A stretch of DNA of 64,000 bases from NCBI GenBank assembly GCA_024229935.1, contig JAAERX010000094.1, positions 62,001-126,000 on the forward strand, written 5' to 3'. Origin of the DNA: Gammaproteobacteria bacterium. GTDB taxonomy: Bacteria > Pseudomonadota > Gammaproteobacteria > Steroidobacterales > GCA-2729495. Below the pieces are notes generated by a model, which did not search any database, had not been told where the DNA came from, and saw nothing but the letters and a program-made list of their open reading frames with translations. Below, piece by piece: positions 1 through 64,000 of the stretch. Both the position numbers and the translations under genes were made by a program. The stretch's first letter is position 1. Every line of letters begins with the position of its first letter.

Positions 1-237
1 AGCAAATGCATCAAGTGCGGCTGGCTTATAGTTCATTGTCAGGAAAATGCCGGTCCATAACTGGATAATCAGCACCACAAATGCCAGCACACCAAAAACA
101 TACCAGAAGTTGAAATTCTTACCCGCATAGTACTCAGTCGCATGCTCACGCATCATTTTACTGAGCGGGAAACGGGCATCTATCCATGCAAGCAAACGAG
201 TTCCCTGACTTTCACCAGTTACTTCTACACTACTCAC
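1..237 (-). CDS. petB: cytochrome b of the bc1 complex, N-terminal part (cut by window edge)
   Basis: Membrane subunit of ubiquinol:cytochrome c oxidoreductase, which binds both b hemes and the quinone sites. Only the first 79 codons lie in the window. The visible N-terminus contains LLAWIDARFPL, then a KNFNFWYVFG stretch leading into the first transmembrane helix and ending in IFLTMNYKP, which is typical of bacterial cytochrome b. The start is a GTG whose last two bases form the TGA stop of petA (GTGA overlap), so the two subunits are translationally coupled. The rest of the gene, and probably cytochrome c1, lies to the left of the window. Confidence 0.93.
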   Translation of the reverse strand, partial: MSSVEVTGESQGTRLLAWIDARFPLSKMMREHATEYYAGKNFNFWYVFGVLAFVVLIIQLWTGIFLTMNYKPAALDAFA

Positions 238-827
238 GCTGCCACCTCTGTATCTTCACCGATGATCAGGACATTATCGCCAACATAACGGTATGGAGGC
301 ACTAGTAAATTAAGGGGCGCAGGAACTCCGGAAAACACCCGTCCTGCGAGGTCAAATTTAGAACCGTGACAAGGACAGAAAAACCCACCCACCCAGTCAG
401 GACCAAGATCGGCAGGTGCAACTTCAAACCTGTTCGTTGGTACACAACCAAGATGCGTACAGTTACTAATCAGCACCAGAAGCTCAGGCTTGATAGAACG
501 GTACTCATTCTGTGCATAGGCCGGCTGTTGCTCCTGCTTGGAATCACGATCTTGCAAATCAGCCTGTTCATTTTCCAGCCTGTTCAGCATCTCAGGCGAA
601 CGTTTCAGTATAGATACTGGTGTACCTCGCCAGATTACACGCATCATTGCGCCATCTTCTAACTTACTAATATCAACTTCTACTGGTGCACCCAATGCTC
701 TTGCTCTAGCACTAGGCTGCCATGAAGAAATAAAAGGGACTGCAACTGCTACGGCACCTACGGCACCGGTAACACTGGTCGCTATATTAAGAAAGCGGCG
801 TCGGCTCAGACCACTGTCTTCGCTCAT
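234..827 (-). CDS. petA: ubiquinol-cytochrome c reductase Rieske iron-sulfur subunit
   Basis: Rieske 2Fe-2S protein of the bc1 complex, which passes electrons from ubiquinol to cytochrome c1. At 197 residues the length is normal. Residues 8-12 (SRRRF) form a twin-arginine signal followed by a hydrophobic anchor (about 14-34), so the folded cluster domain is exported by Tat and stays membrane-anchored. The cluster ligands are in CTHLGC (123-128) and CPCHGS (151-156): one Cys and one His from each motif, with the remaining cysteines forming the usual disulfide. It is the first gene of a petA-petB operon. A TATAAT hexamer lies about 136 bases upstream. Confidence 0.97.
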   Translation of the reverse strand: MSEDSGLSRRRFLNIATSVTGAVGAVAVAVPFISSWQPSARARALGAPVEVDISKLEDGAMMRVIWRGTPVSILKRSPEMLNRLENEQADLQDRDSKQEQQPAYAQNEYRSIKPELLVLISNCTHLGCVPTNRFEVAPADLGPDWVGGFFCPCHGSKFDLAGRVFSGVPAPLNLLVPPYRYVGDNVLIIGEDTEVAA

Positions 828-962
828 CCGGGTAACCCTCCAACAATAATCATTAATAAACTGCCTTCAGCAGAACGCACATATTCCATTAAGCTGAAAA
901 GCCGTTAAAAACTGGATTTCAAACCACCGGGTAATCCAGTGGCATATTTACTGAGGTGGCGG

Positions 963-968
963 ATTATA
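963..968 (-). promoter_or_regulatory. candidate -10 hexamer for the petA operon
   Basis: On the minus strand this reads TATAAT, a perfect sigma-70 -10 element, in the gap between murA and petA. No convincing -35 hexamer sits 16-18 bases upstream, so the assignment is tentative. The downstream leader would be about 130 bases and contains a 7-bp inverted repeat (912-918 with 933-939). Confidence 0.28.
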
Positions 969-1105
969 CACAGGCCAAATCAAAGTTGACTACTGTATTT
1001 AGGCTGTATGCGGGTTTCAGGCGTATAGGCAAGTGCTATTTGCGCCAATCTGATGGTTTTCTCTTAATCAGCACACTCAAACTTAAGGCTATTTTTGTGC
1101 ATAGC

Positions 1106-2380
<1,275 letters not shown>

Positions 2381-2391
2381 TTAAGCCTGAC

Positions 2392-2628
2392 CTAATTACC
2401 GGCCTTTTCATCTGGTGTCATTGCCTGGATAGACAGCGCATGAATTTCATTGCCCATAAGCTCACCAAGCGTACGGTAAACCATTTGATGTCGTTGTAAC
2501 TGGCGCTTACCAGCAAAGTCTGTGCTTATAACGACTGCATCAAAATGCGTATTATCTTCTGTGTTCACGCTAACCTCACAGCCTGTCAGGCCGGCAGAGA
2601 TTAGTTGTTCAATTTCTGTAGGTGTCAT
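2392..2628 (-). CDS. ibaG: BolA/IbaG-family iron metabolism protein
   Basis: Small BolA-fold protein (78 residues from the chosen ATG). Family members bind monothiol glutaredoxins and 2Fe-2S clusters and affect acid resistance. The BolA signature is visible: a conserved Cys in LTGCEVSV, DAVVIS, then KRQLQRHQMVYRTLG and the HALSIQAMTP end. An in-frame ATG 51 bases further upstream would add 17 residues with no family counterpart, so MTPTEIEQL is preferred. Together with murA it forms the conserved ibaG-murA pair. The Mla lipid-transport genes that often precede it are absent; the divergent yrbG takes their place. Confidence 0.9.
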   Translation of the reverse strand: MTPTEIEQLISAGLTGCEVSVNTEDNTHFDAVVISTDFAGKRQLQRHQMVYRTLGELMGNEIHALSIQAMTPDEKAGN

Positions 2629-2751
2629 GTTTAACTCGGAAATAGTACGTGCCGGAACGGCATACGTTTCAGGCACCAATTCTATAGAACCTGCAACGAT
2701 TGTGTATGATTATGCGCTCATTAGCTGACCAGCTTCATTAGGAAACCGGAT

Positions 2752-3732
2752 ATGTTGCTTGACCTTATATACATCGTTATCGGTTTTGGACTGCTGATCT
2801 GGGGTGCAGATCGCTTTGTTATTGGTGCCAGTTCAACCGCAAGTATTCTGGGCGTACCACCCCTGCTGATCGGCCTAACCGTGGTTGGCTTTGCCACCTC
2901 AGCACCGGAAATTCTGGTATCTGTCTCAGCTGCAACACAAGGGCTTTCTGGCATAGCTGTCGGCAATGCTCTGGGTTCAAATATTGCCAATATTGGCCTG
3001 GTGCTAGGTTTAACTGCGCTGATAGCCCCTATCAATGCCACCCACTCGGCAACCTTGCGCAAAGAAATTTCATTACTGATTTTACTAACCCTGGCAACCA
3101 TGCTGCTGTTTTTGGATAACTCTTTGGATCGGCTGGATGGCCTCATTCTCATAGGTGGTCTAATTATATTTCTTGGCTGGGTAACCCGCACAGGCATGCG
3201 ACTAAGTACATCAGACCCACTGGCTTCAGAACTGACGCAGGAACTAACCAGTGAATTACCCACACAACTTAGCTGGAAAACAGCGGGTTTGTGGCTGATA
3301 CTTGGGCTGACGACCCTGCTGATTGGCGCAAACCTACTAGTAGCTGGTGCCGAAAATCTGGCCGTGCGTATGGGCATTAGTGAACTGGTCATTGGGCTCA
3401 CCATTGTTGCAGTAGGTACCAGCCTGCCGGAACTGGCAGTCTCTGTAATCAGTGCCCTAAAAGGCGAAACAGGCATCGCAATCGGCAACATCATTGGCTC
3501 TAATGTATTCAACCTGCTGGCGGTTGTGGGTGTTGCCGGGCTCATCCACCCAATACAGCTAGATCCGTCTGTATTAACCCTGCATTACCCAGTGATGGCT
3601 GTATTTACGCTGGTGCTGCTGCGCTTAGCGTACAATCCTTTTGGCACAGCTGGTCTGGGACGCATCACGGGATTTTGCCTGCTGGCAGCTTTCTTTGCAT
3701 ACCAAACCACCCTGCTAACAGGTAATTTATAA
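2752..3732 (+). CDS. yrbG: calcium/sodium antiporter, YrbG family
   Basis: Inner-membrane cation exchanger of the CaCA superfamily, 326 residues. Two homologous Na_Ca_ex halves are evident, each carrying an alpha-repeat: GNALGSNIANIGLVLG in the N-half and GNIIGSNVFNLLAVVG in the C-half, with matching FATSAPE and VGTSLPE motifs whose acidic residues bind the cation. The halves are separated by an acidic loop around residues 145-175. AGGAAA about 10 bases before the ATG is a good ribosome binding site. It heads the Kdo/Lpt cluster as in E. coli, where the neighbour relationship is conserved but yrbG is not needed for LPS export. Confidence 0.93.
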   Translation: MLLDLIYIVIGFGLLIWGADRFVIGASSTASILGVPPLLIGLTVVGFATSAPEILVSVSAATQGLSGIAVGNALGSNIANIGLVLGLTALIAPINATHSATLRKEISLLILLTLATMLLFLDNSLDRLDGLILIGGLIIFLGWVTRTGMRLSTSDPLASELTQELTSELPTQLSWKTAGLWLILGLTTLLIGANLLVAGAENLAVRMGISELVIGLTIVAVGTSLPELAVSVISALKGETGIAIGNIIGSNVFNLLAVVGVAGLIHPIQLDPSVLTLHYPVMAVFTLVLLRLAYNPFGTAGLGRITGFCLLAAFFAYQTTLLTGNL

Positions 3733-3769
3733 ATAACTCAGCAAGACAAAAGCAGCGGAGTTTCTGCAT

Positions 3770-4768
3770 ATGAGCAAATCGTCGGATAACAAGTATTCAG
3801 CTAATACGGACACAGGCGTAACTGCCCGACGCGTACTTGAGATCGAGGCGCGCGCTATACAAGAACTTGTACCACGGGTCGGCGCAAGCTTTGCTAAAGC
3901 ATGTGAGCTTTGCCTTGCCTGTGAAGGTCGGGTAGTCGTTACCGGCATGGGCAAATCCGGGCACATTGCTGGCAAACTGGCCGCCACCCTCGCCAGTACC
4001 GGTACCCCGGCATTTTTTGTCCACCCTGCTGAAGCCAGTCATGGTGACCTCGGCATGATTACACGGAAAGATGTAGTTATTGCACTTTCAAATTCTGGTG
4101 AAACCGCCGAAATAATTACTCTGCTACCGCTCTTAAAACGACTTGGCCTGGCACTGATCACGTTAACAGGGAAAACAGACTCAACACTGGCTGAAGCTGC
4201 AGATGCAGTAATTGATATCGGCGTTAGTGAAGAAGCCTGCCCCCTGAACCTTGCACCAACTGCAAGTACCAGTGCAGCACTGGCAATGGGCGATGCGCTT
4301 GCTGTTGCATTACTCGAAAAGCGCGGCTTCACTTCAGAAGACTTTGCCATGTCTCACCCAGGCGGCACTTTGGGGCGCAAACTTTTACTGCGTATTAAGG
4401 ATCTGATGCATACCGGCGACAAAGTGCCACATGTTTCTGCCAGTACTTCGGTTATTGATGGCCTTATGGAGATGACCAGCAAAGGGCTGGGGATGACCGC
4501 TGTGACAGATACAACCGGAAAATTACTGGGCATGTTCACTGATGGTGATTTACGACGCAAACTTGACCAGAAAATTGATCTGCATGCCTCCACAATGGAA
4601 CAAGTTATGACCAAAGATTGCAAAACAGCCTCATCAGAAATGCTGGCAGCAGAAGCAGTGCTCTTGCTGGAGCAAAATAAAATTAATGCACTATTAATTG
4701 TCGATACCAAAAACAAGTTAATTGGCGCACTCAATATTCACGATCTGTTTCGTGCGGGGGTCATGTAA
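3770..4768 (+). CDS. kdsD: D-arabinose 5-phosphate isomerase
   Basis: Converts D-ribulose 5-phosphate to D-arabinose 5-phosphate, the first step of Kdo synthesis. The 332-residue protein has an N-terminal SIS domain (about 40-180) with the phosphosugar-binding VTGMGKSGHIAGK and SNSGETAEI segments and the conserved His in ASHGDLGMI, followed by tandem CBS domains (about 205-325). It lies 37 bases after yrbG and one base before kdsC, in the conserved kdsD-kdsC-lptCAB operon. Confidence 0.97.
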   Translation: MSKSSDNKYSANTDTGVTARRVLEIEARAIQELVPRVGASFAKACELCLACEGRVVVTGMGKSGHIAGKLAATLASTGTPAFFVHPAEASHGDLGMITRKDVVIALSNSGETAEIITLLPLLKRLGLALITLTGKTDSTLAEAADAVIDIGVSEEACPLNLAPTASTSAALAMGDALAVALLEKRGFTSEDFAMSHPGGTLGRKLLLRIKDLMHTGDKVPHVSASTSVIDGLMEMTSKGLGMTAVTDTTGKLLGMFTDGDLRRKLDQKIDLHASTMEQVMTKDCKTASSEMLAAEAVLLLEQNKINALLIVDTKNKLIGALNIHDLFRAGVM

Positions 4769-4769
4769 A

Positions 4770-5288
4770 ATGGTTTATAAGAAAGTTGACATGGACCACG
4801 TCCACGTACTAGCTACAAAAATTCATCTACTGGTACTGGATGTTGATGGTGTGCTGACTGATGGACAACTGCACTTTGACGCCAAAGGTAATGAGTGCAA
4901 AGTTTTTCATGTGCACGATGGTTATGGTATCCGACAAGTACTTACAGCAGGAATAGAAGTCGCCATTATTTCCGGCCGTAAATCTGTTGCAGTAGAAAAA
5001 CGGGCTGCAGAGCTCGGCATTCAGCATGTATTCCTCGGTATCAAGGAAAAGTCTGCGGTACTGAAAAAGCTCATAACACAACTAAAGATTGATATGCCGG
5101 CTGTTGCCTGCGTGGGTGATGATACCCCCGACCTAGTCTGCATGCAGCAGGCGGGACTGGCCGTAGCAGTTGCTGATGCACACCCTGATCTGGATGCTGT
5201 CGCAGACTGGCATACCCACCACGGCGGTGGCCATGGTGCTGTAAGGGAAGTATGCGACCTTTTGCTAACAGCCCGTACTGTAGTCTGA
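4770..5288 (+). CDS. kdsC: 3-deoxy-D-manno-octulosonate 8-phosphate phosphatase
   Basis: HAD-superfamily phosphatase that releases Kdo from Kdo-8-phosphate. The nucleophile motif is LDVDGVLTDG, the Thr/Ser motif lies in IISGRKS, and the acidic motif is VGDDTPDL. The compact C0 fold of about 170 residues matches the family, which acts as a tetramer. The ATG at 4770 is preferred because it follows the kdsD stop by one base and has a GGGGG stretch at a usable distance. The ATG at 4791 (MDHVHV) is a possible alternative. An open frame continues further upstream inside kdsD and is unlikely to be translated. Confidence 0.95.
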   Translation: MVYKKVDMDHVHVLATKIHLLVLDVDGVLTDGQLHFDAKGNECKVFHVHDGYGIRQVLTAGIEVAIISGRKSVAVEKRAAELGIQHVFLGIKEKSAVLKKLITQLKIDMPAVACVGDDTPDLVCMQQAGLAVAVADAHPDLDAVADWHTHHGGGHGAVREVCDLLLTARTVV

Positions 5289-5297
5289 GTAACCCCC

Positions 5298-5861
5298 TTG
5301 AACACGCCCGAACCACGCACCATTCTGTCACTGACACTGCTATTAGTTGGAGCAGTTGTGAGCACATTTATAGTATCCGAACTCTGGAAAGAAGACAGCA
5401 AACCTGCACATGCTGAATTAAGTCTCGCTTACTATCTGGACCAGGCGGAACTCACTGGTACAGGACCAGATGGGAAAATGCTTTTTCAGGTATGGACACG
5501 ACGCGCAGCTCAGTCTCTTGGTGACTCAAGCATTGAAATGGATGAGGTGCAGATGGTCTATGGACCACCTACAGCATTACCCTGGAAGCTAAATGCCAAT
5601 ACTGGAAGAATTCCGGCAGATGCCAGTGTTATTGAACTAAGGGGTGATGTAGTTGCAGTATCTGTAACTGAAGAAACCAAACCAACTATTATCCGAACCC
5701 AAAGACTGGATATAGACCCCACAACCAGACAAGCAAAAACATCACACAAAGTAATACTTGAGTTTGATGGGCGCATTATCAATGCAACAGGTATGCACGC
5801 AAACTTTGAAACCAATGAGCTACAATTGTTATCCAATGTTAATGGTAAATTTCTTCCCTGA
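5298..5861 (+). CDS. lptC: LPS export system protein LptC
   Basis: Bitopic inner-membrane protein that takes LPS from the LptB2FG transporter and hands it to LptA. The 187-residue product has one N-terminal transmembrane helix (about 8-27) followed by a periplasmic beta-jellyroll. The sequence is divergent, as usual for this family, so the call leans on length, topology and position between kdsC and lptA. Translation appears to start at TTG (5298); no ATG lies before the membrane segment. The 3' end overlaps lptA by 26 bases. Confidence 0.9.
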   Translation: MNTPEPRTILSLTLLLVGAVVSTFIVSELWKEDSKPAHAELSLAYYLDQAELTGTGPDGKMLFQVWTRRAAQSLGDSSIEMDEVQMVYGPPTALPWKLNANTGRIPADASVIELRGDVVAVSVTEETKPTIIRTQRLDIDPTTRQAKTSHKVILEFDGRIINATGMHANFETNELQLLSNVNGKFLP

Positions 5862-6468
5862 ATTAAAACAGCTTACCTGTGGGGCAATGCTATTTTTTCT
5901 GGCGGCTATATCAGTGCAGGCAGAAAATAGCGCTCCGGCACTGAAAAATAATGTCCCCATCATAATTAATGCTGAGGCATCTGAATTTGATTACACAAGC
6001 AGCCGGCTGGTCTTTCATGGCCTACGACTGGACCAGGGGACTCTGGGCATCGAGGCAACCTCTGCTGAAACAGAGAAACTCGACTTTAATGATGGCTTAT
6101 GGGTCTTCATGGGCGATGTCATCATTGAGGCGCAGAATGCCATACTCCACTGTGAGAAAGCACATCTGACCTTCATCAACCATAAACTTGCCGCTGCTGA
6201 ACTGATTGGCGCCCCGGCACACTTCAAACAGACCACGGTAGAAACAGGCAAGACCAATAGTGGCGAAGCAAAGTCTATAGTCTATAAACTTGACACAGGA
6301 ACACTGCAGCTAAGTGATGATGCCCATTTCTCTGATGGGGCCAATAAAATCTCTGGCGATATGATTACTTATGATCTGCAGGCTCAACATTTAACAGCTG
6401 GCTCAGGAGACAGCGGACCTGTGACTATACTCATAGATCCGCCCAGCAAAGAAAAGGAATCTGAGTAA
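5836..6468 (+). CDS. lptA: LPS transport periplasmic protein LptA
   Basis: Periplasmic bridge protein that carries LPS between LptC and the outer-membrane LptD. The N-terminus shows a signal peptide with an AISVQA-type cleavage site just before AENSAP, then an OstA/LptA jellyroll (about 30-190) with the repeat signature [19 protein letters not shown]. About 210 residues, a little longer than in E. coli. Two ATGs (5836 and 5842) lie before the signal peptide within the 3' end of lptC; either gives a workable n-region. The overlap with lptC suggests translational coupling. Confidence 0.92.
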
Positions 6469-6473
6469 AAACC

Positions 6474-7199
6474 GTGAGCATTCTCAGTGCTGAAAACTTA
6501 AGTAAGAAGTTCAAATTTAAAGAGGTTGTTAAAGGCATCTCTTTTGAAATCAATAGTGGTGAAGTAGTTGGGCTACTAGGACCAAATGGTGCAGGTAAAA
6601 CTACAGCTTTCTATATGGTCGTTGGACTCGTAGCAGCAGATAAGGGTAAAGTCATTCTTGACGGCAAAGATGTAACGCCCCTGCCCATGCACCAGCGGGC
6701 ACGCCTTGGCATTGGTTATCTACCGCAGGAGGCTTCAATTTTTCGCAAACTTAGTGTTGCCAAAAATATTATGGCCATCCTCCAAACCAGAAATGAATTA
6801 TCCCGTGCTGATCGTGAACGTATTCTTGAGGAACTACTTGAGGAACTGCATATCAGCCATGTTCGTAACAGTCTTGGCCTGAGTCTGTCAGGTGGCGAAC
6901 GCCGTAGGGTAGAAATTGCGCGAGCACTCGCTGTAGAACCACGTTTTATTCTGCTTGATGAGCCTTTTGCAGGCGTTGACCCCATCTCTATCCTGGATAT
7001 TCAACGAATAATCAAGCACCTGTCAGAGCGCGGCATAGGTGTGCTCATTACTGACCATAATGTGCGGGAGACACTGGGAATTTGCAACAGAGCCTATATT
7101 GTCAATCAGGGTGCAGTTATAGCGTCAGGCTCACCAGATGAAGTACTGGACAATCAACATGTTCGTGAAGTGTATCTGGGTGATAGCTTTAAGCTATAG
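6474..7199 (+). CDS. lptB: LPS export ABC transporter ATP-binding protein
   Basis: Cytoplasmic ATPase driving LPS extraction by LptB2FG. Walker [10 protein letters not shown]-loop in LPQEASIF, signature LSGGERRR, Walker [11 protein letters not shown] and switch His in ITDHNV are all present. The 241-residue length is standard. The start is GTG at 6474, five bases after the lptA stop. The permease genes lptF and lptG are not in this window, as is usual. Confidence 0.97.
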
Positions 7200-7285
7200 C
7201 TTTACGCTATAAAGGATACTGTCAGACGCAAGGATGCGCATGACTAAAAATTTCTGTAATAACGGTCTGAACAACCGTGGCAACT

Positions 7286-8701
7286 ATGGCAAAACTATCG
7301 CTGCAGCTAAAGCTTGGCCAGTCGCTGACTATGACACCTCAGCTGCAGCAGGCTATTCGCCTGCTGCAGCTGCCCGTTCTTGAGCTCAATACCCAACTGC
7401 AAGAAGCGCTTGAGACGAATCTGATGCTTGAGCAGGAAGAGCCAGGTGAAGACAGCCAAAGCAGTGAATCCACCCAAGCAAATGAAGAAGCCACAGTCAT
7501 AGCAGGCACCGATTCAGATCAGGGTGATTGGGAACAGCTGTATGGATCAGGACGGAGCAAGGAAAACTGGTCCGGTGAGGATCAACCCCAGATTGATATC
7601 CCTGATATCAGTGGTGAAACACTACAGGAACATCTTTTATGGCAACTGGAAATGGATGATGTGTCACCACGCGAAACTGTTATTGGACAAGCCCTCGTTG
7701 ACAGCATCAATGATGATGGCTACCTGATTGACTCAATTGAAAATATCACCAAGATGCTGCCAGGTGATGCAAATTTCACATTAAAAGAAGTAGCAACAGC
7801 ACTTAAGCGCATACAATTACTCGACCCCACAGGTGTAGGTTGCCGTGACCTGGCGGAGTGCATCACGATACAGTTACAGCAACTTGACCCAACCGAACCT
7901 GGCCGGAATCTAGCTATCCGTATCGCCCGGGAAGACCTGGATATGATTGCTGAACACCAGTTCAGCATACTGCGCCGCAGGCTCAGGGTATCTGATGAAG
8001 AACTGGATGTGGCAATCGCGCTGATCCGCTCATGCCATCCACACCCAGGATCAGCAATACAAGCCAATACTGCCCAATATGTCACACCCGATGTCTATGT
8101 ACGCAAACAGGATGGTCGCTGGATTATTGATGTGAACCGTGGTCTTGCCCCACGACTTCGCGTTAATCAGACCTATGCCGATATGCTAAAAGGCAATGGC
8201 AGTCATGACATGTTAAGAACTCAGCTACAAGAGGCACGCTGGCTGGTACGAAGCCTTGAAATTCGCCACGACACGATTTTACGTGTAGCCATGTCTATTG
8301 TTGAACGTCAGGTTGAATTCTTCGAGCATGGCGAAGAATCAATGAAACCAATGATTCTGAAGGATGTTGCCGAAGAACTGGAGATGCATGAATCTACTAT
8401 CTCACGTGTAACTACCAATAAATTTATGCATACCCCTCGTGGTGTTTTTGAATTTCGCTATTTCTTCTCCAGTCAGCTGGGAGCCAGTGACGGAACAGAA
8501 CAGTCATCTACCGGTGTCCGGGCACGCATAAAACGACTGATAGGGCGGGAAAGCCCAGCCAAACCACTGAGTGACAATAAAATCGCCAAATTACTGGAAG
8601 AAGAAGGCGTTAAGGTGGCCCGCCGAACCGTGGCAAAATACAGAGAAGCAATGAAGATATTGCCATCAAGTGAACGTCGTGAGCGACCAGAAAGGCGATA
8701 A
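7286..8701 (+). CDS. rpoN: RNA polymerase sigma-54 factor
   Basis: Alternative sigma factor for -24/-12 promoters that need AAA+ activators. Region I is the Gln/Leu-rich N-terminus (MTPQLQQAIRLLQLP), followed by an acidic region II (about 50-105), the core-binding and HTH regions, and the C-terminal RpoN box ARRTVAKYRE near the end. About 471 residues. The ATG at 7286 is chosen, though a GTG nine bases upstream (7277) would add MAT and is equally open. The gene follows lptB by 86 bases, the standard order in gammaproteobacteria. Confidence 0.97.
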   Translation: MAKLSLQLKLGQSLTMTPQLQQAIRLLQLPVLELNTQLQEALETNLMLEQEEPGEDSQSSESTQANEEATVIAGTDSDQGDWEQLYGSGRSKENWSGEDQPQIDIPDISGETLQEHLLWQLEMDDVSPRETVIGQALVDSINDDGYLIDSIENITKMLPGDANFTLKEVATALKRIQLLDPTGVGCRDLAECITIQLQQLDPTEPGRNLAIRIAREDLDMIAEHQFSILRRRLRVSDEELDVAIALIRSCHPHPGSAIQANTAQYVTPDVYVRKQDGRWIIDVNRGLAPRLRVNQTYADMLKGNGSHDMLRTQLQEARWLVRSLEIRHDTILRVAMSIVERQVEFFEHGEESMKPMILKDVAEELEMHESTISRVTTNKFMHTPRGVFEFRYFFSSQLGASDGTEQSSTGVRARIKRLIGRESPAKPLSDNKIAKLLEEEGVKVARRTVAKYREAMKILPSSERRERPERR

Positions 8702-8714
8702 AAAATTTTATTAA

Positions 8715-8744
8715 TTGCAATATAAATAGCAAAAATTCTATACA
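8715..8744 (+). promoter_or_regulatory. candidate sigma-70 promoter for hpf-rapZ
   Basis: TTGCAA (8715-8720) and TATACA (8739-8744) are separated by 18 bases in the AT-rich gap between rpoN and hpf. Each hexamer matches the consensus at four of six positions, so this is a modest prediction. It would allow hpf to be expressed separately from rpoN. Confidence 0.35.
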
Positions 8745-8860
8745 TTTGGCGCATAGAATGGCTTTATAAAATCAGCAAGGCTTAAAGTTCGTACACATAC
8801 GCATTGACTAGAGGCCTTGCCAACAAGATGATAGTTCAAAATCTAAGGAGAAGAATAGTT

Positions 8861-9181
8861 ATGCAAATAAACCTCAGTGGACATCATGTCGAAATTACCC
8901 CTGCACTTCGTGACTACGTTAAGGAAAAAATGGTTCGAATTGAACGCCATTTTGAAAATGCTACTGACATCCACTGCATACTTACCGTAGAAAAACTTGA
9001 GCACAAAGCTGAAGCCACATTAAATCTTAGCGGCAATACTATCCATGCCCATTCAGTAGACACAGACATGTATGCAGCAATTGACTCACTGACTGACAAG
9101 CTAGACAGGCAGGTACGCAAACATAAAGAAAAAATAACAGACCATCATGCCCGTGAAAATGACAAGCGGGACTACGGCTGA
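8861..9181 (+). CDS. hpf: ribosome hibernation promoting factor, short form
   Basis: Binds the 30S decoding region of idle ribosomes and promotes their dimerisation in stationary phase. The 106-residue protein is the short (HPF/YhbH) type: a single S30AE domain with MQINLSGHHVEITPALRDY at the N-terminus and a basic tail (RKHKEKI). AAGGAG at 8845-8850 lies ten bases before the chosen ATG. An upstream in-frame start would place this Shine-Dalgarno inside the coding region and is rejected. rapZ begins one base after the stop. Confidence 0.95.
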   Translation: MQINLSGHHVEITPALRDYVKEKMVRIERHFENATDIHCILTVEKLEHKAEATLNLSGNTIHAHSVDTDMYAAIDSLTDKLDRQVRKHKEKITDHHARENDKRDYG

Positions 9182-9182
9182 T

Positions 9183-10079
9183 ATGCGGCTTATTATTGTC
9201 AGCGGCCTGTCAGGTTCAGGCAAATCTGTTGCGCTGGATGCACTTGAGGATATGGGTTTTTACTGCATTGATAATATTCCTGTTGCCCTGCTCGGCGGCT
9301 TAATTAATCAACCCATTGAGTCAAGAGATGCCCTCTATAAAAATATGGCCGTAGGTGTTGATGCGCGTAACCAAGCTACTAACCTAGAGTCGCTGCCTGA
9401 CCTGCTCCATTCACTAAAAAATCAGGGTGTACGCTATGAAATTGTATTCCTGCATGCAGAAGACCAGGTATTACTAAAACGTTACAGGGAAACCCGACGC
9501 CCGCATCCTTTACGAACGGGAAATATGAGCCTGCTTGATGCAATTCTTAAAGAAAGGGAATTGCTGGGTTCAATCACCTGCTCAGCTGATCTGGTTATCG
9601 ACACAACCAATACCAGCATCTATGAACTACGTGAGTCACTCAGTAACCGTATTGGCACGCATGAGCAAGCCGGATTATCTATTCAGATTGAATCATTTGG
9701 TTTTAAACACGGTATACCCTTTGATGCAGATTTTGTTTTTGATGTGCGCTGTTTGCCAAACCCCTATTGGGAAATCAAATTAAGGCCCTTGGATGGCAGA
9801 GATGAGGCGGTACAAAAGTTCCTTGCTGGCCACGATATAACGGGCATCATGTATATGGATATCATTAATTTTCTGCATAATCGCATCCCCGAGCACCTTG
9901 AACATAAGCGTAATTATCTGACTATTGCGATAGGCTGTACTGGCGGACAGCACCGCTCTGTTTATCTTGTAGAGAAAATTGTAGGTGAACTCCAGAAGGA
10001 TTATCCCAACGTTATTATCCGGCACAATGAACTGCCAGCTGCAACCCTATCTGACGATAAGCCAACTACCATAGCGTGA
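9183..10079 (+). CDS. rapZ: RNase adapter protein RapZ
   Basis: In E. coli RapZ senses glucosamine-6-phosphate and directs the sRNA GlmZ to RNase E; homologues are nucleotide-binding proteins. The 298-residue protein begins MRLIIVSGLSGSGKS with a Walker A P-loop and has the conserved C-terminal domain containing GCTGGQHRSV, which holds the metabolite- and RNA-binding surface. The start directly follows the hpf stop. In most relatives ptsN sits between hpf and rapZ; here it is missing. Confidence 0.96.
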   Translation: MRLIIVSGLSGSGKSVALDALEDMGFYCIDNIPVALLGGLINQPIESRDALYKNMAVGVDARNQATNLESLPDLLHSLKNQGVRYEIVFLHAEDQVLLKRYRETRRPHPLRTGNMSLLDAILKERELLGSITCSADLVIDTTNTSIYELRESLSNRIGTHEQAGLSIQIESFGFKHGIPFDADFVFDVRCLPNPYWEIKLRPLDGRDEAVQKFLAGHDITGIMYMDIINFLHNRIPEHLEHKRNYLTIAIGCTGGQHRSVYLVEKIVGELQKDYPNVIIRHNELPAATLSDDKPTTIA

Positions 10080-10188
10080 CCTGACGCACTTTCCCCGCTA
10101 AACTCACCCTGCCTGAGCCACTTAGGGCTGCATATATGCAAGCCCGGTGCCTAAACTAAAGCCGCATCTTCGATGCCGAGGGTCCAGC

Positions 10189-11538
10189 ATGGAACTCGAA
10201 GCAAAACCAAAAATTGATCTTGGTACGCTGAGTGATGCACTCGAGCGCGGCATGATGCAACAAGCTGCTGGGCTGATTGAAGATCTCAATCCGGCAGAGA
10301 TTGCTCTGCTCATCGAATCCCTACCACCAGCAAGACGTAACATAGTCTGGAACCTGGTCAGTGAAGAGGATGATGCAGAGGTACTTGCAAAACTCAATGA
10401 TGAGGTTCGTACCCGCCTGATGAAAGGCATGGATACCAAAGAACTTCTTAATGCAACAGAAGGTATGGAACTGGATGACCTTGCTGACGTGGTTGCCGAC
10501 CTGCCGGAATCAATCACAAAACAAGTAATCCATTCACTCAACCAGCGTGACCGAGAACGACTTGAAGCAGTTTTGTCTTACCCTGAAGACAGTGCAGGCG
10601 GACTAATGAATCCGGACACAATTACGGTCCGGCCAAATGTCTCACTTGAAGTTGTACTGCGCTATTTGCGTGCGCTCGGAAAACTACCTGATAACACCTA
10701 TTCTCTGTTTGTTGTTGATCGTAATGACAAATATTTAGGTAAGCTGCGTATCTCCCGAATTGTTACACACGACTTAATTGATCCGGTGCGTGACGCTATG
10801 GATAAAGACGCACAAACCTTTACGGCAGAAATGCCAGCCACTGAAGTAGCACGGGAATTTCAGAACCTTGACCTGATTTCAGCTCCAGTTGTTGATGATA
10901 GCGGACATCTGCTCGGTCAGATCACAATTGATGATGTTGTGGATGTGATCAGTGAACAAGCCGATCACGACATACTTAGCATGGCTGGTCTGGATGAAGA
11001 GGATGATATTTTTGCACCCGTTATAGTCAGTGCCGGTCGACGGGCCATCTGGCTTGGCGTCAACCTGGCCACTGCATTTATAGCTGCAGCCGTTGTAGGT
11101 ATGTTCAAGGACACACTGGAGGAGGTGGTTGTGCTAGCCGTACTGATGCCAGTAGTTGCAAGTATGGGTGGTATTGCAGGCACCCAGACTCTGACACTGA
11201 TGATTCGCGGCATGGCTCTTGGTAGAGTAGAAAATAGCAACGCTCGCTGGCTGCTTACTAAAGAAGTTGCAGTAGGGGTTTTTAATGGTTGCATATGGGC
11301 AGCCGTAGTCCTGTTCATCACCATCATTTTCTTTGCTAAATGGGATGTGGGCCTGGTAATTGGTGCAGCCGTAGCAATTAATCTCATTATTGCTGCCTTT
11401 GCAGGTGTCATAGTTCCACTTATTCTGCGGCGTATGAATATAGATGCAGCACTTGCTGGTGGTGTGGTACTAACCACAGTGACTGATGTAGTGGGTTTTA
11501 TAACGTTCCTGGGACTTGGAGCCCTAGTCCTGACCTGA
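10189..11538 (+). CDS. mgtE: magnesium transporter MgtE
   Basis: Mg2+-gated channel of the inner membrane. The 449-residue protein shows the acidic N domain (about 15-130), a CBS pair (about 135-255) that binds Mg2+ and closes the pore, a linker helix, and five transmembrane helices with the signature PVVASMGGIAGTQTLT in helix 2. The ATG at 10189 has GAGGG six bases upstream; a GTG at 10147 would add 14 residues not needed by the family. The 3' end overlaps the convergent patatin gene by 15 bases. Confidence 0.96.
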   Translation: MELEAKPKIDLGTLSDALERGMMQQAAGLIEDLNPAEIALLIESLPPARRNIVWNLVSEEDDAEVLAKLNDEVRTRLMKGMDTKELLNATEGMELDDLADVVADLPESITKQVIHSLNQRDRERLEAVLSYPEDSAGGLMNPDTITVRPNVSLEVVLRYLRALGKLPDNTYSLFVVDRNDKYLGKLRISRIVTHDLIDPVRDAMDKDAQTFTAEMPATEVAREFQNLDLISAPVVDDSGHLLGQITIDDVVDVISEQADHDILSMAGLDEEDDIFAPVIVSAGRRAIWLGVNLATAFIAAAVVGMFKDTLEEVVVLAVLMPVVASMGGIAGTQTLTLMIRGMALGRVENSNARWLLTKEVAVGVFNGCIWAAVVLFITIIFFAKWDVGLVIGAAVAINLIIAAFAGVIVPLILRRMNIDAALAGGVVLTTVTDVVGFITFLGLGALVLT

Positions 11539-12807
11539 CTTACCCTTGCTTGACCCGGGCATCCGGAGTGCTGGTAAGCGCATGGAATACTCCTGACACA
11601 AAGCTTGCCAGCCACTGATGCCTGCTGGTTGGCCCAGTGACTCACCTTGCATGAAACGTTCCAGCTCATCCCGACGGTTCATTGCATCTTTGTAGCCAAG
11701 CCTTATTAACTCACGGGTGTAGCCTGACTCAAACATCAAATAACTCGCCAGCTGCATACCCCCTTTATTCATAGCACCCAGACCCCTGAGCAAAATACGC
11801 ACCGAACGCGGCATTTCATGCACATGGCGTTCTGCAATTTCACGGATATCCTCACTGGGCAACATGACCATCGCATCTATACCGCGGAGCTCACCCTGAT
11901 CCCCCTCAATAGTGCGACCAGGCACCTGTTCCAGCATTAAATTAATACGGGTCAGTCTTTCCAGGTCAGCTGATAGGCCATCCATAAACAGCGCATCAAG
12001 CACATATCCGGCAACCCGACCAAGGCTTGGGTATGGAGGTACAACATTTGTCTGGACCTTATGATCCGGTACTTCATTACGCGCACCAATAACGAGAATA
12101 CGCTCTGCCCCCAGATGTACCGCTGGTGATAAGGGTGTCGCCTGGCGCATAGCGCCATCACCAAAATACTCACCTTCAATATTGACAGGCGGAAATACGA
12201 TGGGCACCGCAATACTTGCCATCAGATGATCCAGATTGATCTTCTCATACTGGCCACAACGACGGACCCGCCTCCATGGCTCAATCTCGGGAGACCCCTG
12301 ATAAAAGGATACCGATCGAGCAGAGGTATAACCAGCAGCTGTCACTGCTACAGCATCAATATAACCACCATCAATCGCTTTTTGCACTGCTGAAAAATTG
12401 ATACGCTTGCGAAGCATCTCACGTAAGGGCGTATTATCAAGTAATGAAAGCGGATTGCTGCCGCCCATGCCGCCACTCACAACTGTCAGGAGCCAATGCA
12501 TACTGTTACGAAATATCGTCCAGTTATCTGCTTTAAAAACCTGTTCTGAGTGAAAATGACTCCAGACATATTCCATTTCTGCAACAGCCAGATGAAATAA
12601 ATGTGCACGACTTGCCAATACAACTGAATTAATGGCTCCAGCTGAGGTGCCACTAACTATAGAAAAAGGATTAGGTGAATTCCTCGGCAAAATACGTGAG
12701 AGTGCTTTCAACACCCCTACCTGATAAGCAGCACGGGCACCACCACCAGGCAGTACCAGGCCAATACGCACATTACTGTTAGCTGGGATATCCGTATCTG
12801 AACTCAT
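11524..12807 (-). CDS. patatin-like phospholipase (RssA-like)
   Basis: Predicted serine acyl hydrolase of the patatin family with a Ser-Asp dyad. The oxyanion-hole motif is LPGGGARAAYQVG near residue 20, the nucleophile elbow is GTSAGAIN near residue 50, and the catalytic Asp lies in DGAMRQ near residue 218. The 427-residue length fits the bacterial group that carries a C-terminal extension of unknown role. No signal peptide is seen, so it is probably cytoplasmic or peripheral. The substrate cannot be inferred. It is transcribed alone, convergent with mgtE. Confidence 0.9.
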   Translation of the reverse strand: MSSDTDIPANSNVRIGLVLPGGGARAAYQVGVLKALSRILPRNSPNPFSIVSGTSAGAINSVVLASRAHLFHLAVAEMEYVWSHFHSEQVFKADNWTIFRNSMHWLLTVVSGGMGGSNPLSLLDNTPLREMLRKRINFSAVQKAIDGGYIDAVAVTAAGYTSARSVSFYQGSPEIEPWRRVRRCGQYEKINLDHLMASIAVPIVFPPVNIEGEYFGDGAMRQATPLSPAVHLGAERILVIGARNEVPDHKVQTNVVPPYPSLGRVAGYVLDALFMDGLSADLERLTRINLMLEQVPGRTIEGDQGELRGIDAMVMLPSEDIREIAERHVHEMPRSVRILLRGLGAMNKGGMQLASYLMFESGYTRELIRLGYKDAMNRRDELERFMQGESLGQPAGISGWQALCQEYSMRLPALRMPGSSKGKSGQD

Positions 12808-12901
12808 AAGACAAAAGGTAGCAGAGCTATGTGCTCAATGAAACACAACCACAAGCCTGTGGTATCCACACACACTAAAAGAAAGCCCTACCCTCACTGA
12901 A

Positions 12902-14206
12902 TCAGTCCCGAACAGCAGCCTGCCGGCCTAAGCTGTTATAAAACTTACCCAAATAACGCCCAACCACTCCCCAAGCAGCGGCAATACCGGCACCAATTGC
13001 AGCCATTGCACCAAGCCCCAGCCCAACACCGTCAGTTAGGCTGGCAAATGCGGCGCTGCTGACCGCATCACCTCCTCGATAAACCACAATATCGATAACT
13101 GGTTTGGCCTTGAAACGAGTTTCCCGATCAACCGCAGTAAACAGCATTTCACGGGCGGGACGGGTGATGGCATAGTTACCCGAACGCCGAGCTACATCAA
13201 GAGCCAGAGCCACCATAAGTATAGGTGCCAACGCCAATACAACCATACCCAAACAGATAAATATCGGCACCAGAGCCAATGTGGTTGGCATGCCAAAACG
13301 CTGCACAATACGACTGGTGGCAAACATTCCGATCGAAAATGTAAGGATATTCACAACCCAGTCTTTTAGCCCGAGTATTTGCGTTCGCTCTGCACGTGAA
13401 AACTCAGCCAAAAGATTCTTTTGTTCAAAATACACAAATGAACCAACGGCTGTATAAAGCAAAATAAATACACCAATCGCGAGCAAATAAGGATTTGAGA
13501 CAAACATCCTAAACCCGGCAAATGGATTCCCGCCAATCTTCGCTGCGCTTAGGTCCGCATGCACATCTTCATTATGCAAATCAGTTACTTTAAGCCGCTC
13601 TAGGTACAGCACCAACCCAATTGGGATAATTAGTGCCACTGCCGCGATTAGCATAAGGACATCTGTACCCAGGTTTGTAGCAAACAACGTTGGAATGGAA
13701 GGCCCAACCAAAGCACCCGCACTTGCACCAACCGCAATAAATCCAAAAAGTCTGTTCGATTGCTCCTTAGTAAAAAGGTCTGACATGAAACTCCAGAACA
13801 CCGATATATGAAACAGGCTGAATACACTTATCCAAACATAGAAAATCTTGTCTATAAGAACACGATCCTGAACACCGCTAACCCCAAAATAAAAGGCAAC
13901 AAAGCTCAGCCCAAAAAAGGTGTAAACGAGCGGCACAAGGAATTTAAAACGCAAATGGGTGACAGCAAAACCATAAATTGCCACCACTATTACGCTAACA
14001 AAGAAATTAATATTCCAGAGAAGACTGACTTCTGTATCAGTCCAGTCACTGGCCATAGCATCACGCACCGGGCGCAGGATGTAGTAAGCAGCCATTAGCG
14101 TGAACACAAAGGCAAAGGCAACCATAACTGAGCGTAACTCATTGGGCTCAATCCTTGAGGCCGACTTCATAATGCGTGCCAACATATTTGGATTTTTATC
14201 ATTCAT
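12902..14206 (-). CDS. NTP/NDP exchange transporter-like MFS protein
   Basis: About 12 transmembrane helices in 434 residues. The first helix contains YYILRPVRDAM, the motif characteristic of the ATP/ADP translocase-like group (TlcA-related, COG3202) found in free-living proteobacteria as well as intracellular parasites. Length and spacing also fit an ordinary MFS carrier, and the substrate is unproven. Met-rich start MNDKNPNMLARIM precedes helix 1. It is flanked by a patatin gene and an SDR gene on the same strand with small gaps (94 and 55 bases), so co-transcription is possible. Confidence 0.72.
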   Translation of the reverse strand: MNDKNPNMLARIMKSASRIEPNELRSVMVAFAFVFTLMAAYYILRPVRDAMASDWTDTEVSLLWNINFFVSVIVVAIYGFAVTHLRFKFLVPLVYTFFGLSFVAFYFGVSGVQDRVLIDKIFYVWISVFSLFHISVFWSFMSDLFTKEQSNRLFGFIAVGASAGALVGPSIPTLFATNLGTDVLMLIAAVALIIPIGLVLYLERLKVTDLHNEDVHADLSAAKIGGNPFAGFRMFVSNPYLLAIGVFILLYTAVGSFVYFEQKNLLAEFSRAERTQILGLKDWVVNILTFSIGMFATSRIVQRFGMPTTLALVPIFICLGMVVLALAPILMVALALDVARRSGNYAITRPAREMLFTAVDRETRFKAKPVIDIVVYRGGDAVSSAAFASLTDGVGLGLGAMAAIGAGIAAAWGVVGRYLGKFYNSLGRQAAVRD

Positions 14207-14261
14207 TATTTATATGACTTTGCCGAAGCGGCACAATCAGGATCAGTAATTATTTAAGAAA

Positions 14262-15029
14262 TTAATCAGCTACCAGTGAAGCAAACAACACATTCCAGTG
14301 ATTCTCGCCAGAGGTCTCACCGTTAAATACTTCAAAGGTCTTATTTATGGCATCGGGCACCTGTAATGCCGCCACACAAACTGAGGCCAAATCTTCCCGG
14401 CTGATACGACCTCCGGTGGTATCACCCTGAGCAAAAATGACAGCAAACTCACCAGGAGGTGTATTGACCAGACCACCGGGACGCACAATAGTATAGGGAA
14501 CGCCACTCATCCGAAGTGCCTGTTCGCCTTTAAATTTCCAGTTAAGGATATTATCAAACTGTTTATTAAGAAAATGATCTTTATCCGTAACACCCGAAGA
14601 TGAGACCAATACAAACTGCCTGACCCCAGCTGCAGCCGCTGCATCAGCAAGATTCTTTACGCCACCAAAATCAACTGCTTCAGGATTATTAGTAGGGTCT
14701 GAGCGCGTCGAACCTATAGCTGAGATAACGTAGGCTACATCCTGCATAGCTGGATATATTGTGTCGATTTCACGCACATCACCGGTAACATAGCTAACTT
14801 CATCACCCAGAACCGGACGAGCCTTACTTTTATCACGAACAAATGCGCGAACCGTATAACCCTGAGACTGCAGATCCCTAACCAGCGCTCGCCCTGTGCC
14901 ACCCGTTGCTCCGGCAACCAGTACCGTCTGCCCTTTACCAGACGTCATACTGCAAGAACTAACAGCAACAACCAGCAACATCGCGCAAAATCCGAATGTC
15001 ATGGAAAGTGATCGCATAAAAATACTCAT
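14262..15029 (-). CDS. NAD(P)-binding SDR/NmrA-like protein with lipoprotein-like N-terminus
   Basis: The 255-residue protein has a Rossmann nucleotide-binding motif LVAGATGGTGRALV near residue 37, then DVRE and the usual atypical-SDR layout (NmrA/NAD(P)H-binding, PF13460 type). The first 26 residues form a signal-like hydrophobic stretch (FCAMLLVVAVSSC) ending in a cysteine that resembles a lipobox. A cofactor-binding oxidoreductase is not expected outside the cytoplasm, so the segment may simply be a membrane anchor. A second ATG at 15014 (MRSLSM) would keep the same signal. No substrate can be assigned. Confidence 0.78.
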   Translation of the reverse strand: MSIFMRSLSMTFGFCAMLLVVAVSSCSMTSGKGQTVLVAGATGGTGRALVRDLQSQGYTVRAFVRDKSKARPVLGDEVSYVTGDVREIDTIYPAMQDVAYVISAIGSTRSDPTNNPEAVDFGGVKNLADAAAAAGVRQFVLVSSSGVTDKDHFLNKQFDNILNWKFKGEQALRMSGVPYTIVRPGGLVNTPPGEFAVIFAQGDTTGGRISREDLASVCVAALQVPDAINKTFEVFNGETSGENHWNVLFASLVAD

Positions 15030-15122
15030 GAAACTATGTCCTGCAGCACTAAGTATGTGGCCCTGGAAAGATCAAACAGTATATGTATCTAATTATTTTA
15101 GCCGCAGGCGAAGCCAGCATAT

Positions 15123-16553
15123 TCACTGACTGGTCACACGCAGTATGGTCATGGCATTAGTACCGCCCGTAACGCCCCGCATATCACCCTTCGTAAATAT
15201 AAGTAAATCACCCTCTTCCGCCTCACCAAGCTCAAGCAGGCGCGTAAATATTTCACTATATAAAGACTCTGGATGCAGGTCCGTGACATCAAACAATACA
15301 GGGTGGACACCACGATACAGCGATATCCGCCGTAGTGTCGCCTCATGACGGGTAAATGCAAAGATGGGTATATCAGTACGTATGCGCGACATCCACAAAG
15401 CTGTTGAACCTGATTCAGTTAACGCAATGATCGCATGCACATCCATATGATTAGCAGTATGCATCACCGCCATTGCTATGGCCTGATCAACAAACTCAAA
15501 GTGTTCATCTTGACGTCGCATAAGACTACTGGTTAATCGATATGCTTCAGCACCAACACATACTTCTGCCATAGTCTCTATAGCCCGCACCGGATATTCA
15601 CCAACCGCTGTTTCTGCAGACAACATCACACCATCTGTACCATCCATAACAGCATTAGCTACATCAGACACCTCGGCACGGGTCGGTATCTTACTGTGGA
15701 TCATCGACTCCATCATCTGAGTAGCTGTAATAGAAACCTTATGCCGGTGTCGTGCAGCGCGAATAATTTTTTTCTGTAGCCCGGTCAACCCTGCATAACC
15801 CGTTTCCACTCCCAGATCACCACGGGCAACCATCACGGCATCAGTAGCATCAATGATAGCCTCAAGGTTATTAACGGCTTCAGAACGCTCTATCTTGGCA
15901 ACTATGTGTCCAGCACCACCCGCATCACGCAGTAGTTGACGTGCTTCGTGTATATCTTCTGGATTACGGACAAAAGATACAGCTAACCAGTCAACTTCAG
16001 CCTCAGCCGCATGACAAATGTCTTCCCGATCCTTATCGGTTAAAGCGGGTGCAGACAGACCCCCACCATGACGATTAATTCCCTTCTGGTTGCCTAACTC
16101 ACCTCCGGCAACTACATGGCAAATAATTCGTGAGCCCTCAACCGCTTCAACCTTAAGATTCAGGTGACCATCATCAAGTAACAGGGTGTCACCTACTTCA
16201 ACATCATCTGACAACCCTTCATATGCCACCCCAACTGATTCTTTAGTGCCTGCATCACCAGCCATCAATGAATCCAGCACAAACTGTTGCCCCTCATCAA
16301 GCACGATGGGCGACTCCACAAACCGGCGTATACGAATTTTTGGCCCCTGCAAGTCACCCAAAATGCCAACATAGCGTCCCAGCTTGGCTGATATTTTACG
16401 GACATTGTCAATTCGCTTCTTATGCTCAGCCCATTCACCATGGGAAAAGTTGATACGCACAAGGTCTGTTCCAGCAACTAACAGCTTCTCAAGGACCTCA
16501 GGATCATCTGTGGCAGGACCGAGGGTGGCAATAATCTTGGTTCGACGATGCAT
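15123..16553 (-). CDS. pyk: pyruvate kinase
   Basis: Converts PEP and ADP to pyruvate and ATP. 476 residues with the PK barrel and C-terminal allosteric domain. Visible motifs are the N-terminal RRTKIIATLGPATDD, the active-site Lys region IVAKIERSEAVNNLE, MVARGDLGVE (metal and substrate binding), ITATQMMESMI and the AVMDGTDGVMLSAETA helix. It lies downstream of pgk, gap and tkt in one direction, giving a compact lower-glycolysis cluster. Confidence 0.97.
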   Translation of the reverse strand: MHRRTKIIATLGPATDDPEVLEKLLVAGTDLVRINFSHGEWAEHKKRIDNVRKISAKLGRYVGILGDLQGPKIRIRRFVESPIVLDEGQQFVLDSLMAGDAGTKESVGVAYEGLSDDVEVGDTLLLDDGHLNLKVEAVEGSRIICHVVAGGELGNQKGINRHGGGLSAPALTDKDREDICHAAEAEVDWLAVSFVRNPEDIHEARQLLRDAGGAGHIVAKIERSEAVNNLEAIIDATDAVMVARGDLGVETGYAGLTGLQKKIIRAARHRHKVSITATQMMESMIHSKIPTRAEVSDVANAVMDGTDGVMLSAETAVGEYPVRAIETMAEVCVGAEAYRLTSSLMRRQDEHFEFVDQAIAMAVMHTANHMDVHAIIALTESGSTALWMSRIRTDIPIFAFTRHEATLRRISLYRGVHPVLFDVTDLHPESLYSEIFTRLLELGEAEEGDLLIFTKGDMRGVTGGTNAMTILRVTSQ

Positions 16554-16627
16554 ATCAACTCTTCAGAAACCTTATGCGCTAGTATTATCCCACATTGAGC
16601 CAAATAACTAGTGTGTCCAGTATCAAC

Positions 16628-17812
16628 CTATTCTGCACGTGACTCCAGTATTTCAATTGCAGGCAGCTTTTTCCCTTCCAGTAACTCCAGAAAAGCGCCC
16701 CCACCGGTGGAGATATAGGATATCTTGCTATTGAGATTATATTTCTCAAGTGCAGCCAGAGTATCTCCACCACCGGCAATGCTGAAGGCAGAACTATCTG
16801 CTACCGCCTGGGCCACTCTTTTAGTACCTGCACCAAACTGATCAATTTCAAAAACACCCACTGGCCCATTCCAGACTATGGTTCCTGCAGTCTGCAATAT
16901 TTCTGCATAAGCCTCAGCTGTCTCCGGGCCTATATCAAGAATCATCTCTGCCTCACCAGTATCTGCAATATTACGCACAGTTGCTATGGCATCAGCACTA
17001 AATTCTTCTGCAACAACAACATCTGATGGTAACGGCACATCAGCCTTTTCTAACAAAGCTGCAGCCTGATCAAGCATGTCATGCTCGCAAAGAGACTTAC
17101 CAATCGGATGGCCTGCAGCTGCAAGAAAAGTATTAGCAATACCACCGCCAACAATCAACTGGTCAACTTTGTCAGATAGCGCTTCAAGTACAGTTAGCTT
17201 TGTTGAAACTTTTGATCCACCCACAATAGCAACCATTGGCCTGGCCGGGTTCTCAAGCGCCTTACCAAGCGCTTCTAGCTCTTCAATCAGTAACGGACCT
17301 GCACAAGCAGCTGGTGCAAATTGCGCAACACCATAAGTGCTCGCCTGTGCCCGATGAGATGTACCAAAAGCATCCATAACAAATAAATCACAAAGTGCAG
17401 CCATCTGCTTTGCCAATGCATGATCATTCTTTTTTTCACCCACATTGAAACGTACGTTCTCACACAAGACCGCCTGCCCCGGCTCAACATCTACACCATC
17501 CAGCCAGTTTTCAGCCAGGCGTACTTCCTGACCCAGCAATACACTGACATGACGGGCGACTGGCCCAAGAGAAAACTGATCTTCAAACTCGCCTTCAGTA
17601 GGTCGCCCAAGGTGTGACAGCAAAATGACTGCCGCCCCAGCATCCAGCGCATGCTGAATGGTTGGAAGTGCAGCCCTGATACGAATATCACTGGTGACGT
17701 TACCGTCTTCCAACGGCACATTGAAATCAAAACGGATCATGACTCGCTTACCAGCAAGATCCATATCAGTCATACGGTTTACGTTCATTGCTCTGCTCTG
17801 GGTTTCTGTCAT
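16628..17812 (-). CDS. pgk: phosphoglycerate kinase
   Basis: Interconverts 1,3-bisphosphoglycerate and 3-phosphoglycerate with ADP/ATP. Two-domain enzyme, 394 residues: [11 protein letters not shown] and HLGRPTEG (substrate side), [10 protein letters not shown] and the C-terminal [10 protein letters not shown] (nucleotide side). GGTGA lies eight bases before the chosen ATG, though in-frame ATGs eight and thirteen codons later align better with short family members. The gene sits 73 bases after gap, separated from it by a terminator-like hairpin. Confidence 0.97.
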
Positions 17813-17824
17813 GAATTATTCACC

Positions 17825-17854
17825 AAAAAAAAAGGCGCGATCAAGCCGCACCTT
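17825..17854 (-). terminator. intrinsic-terminator-like hairpin between gap and pgk
   Basis: On the minus strand an 8-bp stem (AAGGTGCG with CGCGCCTT, one T-G pair) encloses a 7-base loop and runs straight into nine T residues. It lies after the gap stop codon and ends 12 bases before the pgk start, so it probably lowers transcription into pgk-pyk rather than ending the cluster outright. Confidence 0.75.
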
Positions 17855-17885
17855 TTCCAGATAAGGACTAAGATCAAGTGCAATC

Positions 17886-18896
17886 TCAACCGGCATTTGC
17901 CAGTGCTACTGTGGTGTCTAGCATACGATTGGAAAAACCCCATTCGTTGTCATACCAGGAACAAACCTTCACAAGGTTGCCACCCATTACTTTAGTCAGG
18001 GTTGCATCATAAGTTGAGGAAGCAGGGTCATGATTAAAATCTATCGACACCAATGGGCCATCGTTATAGGCCAACACGCCCTTCAGTGGCCCATCACTGG
18101 CCGCCTTCAGAATTGAATTAATTTCTTCAACTGTCGTATCACGTGCTGCTGTAAAAGTAAGATCAACCATAGATACATTAATTGTTGGAACCCGCACAGA
18201 GAAACCGTCCAATTTGCCATCCAGTTCCGGTAAAACCAGACCAACAGCTGCCGCAGCACCTGTCTTGGTCGGAATCATGGACTGAGTTGCCGAACGAGCA
18301 CGCCGTAAGTCACTGTGATAAACGTCTGTCAGCACCTGATCATTGGTATACGCATGAATCGTGGTCATGATGCCCTGCTCAAGGCCAATAGCCTCATGCA
18401 AAGGCTTAACCAGAGGGGCCAGACAATTGGTGGTGCACGAAGCATTGGAAACCACAGTATCAGTAGCTTGCAGAATATTGTCATTCACACCATAAACAAT
18501 AGTTGGAAGATCCTTACCTGCAGGAGCAGAAATAAGCACCTTCTTGGCACCGGCATCCAAATGTGCCTGCGACTTTGCCTTACTGGCGAAAAAGCCAGTG
18601 GACTCCATAACCACATCTACGCCTAACTCTGCCCAAGGCAGATCAGCTGGATTACGTTCAGCCAGCACACGAATACGGTCTCCATCAACAATCAGATGGT
18701 CGCCATCAACCTGCACTTCAAAAGGAAACGGGCCATGCGCACTGTCATGCCGTGTCAGGTATGCATTGGTTTCTGCATCACCCAAATCATTAATAGCGAC
18801 AATCTCTATATCGCCTTTACGGCCACCTTCATAGACTGCTCGCAAAACATTTCGGCCGATACGGCCATATCCATTAATTGCAACTTTTACTGCCAT
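17886..18896 (-). CDS. gap: glyceraldehyde-3-phosphate dehydrogenase
   Basis: Type I GAPDH, 336 residues. The N-terminal Rossmann motif is [14 protein letters not shown], and the catalytic cysteine sits in [13 protein letters not shown] with the partner His further on in the family pattern. It forms 1,3-bisphosphoglycerate in glycolysis or consumes it in gluconeogenesis or CO2 fixation. It is preceded by tkt (65-base gap) and followed by pgk. GGGAG nine bases before the ATG is a good ribosome binding site and borders a small hairpin. Confidence 0.97.
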
Positions 18897-18908
18897 GCTT
18901 TCATACTC

Positions 18909-18932
18909 CCATCATTGCCACCAACATGATGG
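18909..18932 (-). promoter_or_regulatory. small hairpin abutting the gap ribosome binding site
   Basis: On the minus strand CCATCAT and ATGATGG can pair (7 bp, 10-base loop). The second arm overlaps the first bases of the gap Shine-Dalgarno (GGGAG). An alternative 5-bp pairing (TGCCA with TGGCA) uses the loop. This may tune gap translation, but short hairpins of this size also arise by chance. Confidence 0.28.
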
Positions 18933-18961
18933 CAGCATCAAACTAAATCAGATATACAGCC

Positions 18962-20992
18962 TTAATCAGCCGCCAATAGTTCACGGACAGTTGACGTAAC
19001 CCGTTCCGTAGTAAAACCAAATTTCTCAAATAACAGCGGTGCAGGTGCAGATTCACCAAAACAATCCATCGAGATGACACTGCCCTCACTGCCCACATAG
19101 ACATACCAGCCATTACCAACACCAGCCTCAACTGCAACCCGGCAGGTAACTGAGGGTGGCAGAACAGAATCACGGTAATCATCTTCCTGGTCTGCAAACA
19201 GCTCAACACAGGGGATTGATACCACCCGGACACGCAAACCTTCATTCTGCAACTCACGAGCAGCATCCATAACCAGCGCCACTTCCGAACCTGTTGCTAT
19301 CAGGATAGCCTGTGGGTCTGCATCGCCATACAGCACATAGCCGCCCCGACGAACAGCCGCAACCTGATCAGCATCCCGAACCTGTCGGGGCAATGACTGT
19401 CTGCTAAAGATTAGGCTGGTCGGACCATCACGGCGCTCTATGGCATCCTGCCAGGCAACTGCTGTTTCAACTCCATCGCAAGGACGCCACACAGTCATAT
19501 TCGGCATGATGCGCAGGCTTTCAACATGCTCAACGGGCTGATGAGTTGGGCCATCTTCACCTAGGCCAATCGAATCATGTGTAAAGACCAGAATATTCTG
19601 AATCTTCATCAATGCAGCCATACGCAATGCATTGCGCGCGTAGTCAGAGAATGTCAGGAAGGTACCACCATAGGGAATAAATCCACCATGCAGCGTCATA
19701 CCATTCATGATCGCCGCCATAGCAAACTCACGCACCCCGTAATAAATGTAATCACCACTGGCATCCTCTCGGGTTACCGGCACTGATGCATCATGGTTGG
19801 TCAGATTCGAGCCCGTCAGATCAGCAGAACCACCTGTCATTTCCGGCAACAACGAAGCAAAGGCATTAATGGCAATCTGTGAATCTTTCCGGGTTGCTAA
19901 TGGCTTCTCATTTTTGCCAATTTCAGCAATGGCAGCAGCAACTTTCTCAACCCAGTCAGCAGGCAAGTCACCAGCCAGACGACGATCAATTTCTGTAGCA
20001 AGTTCAGGGTACTGTTCTCGGTAAGTGGCCATGGTTTTATCCCAGGCTTGCTCCACCCGTTGCCCTGCTTCATGACCATCCCAACCTGCACGAATACTAT
20101 CGGGCACCTCAAAAGGCTCCCAGGACCAGCCCAGTGCCTCACGTGCAGCAGCAATTTCTTCTGTACCCAGTGGCGCACCATGAGTGGCCTCTGTGCCCTG
20201 TTTGTTAGGGGAGCCAAAGCCAATAATTGTTTTGCAACAAATCAGTGTGGGTTGTTCGCTGTTAGCCTGGGCCTGTTCGATGGCCTTATGTATGGCTGCA
20301 GCATCATGGCCATCAACGTCTGCAATAACCTGCCAGCCATAGGCACGAAACCTTGCGGGCGTATCATCAGCAAACCAGCCAGCAACATCACCATCAATAG
20401 AAATACCGTTATCGTCATAAAGACAAATCAGCTTACCCAGGCCCAGAGCACCTGCCAAAGAGCAGGCCTCATGGGAAATACCTTCCATCAGGCAGCCATC
20501 ACCCAAAAACACCCAGGTGCGATGATCCACTATATCCAGATCAGGCTTGTTATAGCGGTCTGCCAGCATCTTCTCTGCCAGCGCCATACCAACTGCATTG
20601 GTTATACCCTGACCCAATGGCCCGGTAGTCGTTTCAATACCCAGTTCTGGCTCATATTCAGGGTGGCCAGCTGTACGAGCACCCAGCTGACGAAAGTTCC
20701 TAAGCTCATCAATACTCAATGGATAGCCGGTCAAATGCAGCAATGAATACAGCAGCATGGAGCCATGGCCGTTGGACAGCACAAAACGATCCCGGTTAAC
20801 CCACTCAGGATTAGCAGGATTATGCTTAAGAAAGTCATTCCACAAGACTTCAGCTATATCAGCCATGCCCATTGGAGCACCGGGGTGCCCTGAATTGGCT
20901 GCCTGGACAGCATCCATGGAAAGTGCACGAACTGCATTTGCCAAATCTCGGCGAGAGGGCTGTTGAGCAGCCGTTTCAGGTGTTGAGGCCAT
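18962..20992 (-). CDS. tkt: transketolase
   Basis: Thiamine-diphosphate enzyme moving two-carbon units in the pentose phosphate or Calvin cycle. 676 residues with all three domains: [13 protein letters not shown] at the N-terminus, the ThDP motif [12 protein letters not shown], the Pyr-domain stretch [13 protein letters not shown], and the donor-site region [11 protein letters not shown]. It is the first gene of tkt-gap-pgk-pyk. No strong Shine-Dalgarno precedes the ATG, and a perfect 7-bp hairpin lies 19 bases upstream. Confidence 0.97.
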
Positions 20993-21010
20993 GTTTTCTA
21001 GTTTTGTTGG

Positions 21011-21029
21011 AGAGTCGCGAACCGACTCT
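21011..21029. repeat. 7-bp inverted repeat upstream of tkt
   Basis: AGAGTCG and CGACTCT flank a 5-base loop (21018-21022). It lies in the tkt-metK intergenic space, 19 bases from the tkt start, and could form a leader hairpin in the tkt transcript or be a protein-binding dyad. There is no T-tract in either direction. Confidence 0.4.
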
Positions 21030-21193
21030 GAGGTCGCGCATTGTCGCCTACTCGTTGGTCAGTCGCAAATGCAGTGCTCCTGGGGCATGGTTATAATCTG
21101 ATCTGCCTGATATCAGCCCCTGATTATGTTGCACCACAACCATTTAAAGGCCAGAAAAACAATCCAGATAGCCTATAGAACCAAACTTAGGTT

Positions 21194-21199
21194 TATAAT
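21194..21199 (+). promoter_or_regulatory. candidate -10 hexamer for metK
   Basis: A perfect TATAAT lies 36 bases before the metK ATG, giving a short leader of roughly 30 bases. No good -35 hexamer is visible at 16-18 bases upstream. A second TATAAT occurs at 21092-21097. The short leader leaves no room for a SAM riboswitch from this start. Confidence 0.38.
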
Positions 21200-21234
21200 C
21201 CGCGCCTCTTTAAACTCAGGTCACAGGTTGATTT

Positions 21235-22383
21235 ATGTCTAGACGCTTTCAATTTACTTCAGAATCTGTTTCTGAAGGTCATCCCGACAAAATGTCGGAT
21301 CAAATCTCTGACGCCATTTTGGATGAGTACATTAAGCAAGATCCCAATTCCCGTGTTGCTGTAGAGACAATGGTTAAAACCGGCTATGTAATAGTTGCAG
21401 GTGAGGTTACTGCAAATGCTGTAATCAACGCAGAAAAAACCATTCGCGACACCGTACTTGATATTGGTTACAACACTTCAGATATGGGCTTTGATGGTGC
21501 CTCCTGTGCAGTACTCAACGCTATCGGTGCACAATCAACTGATATCGCAATGGGTGTAGACCGTGGCGACCCACGTGAACAGGGTGCAGGTGATCAGGGC
21601 CTGATGTTTGGTTATGCAAGCAATGAAACAGATGTGCTCATGCCAGCTGCAATTCAGCTTTCACACCGTCTGGTTGAAAAACAGGCACAGGTTCGCAAAT
21701 CAGGCGAACTGACTTTCCTGCGACCAGATGCAAAAAGCCAGGTCACACTGGTATATGAAGATCATAAACCCGTCGCCATTGATGCCGTTGTGTTATCCAC
21801 ACAACATGACCCTGACGTCAGCTTGTCAACGTTGCAGGAAGCTGTGATGGAAACCATCATTAAACCCATCCTGCCCAGCGAATGGCTAAATGCTGATACT
21901 CAGTATCACATTAATCCAACCGGAAATTTTGTTATTGGCGGCCCCGTGGGTGATTGCGGTCTGACAGGACGCAAAATTATTGTTGATACCTATGGAGGCA
22001 TGGCTCGTCACGGTGGTGGCGCCTTCTCTGGTAAGGATCCGTCAAAAGTGGACCGCTCTGCAGCTTATGCTGCTCGTTACGTCGCCAAGAATATTGTTGC
22101 TGCAGGACTGGCAGAACGTTGTGAAGTGCAGGTTTCCTACGCTATCGGTGTAGCAGAGCCCACCTCTATTACTGTTGAGACTTTTGGCACCGGCACTATT
22201 TCAGAAGACCGTTTGACACAGCTAATTCGTGAACACTTTGATCTCACACCATACGGTATCCGTGAAATGCTGGACCTGATCAAACCAATCTATCGTTCCA
22301 CTGCGGCATATGGTCACTTTGGCCGTGAAGACGAAGGCTATGGCTGGGAAAAAACCGACAGAGCAGAACAGCTTAAAAGTTAA
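21235..22383 (+). CDS. metK: S-adenosylmethionine synthetase
   Basis: Makes SAM from ATP and methionine. 382 residues, normal for the family. Signature segments are [17 protein letters not shown] at the N-terminus (ATP and metal binding), [12 protein letters not shown] (family signature 1) and [19 protein letters not shown] (signature 2, phosphate loop). It is followed 76 bases later by ahcY, so the two ends of the methyl cycle are probably co-transcribed. Confidence 0.98.
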
Positions 22384-22404
22384 TACAGCTAACTGATCAA
22401 AAAA

Positions 22405-22437
22405 ATATTAGGGGATGCTGAGGACTGCTCCCCATAT
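22405..22437 (+). repeat. interrupted hairpin between metK and ahcY
   Basis: ATAT (22405-22408) and GGGGA (22411-22415) can pair with TCCCC (22429-22433) and ATAT (22434-22437), giving a 9-bp interrupted stem with a 13-base loop. There is no T-run behind it. It does not match the SAH riboswitch pattern. It could be a processing or stability element in a metK-ahcY mRNA. Confidence 0.35.
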
Positions 22438-22459
22438 AAAATTTCCAGGAGAAATATCT

Positions 22460-23878
22460 ATGAATACGGAACCCGCCCTAGCACTGAAGAAAGATTATAA
22501 AGTCGCCGATATATCACTGGCTGACTGGGGTCGCCGCGAAATTGCGATTGCAGAAACTGAAATGCCTGGCCTTATGGCTGTGCGTAAAGAATATGCTGGC
22601 AAGAAACCACTGGAAGGTTCACGCATCATGGGCTCACTGCACATGACTATTCAAACAGCCGTGCTGATTGAAACTCTGGTGGAACTGGGTGCAGAAGTAC
22701 GCTGGGTTTCCTGCAATATCTTTTCTACTCAGGATCATGCGGCGGCGGCCATTGCTGCTATGGGCATTCCGGTCTTTGCTTACAAAGGCGAAACACTGGA
22801 CGAATACTGGGATTACACCCACCGGGCAATGGACTGGGCTGACGGCGGCGTACCTAACCGCATCCTGGATGACGGTGGTGACGCAACCCTGCTGCTCATT
22901 CTTGGTGCAAAAGCCGAACAAGATGCTTCTATTCTTGATAACCCAGGCAGCGAGGAAGAAGTTGCGCTGTTTAAGGCCATCAAGGCAAAACTCGCCAGCA
23001 ACCCGGGCTGGTACACAGAAAGACGTGATGCCATTGGCGGCGTCACAGAAGAAACCACTACCGGTGTGCAGCGTTTGTACCAAATGCAGCAAGTCGGCGA
23101 CCTGCCCTTCCCTGCCATCAACGTCAACGACTCTGTTACCAAATCAAAATTCGACAACCTTTACGGTTGTCGTGAGTCACTTGTGGACGGCATCAAACGT
23201 GCAACTGATGTCATGATTGCAGGCAAAATTGCCGTTGTTGCCGGTTACGGCGACGTGGGCAAAGGCTGCGCACAATCACTAAAAGGTCTGGGTGCAACAG
23301 TTCTTGTTACAGAAATTGATCCTATCTGTGCACTACAAGCTGCAATGGAAGGCTTCCAGATTGTGACCATGGAAACTGCTGCTGCTATCGGTAACATCTT
23401 TGTCACCACTACAGGCAACTTCAATGTGATCACGCACGACCACATGGCTGCCATGAAAGATCAGGCCATCGTCTGCAACATTGGTCACTTCGATAATGAA
23501 ATCGACATTGCCAGCATCCAGAAATACAAGTGGGAAAACATCAAGCCTCAGGTTGATCACGTTATCTTCCCTGATGGCAAGCGCATCATCATGCTCGCTG
23601 AAGGCCGTCTCGTAAATCTGGGTTGTGCCACTGGCCACCCAAGCTTCGTAATGTCCAACTCATTCACTAATCAGGTTATGGCACAGATTGAATTGTGGCA
23701 GAGCCCGGATAACTACAAGAACGAGGTGTACGTATTACCTAAACACCTCGATGAAAAAGTCGCACGTCTGCATCTTGGACAACTAGGTGTCAATCTCACA
23801 ACGCTGAGCAAGGAACAGGCTGACTACATCGGCGTGTCTGTAGACGGCCCTTACAAACCAGAGCACTACCGCTACTAG
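22460..23878 (+). CDS. ahcY: S-adenosylhomocysteine hydrolase
   Basis: Hydrolyses S-adenosylhomocysteine to adenosine and homocysteine, with a tightly bound NAD. About 472 residues, the long proteobacterial form. Visible are [14 protein letters not shown] and the NAD-binding [19 protein letters not shown], with the C-terminal KPEHYRY ending typical of the family, whose Lys and Tyr reach the partner subunit's NAD. AGGAG lies eight bases before the chosen ATG; the in-frame upstream ATG at 22415 falls in the hairpin region and is not used. A terminator follows. Confidence 0.98.
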
Positions 23879-23899
23879 GACTAATCGTAGGTTTCACCT

Positions 23900-23930
23900 A
23901 AAAAGGCGCTCCTTGGGGCGCTTTTTTTTT
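23900..23930 (+). terminator. intrinsic terminator after ahcY
   Basis: GCGCTCC and GGGGCGC form a GC-rich stem (with one wobble) followed by ten T residues; flanking A and T runs extend it. A second arm, GCGCCTTTT at 23931-23939, could also pair with AAAAGGCGC at 23901-23909. It closes the metK-ahcY unit. Confidence 0.85.
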
Positions 23931-23988
23931 GCGCCTTTTAGTAGTACGACTACTGCTTAATGTGACCTTTATCCTATCACTATCAGAT

Positions 23989-24792
23989 ATGGCTGTTTAT
24001 AGTTACCCTAACTTCACTGTCGGTAGTAAAAAATTGCCCAGCAATCCCATCCGGATACTACACATAACTGACCCTCACCTGCATGCACATCGTGAGGCGA
24101 TGATGCGCGGCATAAATACCTTTGAAACCTACAAGGCAATTATTGAGCGGGTTGCTAGTGAAGAACACAAACCGGATGCGGTAATCGCAACCGGTGATCT
24201 GGTACAGGATGAAACCAGGCAAGGCTATGAACGTTTCAAAAATGTCATACAGAAACTGAATGTGCCTGTGCACTGCATACCCGGCAATCATGACTCACCG
24301 CGTATCATGGCTGAAATATTAAACAAGCCACCCTTTCAGTTCTGCGGTAGTACTGTATATGAAAACTGGTGCATCATCATGCTCAACACCGCAGTACGCT
24401 GGGATGATGGTGGCGGTCTAGAAAGCAGCCAACTGGAAATACTTGAGCGCACCCTAAAGGCCCACCCAGAACATCACACACTCATTGGTATGCATCACCA
24501 CCCCATACCTATGGGCAGCCGGTGGCTGGATGGACTGGGTCTGCGTAACAGTGACGACCTTTTTACCATCATTGACCAGCATACCCAGGTAAAAGCTATT
24601 ACCTGGGGCCATGTACACCAAGCCTCAGATCGTGAGCGTAAGGGTGTACGCATGATCAGCACGCCTTCCACCGGGCCACAATTCCTTCCTGATAGTGACA
24701 CCTTCATAATGGACACCAAACCGCCGGGCTACCGCTGGCTTAATCTGTTTCCTGACGGAAGTATAGAAACAGAACTGATATGGCTATCCTGA
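23989..24792 (+). CDS. cpdA: CpdA-like 3',5'-cyclic-nucleotide phosphodiesterase (metallophosphoesterase)
   Basis: Calcineurin-like phosphoesterase with a two-metal site: DPHLHA (motif 1), ATGDLVQD (motif 2), GNHDS (motif 3), a GMHHHP segment and GHVH (last motif). Length (267 residues from the chosen ATG) and layout match the class III cAMP phosphodiesterase CpdA, although substrate choice between cAMP and other phosphoesters cannot be read from motifs. An upstream in-frame ATG at 23929 lies inside the ahcY terminator and is rejected. The 3' end overlaps the next gene by 13 bases. Confidence 0.82.
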   Translation: MAVYSYPNFTVGSKKLPSNPIRILHITDPHLHAHREAMMRGINTFETYKAIIERVASEEHKPDAVIATGDLVQDETRQGYERFKNVIQKLNVPVHCIPGNHDSPRIMAEILNKPPFQFCGSTVYENWCIIMLNTAVRWDDGGGLESSQLEILERTLKAHPEHHTLIGMHHHPIPMGSRWLDGLGLRNSDDLFTIIDQHTQVKAITWGHVHQASDRERKGVRMISTPSTGPQFLPDSDTFIMDTKPPGYRWLNLFPDGSIETELIWLS

Positions 24793-25670
24793 AATTAATT
24801 CCACGGGCCTTGTTATTTTGCTTGTTCCTTAACGGAACAGTTTTTGCTGGCACCTTGCCCATCTGGGAACTCATGAACACAAGCAACCGTGTTTTACTTA
24901 TGGGCTCAGTGCATTTTCTACGTGCCTCTGACTACCCTCTACCAGAGGGCGTCAATGCCGCATATGATCTTGCGGACACACTGGTCATGGAAATCAATAT
25001 GGATGCTCTGGACCCGGCGCTTGCCCAGACAACCATGATGAGTATGGGCGTCAGCCAAAGCGGTCAAAGCCTGCGTGATGCTCTGGGCGAAGCTAATTAC
25101 AAAGAAGCATCACGCCGCGCTGAGGATCTGGGTGTGCCTTTCACCATGTTCGATCAGTATGAACCCTGGTTTGCAGCTCTGACCATTACCCAACTACGTA
25201 TGATGCAGTTGGGCTTTGACCCTGCCTGGGGCATCGAAACACAATTTACCCAGCAAGCAGCAGGCGATGCCAAAAATATCGAAGGACTTGAAACTCTCGA
25301 AGAACAACTGGGCTTCATGGATAATCTTGATGATAAAACCCAACAGCAATTCCTGCTGCAATCACTTGAAGATGCAGCCACCCTGCAAGATCAGGTAGAA
25401 ACAATTGTCGCAGCCTGGCGAACCGGAGATGTAAACACCCTAGAAGAACTTATGCTGGAAGGCTTTGCATCTGCCCCGGCACTTGAAGATGCACTACTCA
25501 TACAGCGTAACCGTAACTGGATACGATCAATTAAAAATCTGCAGAATAAGTCTGATAACTACCTGGTAATTGTTGGGGCAATGCATCTCGTGGGTGAAAA
25601 CAGTGTAGTGGCAATGCTTGAAGATAAAGGCATCTCAATACGGCAACTGACCGATACTGATCTCAATTAA
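24780..25670 (+). CDS. TraB/GumN family protein, exported
   Basis: 296 residues. An N-terminal signal peptide (about 1-23, ending FAGTLP) is followed by the TraB/GumN start WELMNTSNRVLLMGSVHFL; GSVH is the conserved His motif of this Tiki-like metalloprotease-related fold. A second conserved stretch near the C-terminus, VGAMHLVGENSVV, carries the paired His motif. Probably periplasmic or anchored. Physiological role unknown. Its start overlaps the end of the cpdA-like gene, so the two are likely co-translated. Confidence 0.88.
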   Translation: MAILKLIPRALLFCLFLNGTVFAGTLPIWELMNTSNRVLLMGSVHFLRASDYPLPEGVNAAYDLADTLVMEINMDALDPALAQTTMMSMGVSQSGQSLRDALGEANYKEASRRAEDLGVPFTMFDQYEPWFAALTITQLRMMQLGFDPAWGIETQFTQQAAGDAKNIEGLETLEEQLGFMDNLDDKTQQQFLLQSLEDAATLQDQVETIVAAWRTGDVNTLEELMLEGFASAPALEDALLIQRNRNWIRSIKNLQNKSDNYLVIVGAMHLVGENSVVAMLEDKGISIRQLTDTDLN

Positions 25671-25680
25671 ACTCTGGTCA

Positions 25681-25845
25681 TTAAACTTCGGTCATCTCGA
25701 ATTCTTGTTTGCCTGCACCACAATCCGGGCAACGCCATGACAACGGCACATCTGTCCAAGCGGTACCAGGCGCCAGACCATGATCAGGATCACCCTTGGC
25801 TTCATCATAGATATAACCACAGATCAGACACATCCACGTTTTCAT
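25681..25845 (-). CDS. rubredoxin
   Basis: Short gene of 54 codons. The product starts [19 protein letters not shown] and has the two iron-binding knuckles CLICG (Cys6, Cys9) and CPDCG (Cys39, Cys42), plus the aromatic core residues (Trp4, Tyr11, Tyr13, Trp30, Trp37) typical of rubredoxins. It is a one-electron carrier with an Fe(Cys)4 site; partners may be an alkane hydroxylase, a ROS-reducing enzyme or another oxidoreductase, and none is encoded nearby. It begins eight bases after the macro-domain gene on the same strand, with an AGAGG ribosome binding site. Confidence 0.95.
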
Positions 25846-25853
25846 AAAGGCCT

Positions 25854-26366
25854 CTATAAATGCACTTGTAAAAGTCTCTGGTAAATTTTCAATGCTTCAT
25901 CATTAAAGCAGCAAAAAATAACCTGTAAAACAGTATTCTTATCAGTCTCACCGAAAGCTATCACTTCTCTTGCCGCAATTGCTGCTGCCTGCTCCGCAGG
26001 ATAACCGAAAATACCTGTACTAATACCCGGAAAAGCAATTGAGTGAAGCCTTTTTTCACTGGCAAGCTGCATACAGTTTCGATAACACCTGGCCAATAAT
26101 TCAGCTTCGTTATTATTTCCACCATGCCAAACCGGCCCCACCGAATGAATGAGATAACGCGCCTGCAAATTATGCCCTGCTGTGAGTCGCGCCTCACCTG
26201 TTGGGCAACCACCCAGAGCAGCACATTCCCTGAGTAAACCCGGCCCCGCCGCCGCATGTATAGCGCCGTCCACACCACCACCACCAAGCAAACTGCTATT
26301 AGCCGCGTTCACAATCGCATCCGTATCCAGCGTTGTGATATCCGCCTTAATTACCTGTAGCTGCAT
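25854..26366 (-). CDS. macro-domain protein, O-acetyl-ADP-ribose deacetylase (YmdB-like)
   Basis: 170-residue single macro domain. Motifs include the start [19 protein letters not shown], the adenine/ribose loop [14 protein letters not shown], and [12 protein letters not shown] (distal ribose loop). Members remove acetyl or ADP-ribose groups from O-acetyl-ADP-ribose or from modified proteins and nucleic acids. The Asn-Ala-Ala-Asn and Gly-rich catalytic loops are intact, so it is probably active. It sits between the LON-domain gene (33 bases upstream) and rubredoxin (8 bases downstream), which suggests an operon. Confidence 0.93.
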
Positions 26367-26399
26367 AAACCGCTTCCAGTCTTTTCAGGACATCCGATC

Positions 26400-26981
26400 T
26401 TAAGCAACCTGCTGCAAGAATGGGTTAAGAAATTCTAAACGTGCGAGCGGGTCATCCAATTCCAGACAGTATTGTTTCTGCTCCTGCTCTATAGGCAGTG
26501 TTTCAGCAAGCCGATAACCCACCCATGACGCATCATCGAAGTCCCTCGGTATCTGCTCATACAGCCCGCCAATATCATCCAGCAAAGCATGGAGTATCTT
26601 AGCCATATGCAGATAGTCCCCCGGTACTGGCGCCTCAGGCTCCGGAGGCAGTATTTCAATATCACCTGTATTTAAGCCATCGTCCTGACGGTACATGCTC
26701 ATAAGCCGAAAACGACTTTCACCTGTTGCTGTAATGCCCAGCAGCCCATCAGCGCCCTGATACCAGTCTGTAATCATGGCGAGGGTTCCGGTCGCCTGAG
26801 TAATAACTTCGCTACCAGCCTCATTTCCCTCCGTTATCAGCACAACCCCAAAAGGCTCATTTTTTTTCATGCAATGGCTGACCATATCGAGATAGCGTGC
26901 CTCAAAAACCCTCAGTGAAAGTGGACCACCCGGAAACAGGACAGTCTGTAGTGGAAATAGCGGTACGGACAGGGTAGTCAC
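26400..26981 (-). CDS. LON substrate-binding-domain protein (COG2802)
   Basis: 193 residues, consisting of the N-terminal substrate-recognition domain of Lon without ATPase or protease parts. Characteristic opening VPLFPLQTVLFPGGPLSLRVFEARYLDM and FGVVLITEGNEAG. Such stand-alone proteins are widespread in proteobacteria; function is unknown. The start is GTG at 26981 and no ATG is available nearby. It follows mpl by 102 bases and precedes the macro-domain gene. Confidence 0.9.
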   Translation of the reverse strand: MTTLSVPLFPLQTVLFPGGPLSLRVFEARYLDMVSHCMKKNEPFGVVLITEGNEAGSEVITQATGTLAMITDWYQGADGLLGITATGESRFRLMSMYRQDDGLNTGDIEILPPEPEAPVPGDYLHMAKILHALLDDIGGLYEQIPRDFDDASWVGYRLAETLPIEQEQKQYCLELDDPLARLEFLNPFLQQVA

Positions 26982-27083
26982 AAGGCTTGCACCGAATTAA
27001 TTGACATCACTCTTTACCGTCTCCGGCAAATTGACAGGGCGCAATCATCATGCGCGGGTCCAGCCAGCTCGTCAATAAAGCTG

Positions 27084-28448
27084 TCAGTGACTTATTACGG
27101 CCGCTTCCAACTCAGTACAAATAAGCCGATGAATGCCACCAAAGCCACCGTTGCTCATCACCACCAGTTCATCATCTGGCTGGGCATAGGCCGCCACAGC
27201 AGTGGCAATTTCATTGACATCCTTACGAATACTGAGCACAGGCAAACCCTTAAGCACATCCGTCAGCAGCCAGGGCAGATCATCTGGCTCAAAAACCCAG
27301 ACCGCATCAGCCGACTCCAGTGACTGCTTCAGGGCATCTCGATGCACACCCAGTTTCATACTGTTAGAACGCGGTTCCAGTATTACCAGAACCCGGCCAC
27401 TGGCTGTTTCACACAACGCTTCCAGAGTACGACGAATAGCCGTTGGATGATGCGCAAAATCATCGTATACCCGCACCTGGTTAAACGCACCAAGATATTC
27501 CAGGCGGCGTTTCACGCCGGTAAATTTTTCCAGCCCCGCCAGAGCCACCTCAATGCTGACACCTGCATGTCGTGCAGCCAGTGTTGCAGCCGTAGCATTC
27601 TCCAGGTTGTGCGCGCCGGGCATCGCAAGCTTGCCGGATTGCCAGCTCTGTCCATCTGCATCCAGCTGCAAAGTATTATCTGTACGCTGTGCCTGCCAGT
27701 CTGCAGCAACCATTAAATCACTACTGTAACGTTCAACCGGCGTCCAGCAGCCCATCTCCAGCAAGCGATCAATTTCAGGCTCTTTTGCATTAGCAATTAT
27801 TCGCCCTTTACCGGGCAGGATGCGGAGCATCTGGTGAAACTGCCAGCGAATGGCTGCCATATCCGCATAAATATCAGCATGATCAAATTCAAGATTGTTG
27901 ATAATTAATGTATCCGGACCGTAGTGCATAAACTTTGCACGTTTATCAAAGAATGCGGTGTCATATTCATCTGCCTCAATCACAAATACATCACCTGCAC
28001 CCAGCCGTGCTGTTGTTGAAAAATTGGCGGGCACGCCACCAATTAAATACCCGGGATTCATCCCGGCTGCTTCCAGCAGCCAGGCCGTCATACTGGCTGT
28101 CGTCGTTTTGCCATGCGTACCTGATACCGCAATGACATGTTGATCTTTGAGTACATGCTCAGCCAGCCAGGCAGGGCCAGATGTGTATGGCTTACCGCTA
28201 TCGAGTAGTTCTTCAACTATAGGCATGCCACGACTCATGACATTACCAACAACAACCAGGTCAGGGTTAATGTCGAGCTGGTCCGGAGCAAAGCCTTCAA
28301 TCAGCTCTATGCCCAGCGCCTCAAGTTGCTCACTCATCGGTGGGTAGACCGCCTGATCACTACCGGTTACACGGTGCCCTGCAGCCCGTGCGATTGCAGC
28401 AATGCCTCCCATGAAAGTACCGCATATGCCAAGTATATGTATGTGCAT
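27084..28448 (-). CDS. mpl: UDP-N-acetylmuramate:L-alanyl-gamma-D-glutamyl-meso-diaminopimelate ligase
   Basis: Peptidoglycan-recycling Mur ligase that joins the salvaged tripeptide to UDP-MurNAc. 454 residues with the Mpl start HIHILGICGTFMGGIAAIAR, the ATP P-loop SGTHGKTTTASM, the central-domain metal/ATP residues in IEADEYDTAFFDKR, and the YDDFAHHPTA motif. MurC shares the fold but has a different start. The ATG directly follows the TGA of the upstream membrane-protein gene (no spacer), so translation is coupled. Confidence 0.96.
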   Translation of the reverse strand: MHIHILGICGTFMGGIAAIARAAGHRVTGSDQAVYPPMSEQLEALGIELIEGFAPDQLDINPDLVVVGNVMSRGMPIVEELLDSGKPYTSGPAWLAEHVLKDQHVIAVSGTHGKTTTASMTAWLLEAAGMNPGYLIGGVPANFSTTARLGAGDVFVIEADEYDTAFFDKRAKFMHYGPDTLIINNLEFDHADIYADMAAIRWQFHQMLRILPGKGRIIANAKEPEIDRLLEMGCWTPVERYSSDLMVAADWQAQRTDNTLQLDADGQSWQSGKLAMPGAHNLENATAATLAARHAGVSIEVALAGLEKFTGVKRRLEYLGAFNQVRVYDDFAHHPTAIRRTLEALCETASGRVLVILEPRSNSMKLGVHRDALKQSLESADAVWVFEPDDLPWLLTDVLKGLPVLSIRKDVNEIATAVAAYAQPDDELVVMSNGGFGGIHRLICTELEAAVISH

Positions 28449-28991
28449 TCAGAAATCCGGGATAAGTTGGAACATCTGATAATTAACAAAAAAGTATGCC
28501 ACGGCCAGAACCACACCAATACCAAAAGATTTATCTATGGCTCTCGACAGAATATGACCAAAGAGTGCAATTGACCAGAGCAGCATAACCACCAGAACCA
28601 AAATTGATAGTGCCCACAATGCTGACAATTGTTCAAAAAATAGCAGCACAAAACTTGGCAAAGAAAGTACCTGTAGCAATACTGATGTGCCAAGCATTGC
28701 AGTAAAGGTCTGCCGTAAGCGGCCTATAAAACCAAAATAAAAAACTGCGGTTAAAACACTTACAAACAGTAATGCAATGTCCAGAAAGGCCGGCACCAGC
28801 ATCCAGACCAGAAACTGCAGAGCAGCCAACTCACCCTCAGCCTGCCCAATCTCAGATAAGAACACAATCAGACAGTCTGTCAGCGCATAGGCTATAAGCG
28901 CAATAAGCAACAGCGGACGCGAATCAGGGAGACTGTCAGGCCCCTCACGAAATAGCACAATCTGCCAGAAGGCTTTGATGAGTGCTAACAC
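28449..28991 (-). CDS. uncharacterised membrane protein
   Basis: 180 residues with about five hydrophobic helices (roughly 24-45, 57-85, 90-125, 122-150 and 155-175) and few charged residues. The start is amphipathic (MLALIKAFWQIVLFREG), a pattern found in YIP1-like and related small integral proteins, but no family can be named with certainty. Its stop codon abuts the mpl start, so it is the first gene of a two-gene unit. A role connected with the envelope is a guess from this position only. Confidence 0.72.
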   Translation of the reverse strand: MLALIKAFWQIVLFREGPDSLPDSRPLLLIALIAYALTDCLIVFLSEIGQAEGELAALQFLVWMLVPAFLDIALLFVSVLTAVFYFGFIGRLRQTFTAMLGTSVLLQVLSLPSFVLLFFEQLSALWALSILVLVVMLLWSIALFGHILSRAIDKSFGIGVVLAVAYFFVNYQMFQLIPDF

Positions 28992-29063
28992 AGGACTGCA
29001 ACCGCTGATGTCATCTTTATCCAGAATTTGTATCTTAATATTTTAATTATATGACCAGCCGAC

Positions 29064-30200
29064 ATGATCCACTACACTCTACCTACTATGCCAACACTAC
29101 ACACAATTCCATTACTGATTGAGGAACAGGCGCACCTTGATCAGGCCTGTGAAATTATCAGCACTTACGACCAGGTTGTCATTGACACTGAATTCGTCCG
29201 CACCAACACCTATGCGCCACATCTGGGACTTGTGCAGATTGCAGCGGGTGACACCATCATCTGTATTGACCCGCTGGCTGATATGGATATGGGCCACTGC
29301 TGGGGCCTCCTGTTCGACCCTGCACGCGCCAATATCCTGCATTCAGGCAGTCAGGATATGGAAGTGCTTTGGTACACCTGCAAACAGGTTATCCAGAACC
29401 TTATTGATACACAGGTCTGCTCGGCTCTGCTGGGCTATCCCGCACAGATTGGTTATGCAGGCCTTGCCAAAGAATTACTGGGTGTCGACATCAGCAAAGA
29501 TCAGACTCGTACTGACTGGACACGACGACCATTGACCAATGCGCAACTAAAGTATGCAGCCGAAGACGTCAAACATCTGGGCAAGATGCACACCATTCTG
29601 AAGCAGCGACTCACTGACCTCGGGCGCTATGAGTGGGCACTGGAAGACAGCCGCATACTTTGTAACACCAACCTGTACAAGCCTGCACCCGATAAAGCCT
29701 GGCAACGACTCAAAAGCATTCCTTTTCTGCCAGTTGACCAACAATCACGGGCACGGGCCCTTGCAGCCTGGCGTGAACAACGTGCCGTAAATTCCGATAA
29801 GCCCAGAGGCTGGATACTATCTGACAAAGCACTCTTGAATATGGCTGAGCAAAATCCAACCAGTCTCACAGCACTTAACGGCATTAATGATTTACCGCAA
29901 GGCCTTATCCACCATCAGGGTGAACGCTTACTGAACGTCATAACAGATGCGAATAAGGCACTTGCCAGCGGTACTGTTAGTTATGAACAAATCTTTCCCG
30001 ACCGGGATAAAGACAAAGCACTCCTGAAAAAACTATCAGCTATAGTGCGTGCAGAGGCAGAAAAACTCGGCATCGCCAATGAGATAGTTGCCAGTAAGCG
30101 CGAGATTCAGGCGTTGATGCGGGGCGAGGACAACAGCCGAATTATCAACGGCTGGCGAAATGCCCTGATTGGTAAAGCGATGACAGACGCTATTGGTTAG
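29064..30200 (+). CDS. rnd: ribonuclease D
   Basis: 3'-5' exoribonuclease of the DEDD family that trims tRNA and other small RNA precursors. DEDDy residues are visible: DTEFVRTNTY (ExoI), the Asp of GSQDMEVLW (ExoII) and YAAEDVKHL (ExoIII). One or two HRDC domains follow (about 210-290 and beyond). 378 residues. The ATG at 29064 is reported, but the ATG at 29088 (MPTLHTI) places the exonuclease motif closer to its position in E. coli and may be the true start. No strong ribosome binding site distinguishes them. Confidence 0.94.
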   Translation: MIHYTLPTMPTLHTIPLLIEEQAHLDQACEIISTYDQVVIDTEFVRTNTYAPHLGLVQIAAGDTIICIDPLADMDMGHCWGLLFDPARANILHSGSQDMEVLWYTCKQVIQNLIDTQVCSALLGYPAQIGYAGLAKELLGVDISKDQTRTDWTRRPLTNAQLKYAAEDVKHLGKMHTILKQRLTDLGRYEWALEDSRILCNTNLYKPAPDKAWQRLKSIPFLPVDQQSRARALAAWREQRAVNSDKPRGWILSDKALLNMAEQNPTSLTALNGINDLPQGLIHHQGERLLNVITDANKALASGTVSYEQIFPDRDKDKALLKKLSAIVRAEAEKLGIANEIVASKREIQALMRGEDNSRIINGWRNALIGKAMTDAIG

Positions 30201-30230
30201 CCAGAAACAGGCTCTGCTGTAGGTGTAAGC

Positions 30231-30575
30231 ATGGAATGACAACTGGTTATTGGCTCGTTCGCAGCATTCGCACTGTTCCCACTCCTGCTGACAGTGGTCT
30301 ACACACAGATAAAACAAAGACCGTTATGGGTCTGTGCTTACTGGTTTATACCCTGGGCTGTCTGAACTGCGCTGCTCTTTATGCCGTGGCCAAAAAAACA
30401 TGTTGGCAGTCTCTTTTAAGAACCTGCGGCGATAGCAATGATACTGGTTATTCTGTCACTCACCCTGATCTGGCCCAGATACGAGCAGCTCGACAAACGG
30501 TTAAAAGCCATATCCACTCTAGCCACGATAATTGTGCTGATCATCGGGCTAACCACGCCTGAAATCCGAAAGTAA
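30231..30575 (+). pseudogene. decayed small membrane-protein frame with three in-frame stops
   Basis: Reading one frame from ATG 30231 gives hydrophobic protein-like text interrupted by TGA (30237), TGA (30363) and TAA (30417), ending at TAA 30573-30575. The pieces contain VIGSFAAFALFPLLLTVVYT, a Trp-rich PLWVCAYWFIPWAV, and a last open part from ATG 30438 (MILVILSLTLIWPRYEQL, then STLATIIVLIIGL) of 45 residues. The continuity of membrane-helix character across the stops suggests a relic, but stops at this density are also what random sequence would give. The final 45-codon part could still be expressed. No family recognised. Confidence 0.4.
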
Positions 30576-30581
30576 GGGTTA

Positions 30582-31229
30582 TCAGGAAAGCCCCAACGTG
30601 CTTTTGAGGCGCGAATAAATCTCTTCAATATCGCCCTCGCCTTCTACCGTCTTGAGCAGACCTGCTGAACGATAAAACTCGATGAGTGGCTCAGTCTGTT
30701 CACGATAAACATTAAGACGTTTTGCAATGGTGTCTTCATTGTCATCAGCACGCTGAATCAATTCACCACCTGCCGCTGTCACTGCATCCATTTCTTCCTG
30801 CGATGAAAAATGGATGTTCAGCAATTTACCCGTCTTCGAGCAGGTGCGTCGCCCGGTGAGTCTTTTCATCAGAATATCGAGGTCGACGTTCAGGAGGACA
30901 GCCGCATCCAGGCTCTGACCTATATCCGCCAGCACCGGCTCAAGGTCTTTGGCCTGTTGAAGATTTCTTGGATAGCCATCCAGGATGAAACCGGTCTTAC
31001 AGTCATCCTGTGCCAACCGTTCCGCGATGATACCGAGCACGATATCGTCCGTGACGAGTTCACCAGCGTCCATCGCTGACTTAGCCCGCTGCCCGAGTTC
31101 ACTACCAGCAGCAACTGCGCCGCGTAACAAGTCACCGGTGGAAATCTGCTGCAAGCCGTAATCAGCCATTAATTTCTGTGCCTGGGTGCCTTTGCCGGAG
31201 CCTGGCGCCCCGAGGAATACAATTCTCAT
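30582..31229 (-). CDS. adk: adenylate kinase
   Basis: Interconverts ATP + AMP and 2 ADP. 215 residues. P-loop GAPGSGKGTQAQKL, AMP-binding region STGDLLRGAV and DGYPRNLQQA, and a long LID domain beginning TGRRTCSKTGKLLN; only some of the four LID cysteines that bind zinc in Gram-positive enzymes are present, as in other proteobacteria. Divergently arranged from pfp across a 200-base gap. Confidence 0.97.
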   Translation of the reverse strand: MRIVFLGAPGSGKGTQAQKLMADYGLQQISTGDLLRGAVAAGSELGQRAKSAMDAGELVTDDIVLGIIAERLAQDDCKTGFILDGYPRNLQQAKDLEPVLADIGQSLDAAVLLNVDLDILMKRLTGRRTCSKTGKLLNIHFSSQEEMDAVTAAGGELIQRADDNEDTIAKRLNVYREQTEPLIEFYRSAGLLKTVEGEGDIEEIYSRLKSTLGLS

Positions 31230-31370
31230 AGTTTCTGTCTGCTGACCTTATGTCCTATCGATAAGCCCGGAACACATTTTCTCCCTTAATGCACCGGACG
31301 CCAATGCCGCGTAAGCTAACGGTTCAACCCATACAGGTCAAACCCCTTCGAACTTAATACAACAGATAGT

Positions 31371-31394
31371 TGCCCCAAGGCTCTAGCTGGGGCA
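31371..31394 (+). repeat. hairpin in the pfp leader
   Basis: TGCCCCA (31371-31377) and TGGGGCA (31388-31394) form a perfect 7-bp stem with a 10-base loop, 37 bases before the pfp start. No T-run follows, so it is not a terminator. It may be a leader structure or an operator dyad. Confidence 0.4.
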
Positions 31395-31430
31395 GTATGC
31401 GGCGGCAGCTTTAACAAGAAAAACATAGTT

Positions 31431-32696
31431 ATGTCACTCAAAAAGAACGCTTTTTACGCCCAATCAGGTGGTGTCACCGCCGTTATTAATGCCAGTGCCT
31501 GTGGGGTTATCGAAACCGCACGCAAACACAAGAGCAAAATTGGCAAGCTTTATGCGGGTCGCAATGGCATCATTGGCGCACTCACCGAAGATATGATCGA
31601 CACCGGCAAGGAAAGCACTAAAGCTATTGCAGCTTTGCGCCACACGCCTGGTGGTGCCTTTGGCTCTGCTCGATACAAACTCAAAAGTCTTGAAGAAAAC
31701 CGTGCGGAATATGAACGTCTGATTGAAGTCTTCCGGGCACATAATATAGGCTATTTTTTCTATAACGGTGGTGGCGACTCTGCTGACACCTGCTACAAAG
31801 TTTCTCAGCTATCCAAAGAACTGGGGTTCCCAGTGCAGGCTATCCATGTACCCAAAACGGTAGATAACGACCTACCCATTACCGATACCTGCCCTGGCTT
31901 CGGTTCAGTAGCCAAATATATTGCTGTCTCAACTCAGGAGGCCGCTCTCGATGTCGCCTCTATGGCACGCACCTCCACCAAGGTCTTTGTACTTGAAGTC
32001 ATGGGCCGTCATGCAGGCTGGATTGCAGCTGCTGGTGGCCTTGCTGGTCAGACACGCAATGATGCCCCACACATCATCCTCTTTCCTGAAGTACCTTTTA
32101 ATAAGAACGCCTTCCTTAAGCGTGTAAAAGAGTGCGTGCGTGACAATGAATACTGTGTGGTCATTGTCAGTGAGGGCGCTGCTTATAAAGACGGCACCTT
32201 TCTCGCCGATGCCGGTACCACAGATGCATTTGGTCACAAGCAACTCGGTGGCGTAGCGCAGGTTGTAGCCCAAATGGTAAGAGATGAACTGGGCTTTAAA
32301 TACCACTATGCCCTGGCAGACTATCTGCAGCGCTCTGCCCGCCATATTGCATCCAAAACTGATGTTGAACAGGCCTATGCTGTTGGCAAAGCAGCTGTAG
32401 AGATGGCTCTGGCAGGTGCAAATTCAGTGATGCCTGCTATTATCCGCAAGTCGGACAAGCCCTATAAATGGACCATTGAGAAGGCTCCGCTTAGCCGGGT
32501 GGCCAATAAAGAAAAAATGATGCCCAAACGCTTCATAACCAAGGATGGCTTTGGTATTACAGCTGCCTGTCGGCGCTATCTGGAGCCTCTTATTAAGGGT
32601 GAAGATTACCCACCGTACAAGGACGGTTTACCTAAATACGTCACGCTCAAAGGCGTTTCGGTCACGAAAAAGCTAAAAACCGATTTTGTGGTATGA
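31431..32696 (+). CDS. pfp: PPi-dependent 6-phosphofructokinase
   Basis: Phosphorylates fructose 6-phosphate reversibly using pyrophosphate. 421 residues. The phosphoryl-donor motif reads GGGDSADT, with Asp where ATP-using enzymes have Gly (GGDGS), and the catalytic segment is PKTVDNDLPITDT with Lys before Thr, both typical of PPi-type enzymes. MGRHAGWIAA is the substrate-binding stretch. It is followed by the membrane pyrophosphatase gene with no terminator between, which fits a shared use of PPi; I recall the same pairing in methanotrophs. Dependence on PPi is inferred from motifs. Confidence 0.9.
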   Translation: MSLKKNAFYAQSGGVTAVINASACGVIETARKHKSKIGKLYAGRNGIIGALTEDMIDTGKESTKAIAALRHTPGGAFGSARYKLKSLEENRAEYERLIEVFRAHNIGYFFYNGGGDSADTCYKVSQLSKELGFPVQAIHVPKTVDNDLPITDTCPGFGSVAKYIAVSTQEAALDVASMARTSTKVFVLEVMGRHAGWIAAAGGLAGQTRNDAPHIILFPEVPFNKNAFLKRVKECVRDNEYCVVIVSEGAAYKDGTFLADAGTTDAFGHKQLGGVAQVVAQMVRDELGFKYHYALADYLQRSARHIASKTDVEQAYAVGKAAVEMALAGANSVMPAIIRKSDKPYKWTIEKAPLSRVANKEKMMPKRFITKDGFGITAACRRYLEPLIKGEDYPPYKDGLPKYVTLKGVSVTKKLKTDFVV

Positions 32697-32778
32697 TGCG
32701 CGCGCTTTCGATACCGGACTGCGGACGCAAGTCTTTATAACCGTGCGGTCGGCAAGTACCAAAAAGACAAATTTCATT

Positions 32779-32865
32779 CGGTGGGAGGATTCCGAACGCG
32801 TTCTACATAGCTAACGTGCAGCCTATCGCACCTTGCAGCCCTGTGTGCCGCATCCTCTCCCGCCG
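32779..32865 (+). promoter_or_regulatory. candidate structured leader of hppA
   Basis: CGGTGGGAGGAT (32779-32790) can pair with ATCCTC (32852-32857) and CCGCCG (32860-32865), a 12-bp stem with a 2-base bulge and one wobble, enclosing about 60 bases that contain a GTGC/GCAC mini-hairpin. The 3' arm ends 28 bases before the hppA ATG. No known riboswitch class was recognised; in particular the fluoride motif was not seen. Confidence 0.35.
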
Positions 32866-32892
32866 GAAAACAATGACGGAGTAACAATCAAT

Positions 32893-35028
32893 ATGTCAGT
32901 TGCAATTATCCTGGTCCTGTCCCTTTTCGGACTCATTGTGGCCTTTTACTACTCGCGCTCGGTCAACCGCGTTGCGATCGATATGGGTGTTGAAGACACC
33001 GACACACGCAGCAAACTGCGCAAGATTCATGCGGCGATTGCCGAAGGAGCAATGGCGTTCCTCAAGCAGGAATACAAGTTCATGGCCATCTTCATGGTCC
33101 TGTTCGGCATCGTCATCGCCCTCCTGATCGATGATCACCACACCGAGAACGTCAATGAAGGCATCTACACAGCCGTCGCGTTCATTTTCGGCGCGATCAT
33201 CTCAGTCGCCAGTGGCTACATTGGCATGAAGATCGCGACCGCGGGCAACGTTCGCACGACGGTCTCAGCCAACCAGTCGCTCTCCAGCGCGTTCAATCTC
33301 GCGCTGCACTCCGGTGCTGTTATGGGCTTCGCGCTGGTCAGCTTAGCCTCGCTTGGCATGCTGCTGATCTACCTCGGCCTCAAATATGTACTGCCGAATG
33401 ATCTGCCACCGCACGTATTGATGGAAGTGATTGCAGGCTTCGGCCTTGGCGGCTCTTCCATTGCGCTGTTCGCGCGCGTGGGCGGCGGCATCTTCACGAA
33501 AGCAGCCGATGTGGGCGCCGACCTCGTTGGCAAGGTCGAGGCGGGAATTCCGGAAGACGATCCGCGTAACCCGGCCGTTATCGCTGACAACGTCGGTGAC
33601 AACGTCGGTGACGTTGCTGGTATGGGTGCTGACCTCTTCGGCTCCTGTGCAGAGAGCACCTGCGCGGCTATGGTCATCAGCGCGATTGCCTTCGGTGGCA
33701 ACGTTGATGCGCTGCTGTACCCAATTGTCATCTCAGCAATCGGCATTCCGGTCAGCCTGATCTCAATTATGCTGATTCGCGTCACCACCGAAGCCCAGGT
33801 GGGCCCAGCGCTGAAACGTATGCTGATCATATCGAGCGCCATTATGGCCGTTGTCATGTACTTCGTGACCGACATGCTGGTGCCAGCAGCGTTTGTAATC
33901 GCCGGCGACAACTATACCTCCCTCGGCGTATACCTGTGCTTCCTGACTGGACTGATCGCCGGCCTCATCGTGGGCCTACTCACCGAGTACTACACGTCAG
34001 ATGCCTACAGTCCCGTTCGTGAAGTGGCTGAGTCCTGCCAGACCGGTGCCGCGACCAACATCATTTTTGGACTGGCACTTGGTTACAAGAGTGCCGTTGG
34101 TCCTTATCTCGCAATCGGCCTTGCCATCTACATTCCGTGGTTGCTGGCCGGCATGTACGGTGTGGCCATTGCCTCGCTCGGCATGCTGGGCACGCTGGTC
34201 ATCGCGCTGACGATTGACGCCTACGGCCCGGTGGCTGACAACGCCGGCGGGATCGCCGAGATGGCCGGCATGCCGGAACATGTACGCGAGCGCACAGACG
34301 TCCTGGACTCAGCCGGTAACACCACCGCCGCCATGGGTAAGGGCTTCGCGATTGGCGCTGCCATTTTGACGTCGCTCGCCCTGTTCGGCGCGTTCCTGAC
34401 GCGTGCCGATCTGCTGCTAAAAGAACAGGATCCGAGCTCGGATCTGCTCGGCTCGATCAACCTGCTCGACCCGATGGTCTTCACCGGCCTGTTCATCGGT
34501 GCCGTATTGCCGGCACTGTTCTCGGCCATGACGATGAAATCAGTCGGTGCAGCCGCGTTTAAAATGATCGAGGAAGTGCGGCGTCAGTTCCGCGACATTC
34601 CGGGCATCATGGAAGGCAAAGGCGAACCTGATTACGCACAGTGCGTTGCGATCTCGACGCAGGCTGCCGTTCGCGAAATGATTGCGCCCGGCATCCTTAT
34701 CCTCGGTGCACCGCTTGCCACCGGGTTCCTGTTCGGTATCGAGGCCACGGCCGGTCTGCTGGCCGGCTCGCTGGTCGCCGGCGGCGTGCTTGCGATCTCG
34801 GCGTCAAACTCGGGCGGCGCCTGGGACAACGCCAAGAAATACATCGAAGCCGGCAATCTCGGTGGCAAGGGCACCGACGTTCACAAGGCAGCGGTGGTTG
34901 GCGATACGGTGGGTGATCCTCTGAAGGACACATCCGGCCCATCGCTGAATATCCTGATTAAGTTGTCGGCCATTCTGTCGCTCGTCTTCGTACCGTTCTT
35001 CGTACAGTACGGTGGCATCCTGGTGTAG
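32893..35028 (+). CDS. hppA: membrane-bound proton (or sodium)-translocating pyrophosphatase
   Basis: Couples PPi hydrolysis to ion export across the inner membrane. 711 residues, about 16 transmembrane helices. The substrate signature [20 protein letters not shown] and [19 protein letters not shown] are intact, as is the C-terminal [29 protein letters not shown] carries Ala at the position that separates K+-dependent (Ala) from K+-independent (Lys) enzymes, so K+ dependence is predicted. Proton versus sodium transport is not settled. ACGGAG 12 bases before ATG 32893 is the likely ribosome binding site. Codons are strikingly G/C-ending compared with both neighbours. Confidence 0.96.
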
Positions 35029-35147
35029 TTCATGTAGGAGCGACGCCTTCGGAACCAAAAAGGCCCCGCTTCGGCGGGGCTTTTTTTCTATAGTTCATCG
35101 GGCTGCTGGACGCCCTTCGGAATCAAAAAAGCCAGACTGCGGCGGGG
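35028..35147 (+). repeat. imperfect tandem duplication of the hppA 3' flank
   Basis: Copy 1 (35028-35079) and copy 2 (35093-35147) both run GTTCAT, an ACGCC(C)TTCGGAA block, a CAAAAA run and GGCGGGG, with a period of about 65 bases. Copy 1 holds the functional terminator; copy 2 has lost the complementary arm. It looks like a decayed duplication, perhaps from insertion or recombination behind hppA. Confidence 0.55.
35059..35087 (+). terminator. intrinsic terminator after hppA
   Basis: GCCCCGC (35063-35069) and GCGGGGC (35074-35080) form a perfect stem closed by a stable TTCG tetraloop and followed by seven T residues; an A run on the 5' side extends it. It ends the pfp-hppA unit. Confidence 0.92.
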
Positions 35148-35383
35148 ATAGGAATAACGGTTCCAACCAGATAACCACTGATGCCAACAAAGCTCACAAT
35201 ATTAAGCTGATAAGCGCTCAACCCGCCGTCGCAGCCCTCCAGGTTGTCGCAAGAGAGCTCTCCTGGTCCGGAGGCCACAAGGTCCCACAGGTTGGGCCCA
35301 CTGCCGGGACTAAAACTGCTGAGATAATATTTCCTGTTTTATCAAAACCTGATTCATGAGGCATCAGAGGCTACAATCATATT
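35148..35383. other. intergenic stretch before the glycan island
   Basis: Together with the terminator and duplicated flank this makes a 355-base gene-free gap. This part has no open frame with coding character. It includes a 10-bp palindrome GAGAGCTCTC around 35250. No promoter for the downstream glycosyltransferase was recognised. Confidence 0.4.
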
Positions 35384-36283
35384 ATGCTCACACTTAGCGT
35401 AATTTTTGCCCGTGCTTTCAACCGGCGCTTCCGGGTCGTAGGGGATAAACATCCCTTCTACGCAAAGCTTTATGCCAACAGATACCGCTGGCTACAGCTC
35501 AACAACCTGAAAGTCTCTCCACGTATTCTCAGAACTATCGTACAAAAACGACAGCTGGTTGATAACTTCGAGTTAAGCTACAACAAACAGCTTGCAGTAA
35601 TCATACCGCTACGCAACCGCGACGCTCATCTCAAACAACTGATCCCGTGTTTGCAGGAAAAATTACAAAGTGAAGGGATGCCTTACAGCATCTTCGTAGC
35701 AGAACAGTGTGACCGGCAGTTATTTAATAGAGGGCGCCTTATGAATGCCGCTGTTGAACTGGCCGGGGACACTTTTGATTACTACTGCTTTCATGATGTC
35801 GACTTGCTACCTACTGACTGCACCTACGGTCACCCTTCCGTGCCGCTCCGCCTCTACGCGAAAATTATGGCCAATGGTGACGAACGCAAAGTTTCCAGCA
35901 TCGGTTTTGGCGGTATAGTCTCTGTGCCCAGAAAAGATTTCATCGCCGCCAACGGCTTCAGCAATAACTTCTGGCACTGGGGTAAGGAAGATGACAACTT
36001 TCTATTGCGGTTACTGCTCACCGGACACAATCCGATGATAGACACCAAAGGCAGGTTCACAGAGATAGACAACTCCAGTAACCGCTACAAAGTTTTTTTT
36101 GAGGGCGTTTTGTTAGAAGACGAAGCGAAAGGTAAGGCCTACACTGAACGCAATAAAAAATACCAGTACCGGGTCGCCCGCGGCCTGATACCGCCCGTTG
36201 ACGAGGGTCTGTCCACCATTAATTACGAACTGTTAGATAAAACGGAAAATGCCGACTACACTCACTTTCGTATAAAGCTTTAG
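35384..36283 (+). CDS. beta-1,4-galactosyltransferase-like glycosyltransferase (GT7 type)
   Basis: 299-residue GT-A enzyme resembling the animal beta-1,4-galactosyltransferase family. Features in order: AVIIPLRNRD (71-80), FNRGRLMNAA (114-123), the metal-binding HDVDLLP (137-143), GFGGIVSVPRKDF (174-186) and WHWGKEDDNF (197-206); the last two correspond to the GG...F and WGWGGEDDD signatures of GT7. No signal or membrane segment, so it works in the cytoplasm on a lipid- or sugar-linked acceptor. First gene of the glycan island. Donor is probably a UDP-sugar (inference). Confidence 0.83.
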   Translation: MLTLSVIFARAFNRRFRVVGDKHPFYAKLYANRYRWLQLNNLKVSPRILRTIVQKRQLVDNFELSYNKQLAVIIPLRNRDAHLKQLIPCLQEKLQSEGMPYSIFVAEQCDRQLFNRGRLMNAAVELAGDTFDYYCFHDVDLLPTDCTYGHPSVPLRLYAKIMANGDERKVSSIGFGGIVSVPRKDFIAANGFSNNFWHWGKEDDNFLLRLLLTGHNPMIDTKGRFTEIDNSSNRYKVFFEGVLLEDEAKGKAYTERNKKYQYRVARGLIPPVDEGLSTINYELLDKTENADYTHFRIKL

Positions 36284-36293
36284 TTAACCCTTC

Positions 36294-36836
36294 ATGACAA
36301 TTCGGCAACAGCTCTTTCAAAATACGCAATCCTCTTTGGCAGATCTATTGAGCAGGGAGCGCGGCAATGTCACCGGCGTGCAGATGCCCTGGGGAGTAAC
36401 ACTCTATGGCCAACGACTGGACTACGGACACAGTGCCCGGTCAGTGCTGCGAATGGCATGGCGCGAAGGCACCCGGTTTACCGACGCTGAAGTTCATGAG
36501 GCCATTGTTCCCCCGCCCGGAGAAACCATCACACTCAAAGGCCGCTTACTGCACTTCACCCACCGTGACTACGGACATGCGATGCATAAAAATGCTGAGT
36601 ACGCATGGCTTGGTAGCCAGAAATACTTTCGCAAAGGTAAACGTTGCCATAGTTTGGTAAGCGCTCTGCTCCGTTCTATTTGGACTTTTATTCTTATCTA
36701 CATGCTGCGGGGTGGTTTCCTCGACGGTTCAGTAGGTTTCCTCACCGCTGTGAACTATACGCAGAATAACTTCAACAAATATGCCGGCCTGTGGACGTTG
36801 ACTAGAATGGAAAAGCTAAAAAACAGACAGAGTTAA
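36294..36836 (+). CDS. GT2 (WaaE/KdtX-like) glycosyltransferase, C-terminal half only
   Basis: 180 residues aligning by eye with the second half of LPS-core GT2 enzymes: FTDAEVHEAIVP, the L..LLHFTHRDYGHAMHKNAEY-type segment, and the hydrophobic tail ILIYMLRGGFLDGSVGFLTA ending KYAGLWTL. The N-terminal GT-A nucleotide-binding half (the DGSTD-like and DxD motifs, about 80-100 residues) is absent, and only ten bases separate this gene from the previous one, so no missing exon-like remnant is present. Either a deletion relic or a truncated protein with a new role. Its ATG is intact. Confidence 0.7.
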   Translation: MTIRQQLFQNTQSSLADLLSRERGNVTGVQMPWGVTLYGQRLDYGHSARSVLRMAWREGTRFTDAEVHEAIVPPPGETITLKGRLLHFTHRDYGHAMHKNAEYAWLGSQKYFRKGKRCHSLVSALLRSIWTFILIYMLRGGFLDGSVGFLTAVNYTQNNFNKYAGLWTLTRMEKLKNRQS

Positions 36837-37032
36837 AGACCCAATGTTTGTCTGCAGCCCAGCGAAGCAATCATGCTGACGAAGCAAGCCGGCAACCAGG
36901 TCAATTCGACAGCAGAGCGCTTATTGAAATACTATAGTCATACACAGAGAAGCAGCAACATCCAACAAGGCTAATTGTCGTGCCTAAAGACTTGTATACG
37001 CACTAACCGCCAACACCTCCGGCATACAACTG

Positions 37033-37821
37033 ATGATAAAAAAACTATTAATCAAGGTTACCGGCAATCATTTTATGCAGCGACGCCTGCAAAAACGTGT
37101 CCGTAAAGCACAAGAACTCATGGGTATAGGTAGCGGGGAGGATGTGAGTTCAAGTGGGGAAGCCAGCGTATTTGAGACACTGAAACAATCGTCTGCAACC
37201 TCATATACTGTATTCGACATCGGGGCTAACCAAGGACAGTTTCTTAAGCTGACTCTTGATAACCTGCAGATGGACAAGCTGACTATCCATTGCTTTGAGC
37301 CGGGGGTTCAGACATTCAAAATGCTGAGTGATTCTGCTGTAAAGAATGAGCGAATCAAGTTGAACAACATTGGCATGGGTAATAAAAAATACGAGGCCAC
37401 ACTACATTTCGATGCCGCTGGCTCCGGGCTGGCTTCACTCACTAAACGACAGCTGGATCATTTTGACATTGAGATGAATGAATCGGAAACCGTCCGGATT
37501 GACACAATAGATAATTATTGTGCCGAAAATCAGATTACGCATATCGACCTCCTTAAAATAGACATCGAAGGCCATGAGTTAGACGCCCTGGAAGGAGCTT
37601 CCGGAATGTTCGCCAAACAGGCAATTGATACCGTTACTTTTGAATTTGGTGGCTGCAATATAGATACAAAAACTTATTTCAGGGATTTTTGGAACTTCTT
37701 TGTAAACTTAGACTTTAAGCTCTACCGAATTACCCCATCAGGGTACCTGTATGAAATTAATTCTTATAAAGAAATTCTTGAGCAGTTCAGAACATCTAAT
37801 TTTCTGGCGAAAAGAAACTAA
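37033..37821 (+). CDS. FkbM family methyltransferase (first of three)
   Basis: 262 residues. SAM motif I is TVFDIGANQGQF (59-70), followed by CFEPGVQTF and the family core THIDLLKIDIEGHELDALEGA. FkbM enzymes O-methylate sugars or polyketides; in polysaccharide loci they usually methylate a sugar hydroxyl. A basic N-terminal extension (1-35) precedes the domain. No close paralogue relation to the next two genes is obvious beyond the family motifs. Isolated by about 200 bases from the preceding gene. Confidence 0.88.
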   Translation: MIKKLLIKVTGNHFMQRRLQKRVRKAQELMGIGSGEDVSSSGEASVFETLKQSSATSYTVFDIGANQGQFLKLTLDNLQMDKLTIHCFEPGVQTFKMLSDSAVKNERIKLNNIGMGNKKYEATLHFDAAGSGLASLTKRQLDHFDIEMNESETVRIDTIDNYCAENQITHIDLLKIDIEGHELDALEGASGMFAKQAIDTVTFEFGGCNIDTKTYFRDFWNFFVNLDFKLYRITPSGYLYEINSYKEILEQFRTSNFLAKRN

Positions 37822-37976
37822 GCCGCTAAATTTGAATTTCGCACGTCCAGAATAGTTCAGAGTTAACACTATCAGTCACACCAACACTTCACCTAACAAA
37901 CAATAGTTTTTTTATCTCGCACATATTTAGCTCTTACAATCATGCGATACTCGCTGAGCAAAGGTTTGGAAACATA

Positions 37977-38717
37977 ATGGTCAGCATAAGAAAATACTTA
38001 AAGCAGCGTAAAGCTGCCACCCACTGGTCTGAGCAAGACCAAATAATGCTCGATTTTTATTCGCAGTTCATTTCAGCAGGCGACCTGGTCTTTGATATCG
38101 GCGCAAACGTAGGCAATCGAACTAAAATATTCCTCAAGATGAAGAATAAAGTCCTGGCTGTAGAGCCTCAGGACGACTGCCTTGAAATCCTTCACCGCTT
38201 CTATGGAAAGAACAGCGACCTTACTATTCTCGATAATGTAGTTGGGCCAAATGAAGGCGAAGCTGAGTTGATGATTAGCGATGCCAACACCCTGTCTACC
38301 CTCTCTCAGGACTGGATCCAGGACGTAAAAAACAGCGGTCGGTTTGCTGACTACTCCTGGAATGGCAGCAAAACAACCGGCATGAAGACCCTTGACCAAC
38401 TGATTAGCAAGTATGGCATTCCAGCTTTCATTAAAATTGATATCGAAGGTTTTGAATACGAAGCGCTCAAAGGATTAACTCAACCCGTAAATAATATATC
38501 GATAGAATTTACTCCGGAATGTCTTAAAACAACCATAAACTGTATTGACCATCTGGAATCACTTGCACAGGGAGCTTATAATCTTTCGCTTGATGAAAGC
38601 ATGCAATTCAAACTAGACGATTATGTATCGGCGGAAAAAATGAAAACCATCCTTTCAGACTACCAACAGGATACATCTGTATTTGGAGACTTTTATTACA
38701 AACCGCTAGAGAGTTAA
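37977..38717 (+). CDS. FkbM family methyltransferase (second of three)
   Basis: 246 residues. SAM motif I DLVFDIGANVGNRTK (36-50), AVEPQDDCLEIL, and IPAFIKIDIEGFEYEALKGL with IEFTPE after it. Complete domain. Probably methylates a sugar of the surface glycan made by the locus. The start (ATG 37977) comes right after a GGAAAC stretch at a suitable distance. Confidence 0.88.
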   Translation: MVSIRKYLKQRKAATHWSEQDQIMLDFYSQFISAGDLVFDIGANVGNRTKIFLKMKNKVLAVEPQDDCLEILHRFYGKNSDLTILDNVVGPNEGEAELMISDANTLSTLSQDWIQDVKNSGRFADYSWNGSKTTGMKTLDQLISKYGIPAFIKIDIEGFEYEALKGLTQPVNNISIEFTPECLKTTINCIDHLESLAQGAYNLSLDESMQFKLDDYVSAEKMKTILSDYQQDTSVFGDFYYKPLES

Positions 38718-38752
38718 CCTCCGGATCATCGATCAACATAAGGTAAACAAAA

Positions 38753-39520
38753 ATTAATACCGGCGACCTTTATCTTCAAACTCCTTCAGAAATTGCCAAG
38801 CAGCTTTTTGCAATTTTCAAACCGGATGACGCACTGACAATTCTGGATATAGGCTCATGCGAAGGTCTTGACTCGATTAGGTACAGCAACATGTTTCCTG
38901 ACGCACGGGTATATGCTTTCGAGCCTTTACCCGCAAATATTGAAAAAATTGAAGCCAATTTAAAGAAATATGCTAAGCCCAACATAACAATTATTAAGGA
39001 AGCATTATCTGATCAGCAAGGCACAGCCACTTTTTTTGTTTCATCCGGCCACCCTGACAATAAACCGGCGGTTGATGAATGGGACTATGGCAATAAATCA
39101 AGCTCACTACTTGCACCACATGAGACTAAGAACACTCACAAATGGCTTGAGTTCAACGAGGAAATCACGGTCCCGACAAACACACTGGAGAATGTCTGCC
39201 AGCAGCACGGCATAGATACGATTGATTTTATACACATGGATGTTCAGGGCGCTGAACTCATGGTTTTAAGCGGAGCAGGAAAACTGCTAAGCGAAATAAA
39301 ATTAATTTGGCTTGAGGTGGAAGCCATAGAGCTTTACAAAGACCAGCCAGTTAAGGTTGATGTTGAAGAGTTCATGCGCCTGAATGACTTTCAGTTGATC
39401 AAAGATACAGTCGGCCGAACCTCGGGGGATCAGCTTTATGTGGAGAAAGCTTTCTATAAAAAAATCAAAGCCAGTATGAGCCTTCTTTCTCGCATCAATC
39501 ACTTTTTCTTTAAGAAATAG
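38753..39520 (+). CDS. FkbM family methyltransferase (third of three), apparent ATT start
   Basis: The frame is open from 38747, just after an in-frame TAA (38744-38746), to 39520. SAM motif I, TILDIGSCEG, lies at residues 29-38 counted from ATT 38753, and later motifs are YAFEPLPANIEKI and TIDFIHMDVQGAELMVLSGA. The first ATG (38891) comes after motif I, so a protein starting there would lack the SAM-binding loop. There is no ATG, GTG or TTG before motif I. ATT at 38753 has AAGG ending nine bases upstream, a good Shine-Dalgarno. ATT starts are rare (infC is the classic case), so start loss in a decaying gene is the alternative. Confidence 0.65.
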   Translation: MNTGDLYLQTPSEIAKQLFAIFKPDDALTILDIGSCEGLDSIRYSNMFPDARVYAFEPLPANIEKIEANLKKYAKPNITIIKEALSDQQGTATFFVSSGHPDNKPAVDEWDYGNKSSSLLAPHETKNTHKWLEFNEEITVPTNTLENVCQQHGIDTIDFIHMDVQGAELMVLSGAGKLLSEIKLIWLEVEAIELYKDQPVKVDVEEFMRLNDFQLIKDTVGRTSGDQLYVEKAFYKKIKASMSLLSRINHFFFKK

Positions 39521-39648
39521 TGCCACGCACATATAAAATTATGCCCTGTCCCGTCCAAAGCGACTTAGACAGCCAAACTGATCATGTATAGTTATACTCA
39601 TGAAACACAAAGCTTGAGCATAAGAGCCAAACCAGGCCAGATGATTGC

Positions 39649-40647
39649 ATGACTTTAGATTCCGGCGCCCTTAGCGTCAGCATTATCATCCCCATCTATA
39701 ATGTTGATCATTACCTGCCAGAGTGCCTTGATAGCATTCTGGCTCAGGACATGGATAAACTTCAGGTACTGTTAATCGACAATGCTTCCACCGACCAAAG
39801 CGCTGCTATCGCAAAAGAATATGCCATCAAATGGCCCCAGATTTTTAATTTCTATCAGCAGCCAACTAAAGGTGTCTCAGCCGCGAGAAACCTCGGAATA
39901 GAAAAAGCAACGGGTGACTATCTGGCATTTCTGGATGCAGATGATTGCTTTGAAGAAGCCAGCCTTAAACCGTTGCTTGACACCGCCAGAAAAGAAGATG
40001 CAGACATCCTGATTGCCAATTACTCCGACCTGCTATCGGATGGCACAAAATCGAAGAACAAGCCTTACAATATTCAGGACACAGTCATTGCAGGTCGTGT
40101 ATGGCTCGAACAGATACTTAAAAAGCGTAAATTCCTCCCTGCTGTATGGAATAAGCTTTATCGCCGAAGCTTTATGATTGAGAACAACCTTTTTTTCGAA
40201 CCAAATATCATTAGCGCTGAAGATCTACTATTTACTGTTCGTACCCTACTATTAGCAAAAACTGTAAAATCAGTAACGAATAGCTTTTATCTATATCGCA
40301 ACAGAGAAAGCTCAGTCAGCAACCGGACCGACCTGACAACTGCCATAGAGCGATTAAACTCTCACATCAAAGTAACGGAGCAGTTATTCAGAATAACTGA
40401 CTCCTGCAGCAAGCAATTACGTAAATTGATTTTGGAGCGAACTATTAAACTCAATTTGGTAGCTTTGCAGGCCTATTACAAAGCTGCAGAGAATGGTGAC
40501 GCCTCTATGGCACAGTATTTTTCACAGCTCAACGAGTTGAATCTTTATCGCTACGTCCGCTTCTCACGGTTCAGCCACTACATAGACTGGCTAACGTTGC
40601 GCTTAGGCTATGAACAATACTTTAACTGGCGGCTGCGTAAATGGTAA
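39649..40647 (+). CDS. family 2 glycosyltransferase
   Basis: 332 residues. GT-A domain with VSIIIPIYNVDHYLPECL at the N-terminus, LLIDNASTDQSAAIA (nucleotide side), GVSAARNLGIEKATGDYLAF and the DxD-type FLDADDCFE. The C-terminal part (200-332) is helical, as in EpsJ/WcaA-like enzymes. No transmembrane segment. Donor and acceptor sugars cannot be read from the sequence. It converges with the fucosyltransferase gene (18-base gap). Confidence 0.92.
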   Translation: MTLDSGALSVSIIIPIYNVDHYLPECLDSILAQDMDKLQVLLIDNASTDQSAAIAKEYAIKWPQIFNFYQQPTKGVSAARNLGIEKATGDYLAFLDADDCFEEASLKPLLDTARKEDADILIANYSDLLSDGTKSKNKPYNIQDTVIAGRVWLEQILKKRKFLPAVWNKLYRRSFMIENNLFFEPNIISAEDLLFTVRTLLLAKTVKSVTNSFYLYRNRESSVSNRTDLTTAIERLNSHIKVTEQLFRITDSCSKQLRKLILERTIKLNLVALQAYYKAAENGDASMAQYFSQLNELNLYRYVRFSRFSHYIDWLTLRLGYEQYFNWRLRKW

Positions 40648-40665
40648 GTACTGGGCAGTGCTCAG

Positions 40666-41526
40666 CTAAACCCTCTGCCAGCCAGCTGGAATCAGATCTC
40701 TTGTATTAAGTTCTTTTGTCCTGAACCAGCTCTGCGGGGCTATAACAATTTTCTCATCTGAACTGTTAAGCCAGGCACCCCACCAGGAAAAACTGCTGTT
40801 GGCGACCACATTGTGTCGGCACTGACTCATCAGAAACATTTCTTCGGAATCACGCATTTGCTCTGATTTAAGCACGTAACTATGCGCCACCCCGGTAAAA
40901 GCATCCTGCTGTTTCACCCAGTCAATATCATCACTGAACACATAGAAATGCGCACCTTGAACTTGTGACTTTATATACTCAATTGCCGCCTGATAGTAAG
41001 CAGGGCTGCAGGTGCCATGGAAATTATTCACCGTCTGATCAGCCACGTAGTCGCCGCGACGGAAATGCACGCTAACCGCGTTAGCTGTCTGAATTTCAGC
41101 CAGATAGGCGCGCGTATCTGCTGCCAAGCCATCAATATCCCATGAGAACTTCTGCCTGATTTCAGCCTCATTACTGATGAAATATTGCTCGCTCTGAAAA
41201 TAGCCATCGATCGCTATAGGGGCAGTCAGCCTGAAAAAGGCCGGATCGACGTGAAAAAATGGCTCTCTGTAAAGCTTTCGACCGAACAACTTGCGCTTGA
41301 GCTTAGCCCCTTTGGATTTTGAGAACAGTGCTTCATGCTGCTCTCTAGTGCAGACCGGCTCATCAATAGCGGTGAATTCACCCAAGTCAAAGTCACGGTC
41401 AGCATAATGCTCAAACGAGAATGTATCCAGACAGAGTGGGGCATCCAGTTTGGATGCCAACGATCTCACCGCTGCATACTGAAACATTTGATTGCCTAAG
41501 CCACCAAGCAGCCTCACTGTTATCAT
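40666..41526 (-). CDS. alpha-1,2-fucosyltransferase (GT11)
   Basis: 286 residues. The GT11 start VRLLGGLGNQMFQYAA and the GDP-fucose-binding motif VSVHFRRGDYV are both intact, followed by FYVFSDDIDWVKQ and a C-terminal NSSFSWWGAWL. It transfers L-fucose from GDP-fucose, usually alpha-1,2 to galactose. The two enzymes that make GDP-L-fucose lie next door (gmd, fcl), and a GT7-type galactosyltransferase-like enzyme is at the start of the island, so Gal-Fuc linkage is a reasonable guess. Only gene of the island on the minus strand. Confidence 0.93.
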   Translation of the reverse strand: MITVRLLGGLGNQMFQYAAVRSLASKLDAPLCLDTFSFEHYADRDFDLGEFTAIDEPVCTREQHEALFSKSKGAKLKRKLFGRKLYREPFFHVDPAFFRLTAPIAIDGYFQSEQYFISNEAEIRQKFSWDIDGLAADTRAYLAEIQTANAVSVHFRRGDYVADQTVNNFHGTCSPAYYQAAIEYIKSQVQGAHFYVFSDDIDWVKQQDAFTGVAHSYVLKSEQMRDSEEMFLMSQCRHNVVANSSFSWWGAWLNSSDEKIVIAPQSWFRTKELNTRDLIPAGWQRV

Positions 41527-41641
41527 TCAATACTCCGAAAACGCCCATCGAACAGCACTACAAAATGACTGCATGTAAGGTGTCAGCTGAACAGAGCCAG
41601 CAGCACGCACTAAAAACAGACCGCTAAGAATTCCAAGCGGC

Positions 41642-41647
41642 TATAAT
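41642..41647 (+). promoter_or_regulatory. candidate -10 hexamer for gmd-fcl
   Basis: Perfect TATAAT 36 bases before the gmd start, in the divergent gap between the fucosyltransferase gene and gmd. The -35 position has no good match, so the call is tentative. Confidence 0.35.
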
Positions 41648-41683
41648 GGCAGTGCCACCAGATTTAGCAATAGGAATAGAAAC

Positions 41684-42793
41684 TTGAAAAAAGCCCTTAT
41701 AACCGGCATCACTGGACAGGATGGTGCCTATCTCGCTGAGTTCCTACTGGGAAAAGGCTATGAAGTCCACGGCATCAAGCGCCGCTCCTCATCCTTCAAT
41801 ACAGCCCGGGTTGATCACCTGTACCATGACTTGCATGAATCAGGCGCCAAATTCTTCCTCCATCATGGCGATCTGACTGACTCGACCAACCTTATTCGGA
41901 TTATCCAACAGGTTGAGCCGGATGAAATTTATAATCTTGGCGCCCAAAGTCATGTTGGCGTTTCCTTTGAGACACCCGAGTACACAGCAGATACTGACGG
42001 ACTTGGGGCCCTGCGAATCCTCGAGGCTATCCGTATTCTGGGGCGGGAAAAACTAACTCGTTACTATCAGGCCTCCAGTTCGGAATTATTCGGCGAGGTT
42101 CAGGAAATTCCGCAAACCGAAACGACACCTTTTTATCCGCGCTCACCCTATGCGGTAGCCAAACTCTATGCATACTGGATAGCGGTCAACTATCGTGAGG
42201 CTTACGGTATTTATGCCTGCAACGGCATTCTGTTTAACCATGAGTCGCCCCTGCGTGGCGAAACCTTCGTAACGCGAAAAATCACCCGCGCCTTGGCGCG
42301 CATTCATCTTGGCCTGCAAGAATGCCTGTACCTGGGCAACATGGATGCACGACGTGACTGGGGTCATGCGCGCGACTATGTTGAGATGCAGTGGTTAATG
42401 CTCCAGCAGGAAGAGCCCGAAGATTTTGTTATTGCGACCGGCAAACAGTACTCAGTCAGAGATTTCGTCAATAGCGCGGCACAGGAGATCGGTGTGGCTA
42501 TTGAATGGCGTGGCGCAGGCGAAGATGAGCAAGGCATCGTCACCGCAGCACCGGAAGACTCTGCCATACAACCCGGCGATACACTGGTTGCAATTGATCC
42601 ACGCTATTACCGCCCGACTGAAGTAGAAACCTTACTTGGCGACCCTTCCAAAGCAAAAACAAAGCTGGGCTGGACGCCAAGAACATCATTTGCCGAGCTG
42701 GTCAGTGAAATGATGACTTCAGATTTGTCCATTGCCAAACGAGATGCGCTGGTGACCGAAGCAGGCTACAAAGCACCCAGCTTCAACGAATAA
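41684..42793 (+). CDS. gmd: GDP-mannose 4,6-dehydratase
   Basis: First step of GDP-L-fucose synthesis: GDP-D-mannose to GDP-4-keto-6-deoxymannose. 369 residues, extended SDR. NADP motif [16 protein letters not shown], the [15 protein letters not shown] stretch, and the catalytic YxxxK in [12 protein letters not shown] with [13 protein letters not shown]. The start is TTG at 41684 (AGGAA upstream). The C-terminal half includes an insertion-like acidic piece ([12 protein letters not shown]) common in longer Gmd proteins. fcl follows by 18 bases. Confidence 0.96.
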
Positions 42794-42811
42794 ACCACCG
42801 GGACTTACATC

Positions 42812-43738
42812 ATGGATATGTCCGCCCCTATTTATGTCTCTGGCCACCGTGGTCTGGTCGGCTCCGCTATTACACGTCAGCTTGAACAGGCGGGCGCGAC
42901 CAATCTGCTGTTACATACCCGGGCAGAACTTGACCTGACTGACCAGTCAGCCGTGCAGGAATTCTTCGCCAGTACTAAGCCCACTTACGTTTTTCTGGCC
43001 GCTGCGCACGTAGGCGGCATTCACGCCAATGACACCTATCCGGCAGAATTCATTCGCGACAATCTGGAAATACAGAATAACGTGATTCATTCAGCCTGGC
43101 AGCACGGCACGTCAAAGCTATGCTTCCTTGGTTCATCATGTATTTACCCACGCATGGCTACTCAGCCTATACATGAGGATTCATTACTGACCGGACCGCT
43201 TGAGCCCACCAACGAATGGTATGCCATAGCCAAAATAGCCGGCATAAAAATGTGCCAGGCCTACCGCAAGCAATACAATTTTGATGCAATCAGCCTGATG
43301 CCAACAAACTTATATGGTCCGGGCGATAATTTTCATCCGGAAAACTCCCATGTGTTACCCGCGATGATCCGGCGCTTCCACGAGGCTAAAGAAAACGGCA
43401 CTAAGGAAGTAACTATCTGGGGCACCGGCACCCCGCGGCGTGAATTCCTGCATGTCGATGATCTGGCCGCTGCCGCGGTTTATCTGACCGAGAGCTATTC
43501 TTCTGTGGATATAGTCAATGTAGGTGTAGGTGAAGACATCAGCATTTTAAATCTGGCGAAACTTGTAGCAGAAGTCATCGGCTACAAAGGGGACATAGCT
43601 ACAGATCCCAGTAAACCGGATGGGACACCTCGTAAACTTCTTGATGTCAGCAGACTCAGCAAACTGGGCTGGCAGGCACGAATTGAATTACGGACAGGGG
43701 TTGAACAAACTTACCAGTGGTATCTCGCCAACTATTGA
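42812..43738 (+). CDS. fcl: GDP-L-fucose synthase
   Basis: Epimerase-reductase completing GDP-L-fucose. 308 residues. NADP-binding [26 protein letters not shown], catalytic [14 protein letters not shown] and the [13 protein letters not shown] segment are all conserved. It forms an operon with gmd. Its last seven bases overlap the end of a convergent phosphomannomutase relic. Confidence 0.97.
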
Positions 43739-43989
43739 CCAGAGTCACCCATCATCTGCAGCAACTCATCCCGTTTGCTCTGCATGAGTGACTCATCCGC
43801 TCTGGTTTCAACATTCAACCGGACAACCGGCTCTGTGTTTGATGCCCGGACATTAAAGCGCCAGTCGGCAAGCTCCATGCTTAGACCGTCTGTATAGTCT
43901 GTTTGCAGTGCATCTGCCTGATAGCGCTGCTCAATATCCCCGCCACAGATAGCATCCTCTTCACACATTCTGGCTTTAATACCCGGCAT
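43732..43989 (-). pseudogene. manB: C-terminal relic of phosphomannomutase/phosphoglucomutase
   Basis: Open for 85 codons, but the sequence corresponds only to domain 4 of ManB/AlgC-type enzymes: DGLSMELADWRFNVRASNTE followed by PVVRLNVET, the phosphate-binding loop RASNTEP being diagnostic. Domains 1-3, including the phosphoserine catalytic loop and metal site, are missing; only 12 bases separate the fragment from the upstream gene. A full enzyme would supply mannose 1-phosphate for GDP-mannose and hence GDP-fucose, so the relic fits the island's original gene set. Confidence 0.82.
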
Positions 43990-44001
43990 TAAATCTGTCT
44001 T

Positions 44002-46308
44002 CTAATTAAGTCTATTCCCCAACCCCTGCGGAACTTCTACATAATTACCCTGAATGAAATTCACACCAAGATCACGCAGCCCATCAAAACTAGCCTGATC
44101 CTCTACCTGCTCTGCAATCACCTTGAAGCCAACTGCTTTAGACAACCGTATGACAGCTGATACCACTTCCTGGCTGATGCTGTCAGTTGTCAGATTATGT
44201 GTATATACGCCATCCAGTTTAAGAAAATCAATATCCAAACCCTTCAGGCCCGCAAGTGAACCCACATCACTACCAAAGTCATCCAAACTGAAGGCACAAC
44301 CCATACCATGTAATACACCAACAAACCGCCGAGCATAGTCTATATCACCCAGTACTGCGCTCTCAGTCACTTCAAAACAAATCTGTGCAGGGTTCAGTTG
44401 GCTTCGATCAAGGCATTCAATAACAAAATCAAGATAGTCTGCCTCAGCCATAGTCTGGCCTGAAATATTAATTGCCACACTACGTTCATCCGGCAGTCGA
44501 ATTGCACCGCTGGCCACTGCATCCAGTGTTGCCTGAAAAACCCAACGATCCAATTCTCCAATTAACTGGTAACGTTCAGCAGCAGGAATAAATTCCTGCG
44601 GTAACACCAAGCCATCTTCCGGCTCGTTTATACGTAACAGCACTTCGACAGCAGGACCACTTGGAACACGCCCTGCTACTGAAATGATTGGCTGGGTATA
44701 AAGCTCAAAATACTGCTCCCGAAGAGCTGACTGCAACTTCCGTAACCAGTGAATCTCACCTCGTTGCCGTGCTGTTGCCTCATCCATTGCAGAATAAACA
44801 TGCACTCGACCACGACCCTGTTGCTTGGCTATATAGCATGCAGAATCTGCAGCACTGAGCACATCCTCAAGTGCCCCACTCTGCTGACCAATTTCAACCA
44901 AGCCAATACTGATACCAACATCAAAAATATGATCCTGCCAGCTAAAGCGATAACCCCGAATTGCTGCACAAACATCATCAGCAATCTGTCGGGCCTTAGC
45001 GAGTGGACACCCCGTAAGCAATAAAGAAAACTCATCACCACCCAGACGGGCAACGATGTCAGAGTCACGCACATGCTCACGTAACAATGTCGCGACTTCC
45101 CGCAGCATATTATCACCCGCTAAATGACCGCAGGTATCATTCACAACCTTAAACCGGTCCAGATCCATATAACAAAGCACATGATATCCATCTTCTGTCT
45201 TGACCTGATCAAGCGCCCGATTAACCTGTCGTTCAAATTCCCTACGATTAACAAGGCCTGTTAACGCATCATGTGATGCCTGATAGCTCATCTCTCGAGT
45301 CAGGCCACGCAACTCACCCACATCCCGCATGATAATAACCGCACCCGTCACAATATCATTTGGACCTACTATGGGGGACACTGCCACATCTATAGACACC
45401 TCATTACTGCCATCCATAGACATCAACAGTGCCCGTCGACCCATACTTACACGCTGCCGCTTTACCAAACTACGGCTAACCGGGTCACCCAGATCACGTC
45501 GATCACCCTCATCCACAAGCTTGACGACTTCGCTAAAGGCCTTCCCCATAACCTCATCACGATTAGTACCGATTAGTTTTTCTGCGGCCGCATTCATGTA
45601 ATCAATATTGGCGCTAATATCAGCAGTAATAACACCTTCACCCAGAGACTCCAGGGTAATCTGCGCCTGACGTCTACCCTGCCCAAGGGTAGCCTCAACA
45701 CTCTTCTTATAAGTAATATCCCGGGCCACTGTCAGAATGACCGAGCGACCGTGATAACGCATACGGTTACCCGTTGCCTCAACCCAGCGGGCATGTCTAT
45801 CAGCATCTATTAGCTGCAATTCATAACGAACAGCCTGCTGCCCTCCAGCCAGCTGCTCCTCAATAACACTAGAGGCACGGCTGCGATAAGCAGGATGAAT
45901 AACATCAGTTACATCACATCCAACCAGGGTTTCGGGAGGCTTACCTAGTAACTCACCAGCCTCATGATTAGCAAACATAATCTGCTCACCATGCACGAGT
46001 ATGACCTCCGGCATGGTGTCGGCAAGATCCCGAAATAAGTTTTCACGCTTACGAGCCTGCATATCCTTGGTATGAAGCGCTTCAAATAACTGGTTAATAT
46101 GTCCAGCCAGCTTATTAAGTTCAGATACACCTTTAAGAAGTTCTATACGACGACCAAAACTGGAATTTGCAGCAACCTCTTCAATCTCAGTATTTAACTG
46201 GGTTAAATGATTGCGGTAACGTATACGTGTCCGCCAGAAATAACCACATGCCCCAATAAGGAAAAGCATAAAGATGGCAAATATGATAAATCCCGGGCCC
46301 ATGCTCAT
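44002..46308 (-). CDS. membrane PAS-GGDEF-EAL protein (c-di-GMP turnover)
   Basis: 768 residues: an N-terminal transmembrane helix (about 6-25), a coiled region, two PAS-like sensor segments (about 85-200 and 210-325), a GGDEF domain (about 345-505, RLGGDEFSLLL intact) and an EAL domain (about 520-768). The EAL motif reads AVEVLLR with the catalytic Glu kept, and FEVTESAV, LDDFG and FLKLDG are present, so phosphodiesterase activity is plausible along with cyclase activity. Signal unknown. Monocistronic. Confidence 0.93.
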   Translation of the reverse strand: MSMGPGFIIFAIFMLFLIGACGYFWRTRIRYRNHLTQLNTEIEEVAANSSFGRRIELLKGVSELNKLAGHINQLFEALHTKDMQARKRENLFRDLADTMPEVILVHGEQIMFANHEAGELLGKPPETLVGCDVTDVIHPAYRSRASSVIEEQLAGGQQAVRYELQLIDADRHARWVEATGNRMRYHGRSVILTVARDITYKKSVEATLGQGRRQAQITLESLGEGVITADISANIDYMNAAAEKLIGTNRDEVMGKAFSEVVKLVDEGDRRDLGDPVSRSLVKRQRVSMGRRALLMSMDGSNEVSIDVAVSPIVGPNDIVTGAVIIMRDVGELRGLTREMSYQASHDALTGLVNRREFERQVNRALDQVKTEDGYHVLCYMDLDRFKVVNDTCGHLAGDNMLREVATLLREHVRDSDIVARLGGDEFSLLLTGCPLAKARQIADDVCAAIRGYRFSWQDHIFDVGISIGLVEIGQQSGALEDVLSAADSACYIAKQQGRGRVHVYSAMDEATARQRGEIHWLRKLQSALREQYFELYTQPIISVAGRVPSGPAVEVLLRINEPEDGLVLPQEFIPAAERYQLIGELDRWVFQATLDAVASGAIRLPDERSVAINISGQTMAEADYLDFVIECLDRSQLNPAQICFEVTESAVLGDIDYARRFVGVLHGMGCAFSLDDFGSDVGSLAGLKGLDIDFLKLDGVYTHNLTTDSISQEVVSAVIRLSKAVGFKVIAEQVEDQASFDGLRDLGVNFIQGNYVEVPQGLGNRLN

Positions 46309-46715
46309 AGCCAGCCTCGCGATTGCGCTGCTGCAAATGACCAGGCGGTTTTATACGCCATCACCAATAAACTAATATTCGGCATCCCACTCTGTTTCCG
46401 GAACCTAAAGTTATTATGTCTGGGCACAACAGAACTACACCTCAAAATTGTTGAGTCGCGCCATATTTATAGCATCAAGAATAACGCAGCGACTATATGG
46501 CTAACGGTGTTATTGAACATAAGAAGGATTTAGGTAAGACAATTATCCGCTAGTAATGGCCAAAGAAACCAGCATCATAAGATAGCTGGTTCTTCTGACT
46601 TTTATTAACAGCGTAGTAAAGCTCAGGTGGGCGGTTTTGATGCCTTTAGTAATCAACATAACAAAGCCCTCTGACATAAGCCTGTTTTCCTGAAATTTAC
46701 GCTGGTGCAGCAATG
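46309..46715. other. gene-free gap with one hairpin
   Basis: No reading frame with coding character was found. The only structure is an interrupted inverted repeat: AAGAAACCAGC (46563-46573) against GCTGGTTCTT (46585-46594), 10 bp with one bulged A and an 11-base loop. It may be a leader or processing element. Confidence 0.4.
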
Positions 46716-46743
46716 AAAAAGGCCTGCTAAAACAGGCCTTTTT
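46716..46743 (-). terminator. intrinsic terminator of the permease-VCBS gene
   Basis: A perfect 11-bp stem AAAAAGGCCTG/CAGGCCTTTTT with a 6-base loop. On the minus strand it follows the stop of the 1050-residue gene by 23 bases and ends in a T-run; being symmetric, it could also work in the other direction. Confidence 0.9.
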
Positions 46744-46766
46744 CCACATATTTAAATTACTGGTTA

Positions 46767-49700
46767 CTACCGGCTTATACGATAACGGCGGCCTGCTTCC
46801 AGATTACCTGTAATAGTGTTTGTTTCACCTGTAGACCAGGTGACTTCGACACTATCTATTAATGTGTGATCACCCAGCCCAAAATGGACTACCGGCGCAT
46901 CAAAGGATGAAAAACCACCACTTGCCTGCATTTCACGATACTGGGCTCGACCCGCGTAGTTAATCACCACTTTTGAGCCTATACCGGACCGGTTACCCTG
47001 ACCATCGTCCAGCTCAAATAATATTGCATTGCTGTTAGCATTATTATTTTGATAAGCCCATATCGGGCCAAGTACCTCACGTGCCAGGACATCAAGGTCA
47101 CCATCATTATCAATATCAATATAGGTGTAAGCACTAGACTCAGCGAATAACTGCATATCAGCATCATCCGTTCGGTCTACAAAGCCTTGTCCGGCATTGT
47201 TATGAAAGAAGTGGTTGGACTCTCTCGCCACCTGGGTATTTTCATTAAAATAACCATTAACAATATAGACGTCTTGCCACTCATCCTGATCAATATCAGC
47301 AAATTTTGCATTCCAGACCCAGCCAGCCTCACGCAGATTCAGCTCAAGTGCCTCATCAACAAATACCCCGTCATCCTGAGGCACCAGCAACACATTGGCC
47401 CGCCTTGCCCCTTGTGGAATAAGTGTAGTGAAAGCGCCTTTTACGGGCTGGTTCTCAACACGAAAATACTCCATACATACAAGATTCAACGCTTCAAACT
47501 TCCCCTCAAGCATGTAACAGGATTCAGGATCATTCTTCCACCATGACTTAAGATTCAGGTGCATACCAATACACTGACTGGTTAACCCGGCATCATTAAA
47601 ATCCAGACACATAATGGGTTGATTACGACTCAGACTGGTATTCATAATGTACTGATTAGCCCGCACCCTCAGACACTCTTCATGATTGGCCGTACCTTCA
47701 GTATCTACACACATCTCAGGAATACGAATCATTGTGGAATGATCTGTACCACTGACATTACCCATAAATATTTCAAGCCGCAGGTCATTATTTATATCGG
47801 CACTTGTCGCACTCATTGTGAGTAATGTAGTAACCGGAATTATTTCATCACCTTTAACAATCTGCTTAAGGTTACCGGCACCATCACCAAGGTAATACAA
47901 ATCCGGAACAGCAAAATCATTCCCAACAATAAGATCCAGATTGCCATCGCCACTCCAGTCAGAGAGAAGCACTGTCAGTGTTTCACCATCGACCCCCTCA
48001 AGGTCTATACGCTCAAAACTATCACCACGATTTATAAGCACTACATTGCGTGAAGCTTCTCGCCCAAGAAACTTTCGGCTCAATGCAGAACCCAAGGTCC
48101 AGTTACCCAACACAATATCAAGCTGTCCGTCTTTATTGAGGTCACCAAAACCAACAGCAGCACTCACCCAGGCACCTTCATGATTGGGCAAACGAATCTG
48201 ATTAGCATCAGAGAAATCCCCCTGATCGTTATAAACAATATAGGTACCATTGCGATAAGTGGAATAAATAAGGTCAAGCCATCCATCATTATCGATATCA
48301 ACTAATGCGACATTGGCAACAAACTCATCATGAAGACCGGCAATATTGATTTCCTGTTGCTCAAATTGACCACCCGTATTAGCATATAAATAAGCGCCGC
48401 TCTGAGAACTAACTACAACATCAGCCCAGCCATCATTATGGACATCACCGGACGCTATACCGCCAAACTCACTATAGGGCTGAGCCCAGCGCAAAATAGA
48501 GAACTGATAGGGCTGATCAACCCCCAACTGGGCACCAGTCATGCGGGTAAAGAATTTACCGTTACCTGCAACAGGCGTGTTCAGCAAGGTTGAAGAAATA
48601 TTTAGGCCATCAATGGCAGTAGTGTCAGCCCCATCAGGCAACATGACATTAGCCTGCAGCATTGGCTGAATTTCCTCCAGGGAAATACCATCTGCTGCTC
48701 GTTCAGGCATGTACTCAACAACATGGTCAAGCTTGGCCCAGGACTCCAGCATGAATGCATTCTGTTTTGCTGTAGCCCAGTTGCCATAGAGCTGTGCTAA
48801 TACACCTGTACCCACACCGATAGCAGCTATCACCACCCATAAGGTAATGCCTACTTTTCGCGAAATCGTTGTTGCAACGATCATGTAAGAGTAAACGCTA
48901 TAGATACCAAGGGTAAATAACAACACCATTGCATACATGATGGGCATACCAGTAGCCATCAGCACTGAAACCATAATTACATCAAATGTAATAGGCACCG
49001 GCATGAAGACGCCAACCAGTGCCGCCACACACAACCCAAGTAGGATCATCAGGTATGAGCCCCCGGGGAAAAGATTTGCCAGAACATCCATGGGCAGTAC
49101 GGTCACCGCCAGAGAGCCCAAAAAACCTGCCAGCACCATCAGCGGGAGTGTAGTTTTAATGATGTACCAAAGATTTCGTACAGATGCTTTGACGACCCAG
49201 ACAAATGCTTTTGGCCAGGTGCCTATTTCATCATCTTCAGGTACAGGGGCATCCAGTGCCATGTACTTAGGATTACTACTGGCAGCACCCGAAATTGCAT
49301 GCTGTGCAGTCAGTGAGACCTCTTCCTTGAAAAAATACTTGGCTAATAAGGGTATAGCCACAAGCAGGAAAAAAAGCGTAGCACCAATTTTCAGCACGGC
49401 CATATAAAAAGGAAACAGAGAGAAAACCATCGCCAGCACAATGACATTCAACGTAGGCGAACTAATCATAGCCGCAAGTGTTGTTTCTAATCGCAGGCCT
49501 GAAGAATGCAAGCCCTTTGCAATAGGGGCCGCACAATTTACGCATACACCCAACGGGGTGCCTATCAGCACCCCAAGCGCACTATTAGACCATGCACCAT
49601 CAAAACTCTTACGTTTAAACAAGGAGATCATGGTCAGTAACGCAGCAGCAAATAAAATACCAAAGGTCATACCACGCTTATTAGTACGCCCCCAATTAAC

Positions 49701-49919
49701 GGTCCCTTTCAGGACTTTCAGGTAAATGGGATCACTTTCATTAATAATAAAAACGGTATCGAAACCCAGAGGCTCCAGACCGGCTGTGCCTGCCATCATG
49801 GCTTTCTGGTCAAGTGCCGGATAACGGGATTCTGTCCAGAACTCAAATGCCAATCCTGCAACGATTAACAAGGCAAGTAAAAAAGCTTTATTTCTAAAAA
49901 TGGCCATGCTGTCCTGCAC
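46767..49919 (-). CDS. ArsP-like permease fused to FG-GAP/VCBS repeats and an ASPIC/UnbV domain
   Basis: 1050 residues. Part one (1-380) is a polytopic permease of the COG0701/ArsP type: a first helix at 11-27, the cysteine motif VCVNCAAPIAKGL (Cys126, Cys129), MISSPTLNVIVL, and further helices to about 378 (VGVFMPVPITFDVIM). Part two (about 480-940) is a series of FG-GAP/VCBS repeats with Ca2+-loop motifs such as DIDNDGWLDL, DLNKDGQLDIV, DWSGDGNLDLIV and DIDNDGDLDVL, interrupted by a six-cysteine stretch. Part three (about 960-1050) is ASPIC/UnbV: GIGSKVVINYAG, HFGLGDHTLIDSVEVTWSTG. The propeller part is probably periplasmic. Substrate unknown. Monocistronic, with its own terminator. Confidence 0.85.
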   Translation of the reverse strand: MQDSMAIFRNKAFLLALLIVAGLAFEFWTESRYPALDQKAMMAGTAGLEPLGFDTVFIINESDPIYLKVLKGTVNWGRTNKRGMTFGILFAAALLTMISLFKRKSFDGAWSNSALGVLIGTPLGVCVNCAAPIAKGLHSSGLRLETTLAAMISSPTLNVIVLAMVFSLFPFYMAVLKIGATLFFLLVAIPLLAKYFFKEEVSLTAQHAISGAASSNPKYMALDAPVPEDDEIGTWPKAFVWVVKASVRNLWYIIKTTLPLMVLAGFLGSLAVTVLPMDVLANLFPGGSYLMILLGLCVAALVGVFMPVPITFDVIMVSVLMATGMPIMYAMVLLFTLGIYSVYSYMIVATTISRKVGITLWVVIAAIGVGTGVLAQLYGNWATAKQNAFMLESWAKLDHVVEYMPERAADGISLEEIQPMLQANVMLPDGADTTAIDGLNISSTLLNTPVAGNGKFFTRMTGAQLGVDQPYQFSILRWAQPYSEFGGIASGDVHNDGWADVVVSSQSGAYLYANTGGQFEQQEINIAGLHDEFVANVALVDIDNDGWLDLIYSTYRNGTYIVYNDQGDFSDANQIRLPNHEGAWVSAAVGFGDLNKDGQLDIVLGNWTLGSALSRKFLGREASRNVVLINRGDSFERIDLEGVDGETLTVLLSDWSGDGNLDLIVGNDFAVPDLYYLGDGAGNLKQIVKGDEIIPVTTLLTMSATSADINNDLRLEIFMGNVSGTDHSTMIRIPEMCVDTEGTANHEECLRVRANQYIMNTSLSRNQPIMCLDFNDAGLTSQCIGMHLNLKSWWKNDPESCYMLEGKFEALNLVCMEYFRVENQPVKGAFTTLIPQGARRANVLLVPQDDGVFVDEALELNLREAGWVWNAKFADIDQDEWQDVYIVNGYFNENTQVARESNHFFHNNAGQGFVDRTDDADMQLFAESSAYTYIDIDNDGDLDVLAREVLGPIWAYQNNNANSNAILFELDDGQGNRSGIGSKVVINYAGRAQYREMQASGGFSSFDAPVVHFGLGDHTLIDSVEVTWSTGETNTITGNLEAGRRYRISR

Positions 49920-50382
49920 CTCTAAAAGCGTTTCTTAAAATTACTGCAAAACTAAAGTCATCTGTATTTAATGATGTCACACTAATTTAAAATATTAATT
50001 ACATCTATCTATTTAGATACTGACTCAAAATACCGGCTAGTAATAGTACTTATATTGGCAAAAACCTTCCCAACAATATTATGGGTACGCACTGCAATAC
50101 ATCAGATTACATCTACTTAGAATGCTCTACAGTGGATTTCCCCATTATCCCTGGCCCTGGCATAAGCACCAGCAAGGCTTTTCAGCTCTTCTTGTTGCAC
50201 TTGGCTCAGACCTACCTTGCTGGCTGCCCAGCTTACATAAGTGCGGCAAAATACCAATTTCGAAGACCCTGCCAATGGTGTACCCTTGCCGACCAAAGCT
50301 ACCCATCAAGTGCTGCAAAATGTTAAGCCAGCGCAATATTAACGGCATTGAATAACAGATTAATGACACAACCATAACCGCT
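49920..50382. other. gene-poor gap with one weak minus-strand frame
   Basis: AT-rich near 49920-50050 and likely holding the promoter of the permease-VCBS gene. On the minus strand 50296-50117 a 59-codon frame from TTG ends at TAA and carries protein-like text (YVSWAASKVGLSQ, then QQEELKSLAGAYARARDNG). No ATG or family match is known to me; it may be a relic. Other frames in the gap lack coding character. Confidence 0.25.
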
Positions 50383-51030
50383 ATGAATATAGAGCTCACT
50401 CGTGAACGAATGATTTATCACCAGATCCGCCCATGGGATGTATCAGATAAAAGGGTACTGGCAGCACTGGCAGCCACACCACGCGAACAATTTGTACCGG
50501 AAACATACCGACGGCTGGCATTCGCAGATACATCAATTCCACTGGCATGCGGCCAGACTATGCTTAAACCTGTTTTGGAAGGACGATTATTGCAGGCTCT
50601 ACAAGTTGAACCTGAACATCAGACCTTAGTCATCGGCACAGGCAGCGGCTTTTTAACTGCCTGTGTGGCTGCACTAAGTGCCAAGGTTATCAGCATAGAT
50701 ATACATGCTGAACTTATACATGCAGCAGCTATCAAACTTGCTGATGAGAAAGTACACAATGTTGAGCTACAAAACCTGGATTTTAATAATCTCAAACCAG
50801 ACACAGGATTTGATCGTATTCTGGTCACTGGCTCCATGCCGCTGTTTGATGAACGCGTACTGGAATGGCTGAAAGATAACGGTCAGCTGGTCATGATTAC
50901 AGGCACTGCACCTAATATGAAAGTAGAGCTGATCTCTCGCTCAGCACAGCAATACACACGCGAGAGCCTCTTTGAGACAGTTGTGCCACCACTGGAAAAT
51001 ATAGCCACACCCGCTGCCTTTAATTTCTGA
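50383..51030 (+). CDS. protein-L-isoaspartate O-methyltransferase-like protein
   Basis: 215 residues of the PCMT family: opening RERMIYHQIRPWDVSDKRVL, FADTSIPLACGQTM (active-site Ser region in true Pcm), SAM motif LVIGTGSGFLTACVA and RILVTGSMPLF. Members beside tolC are common in gammaproteobacteria and are more divergent than the stress-survival Pcm, so isoaspartate repair is inferred from family only. The following 28 codons in the flank are a rhodanese relic. Confidence 0.88.
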   Translation: MNIELTRERMIYHQIRPWDVSDKRVLAALAATPREQFVPETYRRLAFADTSIPLACGQTMLKPVLEGRLLQALQVEPEHQTLVIGTGSGFLTACVAALSAKVISIDIHAELIHAAAIKLADEKVHNVELQNLDFNNLKPDTGFDRILVTGSMPLFDERVLEWLKDNGQLVMITGTAPNMKVELISRSAQQYTRESLFETVVPPLENIATPAAFNF

Positions 51031-51054
51031 CTGTATTTAGTATGCAGAAAATAA

Positions 51055-51141
51055 ATGCCACTATTGCCACCCCAATATCTGGCCGGTGGTATTCATGCCT
51101 GGCGCCAGCAGGTTGTTGACTCTGATACATCAGCCTATTAG
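51055..51141 (+). pseudogene. C-terminal relic of a rhodanese-like gene
   Basis: A 28-codon frame ends QYLAGGIHAWRQQVVDSDTS, which matches the last part of single-domain rhodaneses (pattern L.GGI.AW...V..S). The catalytic Cys loop and everything before it are gone; an in-frame TAA lies immediately upstream. In many relatives a rhodanese gene sits exactly here between the pcm-like gene and tolC, so this is probably what remains after deletion. The remaining 270 bases to tolC contain only a leader hairpin. Confidence 0.62.
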
Positions 51142-51353
51142 CGGAAACCGCGCTTACAGAGCTGTCTACCCACCTGTTTAGCTGGCTACAGATGTAACAA
51201 ATTGAAACTTCTGGCAGTAAAATACACGCAACAGCATCATTCCGGTCAACAATATCGGTCAGACACCCATTTGATATCTGCACTTAAACTTAGTTCTAGT
51301 ATCATCTGCGCCAGACAAATGAACGAATAAGACTCATAATCCAAATGAATTTG

Positions 51354-51393
51354 GGCCCCACTCAAGCATCAAGGTACCAACTTGAGTGCGGCC
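51354..51393 (+). repeat. leader hairpin before tolC
   Basis: CACTCAAG (51359-51366) pairs with CTTGAGTG (51381-51388), and after one C-C mismatch GGCC (51354-51357) pairs with GGCC (51390-51393): 12 bp around a 14-base loop. It ends 22 bases before the tolC ATG. No T-run follows, so it is a leader structure rather than a terminator. Confidence 0.5.
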
Positions 51394-51415
51394 GTATAGA
51401 GAGTTGGAAATACGT

Positions 51416-53005
51416 ATGAAAAAAATGCTTACCATTGCCCTAACAGGACTAACCCTGCTGCTTGCTATCCCTGTACAGGCTGAGACCCTGCTCGAAATAT
51501 ATGACAAGGCCAAACGTAACGACCCCAGCATTCGAGAAGCAGAAGCCAACATGATGGCAACACTGCAATCCAAGCCCAAAGCACGTGCAAAATTGCTACC
51601 AGCTGTGGATGCTACAGCTGGCTGGAGTAAATCAAAACGCGATGGTGATACAACCAGTGAAATTGCTGGTGGTGCAGGTGGTACAACAAAAGAAGAAGCC
51701 CAGACTATCCGCTCTGACACTACACAATGGAAAATTAATTTTTCCCAGACACTTTTTAATGCCAACGACTGGCGCAGTTTAAAGAAGGCTGACAAAGAGG
51801 TGGCGCGTGCCCAGGCTGATTACCTGGCAGCTAAGCAGGATCTGATGCTCCGCGTATCGGAAGCCTATTTCAATGTGCTGGCAGCGCAAGACACCCTTGC
51901 GTCTGAACGTGCTGCTAAAGATGCGATTGGCAGACAACTGGAACAGGCCAACCGGCGTTTTGAAGTGGGGCTGATTGCTATTACTGATGTCAAAGAGGCC
52001 CAGGCCGGCTACGATGATGCGGTCGCTTTGGAAATATCTGCCCAGCGTTCACTAGCAACCAACAAGGAGGCCCTGCGTGAAATCACGGGCGAATACCCTG
52101 AGAAACTAGCCAACCCCGGTGCAGAGTTCCCACTGATTCCACCCGAGCCACAAGTGGAACAGGACTGGGTTGATATTTCCATGCAGCAAAACCTGGCACT
52201 GGAATCAGCAAAAATTGGGGCCGAAATCACCCGGGACAATATCTCCATTGCCCGTACCGGACACTTACCTACAGTCGACTTTACAGCCTCCTATGGCAAT
52301 ACCGACTCAGAAGGTCGCAATACATTCCCTGACGCAGCAGTGCCAGAAGCTATCAGATCCGACTCTTCTGGCAATCTCGATAATGGACAGTTTGGAATTC
52401 AGATTAACCTGCCAATATTCTCAGGTGGCGGCGTTTCCTCCCAGGTTCAGGAACAGGTTTATCTGCATCGTGCCTCCCGCGAAAACTACGAAAAGGTAGC
52501 CCGCAGCACCGAACGTGAGACCCGTGATGCTTATCTGGGTGTCATTGCTGAAATTGCCCGGGTGCAGGCACTGGCTCGTTCTGAAGATTCCAACAAGACC
52601 GCACTCGAAGCCACCGAAGCCGGCTACGATGTCGGCACACGCACCACGGTCGATGTACTGAATGCCCGCCAGTCGCTATTTCTGGCGCAGACCAATTATG
52701 CTCGTGCCAAGTACGACTATCTGATTAATGTCATCAAGCTTAAACAGGCGGCCGGCACATTATCAGAAGATGATATACGCCTGCTGGACGGCTGGCTGGT
52801 AACAACCGAGGAGCTGTCAAGCACACCCGGACGAGGTGACACACCGGATACAGAACTCCCTGCTACCGTTATTGAAGATGGTGAAACTATTCCGATGGAT
52901 AAGGCAAGCGGAGACCAGCCCACTTCTTTAGTCACACCCAAACCCGGCACAGTGCCCGCTGCTGAAAATGATCAAGCAACAGCAGATAACAAGTCAGGTA
53001 ATTAA
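51416..53005 (+). CDS. tolC: TolC-type outer membrane channel
   Basis: Trimeric outer-membrane exit duct for type I secretion and RND/MFS efflux. 529 residues from the chosen ATG (MKKMLTIALTG), with a signal peptide cleaved after PVQA. Two OEP repeats follow (about 25-215 and 235-440): ETLLEIYDKAKRNDPSIREA and the GTRTTVDVLNARQSLF stretch are typical. The C-terminal 70 residues are acidic and low in complexity. GGAAA seven bases upstream supports this start over an in-frame ATG at 51386 within the leader hairpin. The last 12 bases overlap the end of waaA. Confidence 0.95.
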   Translation: MKKMLTIALTGLTLLLAIPVQAETLLEIYDKAKRNDPSIREAEANMMATLQSKPKARAKLLPAVDATAGWSKSKRDGDTTSEIAGGAGGTTKEEAQTIRSDTTQWKINFSQTLFNANDWRSLKKADKEVARAQADYLAAKQDLMLRVSEAYFNVLAAQDTLASERAAKDAIGRQLEQANRRFEVGLIAITDVKEAQAGYDDAVALEISAQRSLATNKEALREITGEYPEKLANPGAEFPLIPPEPQVEQDWVDISMQQNLALESAKIGAEITRDNISIARTGHLPTVDFTASYGNTDSEGRNTFPDAAVPEAIRSDSSGNLDNGQFGIQINLPIFSGGGVSSQVQEQVYLHRASRENYEKVARSTERETRDAYLGVIAEIARVQALARSEDSNKTALEATEAGYDVGTRTTVDVLNARQSLFLAQTNYARAKYDYLINVIKLKQAAGTLSEDDIRLLDGWLVTTEELSSTPGRGDTPDTELPATVIEDGETIPMDKASGDQPTSLVTPKPGTVPAAENDQATADNKSGN

Positions 53006-54271
53006 AGGGTCAAGCAATTTCAGTAGGCGATCAAGTGCGCCCCGACTGTTTTTAATCAGCGCCTCTGCCACAACACCCTGCCGCTTACATTCATCAGGAT
53101 CAGCCAACAATGCACTAACGGTATCTGCCAGTGACTCTGCATCGGTTACTACTGCCGACAGACCATTAGTATGAAACAGGTCTGCGATATCCTGAGAGTT
53201 GTAGTTATACGGCCCGGTAATCATGGGCAATTGCAATGCTGCAGGTTCTAATAGGTTATGACCCCCTACATCAGGGGTTAGGCTGCCAGCAACAAAAGCG
53301 ACATCCGCTGCCGCATAGAAGCTCATAAGCTCACCCATCGTATCAACCAGCAATACTATATTGTCAGCCTCAAGCGTACTGCCACTGCTACGCCTAACAA
53401 ATGAAATTTTCTGTTTGTTGAGCAAAGCAGCCACCCCAGCAAAGCGTTCTGGGTGTCGGGGCACAAGAATCAGTAACGCATCCGGGAATTTATTGCGCAC
53501 CTGCTTGTGTGCCTCAAGAACGATTTCTTCTTCATTGGCATGCGTGCTTGCCGCAATCCATACAGGCCTGCCCGGCATGTATGCCTGGCGGAATTTACTA
53601 CCCTGCTCCAGCACACCTTTAGGAAATTCAAAATCAAACTTAATATTGCCAGTCACATGAGTTCGTTCAGGATTAGCACCAATAGAAACAAATCGCTCAG
53701 CATCAGCAGGTGTTTGTGCGGCAATGACAATGCCATGTGACAGGGCCTTTTTAAACAGGCTTACCAACCAGCGATACCGACCAATGGACTTGGGCGATAC
53801 CCGGGCACTGGCCAGCACCAGTGGCACTTCCCGCTCACCACACTCATGATAAAGATTTGGCCAAAGCTCCGTTTCAAGAATGATTACAATCTGCGGACGA
53901 CACCAGTTAAAGAAGCGCCGCACCGACCAGGCTAAATCAAAAGGTGCATAACAATGCGTAACCTGGTTACCAAACAGTAAGCGAACTCGATCAGAACCAG
54001 TCGGTGTCATGGTCGTTAGTACAAGGCGTTTGTCCGGGTAATGCTTGAGTAAATTATTGACCAGTGAAGCAGCAGCCTGCACCTCCCCCACAGAAACCGC
54101 ATGCACCCAGATAACACCCTTTAAGCCGGGCTGTGAAAACCAGCCAAAGCGCTCACCAATACGCCCCCAGTAATCCCGATTACCCAATCCTTTCCAGAAC
54201 AGATGTAACAGCAACAACGGTATTAGCAGATAGGAGAGTACAACGTAGCAATAGCGCAGGAAAATTTGCAT
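52994..54271 (-). CDS. waaA: 3-deoxy-D-manno-octulosonic acid transferase
   Basis: Adds Kdo from CMP-Kdo to lipid IVA at the inner membrane (GT30). 425 residues: N-terminal membrane anchor (about 5-25), VIWVHAVSVGEVQAA with the catalytic Glu, ILETELWPNLYHECG, and C-terminal nucleotide-binding SLTPDVGGHNLLEPA. The neighbouring hldE supplies heptose, so the pair provides inner-core enzymes; kdsC/kdsD earlier in the window supply Kdo. Confidence 0.97.
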   Translation of the reverse strand: MQIFLRYCYVVLSYLLIPLLLLHLFWKGLGNRDYWGRIGERFGWFSQPGLKGVIWVHAVSVGEVQAAASLVNNLLKHYPDKRLVLTTMTPTGSDRVRLLFGNQVTHCYAPFDLAWSVRRFFNWCRPQIVIILETELWPNLYHECGEREVPLVLASARVSPKSIGRYRWLVSLFKKALSHGIVIAAQTPADAERFVSIGANPERTHVTGNIKFDFEFPKGVLEQGSKFRQAYMPGRPVWIAASTHANEEEIVLEAHKQVRNKFPDALLILVPRHPERFAGVAALLNKQKISFVRRSSGSTLEADNIVLLVDTMGELMSFYAAADVAFVAGSLTPDVGGHNLLEPAALQLPMITGPYNYNSQDIADLFHTNGLSAVVTDAESLADTVSALLADPDECKRQGVVAEALIKNSRGALDRLLKLLDPLIT

Positions 54272-54298
54272 GCGGGTATTTAGCTGGGTTTGGTCCGG

Positions 54299-55750
54299 CT
54301 ATCCTGCATGATCCGGGCCATCCTGGCCGCTGGAATCACGAATCGTTTCAAGAATTGCACTGGTTGAACGACCTTCATGAAAATGCAGCACCTCTACTGT
54401 GCCGCCATTTTTTAGCACTGCTTTACCACCGGCAATAGCATCCGGAGTGTAGTCACCCCCTTTAACCAGCACATCGGGCAGAATATCTGCGATTAGTTCT
54501 GCCGGGGTCTCTTCAGCAAAGGGCACCACCCAATCAACTGCAGCCAGTCCTGCCAGCACAGCCATACGATCCTCAAGTGGGTTAATCGGTCGGTCTTTAC
54601 CCTTCAGGCGATTAACAGACTCATCCGTATTAACAGCAACCAGTAAACGATCACCACGTGCCTTTGCTTCCTGCAGATAGGCCACATGTCCTTTATGCAG
54701 AATATCAAAACAACCATTGGTCATGACCAGCCGCTCACCCCGATCTCGTGCTTCCTGTGCAACAACCAGTGCCTGCTCTCGGGTAAGCAGCCCACGCCCC
54801 CCTTCTCCGTGTTCGTGTAAGGCGAGATTAAGTTCTGCTGGTGTCACTGAAGCGGCACCAATCTTACCTATCACCCGGCCCGCAGCCAGGTTGGCAAGTG
54901 CTGCTGCTGCCTCAATATTCAAACCAGTTCCCAGCCCCGCAGCAAGTGCTGCAATAACCGTATCACCAGCACCCGTCACATCAAAGACCTGGCGTGCGCG
55001 TGCTGGCAACAACATATCACTCCCACTAGTCACTACCAGCATGCCACGTTCACTAAGGGTCACTACCAATACGTCAAGCTCAAGCTCAGCACACAAACTT
55101 CGGGCACGGGCAACCAGATCATCATCATCAACAGCAACACCAACTACTGCCTCAAATTCAGCCAGATTAGGTGTCAGCACGCTCGCACCTTTATAGCGAG
55201 CAAAGTCCGTGCCTTTGGGGTCTACCAGCACCGGAATTTTCTGCGCTCGACACGCAGCTATCAGCTCACCTACCTGAGCAAGACTACCTTTTGCATAGTC
55301 AGACAAAATACATACCTGCACCTGTTTGAGTGCAGCAATTATCTGTTTTGTAACTGCCGCAGCATCTTCTGCACCATAGGCATCTTCTGTATCCAGTCTG
55401 ATTAGTTGCTGATTACGCGCCAGAACACGCAACTTAGTTATCGTCGGGTGTTGTTGTGAACGTACAAGTAATGCAGCTGCGCCCTCTGCCTTTAGGAGCT
55501 CTTCCAGCTCCATACCAGCAGCATCATCACCAATCACACCACAACAACTTGTTTCTACTCCAAGGCTGATAAGGTTCATAACCACATTGGCCGCCCCGCC
55601 AGCACGGGCTTCAGTATGCTGAATGCGTACGACCGGTACCGGAGCCTCAGGTGAAATACGAGAAGTCGGCCCAAACCAATACTGGTCAAGCATTAGGTCG
55701 CCGGCGACCAGGACCTTAATTTCAGAAAAATCGGGAATAACGAGGCTCAT
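54299..55750 (-). CDS. hldE: bifunctional heptose 7-phosphate kinase / heptose 1-phosphate adenylyltransferase
   Basis: Two-domain enzyme of ADP-heptose synthesis. The ribokinase-like kinase (about 10-320) has LVAGDLMLDQYWFG at the start, the HTEARAGGAANVVMNL substrate region and the anion-hole motif VTGAGDTVIAALAAG. The nucleotidyltransferase (about 345-475) begins VMTNGCFDILHKGHVAYL, with the HxGH-type motif, and contains the RTTSA-like ending GRSTSAILETI. 483 residues, full length. waaA follows 27 bases downstream. Confidence 0.97.
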   Translation of the reverse strand: MSLVIPDFSEIKVLVAGDLMLDQYWFGPTSRISPEAPVPVVRIQHTEARAGGAANVVMNLISLGVETSCCGVIGDDAAGMELEELLKAEGAAALLVRSQQHPTITKLRVLARNQQLIRLDTEDAYGAEDAAAVTKQIIAALKQVQVCILSDYAKGSLAQVGELIAACRAQKIPVLVDPKGTDFARYKGASVLTPNLAEFEAVVGVAVDDDDLVARARSLCAELELDVLVVTLSERGMLVVTSGSDMLLPARARQVFDVTGAGDTVIAALAAGLGTGLNIEAAAALANLAAGRVIGKIGAASVTPAELNLALHEHGEGGRGLLTREQALVVAQEARDRGERLVMTNGCFDILHKGHVAYLQEAKARGDRLLVAVNTDESVNRLKGKDRPINPLEDRMAVLAGLAAVDWVVPFAEETPAELIADILPDVLVKGGDYTPDAIAGGKAVLKNGGTVEVLHFHEGRSTSAILETIRDSSGQDGPDHAG

Positions 55751-55827
55751 ACAACCGTTCTCATGCCTTAGCTTTTAATACAACAGAAGACTCTACTTAA
55801 CCGTAGTAATGTTAGCATAGGCATCGC

Positions 55828-56733
55828 TCAGGGCCTGATAAGTGCTTCAGGCTGAATAACCACATCTATTTGCCCATCAACAGATTCCTGCTGGCTTACT
55901 CGCCACTCATTGAATACATCCAGATCAGCAAGGGTGATTACATCAGCACCACCAGCTGCTGCATAATTAATGTATGTCAGTGCCGCATCACCAGTTTCCT
56001 TCACCCGTACAAATACTTTCAAACCCCGGGTGTGAGCGGCATTAACTAATGGCTCATTAAGTTGTTGTGGTGTTAAGCGTACAGCGGCCAGCCAGGGCTG
56101 ATTATTAATTAATACAGGAAGCTGATCCAAATGACCTGCTACATGAATCAGGGGCGCATCCGGCCATAACAGATGCAAAATATTGTCCCATTCATTATAA
56201 ATATTAACCACCAAACAGTTCCGCTCAAAACCATACTGCTGGAATAACTCAACTGCCCGCTGGGCTGGTAATCCTTTAGCATCCCAGTAAACACAAACTT
56301 TCCCCTGTAAAATCTCAAGGGCCTCCTCCAATGTTGGCACCCGGGTTCCAGCAAAGCTTTCATTAAACCAACTACCTGCATCCAGTGTCTGTAACTCCTG
56401 AAGACTGAAATATTCAAGCAGGCCTGTACCATTAGTGGTGCGACTTACATCTGCATCATGAAACAACACCGGAACCCCGTCTGAGGTATAGCGAACATCC
56501 AGTTCTACCCAGGCTGCACCACGTTTAATCGCTGCTTCAATGGCAGGTATTGTATTTTCAGGTGCATCGAGACTGGCACCACGATAAGCACTCAGTTGAA
56601 GGTTTAGGTTAGGCCGCTGAGTAGCCAGTGGCTGTCTGTCCGGAAAGGCTGGTGCAAAGGGTTGCCACCAGCCACCTATAATAAGCAGACCGAACACAAG
56701 AAACAAAATTGCCACTATTGCAGATCGAGTCAT
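55828..56733 (-). CDS. glycerophosphodiester phosphodiesterase-like protein with altered catalytic motif
   Basis: 301-residue GDPD-fold protein with an N-terminal membrane anchor (about 5-23). The family signature normally reads HRG...PENT; here it is YRGASLDAPENT with Tyr50 in place of the catalytic His (codon TAT at 56584-56586, one base from CAT). The metal residues VELDVRYTSDG and the second catalytic His in FHDADVSRTTNGTG (His92) are kept. It may be inactive or altered in activity. Substrate would be glycerophosphodiesters in the periplasm. Confidence 0.87.
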   Translation of the reverse strand: MTRSAIVAILFLVFGLLIIGGWWQPFAPAFPDRQPLATQRPNLNLQLSAYRGASLDAPENTIPAIEAAIKRGAAWVELDVRYTSDGVPVLFHDADVSRTTNGTGLLEYFSLQELQTLDAGSWFNESFAGTRVPTLEEALEILQGKVCVYWDAKGLPAQRAVELFQQYGFERNCLVVNIYNEWDNILHLLWPDAPLIHVAGHLDQLPVLINNQPWLAAVRLTPQQLNEPLVNAAHTRGLKVFVRVKETGDAALTYINYAAAGGADVITLADLDVFNEWRVSQQESVDGQIDVVIQPEALIRP

Positions 56734-56846
56734 AAATATTCAAAGACACCCCTGTATGCACTTACTTTACTAAAAATACCCATACTTTGGTGATCTATAT
56801 CAGCTATCTGCATTGACCATCTGTAATGGTTATATACATTAGTAAC

Positions 56847-56873
56847 AAAAAAGGGCTCCTTACGGAGCCCTTT
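56847..56873 (-). terminator. intrinsic terminator of the DUF1838 gene
   Basis: A perfect 10-bp stem AAAGGGCTCC/GGAGCCCTTT with a 4-base loop. Read on the minus strand it ends in a six-base T-run, 37 bases after the stop of the gene at 56910. Confidence 0.9.
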
Positions 56874-56909
56874 GAGTTTCTAAAGTATTATTTTTCAAGC
56901 GTTACTACC

Positions 56910-57788
56910 TTAACCTTCCAGAGGTGGCGCCGGCTCCTGAGTACGTGAATATATCTCTAAGCTTGAATGGCTTGGGCCATAGTCTTCGGTAGGTGCATGC
57001 AGAAAATCAGGGAAATGCTTCTCTGCATACTCACGAGTCTTCGGCGGGATAATGCTGGTATCCGAACCACCCACCATGGAACCGTTGTAGACCACATGAC
57101 CTGGCTCTGTGGCCATCAGCATCCAGGGTAACCAAGGGGTAATACGTGCCCAGGTTCCGGTATAAGGGACAGCCGTTAGGTCCGGATTCTCAAGGTCTTT
57201 ACGGCTGACGTTATAACGCATCATCTCAGTAACCTGTACCATTGGGCCAGATGACTCACGTACAAACTTTTTAGGGTCCAGTGAATTGGGATAAAGCAGA
57301 TGCATATCCGTTGCCAGACTCATGATGTCAGGACCAAATTCACGCCATGGGAAAATCAGCGGAATTTTGCGCGGCTTGGATTTCTCCGGATCTGAACTCT
57401 TGAAGTCTTCAGGTGCAAGAATCAGGAAATCACTGATCGTGTAATTAAACGGGTCATTGGCGACCTGTACCACATTCACTTTTTCTCCAGTCCATGGGTT
57501 TGTCCAGTCCTCAATAATTTCGCCGGTGCGTGGATTTGAATAGAAAATTACTTCCTTGTTAATACGCCGGATATTGCCATCTTCCAGTGGCAGGTAACGT
57601 GTTGCGAGGAATACTTCAAAACCACACAGTTCTTTAACAGCTTCACCCGGCTTTACACCAAGTACTACGCCACTGCAGGAAGAAAAGCGTTCGTTCTCCG
57701 GGTTCATATCACCCGAGATACGTGCCCAGGAATCACGATTCCAACGCGGATTCATGAGGTCAATTTCAGTAACAAATGGGATCGTCAT
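56910..57788 (-). CDS. DUF1838 family protein
   Basis: 292 residues with no signal peptide or membrane segment. The conserved block includes EVIFYSNPRTGEIIEDWTNP, then WTGEKVNVVQVANDPFNY, and a Trp-rich end (GTWARITPWLPWMLMATEPG). These match the DUF1838 pattern as I know it. Function unknown; proteins of this family appear in steroid- or aromatic-degrading bacteria and elsewhere. Monocistronic, between nrdJb and a terminator. Confidence 0.75.
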   Translation of the reverse strand: MTIPFVTEIDLMNPRWNRDSWARISGDMNPENERFSSCSGVVLGVKPGEAVKELCGFEVFLATRYLPLEDGNIRRINKEVIFYSNPRTGEIIEDWTNPWTGEKVNVVQVANDPFNYTISDFLILAPEDFKSSDPEKSKPRKIPLIFPWREFGPDIMSLATDMHLLYPNSLDPKKFVRESSGPMVQVTEMMRYNVSRKDLENPDLTAVPYTGTWARITPWLPWMLMATEPGHVVYNGSMVGGSDTSIIPPKTREYAEKHFPDFLHAPTEDYGPSHSSLEIYSRTQEPAPPLEG

Positions 57789-58033
57789 AACTGCATCCTT
57801 AAGTCTTCTTTTATATTCAGCTGCGGGATTTTATGGTTTATATATCGGCCCGACAGCCCTGTATTCTTTATGGGTGGGTGATACTAGCGGAAATATACTA
57901 CAGCCGCATATGGCTAAGCACTCAGGGTTTCATCAGGTGGAGGCATAAGACCACCAAAAGACCAGGCAATAAAAACCTTGGCATAAAACCGGGCTCCTGA
58001 TCTTTATCTACGAATTACTTGAGGAGATGTAAT

Positions 58034-58735
58034 CTAGCCGCACTTAGAATCACCACACGACAGACAGGTCATACAACCGTCCATCATGATGACCGCTACA
58101 GTGGAACATTTACCGCACATCTGACTGCCCGCAGGATATTCACTGGTAGAAAAAGCATCCTGCTGCTTACGGGACTCATCATATTCCTGCCGCTTGGCTG
58201 CAATCAGCTCTCGCTGATGCTCATCCAGCGTTTCAGCTGGAAGCATGCCGATATACTGCAGATGTTTTTCAACTATATGGCCCAACTCAGCAATAATAGA
58301 TGGCATGTACTTGCCACCGGGCTGCCAGTAGCCGCCACGAGGGTCAAAGACAGCCTTAAGCTCCTCAACGATAAAAGCAACATCACCACCCTTGCGAAAT
58401 ACTGCTGACATGATACGGGTTAACGCCACAATCCACTGATAGTGGTCGAGGTTCTTTGAGTTTACAAAAATCTCAAAAGGCCGCTGACTTTCGAACTCAG
58501 TATCCATATTCAAAACGATATCGTTAATGGTCACATACATAGCGTGATCATCTACCGGAGTCTTAACCTTATAAGTAGAACCCCGCAGCATCTCCGGGCG
58601 GTCAAGCTTTTCATGCATACGCACGACTTTGCCATCTGCACTCGTTTCACGATCTGCCGCTGCCGGAGCTTCAACAGCAGCTTCCGCCTTAGGCTGTTCT
58701 ATACGGTAATCAACAATTTTTGATTGAATTTTCAT
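58034..58735 (-). CDS. nrdJb: class II ribonucleotide reductase accessory chain NrdJb (TSCPD domain)
   Basis: 233 residues. An N-terminal charged linker is followed by a TSCPD-type domain (about 50-150, MYVTINDIVLNMDTEFESQ and FEIFVNSKN) and a C-terminal zinc-knuckle-like end with cysteines in QMCGKCSTV and CMTCLSCGDSKCG. In split class II enzymes this chain carries the redox-active C-terminal cysteines that regenerate the active site of NrdJa. It lies 81 bases behind nrdJa, as in Pseudomonas. Confidence 0.9.
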   Translation of the reverse strand: MKIQSKIVDYRIEQPKAEAAVEAPAAADRETSADGKVVRMHEKLDRPEMLRGSTYKVKTPVDDHAMYVTINDIVLNMDTEFESQRPFEIFVNSKNLDHYQWIVALTRIMSAVFRKGGDVAFIVEELKAVFDPRGGYWQPGGKYMPSIIAELGHIVEKHLQYIGMLPAETLDEHQRELIAAKRQEYDESRKQQDAFSTSEYPAGSQMCGKCSTVAVIMMDGCMTCLSCGDSKCG

Positions 58736-58816
58736 GTTTTAACCTATCTAATTCTGTTTTAAAGACTATTCTGCAAGGAGGTAAATAAGGGGCAAAAACC
58801 ACCACTATCAAACCGT

Positions 58817-60967
58817 TCAGAACTTGCCGTAATAGCCTTCCTTGATTGCGTCAAAAAGATTCGCAGCTGTATGCATCTCACCGTCATACTCAACTTCCTC
58901 ATCACCTGCGAGTGTCACCTCAGAGCCATCTTCCAGCACAAAGGTGTACTTTGTATTCTGCAAATCTTTCTCTTTAACCAGCACGCCCTGAAAAGCCTCG
59001 GGGTTAAAGCGAAATGTGGTGCACCCCTTCAGCCCTTTTTCATAGGCATACATATAAATATCTTTGAATTCCTCATACGGGAAGTCAGTTGGGACATTGG
59101 CGGTCTTAGAAATTGAAGAATCCACCCATTTCTGTGCCGCAGCCTGTATATCCACATGCTCTGTTGGCGAGATATCTTCCGCCGTAGTGAAGTAATCCGG
59201 CAATGCATCTGCAGCTCCGTCTTCCGCATGAGGCATGGCATTTGAATTTATTAACTGCCGATATGCCAGGAGCTCAAATGAAAAGATATCAACCTTCTCT
59301 TTGCTCTTGCGGCCCTCACGAATAATGTTACGGAAATAATGATGTGCAAAACTTGGCTCAATACCATTACTGACATTGTTAGCCAGTGACAGAGAAATTG
59401 TGCCGGTAGGTGCAATCGAGCTGTGATGTGTAAACCGTGAACCTTCTGTAATTAACTGTTCTGCCAACTCCGGATCAACCTCGGCAACGCGCTGCATGTA
59501 ACGGCTATAACGTCCGTGCAACTCTCGTCCGGCAATAGTGTCGCCTGTCTTCCAGCCATCAGTCACCATTTCCGGGCGCTGATGCAACATCTTGGGCGTA
59601 ACCGTAAATTCCTCCAGCATGATCGGCGCGGGCCCTTTTTCACGGGTCAGCTCAAGTGCCGTATGCCAACCGGTGATGGCCAGCTCACGCGCAACCTTTT
59701 CAGTAAACTCAACTGACACTTCAGAACCATAGGTCATACGCAACATCGCAAGTGAAGAACCAAGCCCAAGAAAACCCATGCCATGACGTCGCTTACGCAG
59801 GATTTCATCGCGCTGGCCACCCAGGGGTAGCCCGTTAATCTCAACCACGTTATCAAGCATGCGCGTAAAAATTTGAACGACCTGCCGGAATTTGTCCCAA
59901 TCAAATCTGGCTTTTTCTGTAAATGGGTCACATACAAAGCGCGTCAGGTTGACCGAACCCAGCAGGCAGGAACCATAAGGTGGAAGTGGTTGTTCGCCAC
60001 AAGGATTGGTGGCTCGAATATTTTCATCGAACCAGTTGTTGTTCATTTCATTAACATGATCGATAAGCACAAAACCGGGCTCAGCAAAATCATAAGTTGA
60101 TGTCATGATCATGTCCCAGACTCGGCGTGCAGGCAGTGTCTTGTAAATCTTGCATGCCACCATACCCGTTTCATTAGTGATATAGCCTTCAGTAACTGGC
60201 CAATCACGCCAGACAACATCAGAAGTATCATGCAGATCAACTTCCTCTTGCTGCATTTGCTTGTCATCAATTGGAAACGCCAGGGTCCAGTCTTTATCGT
60301 GCTTAACTGCCTGCATAAAGTCATTGGTAATCAGTAGTGACAGATTGAACTGTCGCAAACGACCATCTTCACGCTTGGCACGTACAAAATCGATAACATC
60401 AGGATGGCCTACATCAAAGGTACCCATCTGTGCACCACGTCTGCCACCCGCAGATGACACCGTGAAACACATCTTGTCGTAGATATCCATGAAGGACAGA
60501 GGCCCCGAGGTATATGCACCTGCGCCAGACACATACGCACCCTTAGGACGCAGCGTTGAAAATTCATATCCAATACCGCACCCAGCTTTTAAGGTCAGAC
60601 CGGCTTCATGCACTTTATCGAGTATGTCGTGCATAGAATCACGAATAGTTCCTGAAACTGTGCAGTTAATCGTTGAGGTTGCAGGCTTATGTGCCTGTGC
60701 GCCGGCGTTAGAAATAATACGTCCGGCAGGAATAGCGCCATGTCTTAATGCCCAAACAAATGCTTTATGCCATTCCTCACGCTTATCTTCTGTTTCAACA
60801 TCAGCAAGCGCACGTGCGACACGGCGGTAGGTATCATCCATGGTTTCATCAATGATTTCACCATGCTTTGATTTGAGACGATATTTCTTGTCCCAGATAT
60901 CAATTGAGGCTTCCTGAAATTCTATTGCCGATCCTGAGGCAGGTTCCATTTGCACTGCAGTATTCAT
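58817..60967 (-). CDS. nrdJa: adenosylcobalamin-dependent ribonucleotide reductase, catalytic chain
   Basis: Class II reductase making deoxyribonucleotides in oxygen or without it, with B12 as radical source. 716 residues. The 10-stranded barrel motifs are visible: KAGCGIGYEFSTLRPKGAYV (first active-site Cys), ATNPCGEQPLPPYGSCLLGS (radical Cys and Glu in NPCGEQ) and IAPTGTISL. The redox-active C-terminal tail is encoded by the next gene (nrdJb). A promoter with an NrdR box and a leader of about 325 bases lies upstream. No class I nrdAB is in the window. Confidence 0.96.
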   Translation of the reverse strand: MNTAVQMEPASGSAIEFQEASIDIWDKKYRLKSKHGEIIDETMDDTYRRVARALADVETEDKREEWHKAFVWALRHGAIPAGRIISNAGAQAHKPATSTINCTVSGTIRDSMHDILDKVHEAGLTLKAGCGIGYEFSTLRPKGAYVSGAGAYTSGPLSFMDIYDKMCFTVSSAGGRRGAQMGTFDVGHPDVIDFVRAKREDGRLRQFNLSLLITNDFMQAVKHDKDWTLAFPIDDKQMQQEEVDLHDTSDVVWRDWPVTEGYITNETGMVACKIYKTLPARRVWDMIMTSTYDFAEPGFVLIDHVNEMNNNWFDENIRATNPCGEQPLPPYGSCLLGSVNLTRFVCDPFTEKARFDWDKFRQVVQIFTRMLDNVVEINGLPLGGQRDEILRKRRHGMGFLGLGSSLAMLRMTYGSEVSVEFTEKVARELAITGWHTALELTREKGPAPIMLEEFTVTPKMLHQRPEMVTDGWKTGDTIAGRELHGRYSRYMQRVAEVDPELAEQLITEGSRFTHHSSIAPTGTISLSLANNVSNGIEPSFAHHYFRNIIREGRKSKEKVDIFSFELLAYRQLINSNAMPHAEDGAADALPDYFTTAEDISPTEHVDIQAAAQKWVDSSISKTANVPTDFPYEEFKDIYMYAYEKGLKGCTTFRFNPEAFQGVLVKEKDLQNTKYTFVLEDGSEVTLAGDEEVEYDGEMHTAANLFDAIKEGYYGKF

Positions 60968-61292
60968 TTAAGCTCTTACTCCCCCTAAACCATCACCAGA
61001 CCATTTGCCAAATAATTGACAGGTCATAACGAATCCGGGAGACCTTTCTCCCATTCGCACCTATTGCCATCTGAACTACACAGCGACCACTCAGCCCTGA
61101 TATATATCGCTATATACCGTTGGGAGATAAAACCCGGTCAGATCGTACCCACCTATAGCTGTATAAACCCGAAAAATCCCCTGATCTATACTTTTTACCG
61201 TAAATGTTCTTCTGAGACCATAAACGGTCTTACTGCAAAACCCAGCGACTATCCCGCACAAAAACGTTAACACAAGATGTTGTGTTGACTTC
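60968..61292 (-). promoter_or_regulatory. long, structured 5' leader of nrdJa
   Basis: If transcription begins near 61293, the leader is about 325 bases. It includes a strong hairpin at 61030-61057 (CGAAT, two bulged C, GGGAGA, loop CCTT, TCTCCC, ATTCG) 60-90 bases before the start codon, and a smaller one at 61215-61230 (AGACC/GGTCT). No B12 riboswitch was recognised on this strand. Confidence 0.45.
61270..61285. promoter_or_regulatory. NrdR box at the nrdJa promoter
   Basis: ACACAAGATGTTGTGT is a near-perfect dyad fitting the NrdR box, the operator of the Zn/ATP-cone repressor of ribonucleotide reductase genes. It falls at about +8 to +23 of the predicted nrdJa transcript, an ideal position for repression. 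Confidence 0.85.
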
Positions 61293-61299
61293 AGACTAG

Positions 61300-61326
61300 A
61301 TTATGCCCGTGCTGATAGACTGTCAA
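61300..61326 (-). promoter_or_regulatory. predicted nrdJa promoter
   Basis: On the minus strand TTGACA (61326-61321) is followed by a 15-base spacer and CATAAT (61305-61300). The -35 is perfect and the -10 matches at five of six; the spacer is a little short. The NrdR box follows directly downstream. Confidence 0.6.
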
Positions 61327-61447
61327 GTAATATTTTGGGTGGTTGTTTTTTATACAAATTATTTAATATCAGTCACTTACATAAATTCCATTCAGCAAGC
61401 CAAGACAAATATCAGGCCTTGTAACAATTTTTTTTTACAACGCAAAA

Positions 61448-61463
61448 ATACTACATCTTGTGT
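61448..61463. promoter_or_regulatory. second NrdR-like box
   Basis: ATACTACATCTTGTGT equals the reverse complement of the first box at 14 of 16 positions. Centre-to-centre distance is 178 bases, close to 17 helical turns; most described box pairs are far closer, so looping or an independent role is speculative. Confidence 0.6.
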
Positions 61464-61500
61464 TTTACTATCCCCAAACAATACAGGTTTATTCCACAAG

Positions 61501-61509
61501 TTATCCACA
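61501..61509 (+). promoter_or_regulatory. DnaA box
   Basis: TTATCCACA is the perfect consensus DnaA box, preceded 12 bases earlier by the near-match TTATTCCACA. Lying between the nrdJa and hsp20 promoters, it may couple nucleotide supply to replication, as DnaA does at E. coli nrdAB. Confidence 0.55.
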
Positions 61510-61546
61510 AGCGGGCTGCATTCAGACCTCAAATACCCATGCAGTG

Positions 61547-61572
61547 CTTGAAAAATAACCATCCACCCCCAT
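61547..61572 (+). promoter_or_regulatory. sigma-32 heat-shock promoter of hsp20
   Basis: CTTGAAA (61547-61553) and CCCCAT (61567-61572), separated by 13 bases, match the RpoH consensus CTTGAAA-N13/14-CCCCAT essentially perfectly. The gene's leader would be about 60 bases. Confidence 0.92.
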
Positions 61573-61639
61573 CATTCTATATAGCAGTCATGACATAAAA
61601 GACTTGCCATACACATGACTAAACCAGAGGAGATGGATT

Positions 61640-62089
61640 ATGAATATCACCCATTACACATCTCAAACCCGCCCCCTTAGTCTGCTCGGGCGGCTACTTC
61701 AGGAGCAGGAAATGGATGGCTCCCTCAGAAACATAAGTGAAGCTGAAACGGTGACAGACTGGTTACCAGCTGTAGATATACGTGAAGAAAGTGACCGTTT
61801 CATACTGCATGCAGATTTACCCGGTGTTAACCCAGATGCCATTGAGATCGCCATGGAAGATGGAACGCTCACCATTCAGGGCAGCCGCCAATCTGAAAAT
61901 ACTGAAGAACCACATGGCTATAAACGTTTTGAGCGTATCAACGGCAGGTTCCTAAGACGGTTTGCGTTGCCTGATACAGCCAATGATGAGGATATCTCAG
62001 CAGAGGTTCATCAGGGTGTGCTGGAAGTTACTATTCCCAAACAACCCAAACCACAACCACGCAAAATTACTGTACGTTCAGCTAAATAG
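61640..62089 (+). CDS. small heat-shock protein, Hsp20/alpha-crystallin family
   Basis: Holdase chaperone that keeps unfolding proteins soluble. 149 residues: variable N-terminus, alpha-crystallin domain (about 40-140) with WLPAVDIREESDRFILHADLPG and the conserved GVLEVTIPK motif, and a short basic tail (PRKITVRSAK) without a clear IxI. GAGGAG seven bases upstream of the ATG and an RpoH promoter show heat-shock control. Confidence 0.95.
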   Translation: MNITHYTSQTRPLSLLGRLLQEQEMDGSLRNISEAETVTDWLPAVDIREESDRFILHADLPGVNPDAIEIAMEDGTLTIQGSRQSENTEEPHGYKRFERINGRFLRRFALPDTANDEDISAEVHQGVLEVTIPKQPKPQPRKITVRSAK

Positions 62090-62124
62090 TGTGAGCCCAT
62101 GCAAACAGTAAAAGCAAATAATTC

Positions 62125-62165
62125 AATACCAACGGATATAAATCCTTCCGTTGGTATTGTTATTG
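62125..62165 (+). terminator. terminator-like hairpin after hsp20
   Basis: A perfect 12-bp stem AATACCAACGGA/TCCGTTGGTATT around a 10-base loop, followed by a T-rich but broken run (GTTATTG). It begins 36 bases after the hsp20 stop. Confidence 0.6.
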
Positions 62166-62262
62166 TTTCAAGGTAATACACCAGGAGTTTTTCATCACAT
62201 CAGAGTTCGCACGTTATACTCGCCAACATCAAATACCGCTCAAACCGAAGGAAGTGAGATTC

Positions 62263-63666
62263 ATGATGCAGTCCAGATTTTTCACCATCAGCAATATTTT
62301 ATCCAGCACCTTGCTAATAACCCTTTTGGCCTTTTCCTCCGGTGCACATGCAGCCCTACCTGATAATGTAGATGGCCAGCTAATGCCCAGCCTGGCTCCC
62401 CTTGTAGAAAAAACGGCACCGGCCGTTGTAAATATTCGTACCAAAGCAATGGTGGCAGCACAGAATAACCCACTAATGCAGGACCCTTTTTTCCGTCGCT
62501 TCTTTGGCGTTCCGGAAGGACAAGGACAGCAGCAGGAACGGGAAGTCAGTGCAGCCGGTTCTGGGGTCATTATTGATGCTAAAAAAGGCCTGCTGCTGAC
62601 TAACCACCATGTGATTGAAGATGCTACTGAGATAAAAGTTTATCTAAATGATGACCGTGCATTTGATGCAGTTGTTGTTGGCTCTGACCCAGGCACTGAT
62701 ATTGCAGTATTACGCATCGAAAACCCTGAAAACCTGACAGATATGCCACTGGGTAATTCAGAGAAACTCAGGGTTGGCGATTTTGTTGTCGCCATTGGCA
62801 ACCCTTTTGGTCTGCAACACACAGTTACCTCTGGGATTGTTAGCGCACTGGGACGTCAAGGTATCCAGCGCGATGGCTATGAAGATTTTATTCAGACTGA
62901 CGCATCAATTAATCCAGGCAATTCAGGTGGTGCACTGATAAACCTGAAAGGTGAACTTGTAGGCATTAACTCAGCTATCTACAGTTCCAGCGGTGGCAAT
63001 ATTGGCATTGGCTTTGCCATTCCCGTCAGTATTGCTAAATCAATCATGGCGCAGATCATTGAGTTTGGTGAAGTAAAACGCGGCATGCTCGGCGTCAGTA
63101 TCCGTGATTTTAACGCCGAGACTGCAGAAGCACTGGGTATTGATACTGATAATTATCAGGGTGCAATGATTGAGGAAATAGTCCCTGACTCACCAGCTGA
63201 AAATACCGGTCTTGAAGTAGGCGATATCATCATTGCTATAGATGATCAAAAAATCAGTAGTGCTGGTGACCTGCGTACCACCATAGGCTTAAAACGTAGT
63301 GGTGATAGTGTAAAAATCACTGTCAACCGTAACAATACAAAAAAGAACTTTACTACCACTCTCGGTATGCTCAACACTACCCCTGTTGTCGCTGCAGGTG
63401 ACATCCACCCCGGGCTGGCAGGTGCCGAGTTCTCTGGATACAAACCCGGTTCTCAACCCTATAAAGGCAAGGGCGTACAGATTGATTCAGTTGCTCCGGG
63501 CAGCCCGGCAGAATTCCGGGGACTGCAGGCCAATGATGTCATTACTCAGGTCAACCAGGTGCCTGTTACAACAGTGGCTGACTTACAAAAGACAGCAACA
63601 AATCAAAGCCTTCTGGTTATGAAAATTCATCGTGGTAACCGCACACTGTTACGCACAATCAGGTAA
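62263..63666 (+). CDS. degQ: periplasmic serine protease Do (DegP/DegQ type)
   Basis: HtrA-family protease and chaperone of the periplasm. 467 residues from ATG 62263; a GTG nine bases upstream is also open. Signal peptide ending GAHA, catalytic triad His in LTNHHVIEDATE, Asp in GTDIAVLRI and Ser in INPGNSGGALINL, then two PDZ domains (about 260-350 and 375-465). The Q-linker (GQGQQQERE) before the protease core is the short LA-loop type closer to DegQ than to DegP. AAGGAA precedes the start. Confidence 0.95.
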   Translation: MMQSRFFTISNILSSTLLITLLAFSSGAHAALPDNVDGQLMPSLAPLVEKTAPAVVNIRTKAMVAAQNNPLMQDPFFRRFFGVPEGQGQQQEREVSAAGSGVIIDAKKGLLLTNHHVIEDATEIKVYLNDDRAFDAVVVGSDPGTDIAVLRIENPENLTDMPLGNSEKLRVGDFVVAIGNPFGLQHTVTSGIVSALGRQGIQRDGYEDFIQTDASINPGNSGGALINLKGELVGINSAIYSSSGGNIGIGFAIPVSIAKSIMAQIIEFGEVKRGMLGVSIRDFNAETAEALGIDTDNYQGAMIEEIVPDSPAENTGLEVGDIIIAIDDQKISSAGDLRTTIGLKRSGDSVKITVNRNNTKKNFTTTLGMLNTTPVVAAGDIHPGLAGAEFSGYKPGSQPYKGKGVQIDSVAPGSPAEFRGLQANDVITQVNQVPVTTVADLQKTATNQSLLVMKIHRGNRTLLRTIR

Positions 63667-63678
63667 TGAAATGACGTC

Positions 63679-63713
63679 ATCTTTCTGTTCAGGCACAGCC
63701 TGAGCAGAAAGAT
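63679..63713 (+). terminator. long hairpin after degQ
   Basis: ATCTTTCTGTTCAGGC pairs with GCCTGAGCAGAAAGAT (one T-G pair) over a 3-base loop, a 16-bp stem 12 bases after the degQ stop. There is hardly any T-run, so it may stabilise the 3' end or act as a Rho-assisted stop. Confidence 0.6.
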
Positions 63714-63779
63714 ATTTGGCAGAATTTACGTCTTGTAAAAGCAATGCTTTTGCAAACATAGCAAATGCCTTGTTAAATG

Positions 63780-63813
63780 ATGGCAGGCTTCTAAGCTACA
63801 TAAAGCCTGCCAT
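63780..63813 (-). terminator. hairpin behind the small lipopeptide frame
   Basis: ATGGCAGGCTT (63780-63790) and AAGCCTGCCAT (63803-63813) form a perfect 11-bp stem with a 12-base loop. On the minus strand it starts at the stop codon of the 24-codon frame and is followed by a weak T-rich tail, so it may be that gene's terminator; it could also serve degQ from the other side. Confidence 0.5.
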
Positions 63814-63887
63814 TAATAGCCGGGCGGACAACCCATCAGCTGCAGCAGGAACAGCAACCCAAAGATAATACAAAGCATTTTGCACAT
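63813..63887 (-). CDS. possible 24-residue lipopeptide/small lipoprotein
   Basis: A short frame from ATG 63887 encodes a peptide that reads as a bare lipoprotein signal: MCKML n-region, hydrophobic core CIIFGLLFLLQL, and the lipobox-like LMGC followed only by PPGY. If processed it would leave a five-residue lipopeptide. An 11-bp hairpin starts right at the stop codon, which supports a real transcription unit. No clear Shine-Dalgarno is seen and no family is recognised. Confidence 0.38.
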   Translation of the reverse strand: MCKMLCIIFGLLFLLQLMGCPPGY

Positions 63888-63936
63888 GTATACAAGTACA
63901 AACATTCAACAGGCTTGATACAGGTACAATACAGAC

Positions 63937-64000
63937 ATGGATATATATCTCGTTGGTGGTGCAGTACGTGACAAGCTACTCAATCGCGAGTTCAACGAAC
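63937..64000 (+). CDS. cca: tRNA nucleotidyltransferase (CCA-adding), N-terminal part (cut by window edge)
   Basis: The first 21 codons read MDIYLVGGAVRDKLLNREF, the start of the class II CCA-adding enzyme with the flexible GGAVRD motif of the nucleotidyltransferase fold. It adds or repairs the 3' CCA of tRNA. The ATG lies 50 bases from the divergent small lipopeptide frame. The rest of the gene is beyond the window. Confidence 0.93.
   Translation, partial: MDIYLVGGAVRDKLLNREFNE

Follow-up and report, generated by a model that had tools for sequence, protein, structure and literature searches.

The gene at positions 46767-49919 of the window, as the whole gammaproteobacterial stretch of 64,000 nucleotides that was analysed is called here, encodes a real and widespread bacterial membrane protein, in which an ArsP_1-like permease is continued into a CRTAC1-like FG-GAP propeller and a UnbV_ASPIC domain. 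The safest statement about it is that the permease and the propeller form a conserved unit of the inner membrane. For some relatives the neighbouring genes point to a part in decorating or exporting surface glycans or secreted polymers, which may now and then be sulfated. The parts belong to known families, and their combination appears to be undescribed in the literature searched: no paper was found that treats a permease together with FG-GAP and ASPIC domains (subscription journals lay mostly outside the search), no description of the architecture was found, the available parts of PMC8552651, PMC3219624, PMC13188914, PMC3174227 and PMC4148953 included, and no transporter with an ASPIC domain was found there either, in line with an earlier note on this DNA, whose author knew of none. 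The features of the locus are the following, with residue numbers counted from the GTG at 49919 as residue 1.

46715..46744, minus strand: terminator-like hairpin 3' of the fused gene (RNA fold; absent from the pattern-scan list)
46767..49907, minus strand: fused gene for the ArsP_1-like permease, CRTAC1-like FG-GAP propeller and UnbV_ASPIC domain (Pfam and homologs)
46782..46985, minus strand: UnbV_ASPIC domain, residues 979-1046 (Pfam and CRTAC1 superposition)
47031..48560, minus strand: FG-GAP beta-propeller with D-x-[DN]-x-D loops of the calcium type, residues about 454-963, with a helical insert within (Pfam, model and CRTAC1 match)
47466..47723, minus strand: helical six-cysteine insert, residues about 733-818 (alignment and model)
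48792..49667, minus strand: ArsP_1 permease region, residues 85-376 (Pfam and AlphaFold models)
49524..49544, minus strand: CxNCxxP motif (CVNCAAP), residues 126-132, at or adjoining a predicted helix break (alignments and model)

The frame is intact, as had been read from the letters alone, and comprises 1050 residues from the GTG and 1046 from an ATG at 49907. By sequence comparison the ATG is probably the start, because the most similar homolog, at 75% identity, has its start close to the corresponding position, while the GTG is possible and would add four residues. The proposed three-part architecture is borne out by Pfam, with ArsP_1 (44.1 bits, cut-off 32.3), FG-GAP_3 (107.1 bits, cut-off 26.9) and UnbV_ASPIC (64.2 bits, cut-off 23.4) all above their cut-offs. 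The next gene downstream, on the same strand, encodes a PAS-GGDEF-EAL protein, and the upstream gene, which is divergent, a PCMT-type methyltransferase. With regard to the terminator that had been ascribed to the gene, a hairpin indeed folds behind it (13 pairs, -20.8 kcal/mol, z -4.2), but most of its U run is itself paired and the terminator pattern scanner listed none after the fused gene, and a role of this hairpin as terminator is plausible, not proven. Since the hairpin folds well, although it is unlisted by the scan, the fused gene is probably a transcription unit of its own in the window. The further claim that it is a single-gene system is unsupported as stated: elsewhere two adjacent genes take its place, and some relatives have genes for sulfotransferases, glycan modification and type II secretion as neighbours.

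With the permease alone as query and a threshold of E 1e-15, homologs turned up in 14 of the 396 genomes searched within the order, in 9 of 369 within the class and in 3 of 398 within the phylum; the window's own genome is counted each time. There were 25 distinct permease matches, six of which stand alone and 19 of which, the window included, lie in fused frames, and all 19 fused proteins match ArsP_1, FG-GAP_3, FG-GAP and UnbV_ASPIC. A second scan that combined a sequence pattern with tblastn yielded 275 relatives, of which 80 were kept (71 fused, four split, four alone and one, L118, without an open frame). These come from Gamma- and Alphaproteobacteria and from records titled Myxococcales, Deltaproteobacteria, Planctomycetota, Owenweeksia and Roseivirga, where the titles of metagenome bins can mislead, as L104, titled Myxococcales, groups with gammaproteobacterial split rows on the permease tree. 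The two sets overlap; L021 and L071, for example, share a gene. In addition, eight Rhodobacterales plasmid records carry the protein over at least 80% of the query. An assembly or sequencing artefact, the possibility on which the earlier note had made its observation depend, has practically no chance: full-length homologs with the same domain order occur in many independent assemblies and on complete plasmids, nothing was found in favour of an artefact, and an assembly error as the cause of the fusion is ruled out by these homologs.

In the permease half, a helix at residues about 11-30, probably a transmembrane one, precedes the ArsP_1 region in the AlphaFold models, and 19 of 19 aligned proteins match ArsP_1 (PF03773) at E 0.001. 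Cys126 and Cys129, which had been noticed as a motif, are both cysteines of C-V-N-C-A-A-P. The corresponding CxNCxxP is present in 98 of 98 loci, a count to be read with the fact that the pattern-plus-tblastn scan used part of this motif as its search pattern and only the homology-found set is unbiased, and the 24-row alignment built by homology search likewise shows no variation in C, N and C. The invariant columns of 24 permeases include, in alignment numbering, the C, N and C of CxNC, P127, S149, P150, N153, P304 and S336, and in the permease model the invariant C, N, C and several of the prolines, serines and asparagines coincide with predicted helix breaks or are a few residues away from them. 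Like the ArsP_1 permeases (ArsP, SO_0444, SaoE), the protein passes the Pfam cut-off and has a cysteine-containing motif followed by a proline. Unlike them, it carries a periplasmic half of about 650 residues, it stays below the curated cut-offs of the SO_0444-family Cu/Zn efflux model (NF033936, 14.7 bits, cut-off 300) and of the SaoE model (NF040736, 21.6 bits, cut-off 325), and it has CxNCxxP where L155, the one canonical relative compared, has CSCTVLP. The CxC-type motif of L155, which we take to be typical of ArsP_1, is absent from the CxNCxxP permeases, as judged against this single canonical member.

Modelled alone, the permease reached a pLDDT of 82.4. Foldseek found no match to this model at E 0.001 or below (best E 0.22), and a PDB sequence search with the permease profile found no relative at E 10 or below. 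A fold comparison of the model is no more than suggestive of elevator-type carriers, which make up most of its top 32 rows (NaDC1, INDY, NaS1, CNT, ArsB; Z about 8-11, rmsd 4-8), at most with Z 11.1 at an rmsd of 4.9, a range of which the tool warns that it may reflect a common arrangement. To the elevator-type ion transporter superfamily (NaDC, INDY, NaS1, ArsB) the predicted permease shows a weak overall fold match, with helix breaks in two halves, whereas the identity in the rows is 7-13% and the likeness may be one of common arrangement only. A YeeE-like thiosulfate carrier was not among the best 50 fold rows, which excludes nothing. A CcdA/DsbD-like electron carrier, an idea that came from the CxxC, was dropped, as the second permease half has no conserved cysteine.

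In the full-length model (pLDDT 81.3, pTM 0.71), helices reach to about residue 395 and are followed by the propeller with its helical insert and by the ASPIC domain. The best PDB match of the full model is murine CRTAC1 (Foldseek E 7e-18), the predicted propeller and ASPIC domain superpose on the CRTAC1 chain 9etn_A over 441 residues (VIA-align Z 34.5, rmsd 2.4), and the sequence profile finds the same chain at E 7e-29, so that the periplasmic half models as having the fold of animal CRTAC1. The superposable propeller and ASPIC domain and the D-x-[DN]-x-D loops, by which the propeller may bind calcium, are shared with CRTAC1 and the CRTAC1-family ASPIC proteins (PF07593 with PF13517); unlike CRTAC1, the protein is tethered to the membrane via the permease and contains the helical six-cysteine insert inside the propeller. 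Each cysteine of this insert (737, 749, 771, 783, 801 and 815) is shared by 17 or 18 of the 19 aligned proteins, and exactly six cysteines occur in the periplasmic half of 70 of the 85 fused proteins with at least 900 residues. This fits with the earlier suggestion of a disulfide domain, and the insert probably consists of disulfide-bonded hairpins. Bacterial ASPIC/CRTAC1 propellers are common, and we know of no role that has been assigned to them.

The split form supports joint action of the permease and the propeller as well as export of the propeller, because here the two are adjacent genes with a gap of 0 and the propeller gene carries a signal peptide. In four gammaproteobacterial loci from one genus of the window's order (L041, L043, L044 and L045, the first two being the same records as L140 and L126), a permease gene of 373-377 codons is directly followed by a propeller gene, the product of which has 657-671 residues and an N-terminal signal peptide (read by eye; Pfam was run on the propeller of L045), which agrees with the periplasmic location proposed before. 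A fifth permease of this genus (L042) lies at a contig end. L104 is split likewise with a gap of 0, and L116, cut by a contig end, with a gap of 3 bases. In L124 and L138, a secreted propeller gene is found one gene away from the permease on the other strand and is directly followed by a sulfotransferase gene (Pfam on that of L124). No propeller was found in the DNA covered of L147, the contig of which begins about 1 kb upstream, and of L066; L131 is cut at the edge. On the permease tree, made with a quick method without mixture model and containing some long branches, the split rows form two clades, the first of which adjoins fused rows within a supported group and the second of which is the sister of the alphaproteobacterial clade of fused rows. 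The fused, split and stand-alone states imply at least four changes on this tree, which does not distinguish gain from loss.

Selection has acted on both halves. Ten pairs of close homologs gave Nei-Gojobori dN/dS values of 0.036-0.145 for the permease and 0.044-0.148 for the propeller, which are rough as dS exceeds 1 in half or more of the pairs. The permease value is low in all ten pairs and not above that of the propeller in seven of them. Both halves are under purifying selection, and neither looks dispensable.

Sulfotransferase genes are enriched in the flanks. They were found in 7 of the 24 homology-found genomes, with 1.05 expected (P 3e-5), and in 6 of 19 with 1.03 expected (P 2e-4) when near relatives were merged. 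The expected numbers derive from genome-wide counts of three Pfam families that were summed, so a background gene may count twice, and the observed genes were detected with local profiles built from the neighbours themselves at E 1e-4, the background with Pfam at E 1e-5. Pfam confirms one sulfotransferase in each of the seven genomes, not each of the nine genes, and the other 17 genomes, the window among them, have none in the flanks covered. Among all 99 loci, 36 had sulfotransferase neighbours before pruning; five rows taken for TPR-only matches were then removed by hand (L060 with 772 residues, L074, L080 with 724, L081, and L110 with 958), two of which belong to a 49-genome set and only the first of which was checked by Pfam. 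A motif filter for sulfotransferases missed true members and was left unused. The 49-genome version of the test, which counts L142 with a gene that fails Pfam at 1e-5, gave 19 of 49 with 2.3 expected, and 12 of 25 with 2.1 expected for merged lineages, and it is biased, as 25 of its genomes were added after their neighbourhoods had been seen, which is why the 24 homology-found genomes are relied on. Sulfotransferases are likewise found near stand-alone ASPIC genes of the window's own genome, and the link may thus belong to ASPIC propellers in general. Nothing relevant on a sulfotransferase or CRTAC1-family context was found in the literature searched.

The other neighbours vary between lineages, and what neighbouring genes tell about function is indirect. 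Of 58 loci with alphaproteobacterial names, including L118 without its open main frame, 40 contain one or more of the following: Sel1 proteins, a small secreted protein, and a fibre-like secreted protein of about 400 residues that by its position is the 'tail fiber domain-containing' protein of NCBI on two plasmids. Type II secretion or prepilin-type genes are present in 30 of the 58. Pfam was run for the A24 peptidase, Sel1 and the secretin, some genes were named by plasmid annotation and the other neighbour clusters by eye, and the ORF clusters 16, 25 and 54 were set aside as apparent antisense ORFs in GC-rich DNA. Rhodobacterales and Maricaulis arrange these genes in a different order, an argument against synteny alone. 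The fibre-like gene is often separated from the fused gene by a slot of variable content, and among 20 chosen neighbours, most of them from such slots, 14 matched sulfotransferases, glycosyl-, methyl- or pyruvyltransferases or members of the GSCFA or DegT families (one of the 14, in L098, below the cut-off), and six matched nothing. On the plasmids the neighbours include a sulfotransferase and a methyltransferase in one case, a methyltransferase in another, a GSCFA protein in another and NodZ in yet another; polysaccharide export-type genes are nearby in three plasmids, and in one the next two genes downstream, on the opposite strand, are annotated as phosphoadenylyl-sulfate reductase and sulfotransferase. 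In L112 (Erythrobacteraceae), the neighbours are a GT8 protein, an Asn-synthase-like protein, sulfotransferases, an Asp/Arg hydroxylase and an ABC transporter, and relatives of some of these genes are found in L115, L125, L129, L130 and L145.

The explanation that is favoured here, tentatively and as a serious possibility, is that the protein is a module, coupled to the membrane, by which a surface glycan or secreted polymer is decorated or exported. The permease at the N-terminus, which is related to ArsP_1 and has broken helices, would move a small solute across the inner membrane, with the CxNCxxP at the helix break as its putative binding site. The last membrane helix would lead into the periplasm, and there the CRTAC1-type calcium propeller, together with the disulfide-bonded helical insert and the ASPIC domain, would receive the solute or dock the acceptor polymer. 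The unit would in this way serve the decoration or export of the glycan or polymer, and the modifying enzymes would be those encoded beside it in part of the relatives, namely sulfotransferases and methyl-, fucosyl-, pyruvyl- and glycosyltransferases. Transport as such, its direction, the hand-over of the solute and the link to surface polymers are what we infer from the domains and neighbours. A more specific and rather speculative version is a general envelope machine, in which a permease with a cysteine-lined site would deliver a small activated or sulfur-bearing group across the inner membrane to the covalently attached CRTAC1-type propeller, and the latter would decorate surface glycans or type II-secreted fibres with it.

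The CxNC permease could also expel copper, zinc, arsenicals or another thiol-loving solute, with the periplasmic half capturing it or passing it on, but such a soft-metal or metalloid efflux is rather unlikely. It is suggested by the ArsP_1 match above the cut-off and by the weak similarity to the SaoE and SO_0444 models. ArsP itself is defined by methylarsenite efflux, the export of trivalent organoarsenicals. SO_0444 has been annotated from zinc and copper stress phenotypes, according to the available part of that work (PMC3219624), and the available part of a review places the SAO system of SaoE with organometallics and mentions, within the SO_0444 family, a selenoprotein whose motif is UxC (PMC13188914). 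Also the stand-alone permease of L066 adjoins a gene for an MbnH-family di-heme enzyme (494.5 bits, cut-off 362.85) and lies near a MerR-like regulator gene, all matches of which are below the cut-offs. However, the equivalog cut-offs of both models are missed by far, CxNCxxP differs from the CSC of L155 (one canonical relative compared), and no metal genes were noticed beside the fused loci among the scanned or annotated neighbours, which are a minority of all neighbours. ArsQ is annotated as gluconate-permease-like in the available part of its source (PMC8552651) and was therefore not used as a comparison.

It is quite improbable that the protein exports a natural product and that the propeller acts in the periplasm as its partner for binding or self-protection, in the manner of a biosynthetic cluster. 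Genes that would fit this are AMP-binding or NRPS-like genes (named by eye) in 8 of the 99 loci, including L082, and Asn-synthase-like genes in 10 of the 99, but such loci are a minority. In L112, a lasso-cyclase-like Asn synthase accompanies two sulfotransferases, the hydroxylase and the ABC transporter, but this lasso-cyclase match reaches 250 bits where the cut-off is 525. The name UnbV derives from enediyne clusters, which would also agree with a natural product, and no paper with UnbV and enediyne together was found in the literature searched. It is very improbable that the protein is a surface adhesin or sensor in which the permease serves only as an inert membrane anchor. The periplasmic half does resemble CRTAC1 and integrin heads in the PDB, and a gene for a large Ig-like protein lies directly or almost directly downstream in four of the eight plasmid homologs, but an inert anchor is disfavoured because of the low dN/dS of the permease and because its invariant sites cluster in the putative transport site; moreover, the permease persists as a gene of its own in the split forms.

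The module for surface glycans or secreted polymers that is preferred here would give an unstudied family a concrete hypothesis. Records titled Pseudomonadota, Myxococcota, Bacteroidota and Planctomycetota all have an ASPIC propeller tied to a permease, and the fused and split forms switched at least twice while the halves usually remained neighbours. The tie to the permease, the changes of form and the excess of sulfotransferases make the function testable in cultured roseobacters and Maricaulis. Carriers in culture include Shimia sagamensis, Tateyamaria omphalii and Maricaulis maris. If the envelope machine were true, it would be the first known transporter with a CRTAC1 domain and possibly a bacterial model for the role of CRTAC1/ASPIC domains. 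In current plasmid annotation, seven of the eight Rhodobacterales records carry the protein as 'FG-GAP-like repeat-containing protein', a label that hides the permease, and the eighth has separate 'permease' and 'CRTAC1 family protein' ORFs.

The over-representation of sulfotransferase genes near the fused gene in its relatives may be a property of ASPIC propellers in general rather than of the fusion. In the window's own genome, a large cluster of the exopolysaccharide type lies on a contig that also carries, at its end, a gene for a stand-alone ASPIC protein, i.e. one without a fused permease; with at least five sulfotransferase matches in that cluster and the ASPIC gene on one contig, it is therefore possible that the link belongs to ASPIC propellers generally. 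A stand-alone ASPIC match is found also on a second contig of this genome, again together with a sulfotransferase gene and with one for a sulfatase-like protein.

L165 (G000:C162), 1603-12541: large exopolysaccharide-type cluster, gene names assigned by eye
L166 (G000:C165), 2751-5822 and 9502-10413: sulfatase-like secreted protein (named by eye) and sulfotransferase gene
Window, 40666-43738: fucosyltransferase-like, GDP-mannose dehydratase-like and GDP-fucose synthase-like genes, named by eye

The fucose-type genes of the window, as seen from the fused gene, sit on the far side of the GGDEF-EAL gene, and no counterpart of them was found in the examined flank of the nearest relative, L071. In Erythrobacteraceae/Sphingomonad clusters (L112, L115, L125, L129, L130, L145), the fused gene is adjoined by genes for a GT8 protein, an Asn-synthase, a sulfotransferase, an Asp/Arg hydroxylase and an ABC transporter, a set that varies and is not complete in each locus (Pfam was run on L112 only). 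The Asn-synthase is lasso-cyclase-like, with a match below the cut-off, and these clusters may encode a route to a peptide or glycan that has no description so far.

Five of the eight Rhodobacterales plasmids that carry the fused gene are typed as rep_cluster_252, namely H1 (L154), H2 (L161), H5 (L153), H6 (L163) and H8 (L152), and one of these encodes a replication initiator protein A. For a RepA-I plasmid of Leisingera nanhaiensis, possibly of the same type, a predominance of polysaccharide genes is reported (PMC4148953).

A stand-alone permease with the CxNC motif adjoins the gene of an MbnH-family di-heme enzyme (MbnH match of 494.5 bits) at 9216-13787 of L066; a gene for a MerR-like regulator is close by, and the group is possibly a copper operon. 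In five homologs among the fused proteins (L023, L024, L047, L048, L050), the alignment shows another Cys-rich insert, larger than the first, in the stretch that joins the permease to the propeller; these are probably the five whose periplasmic half contains 17 or 18 Cys by count.
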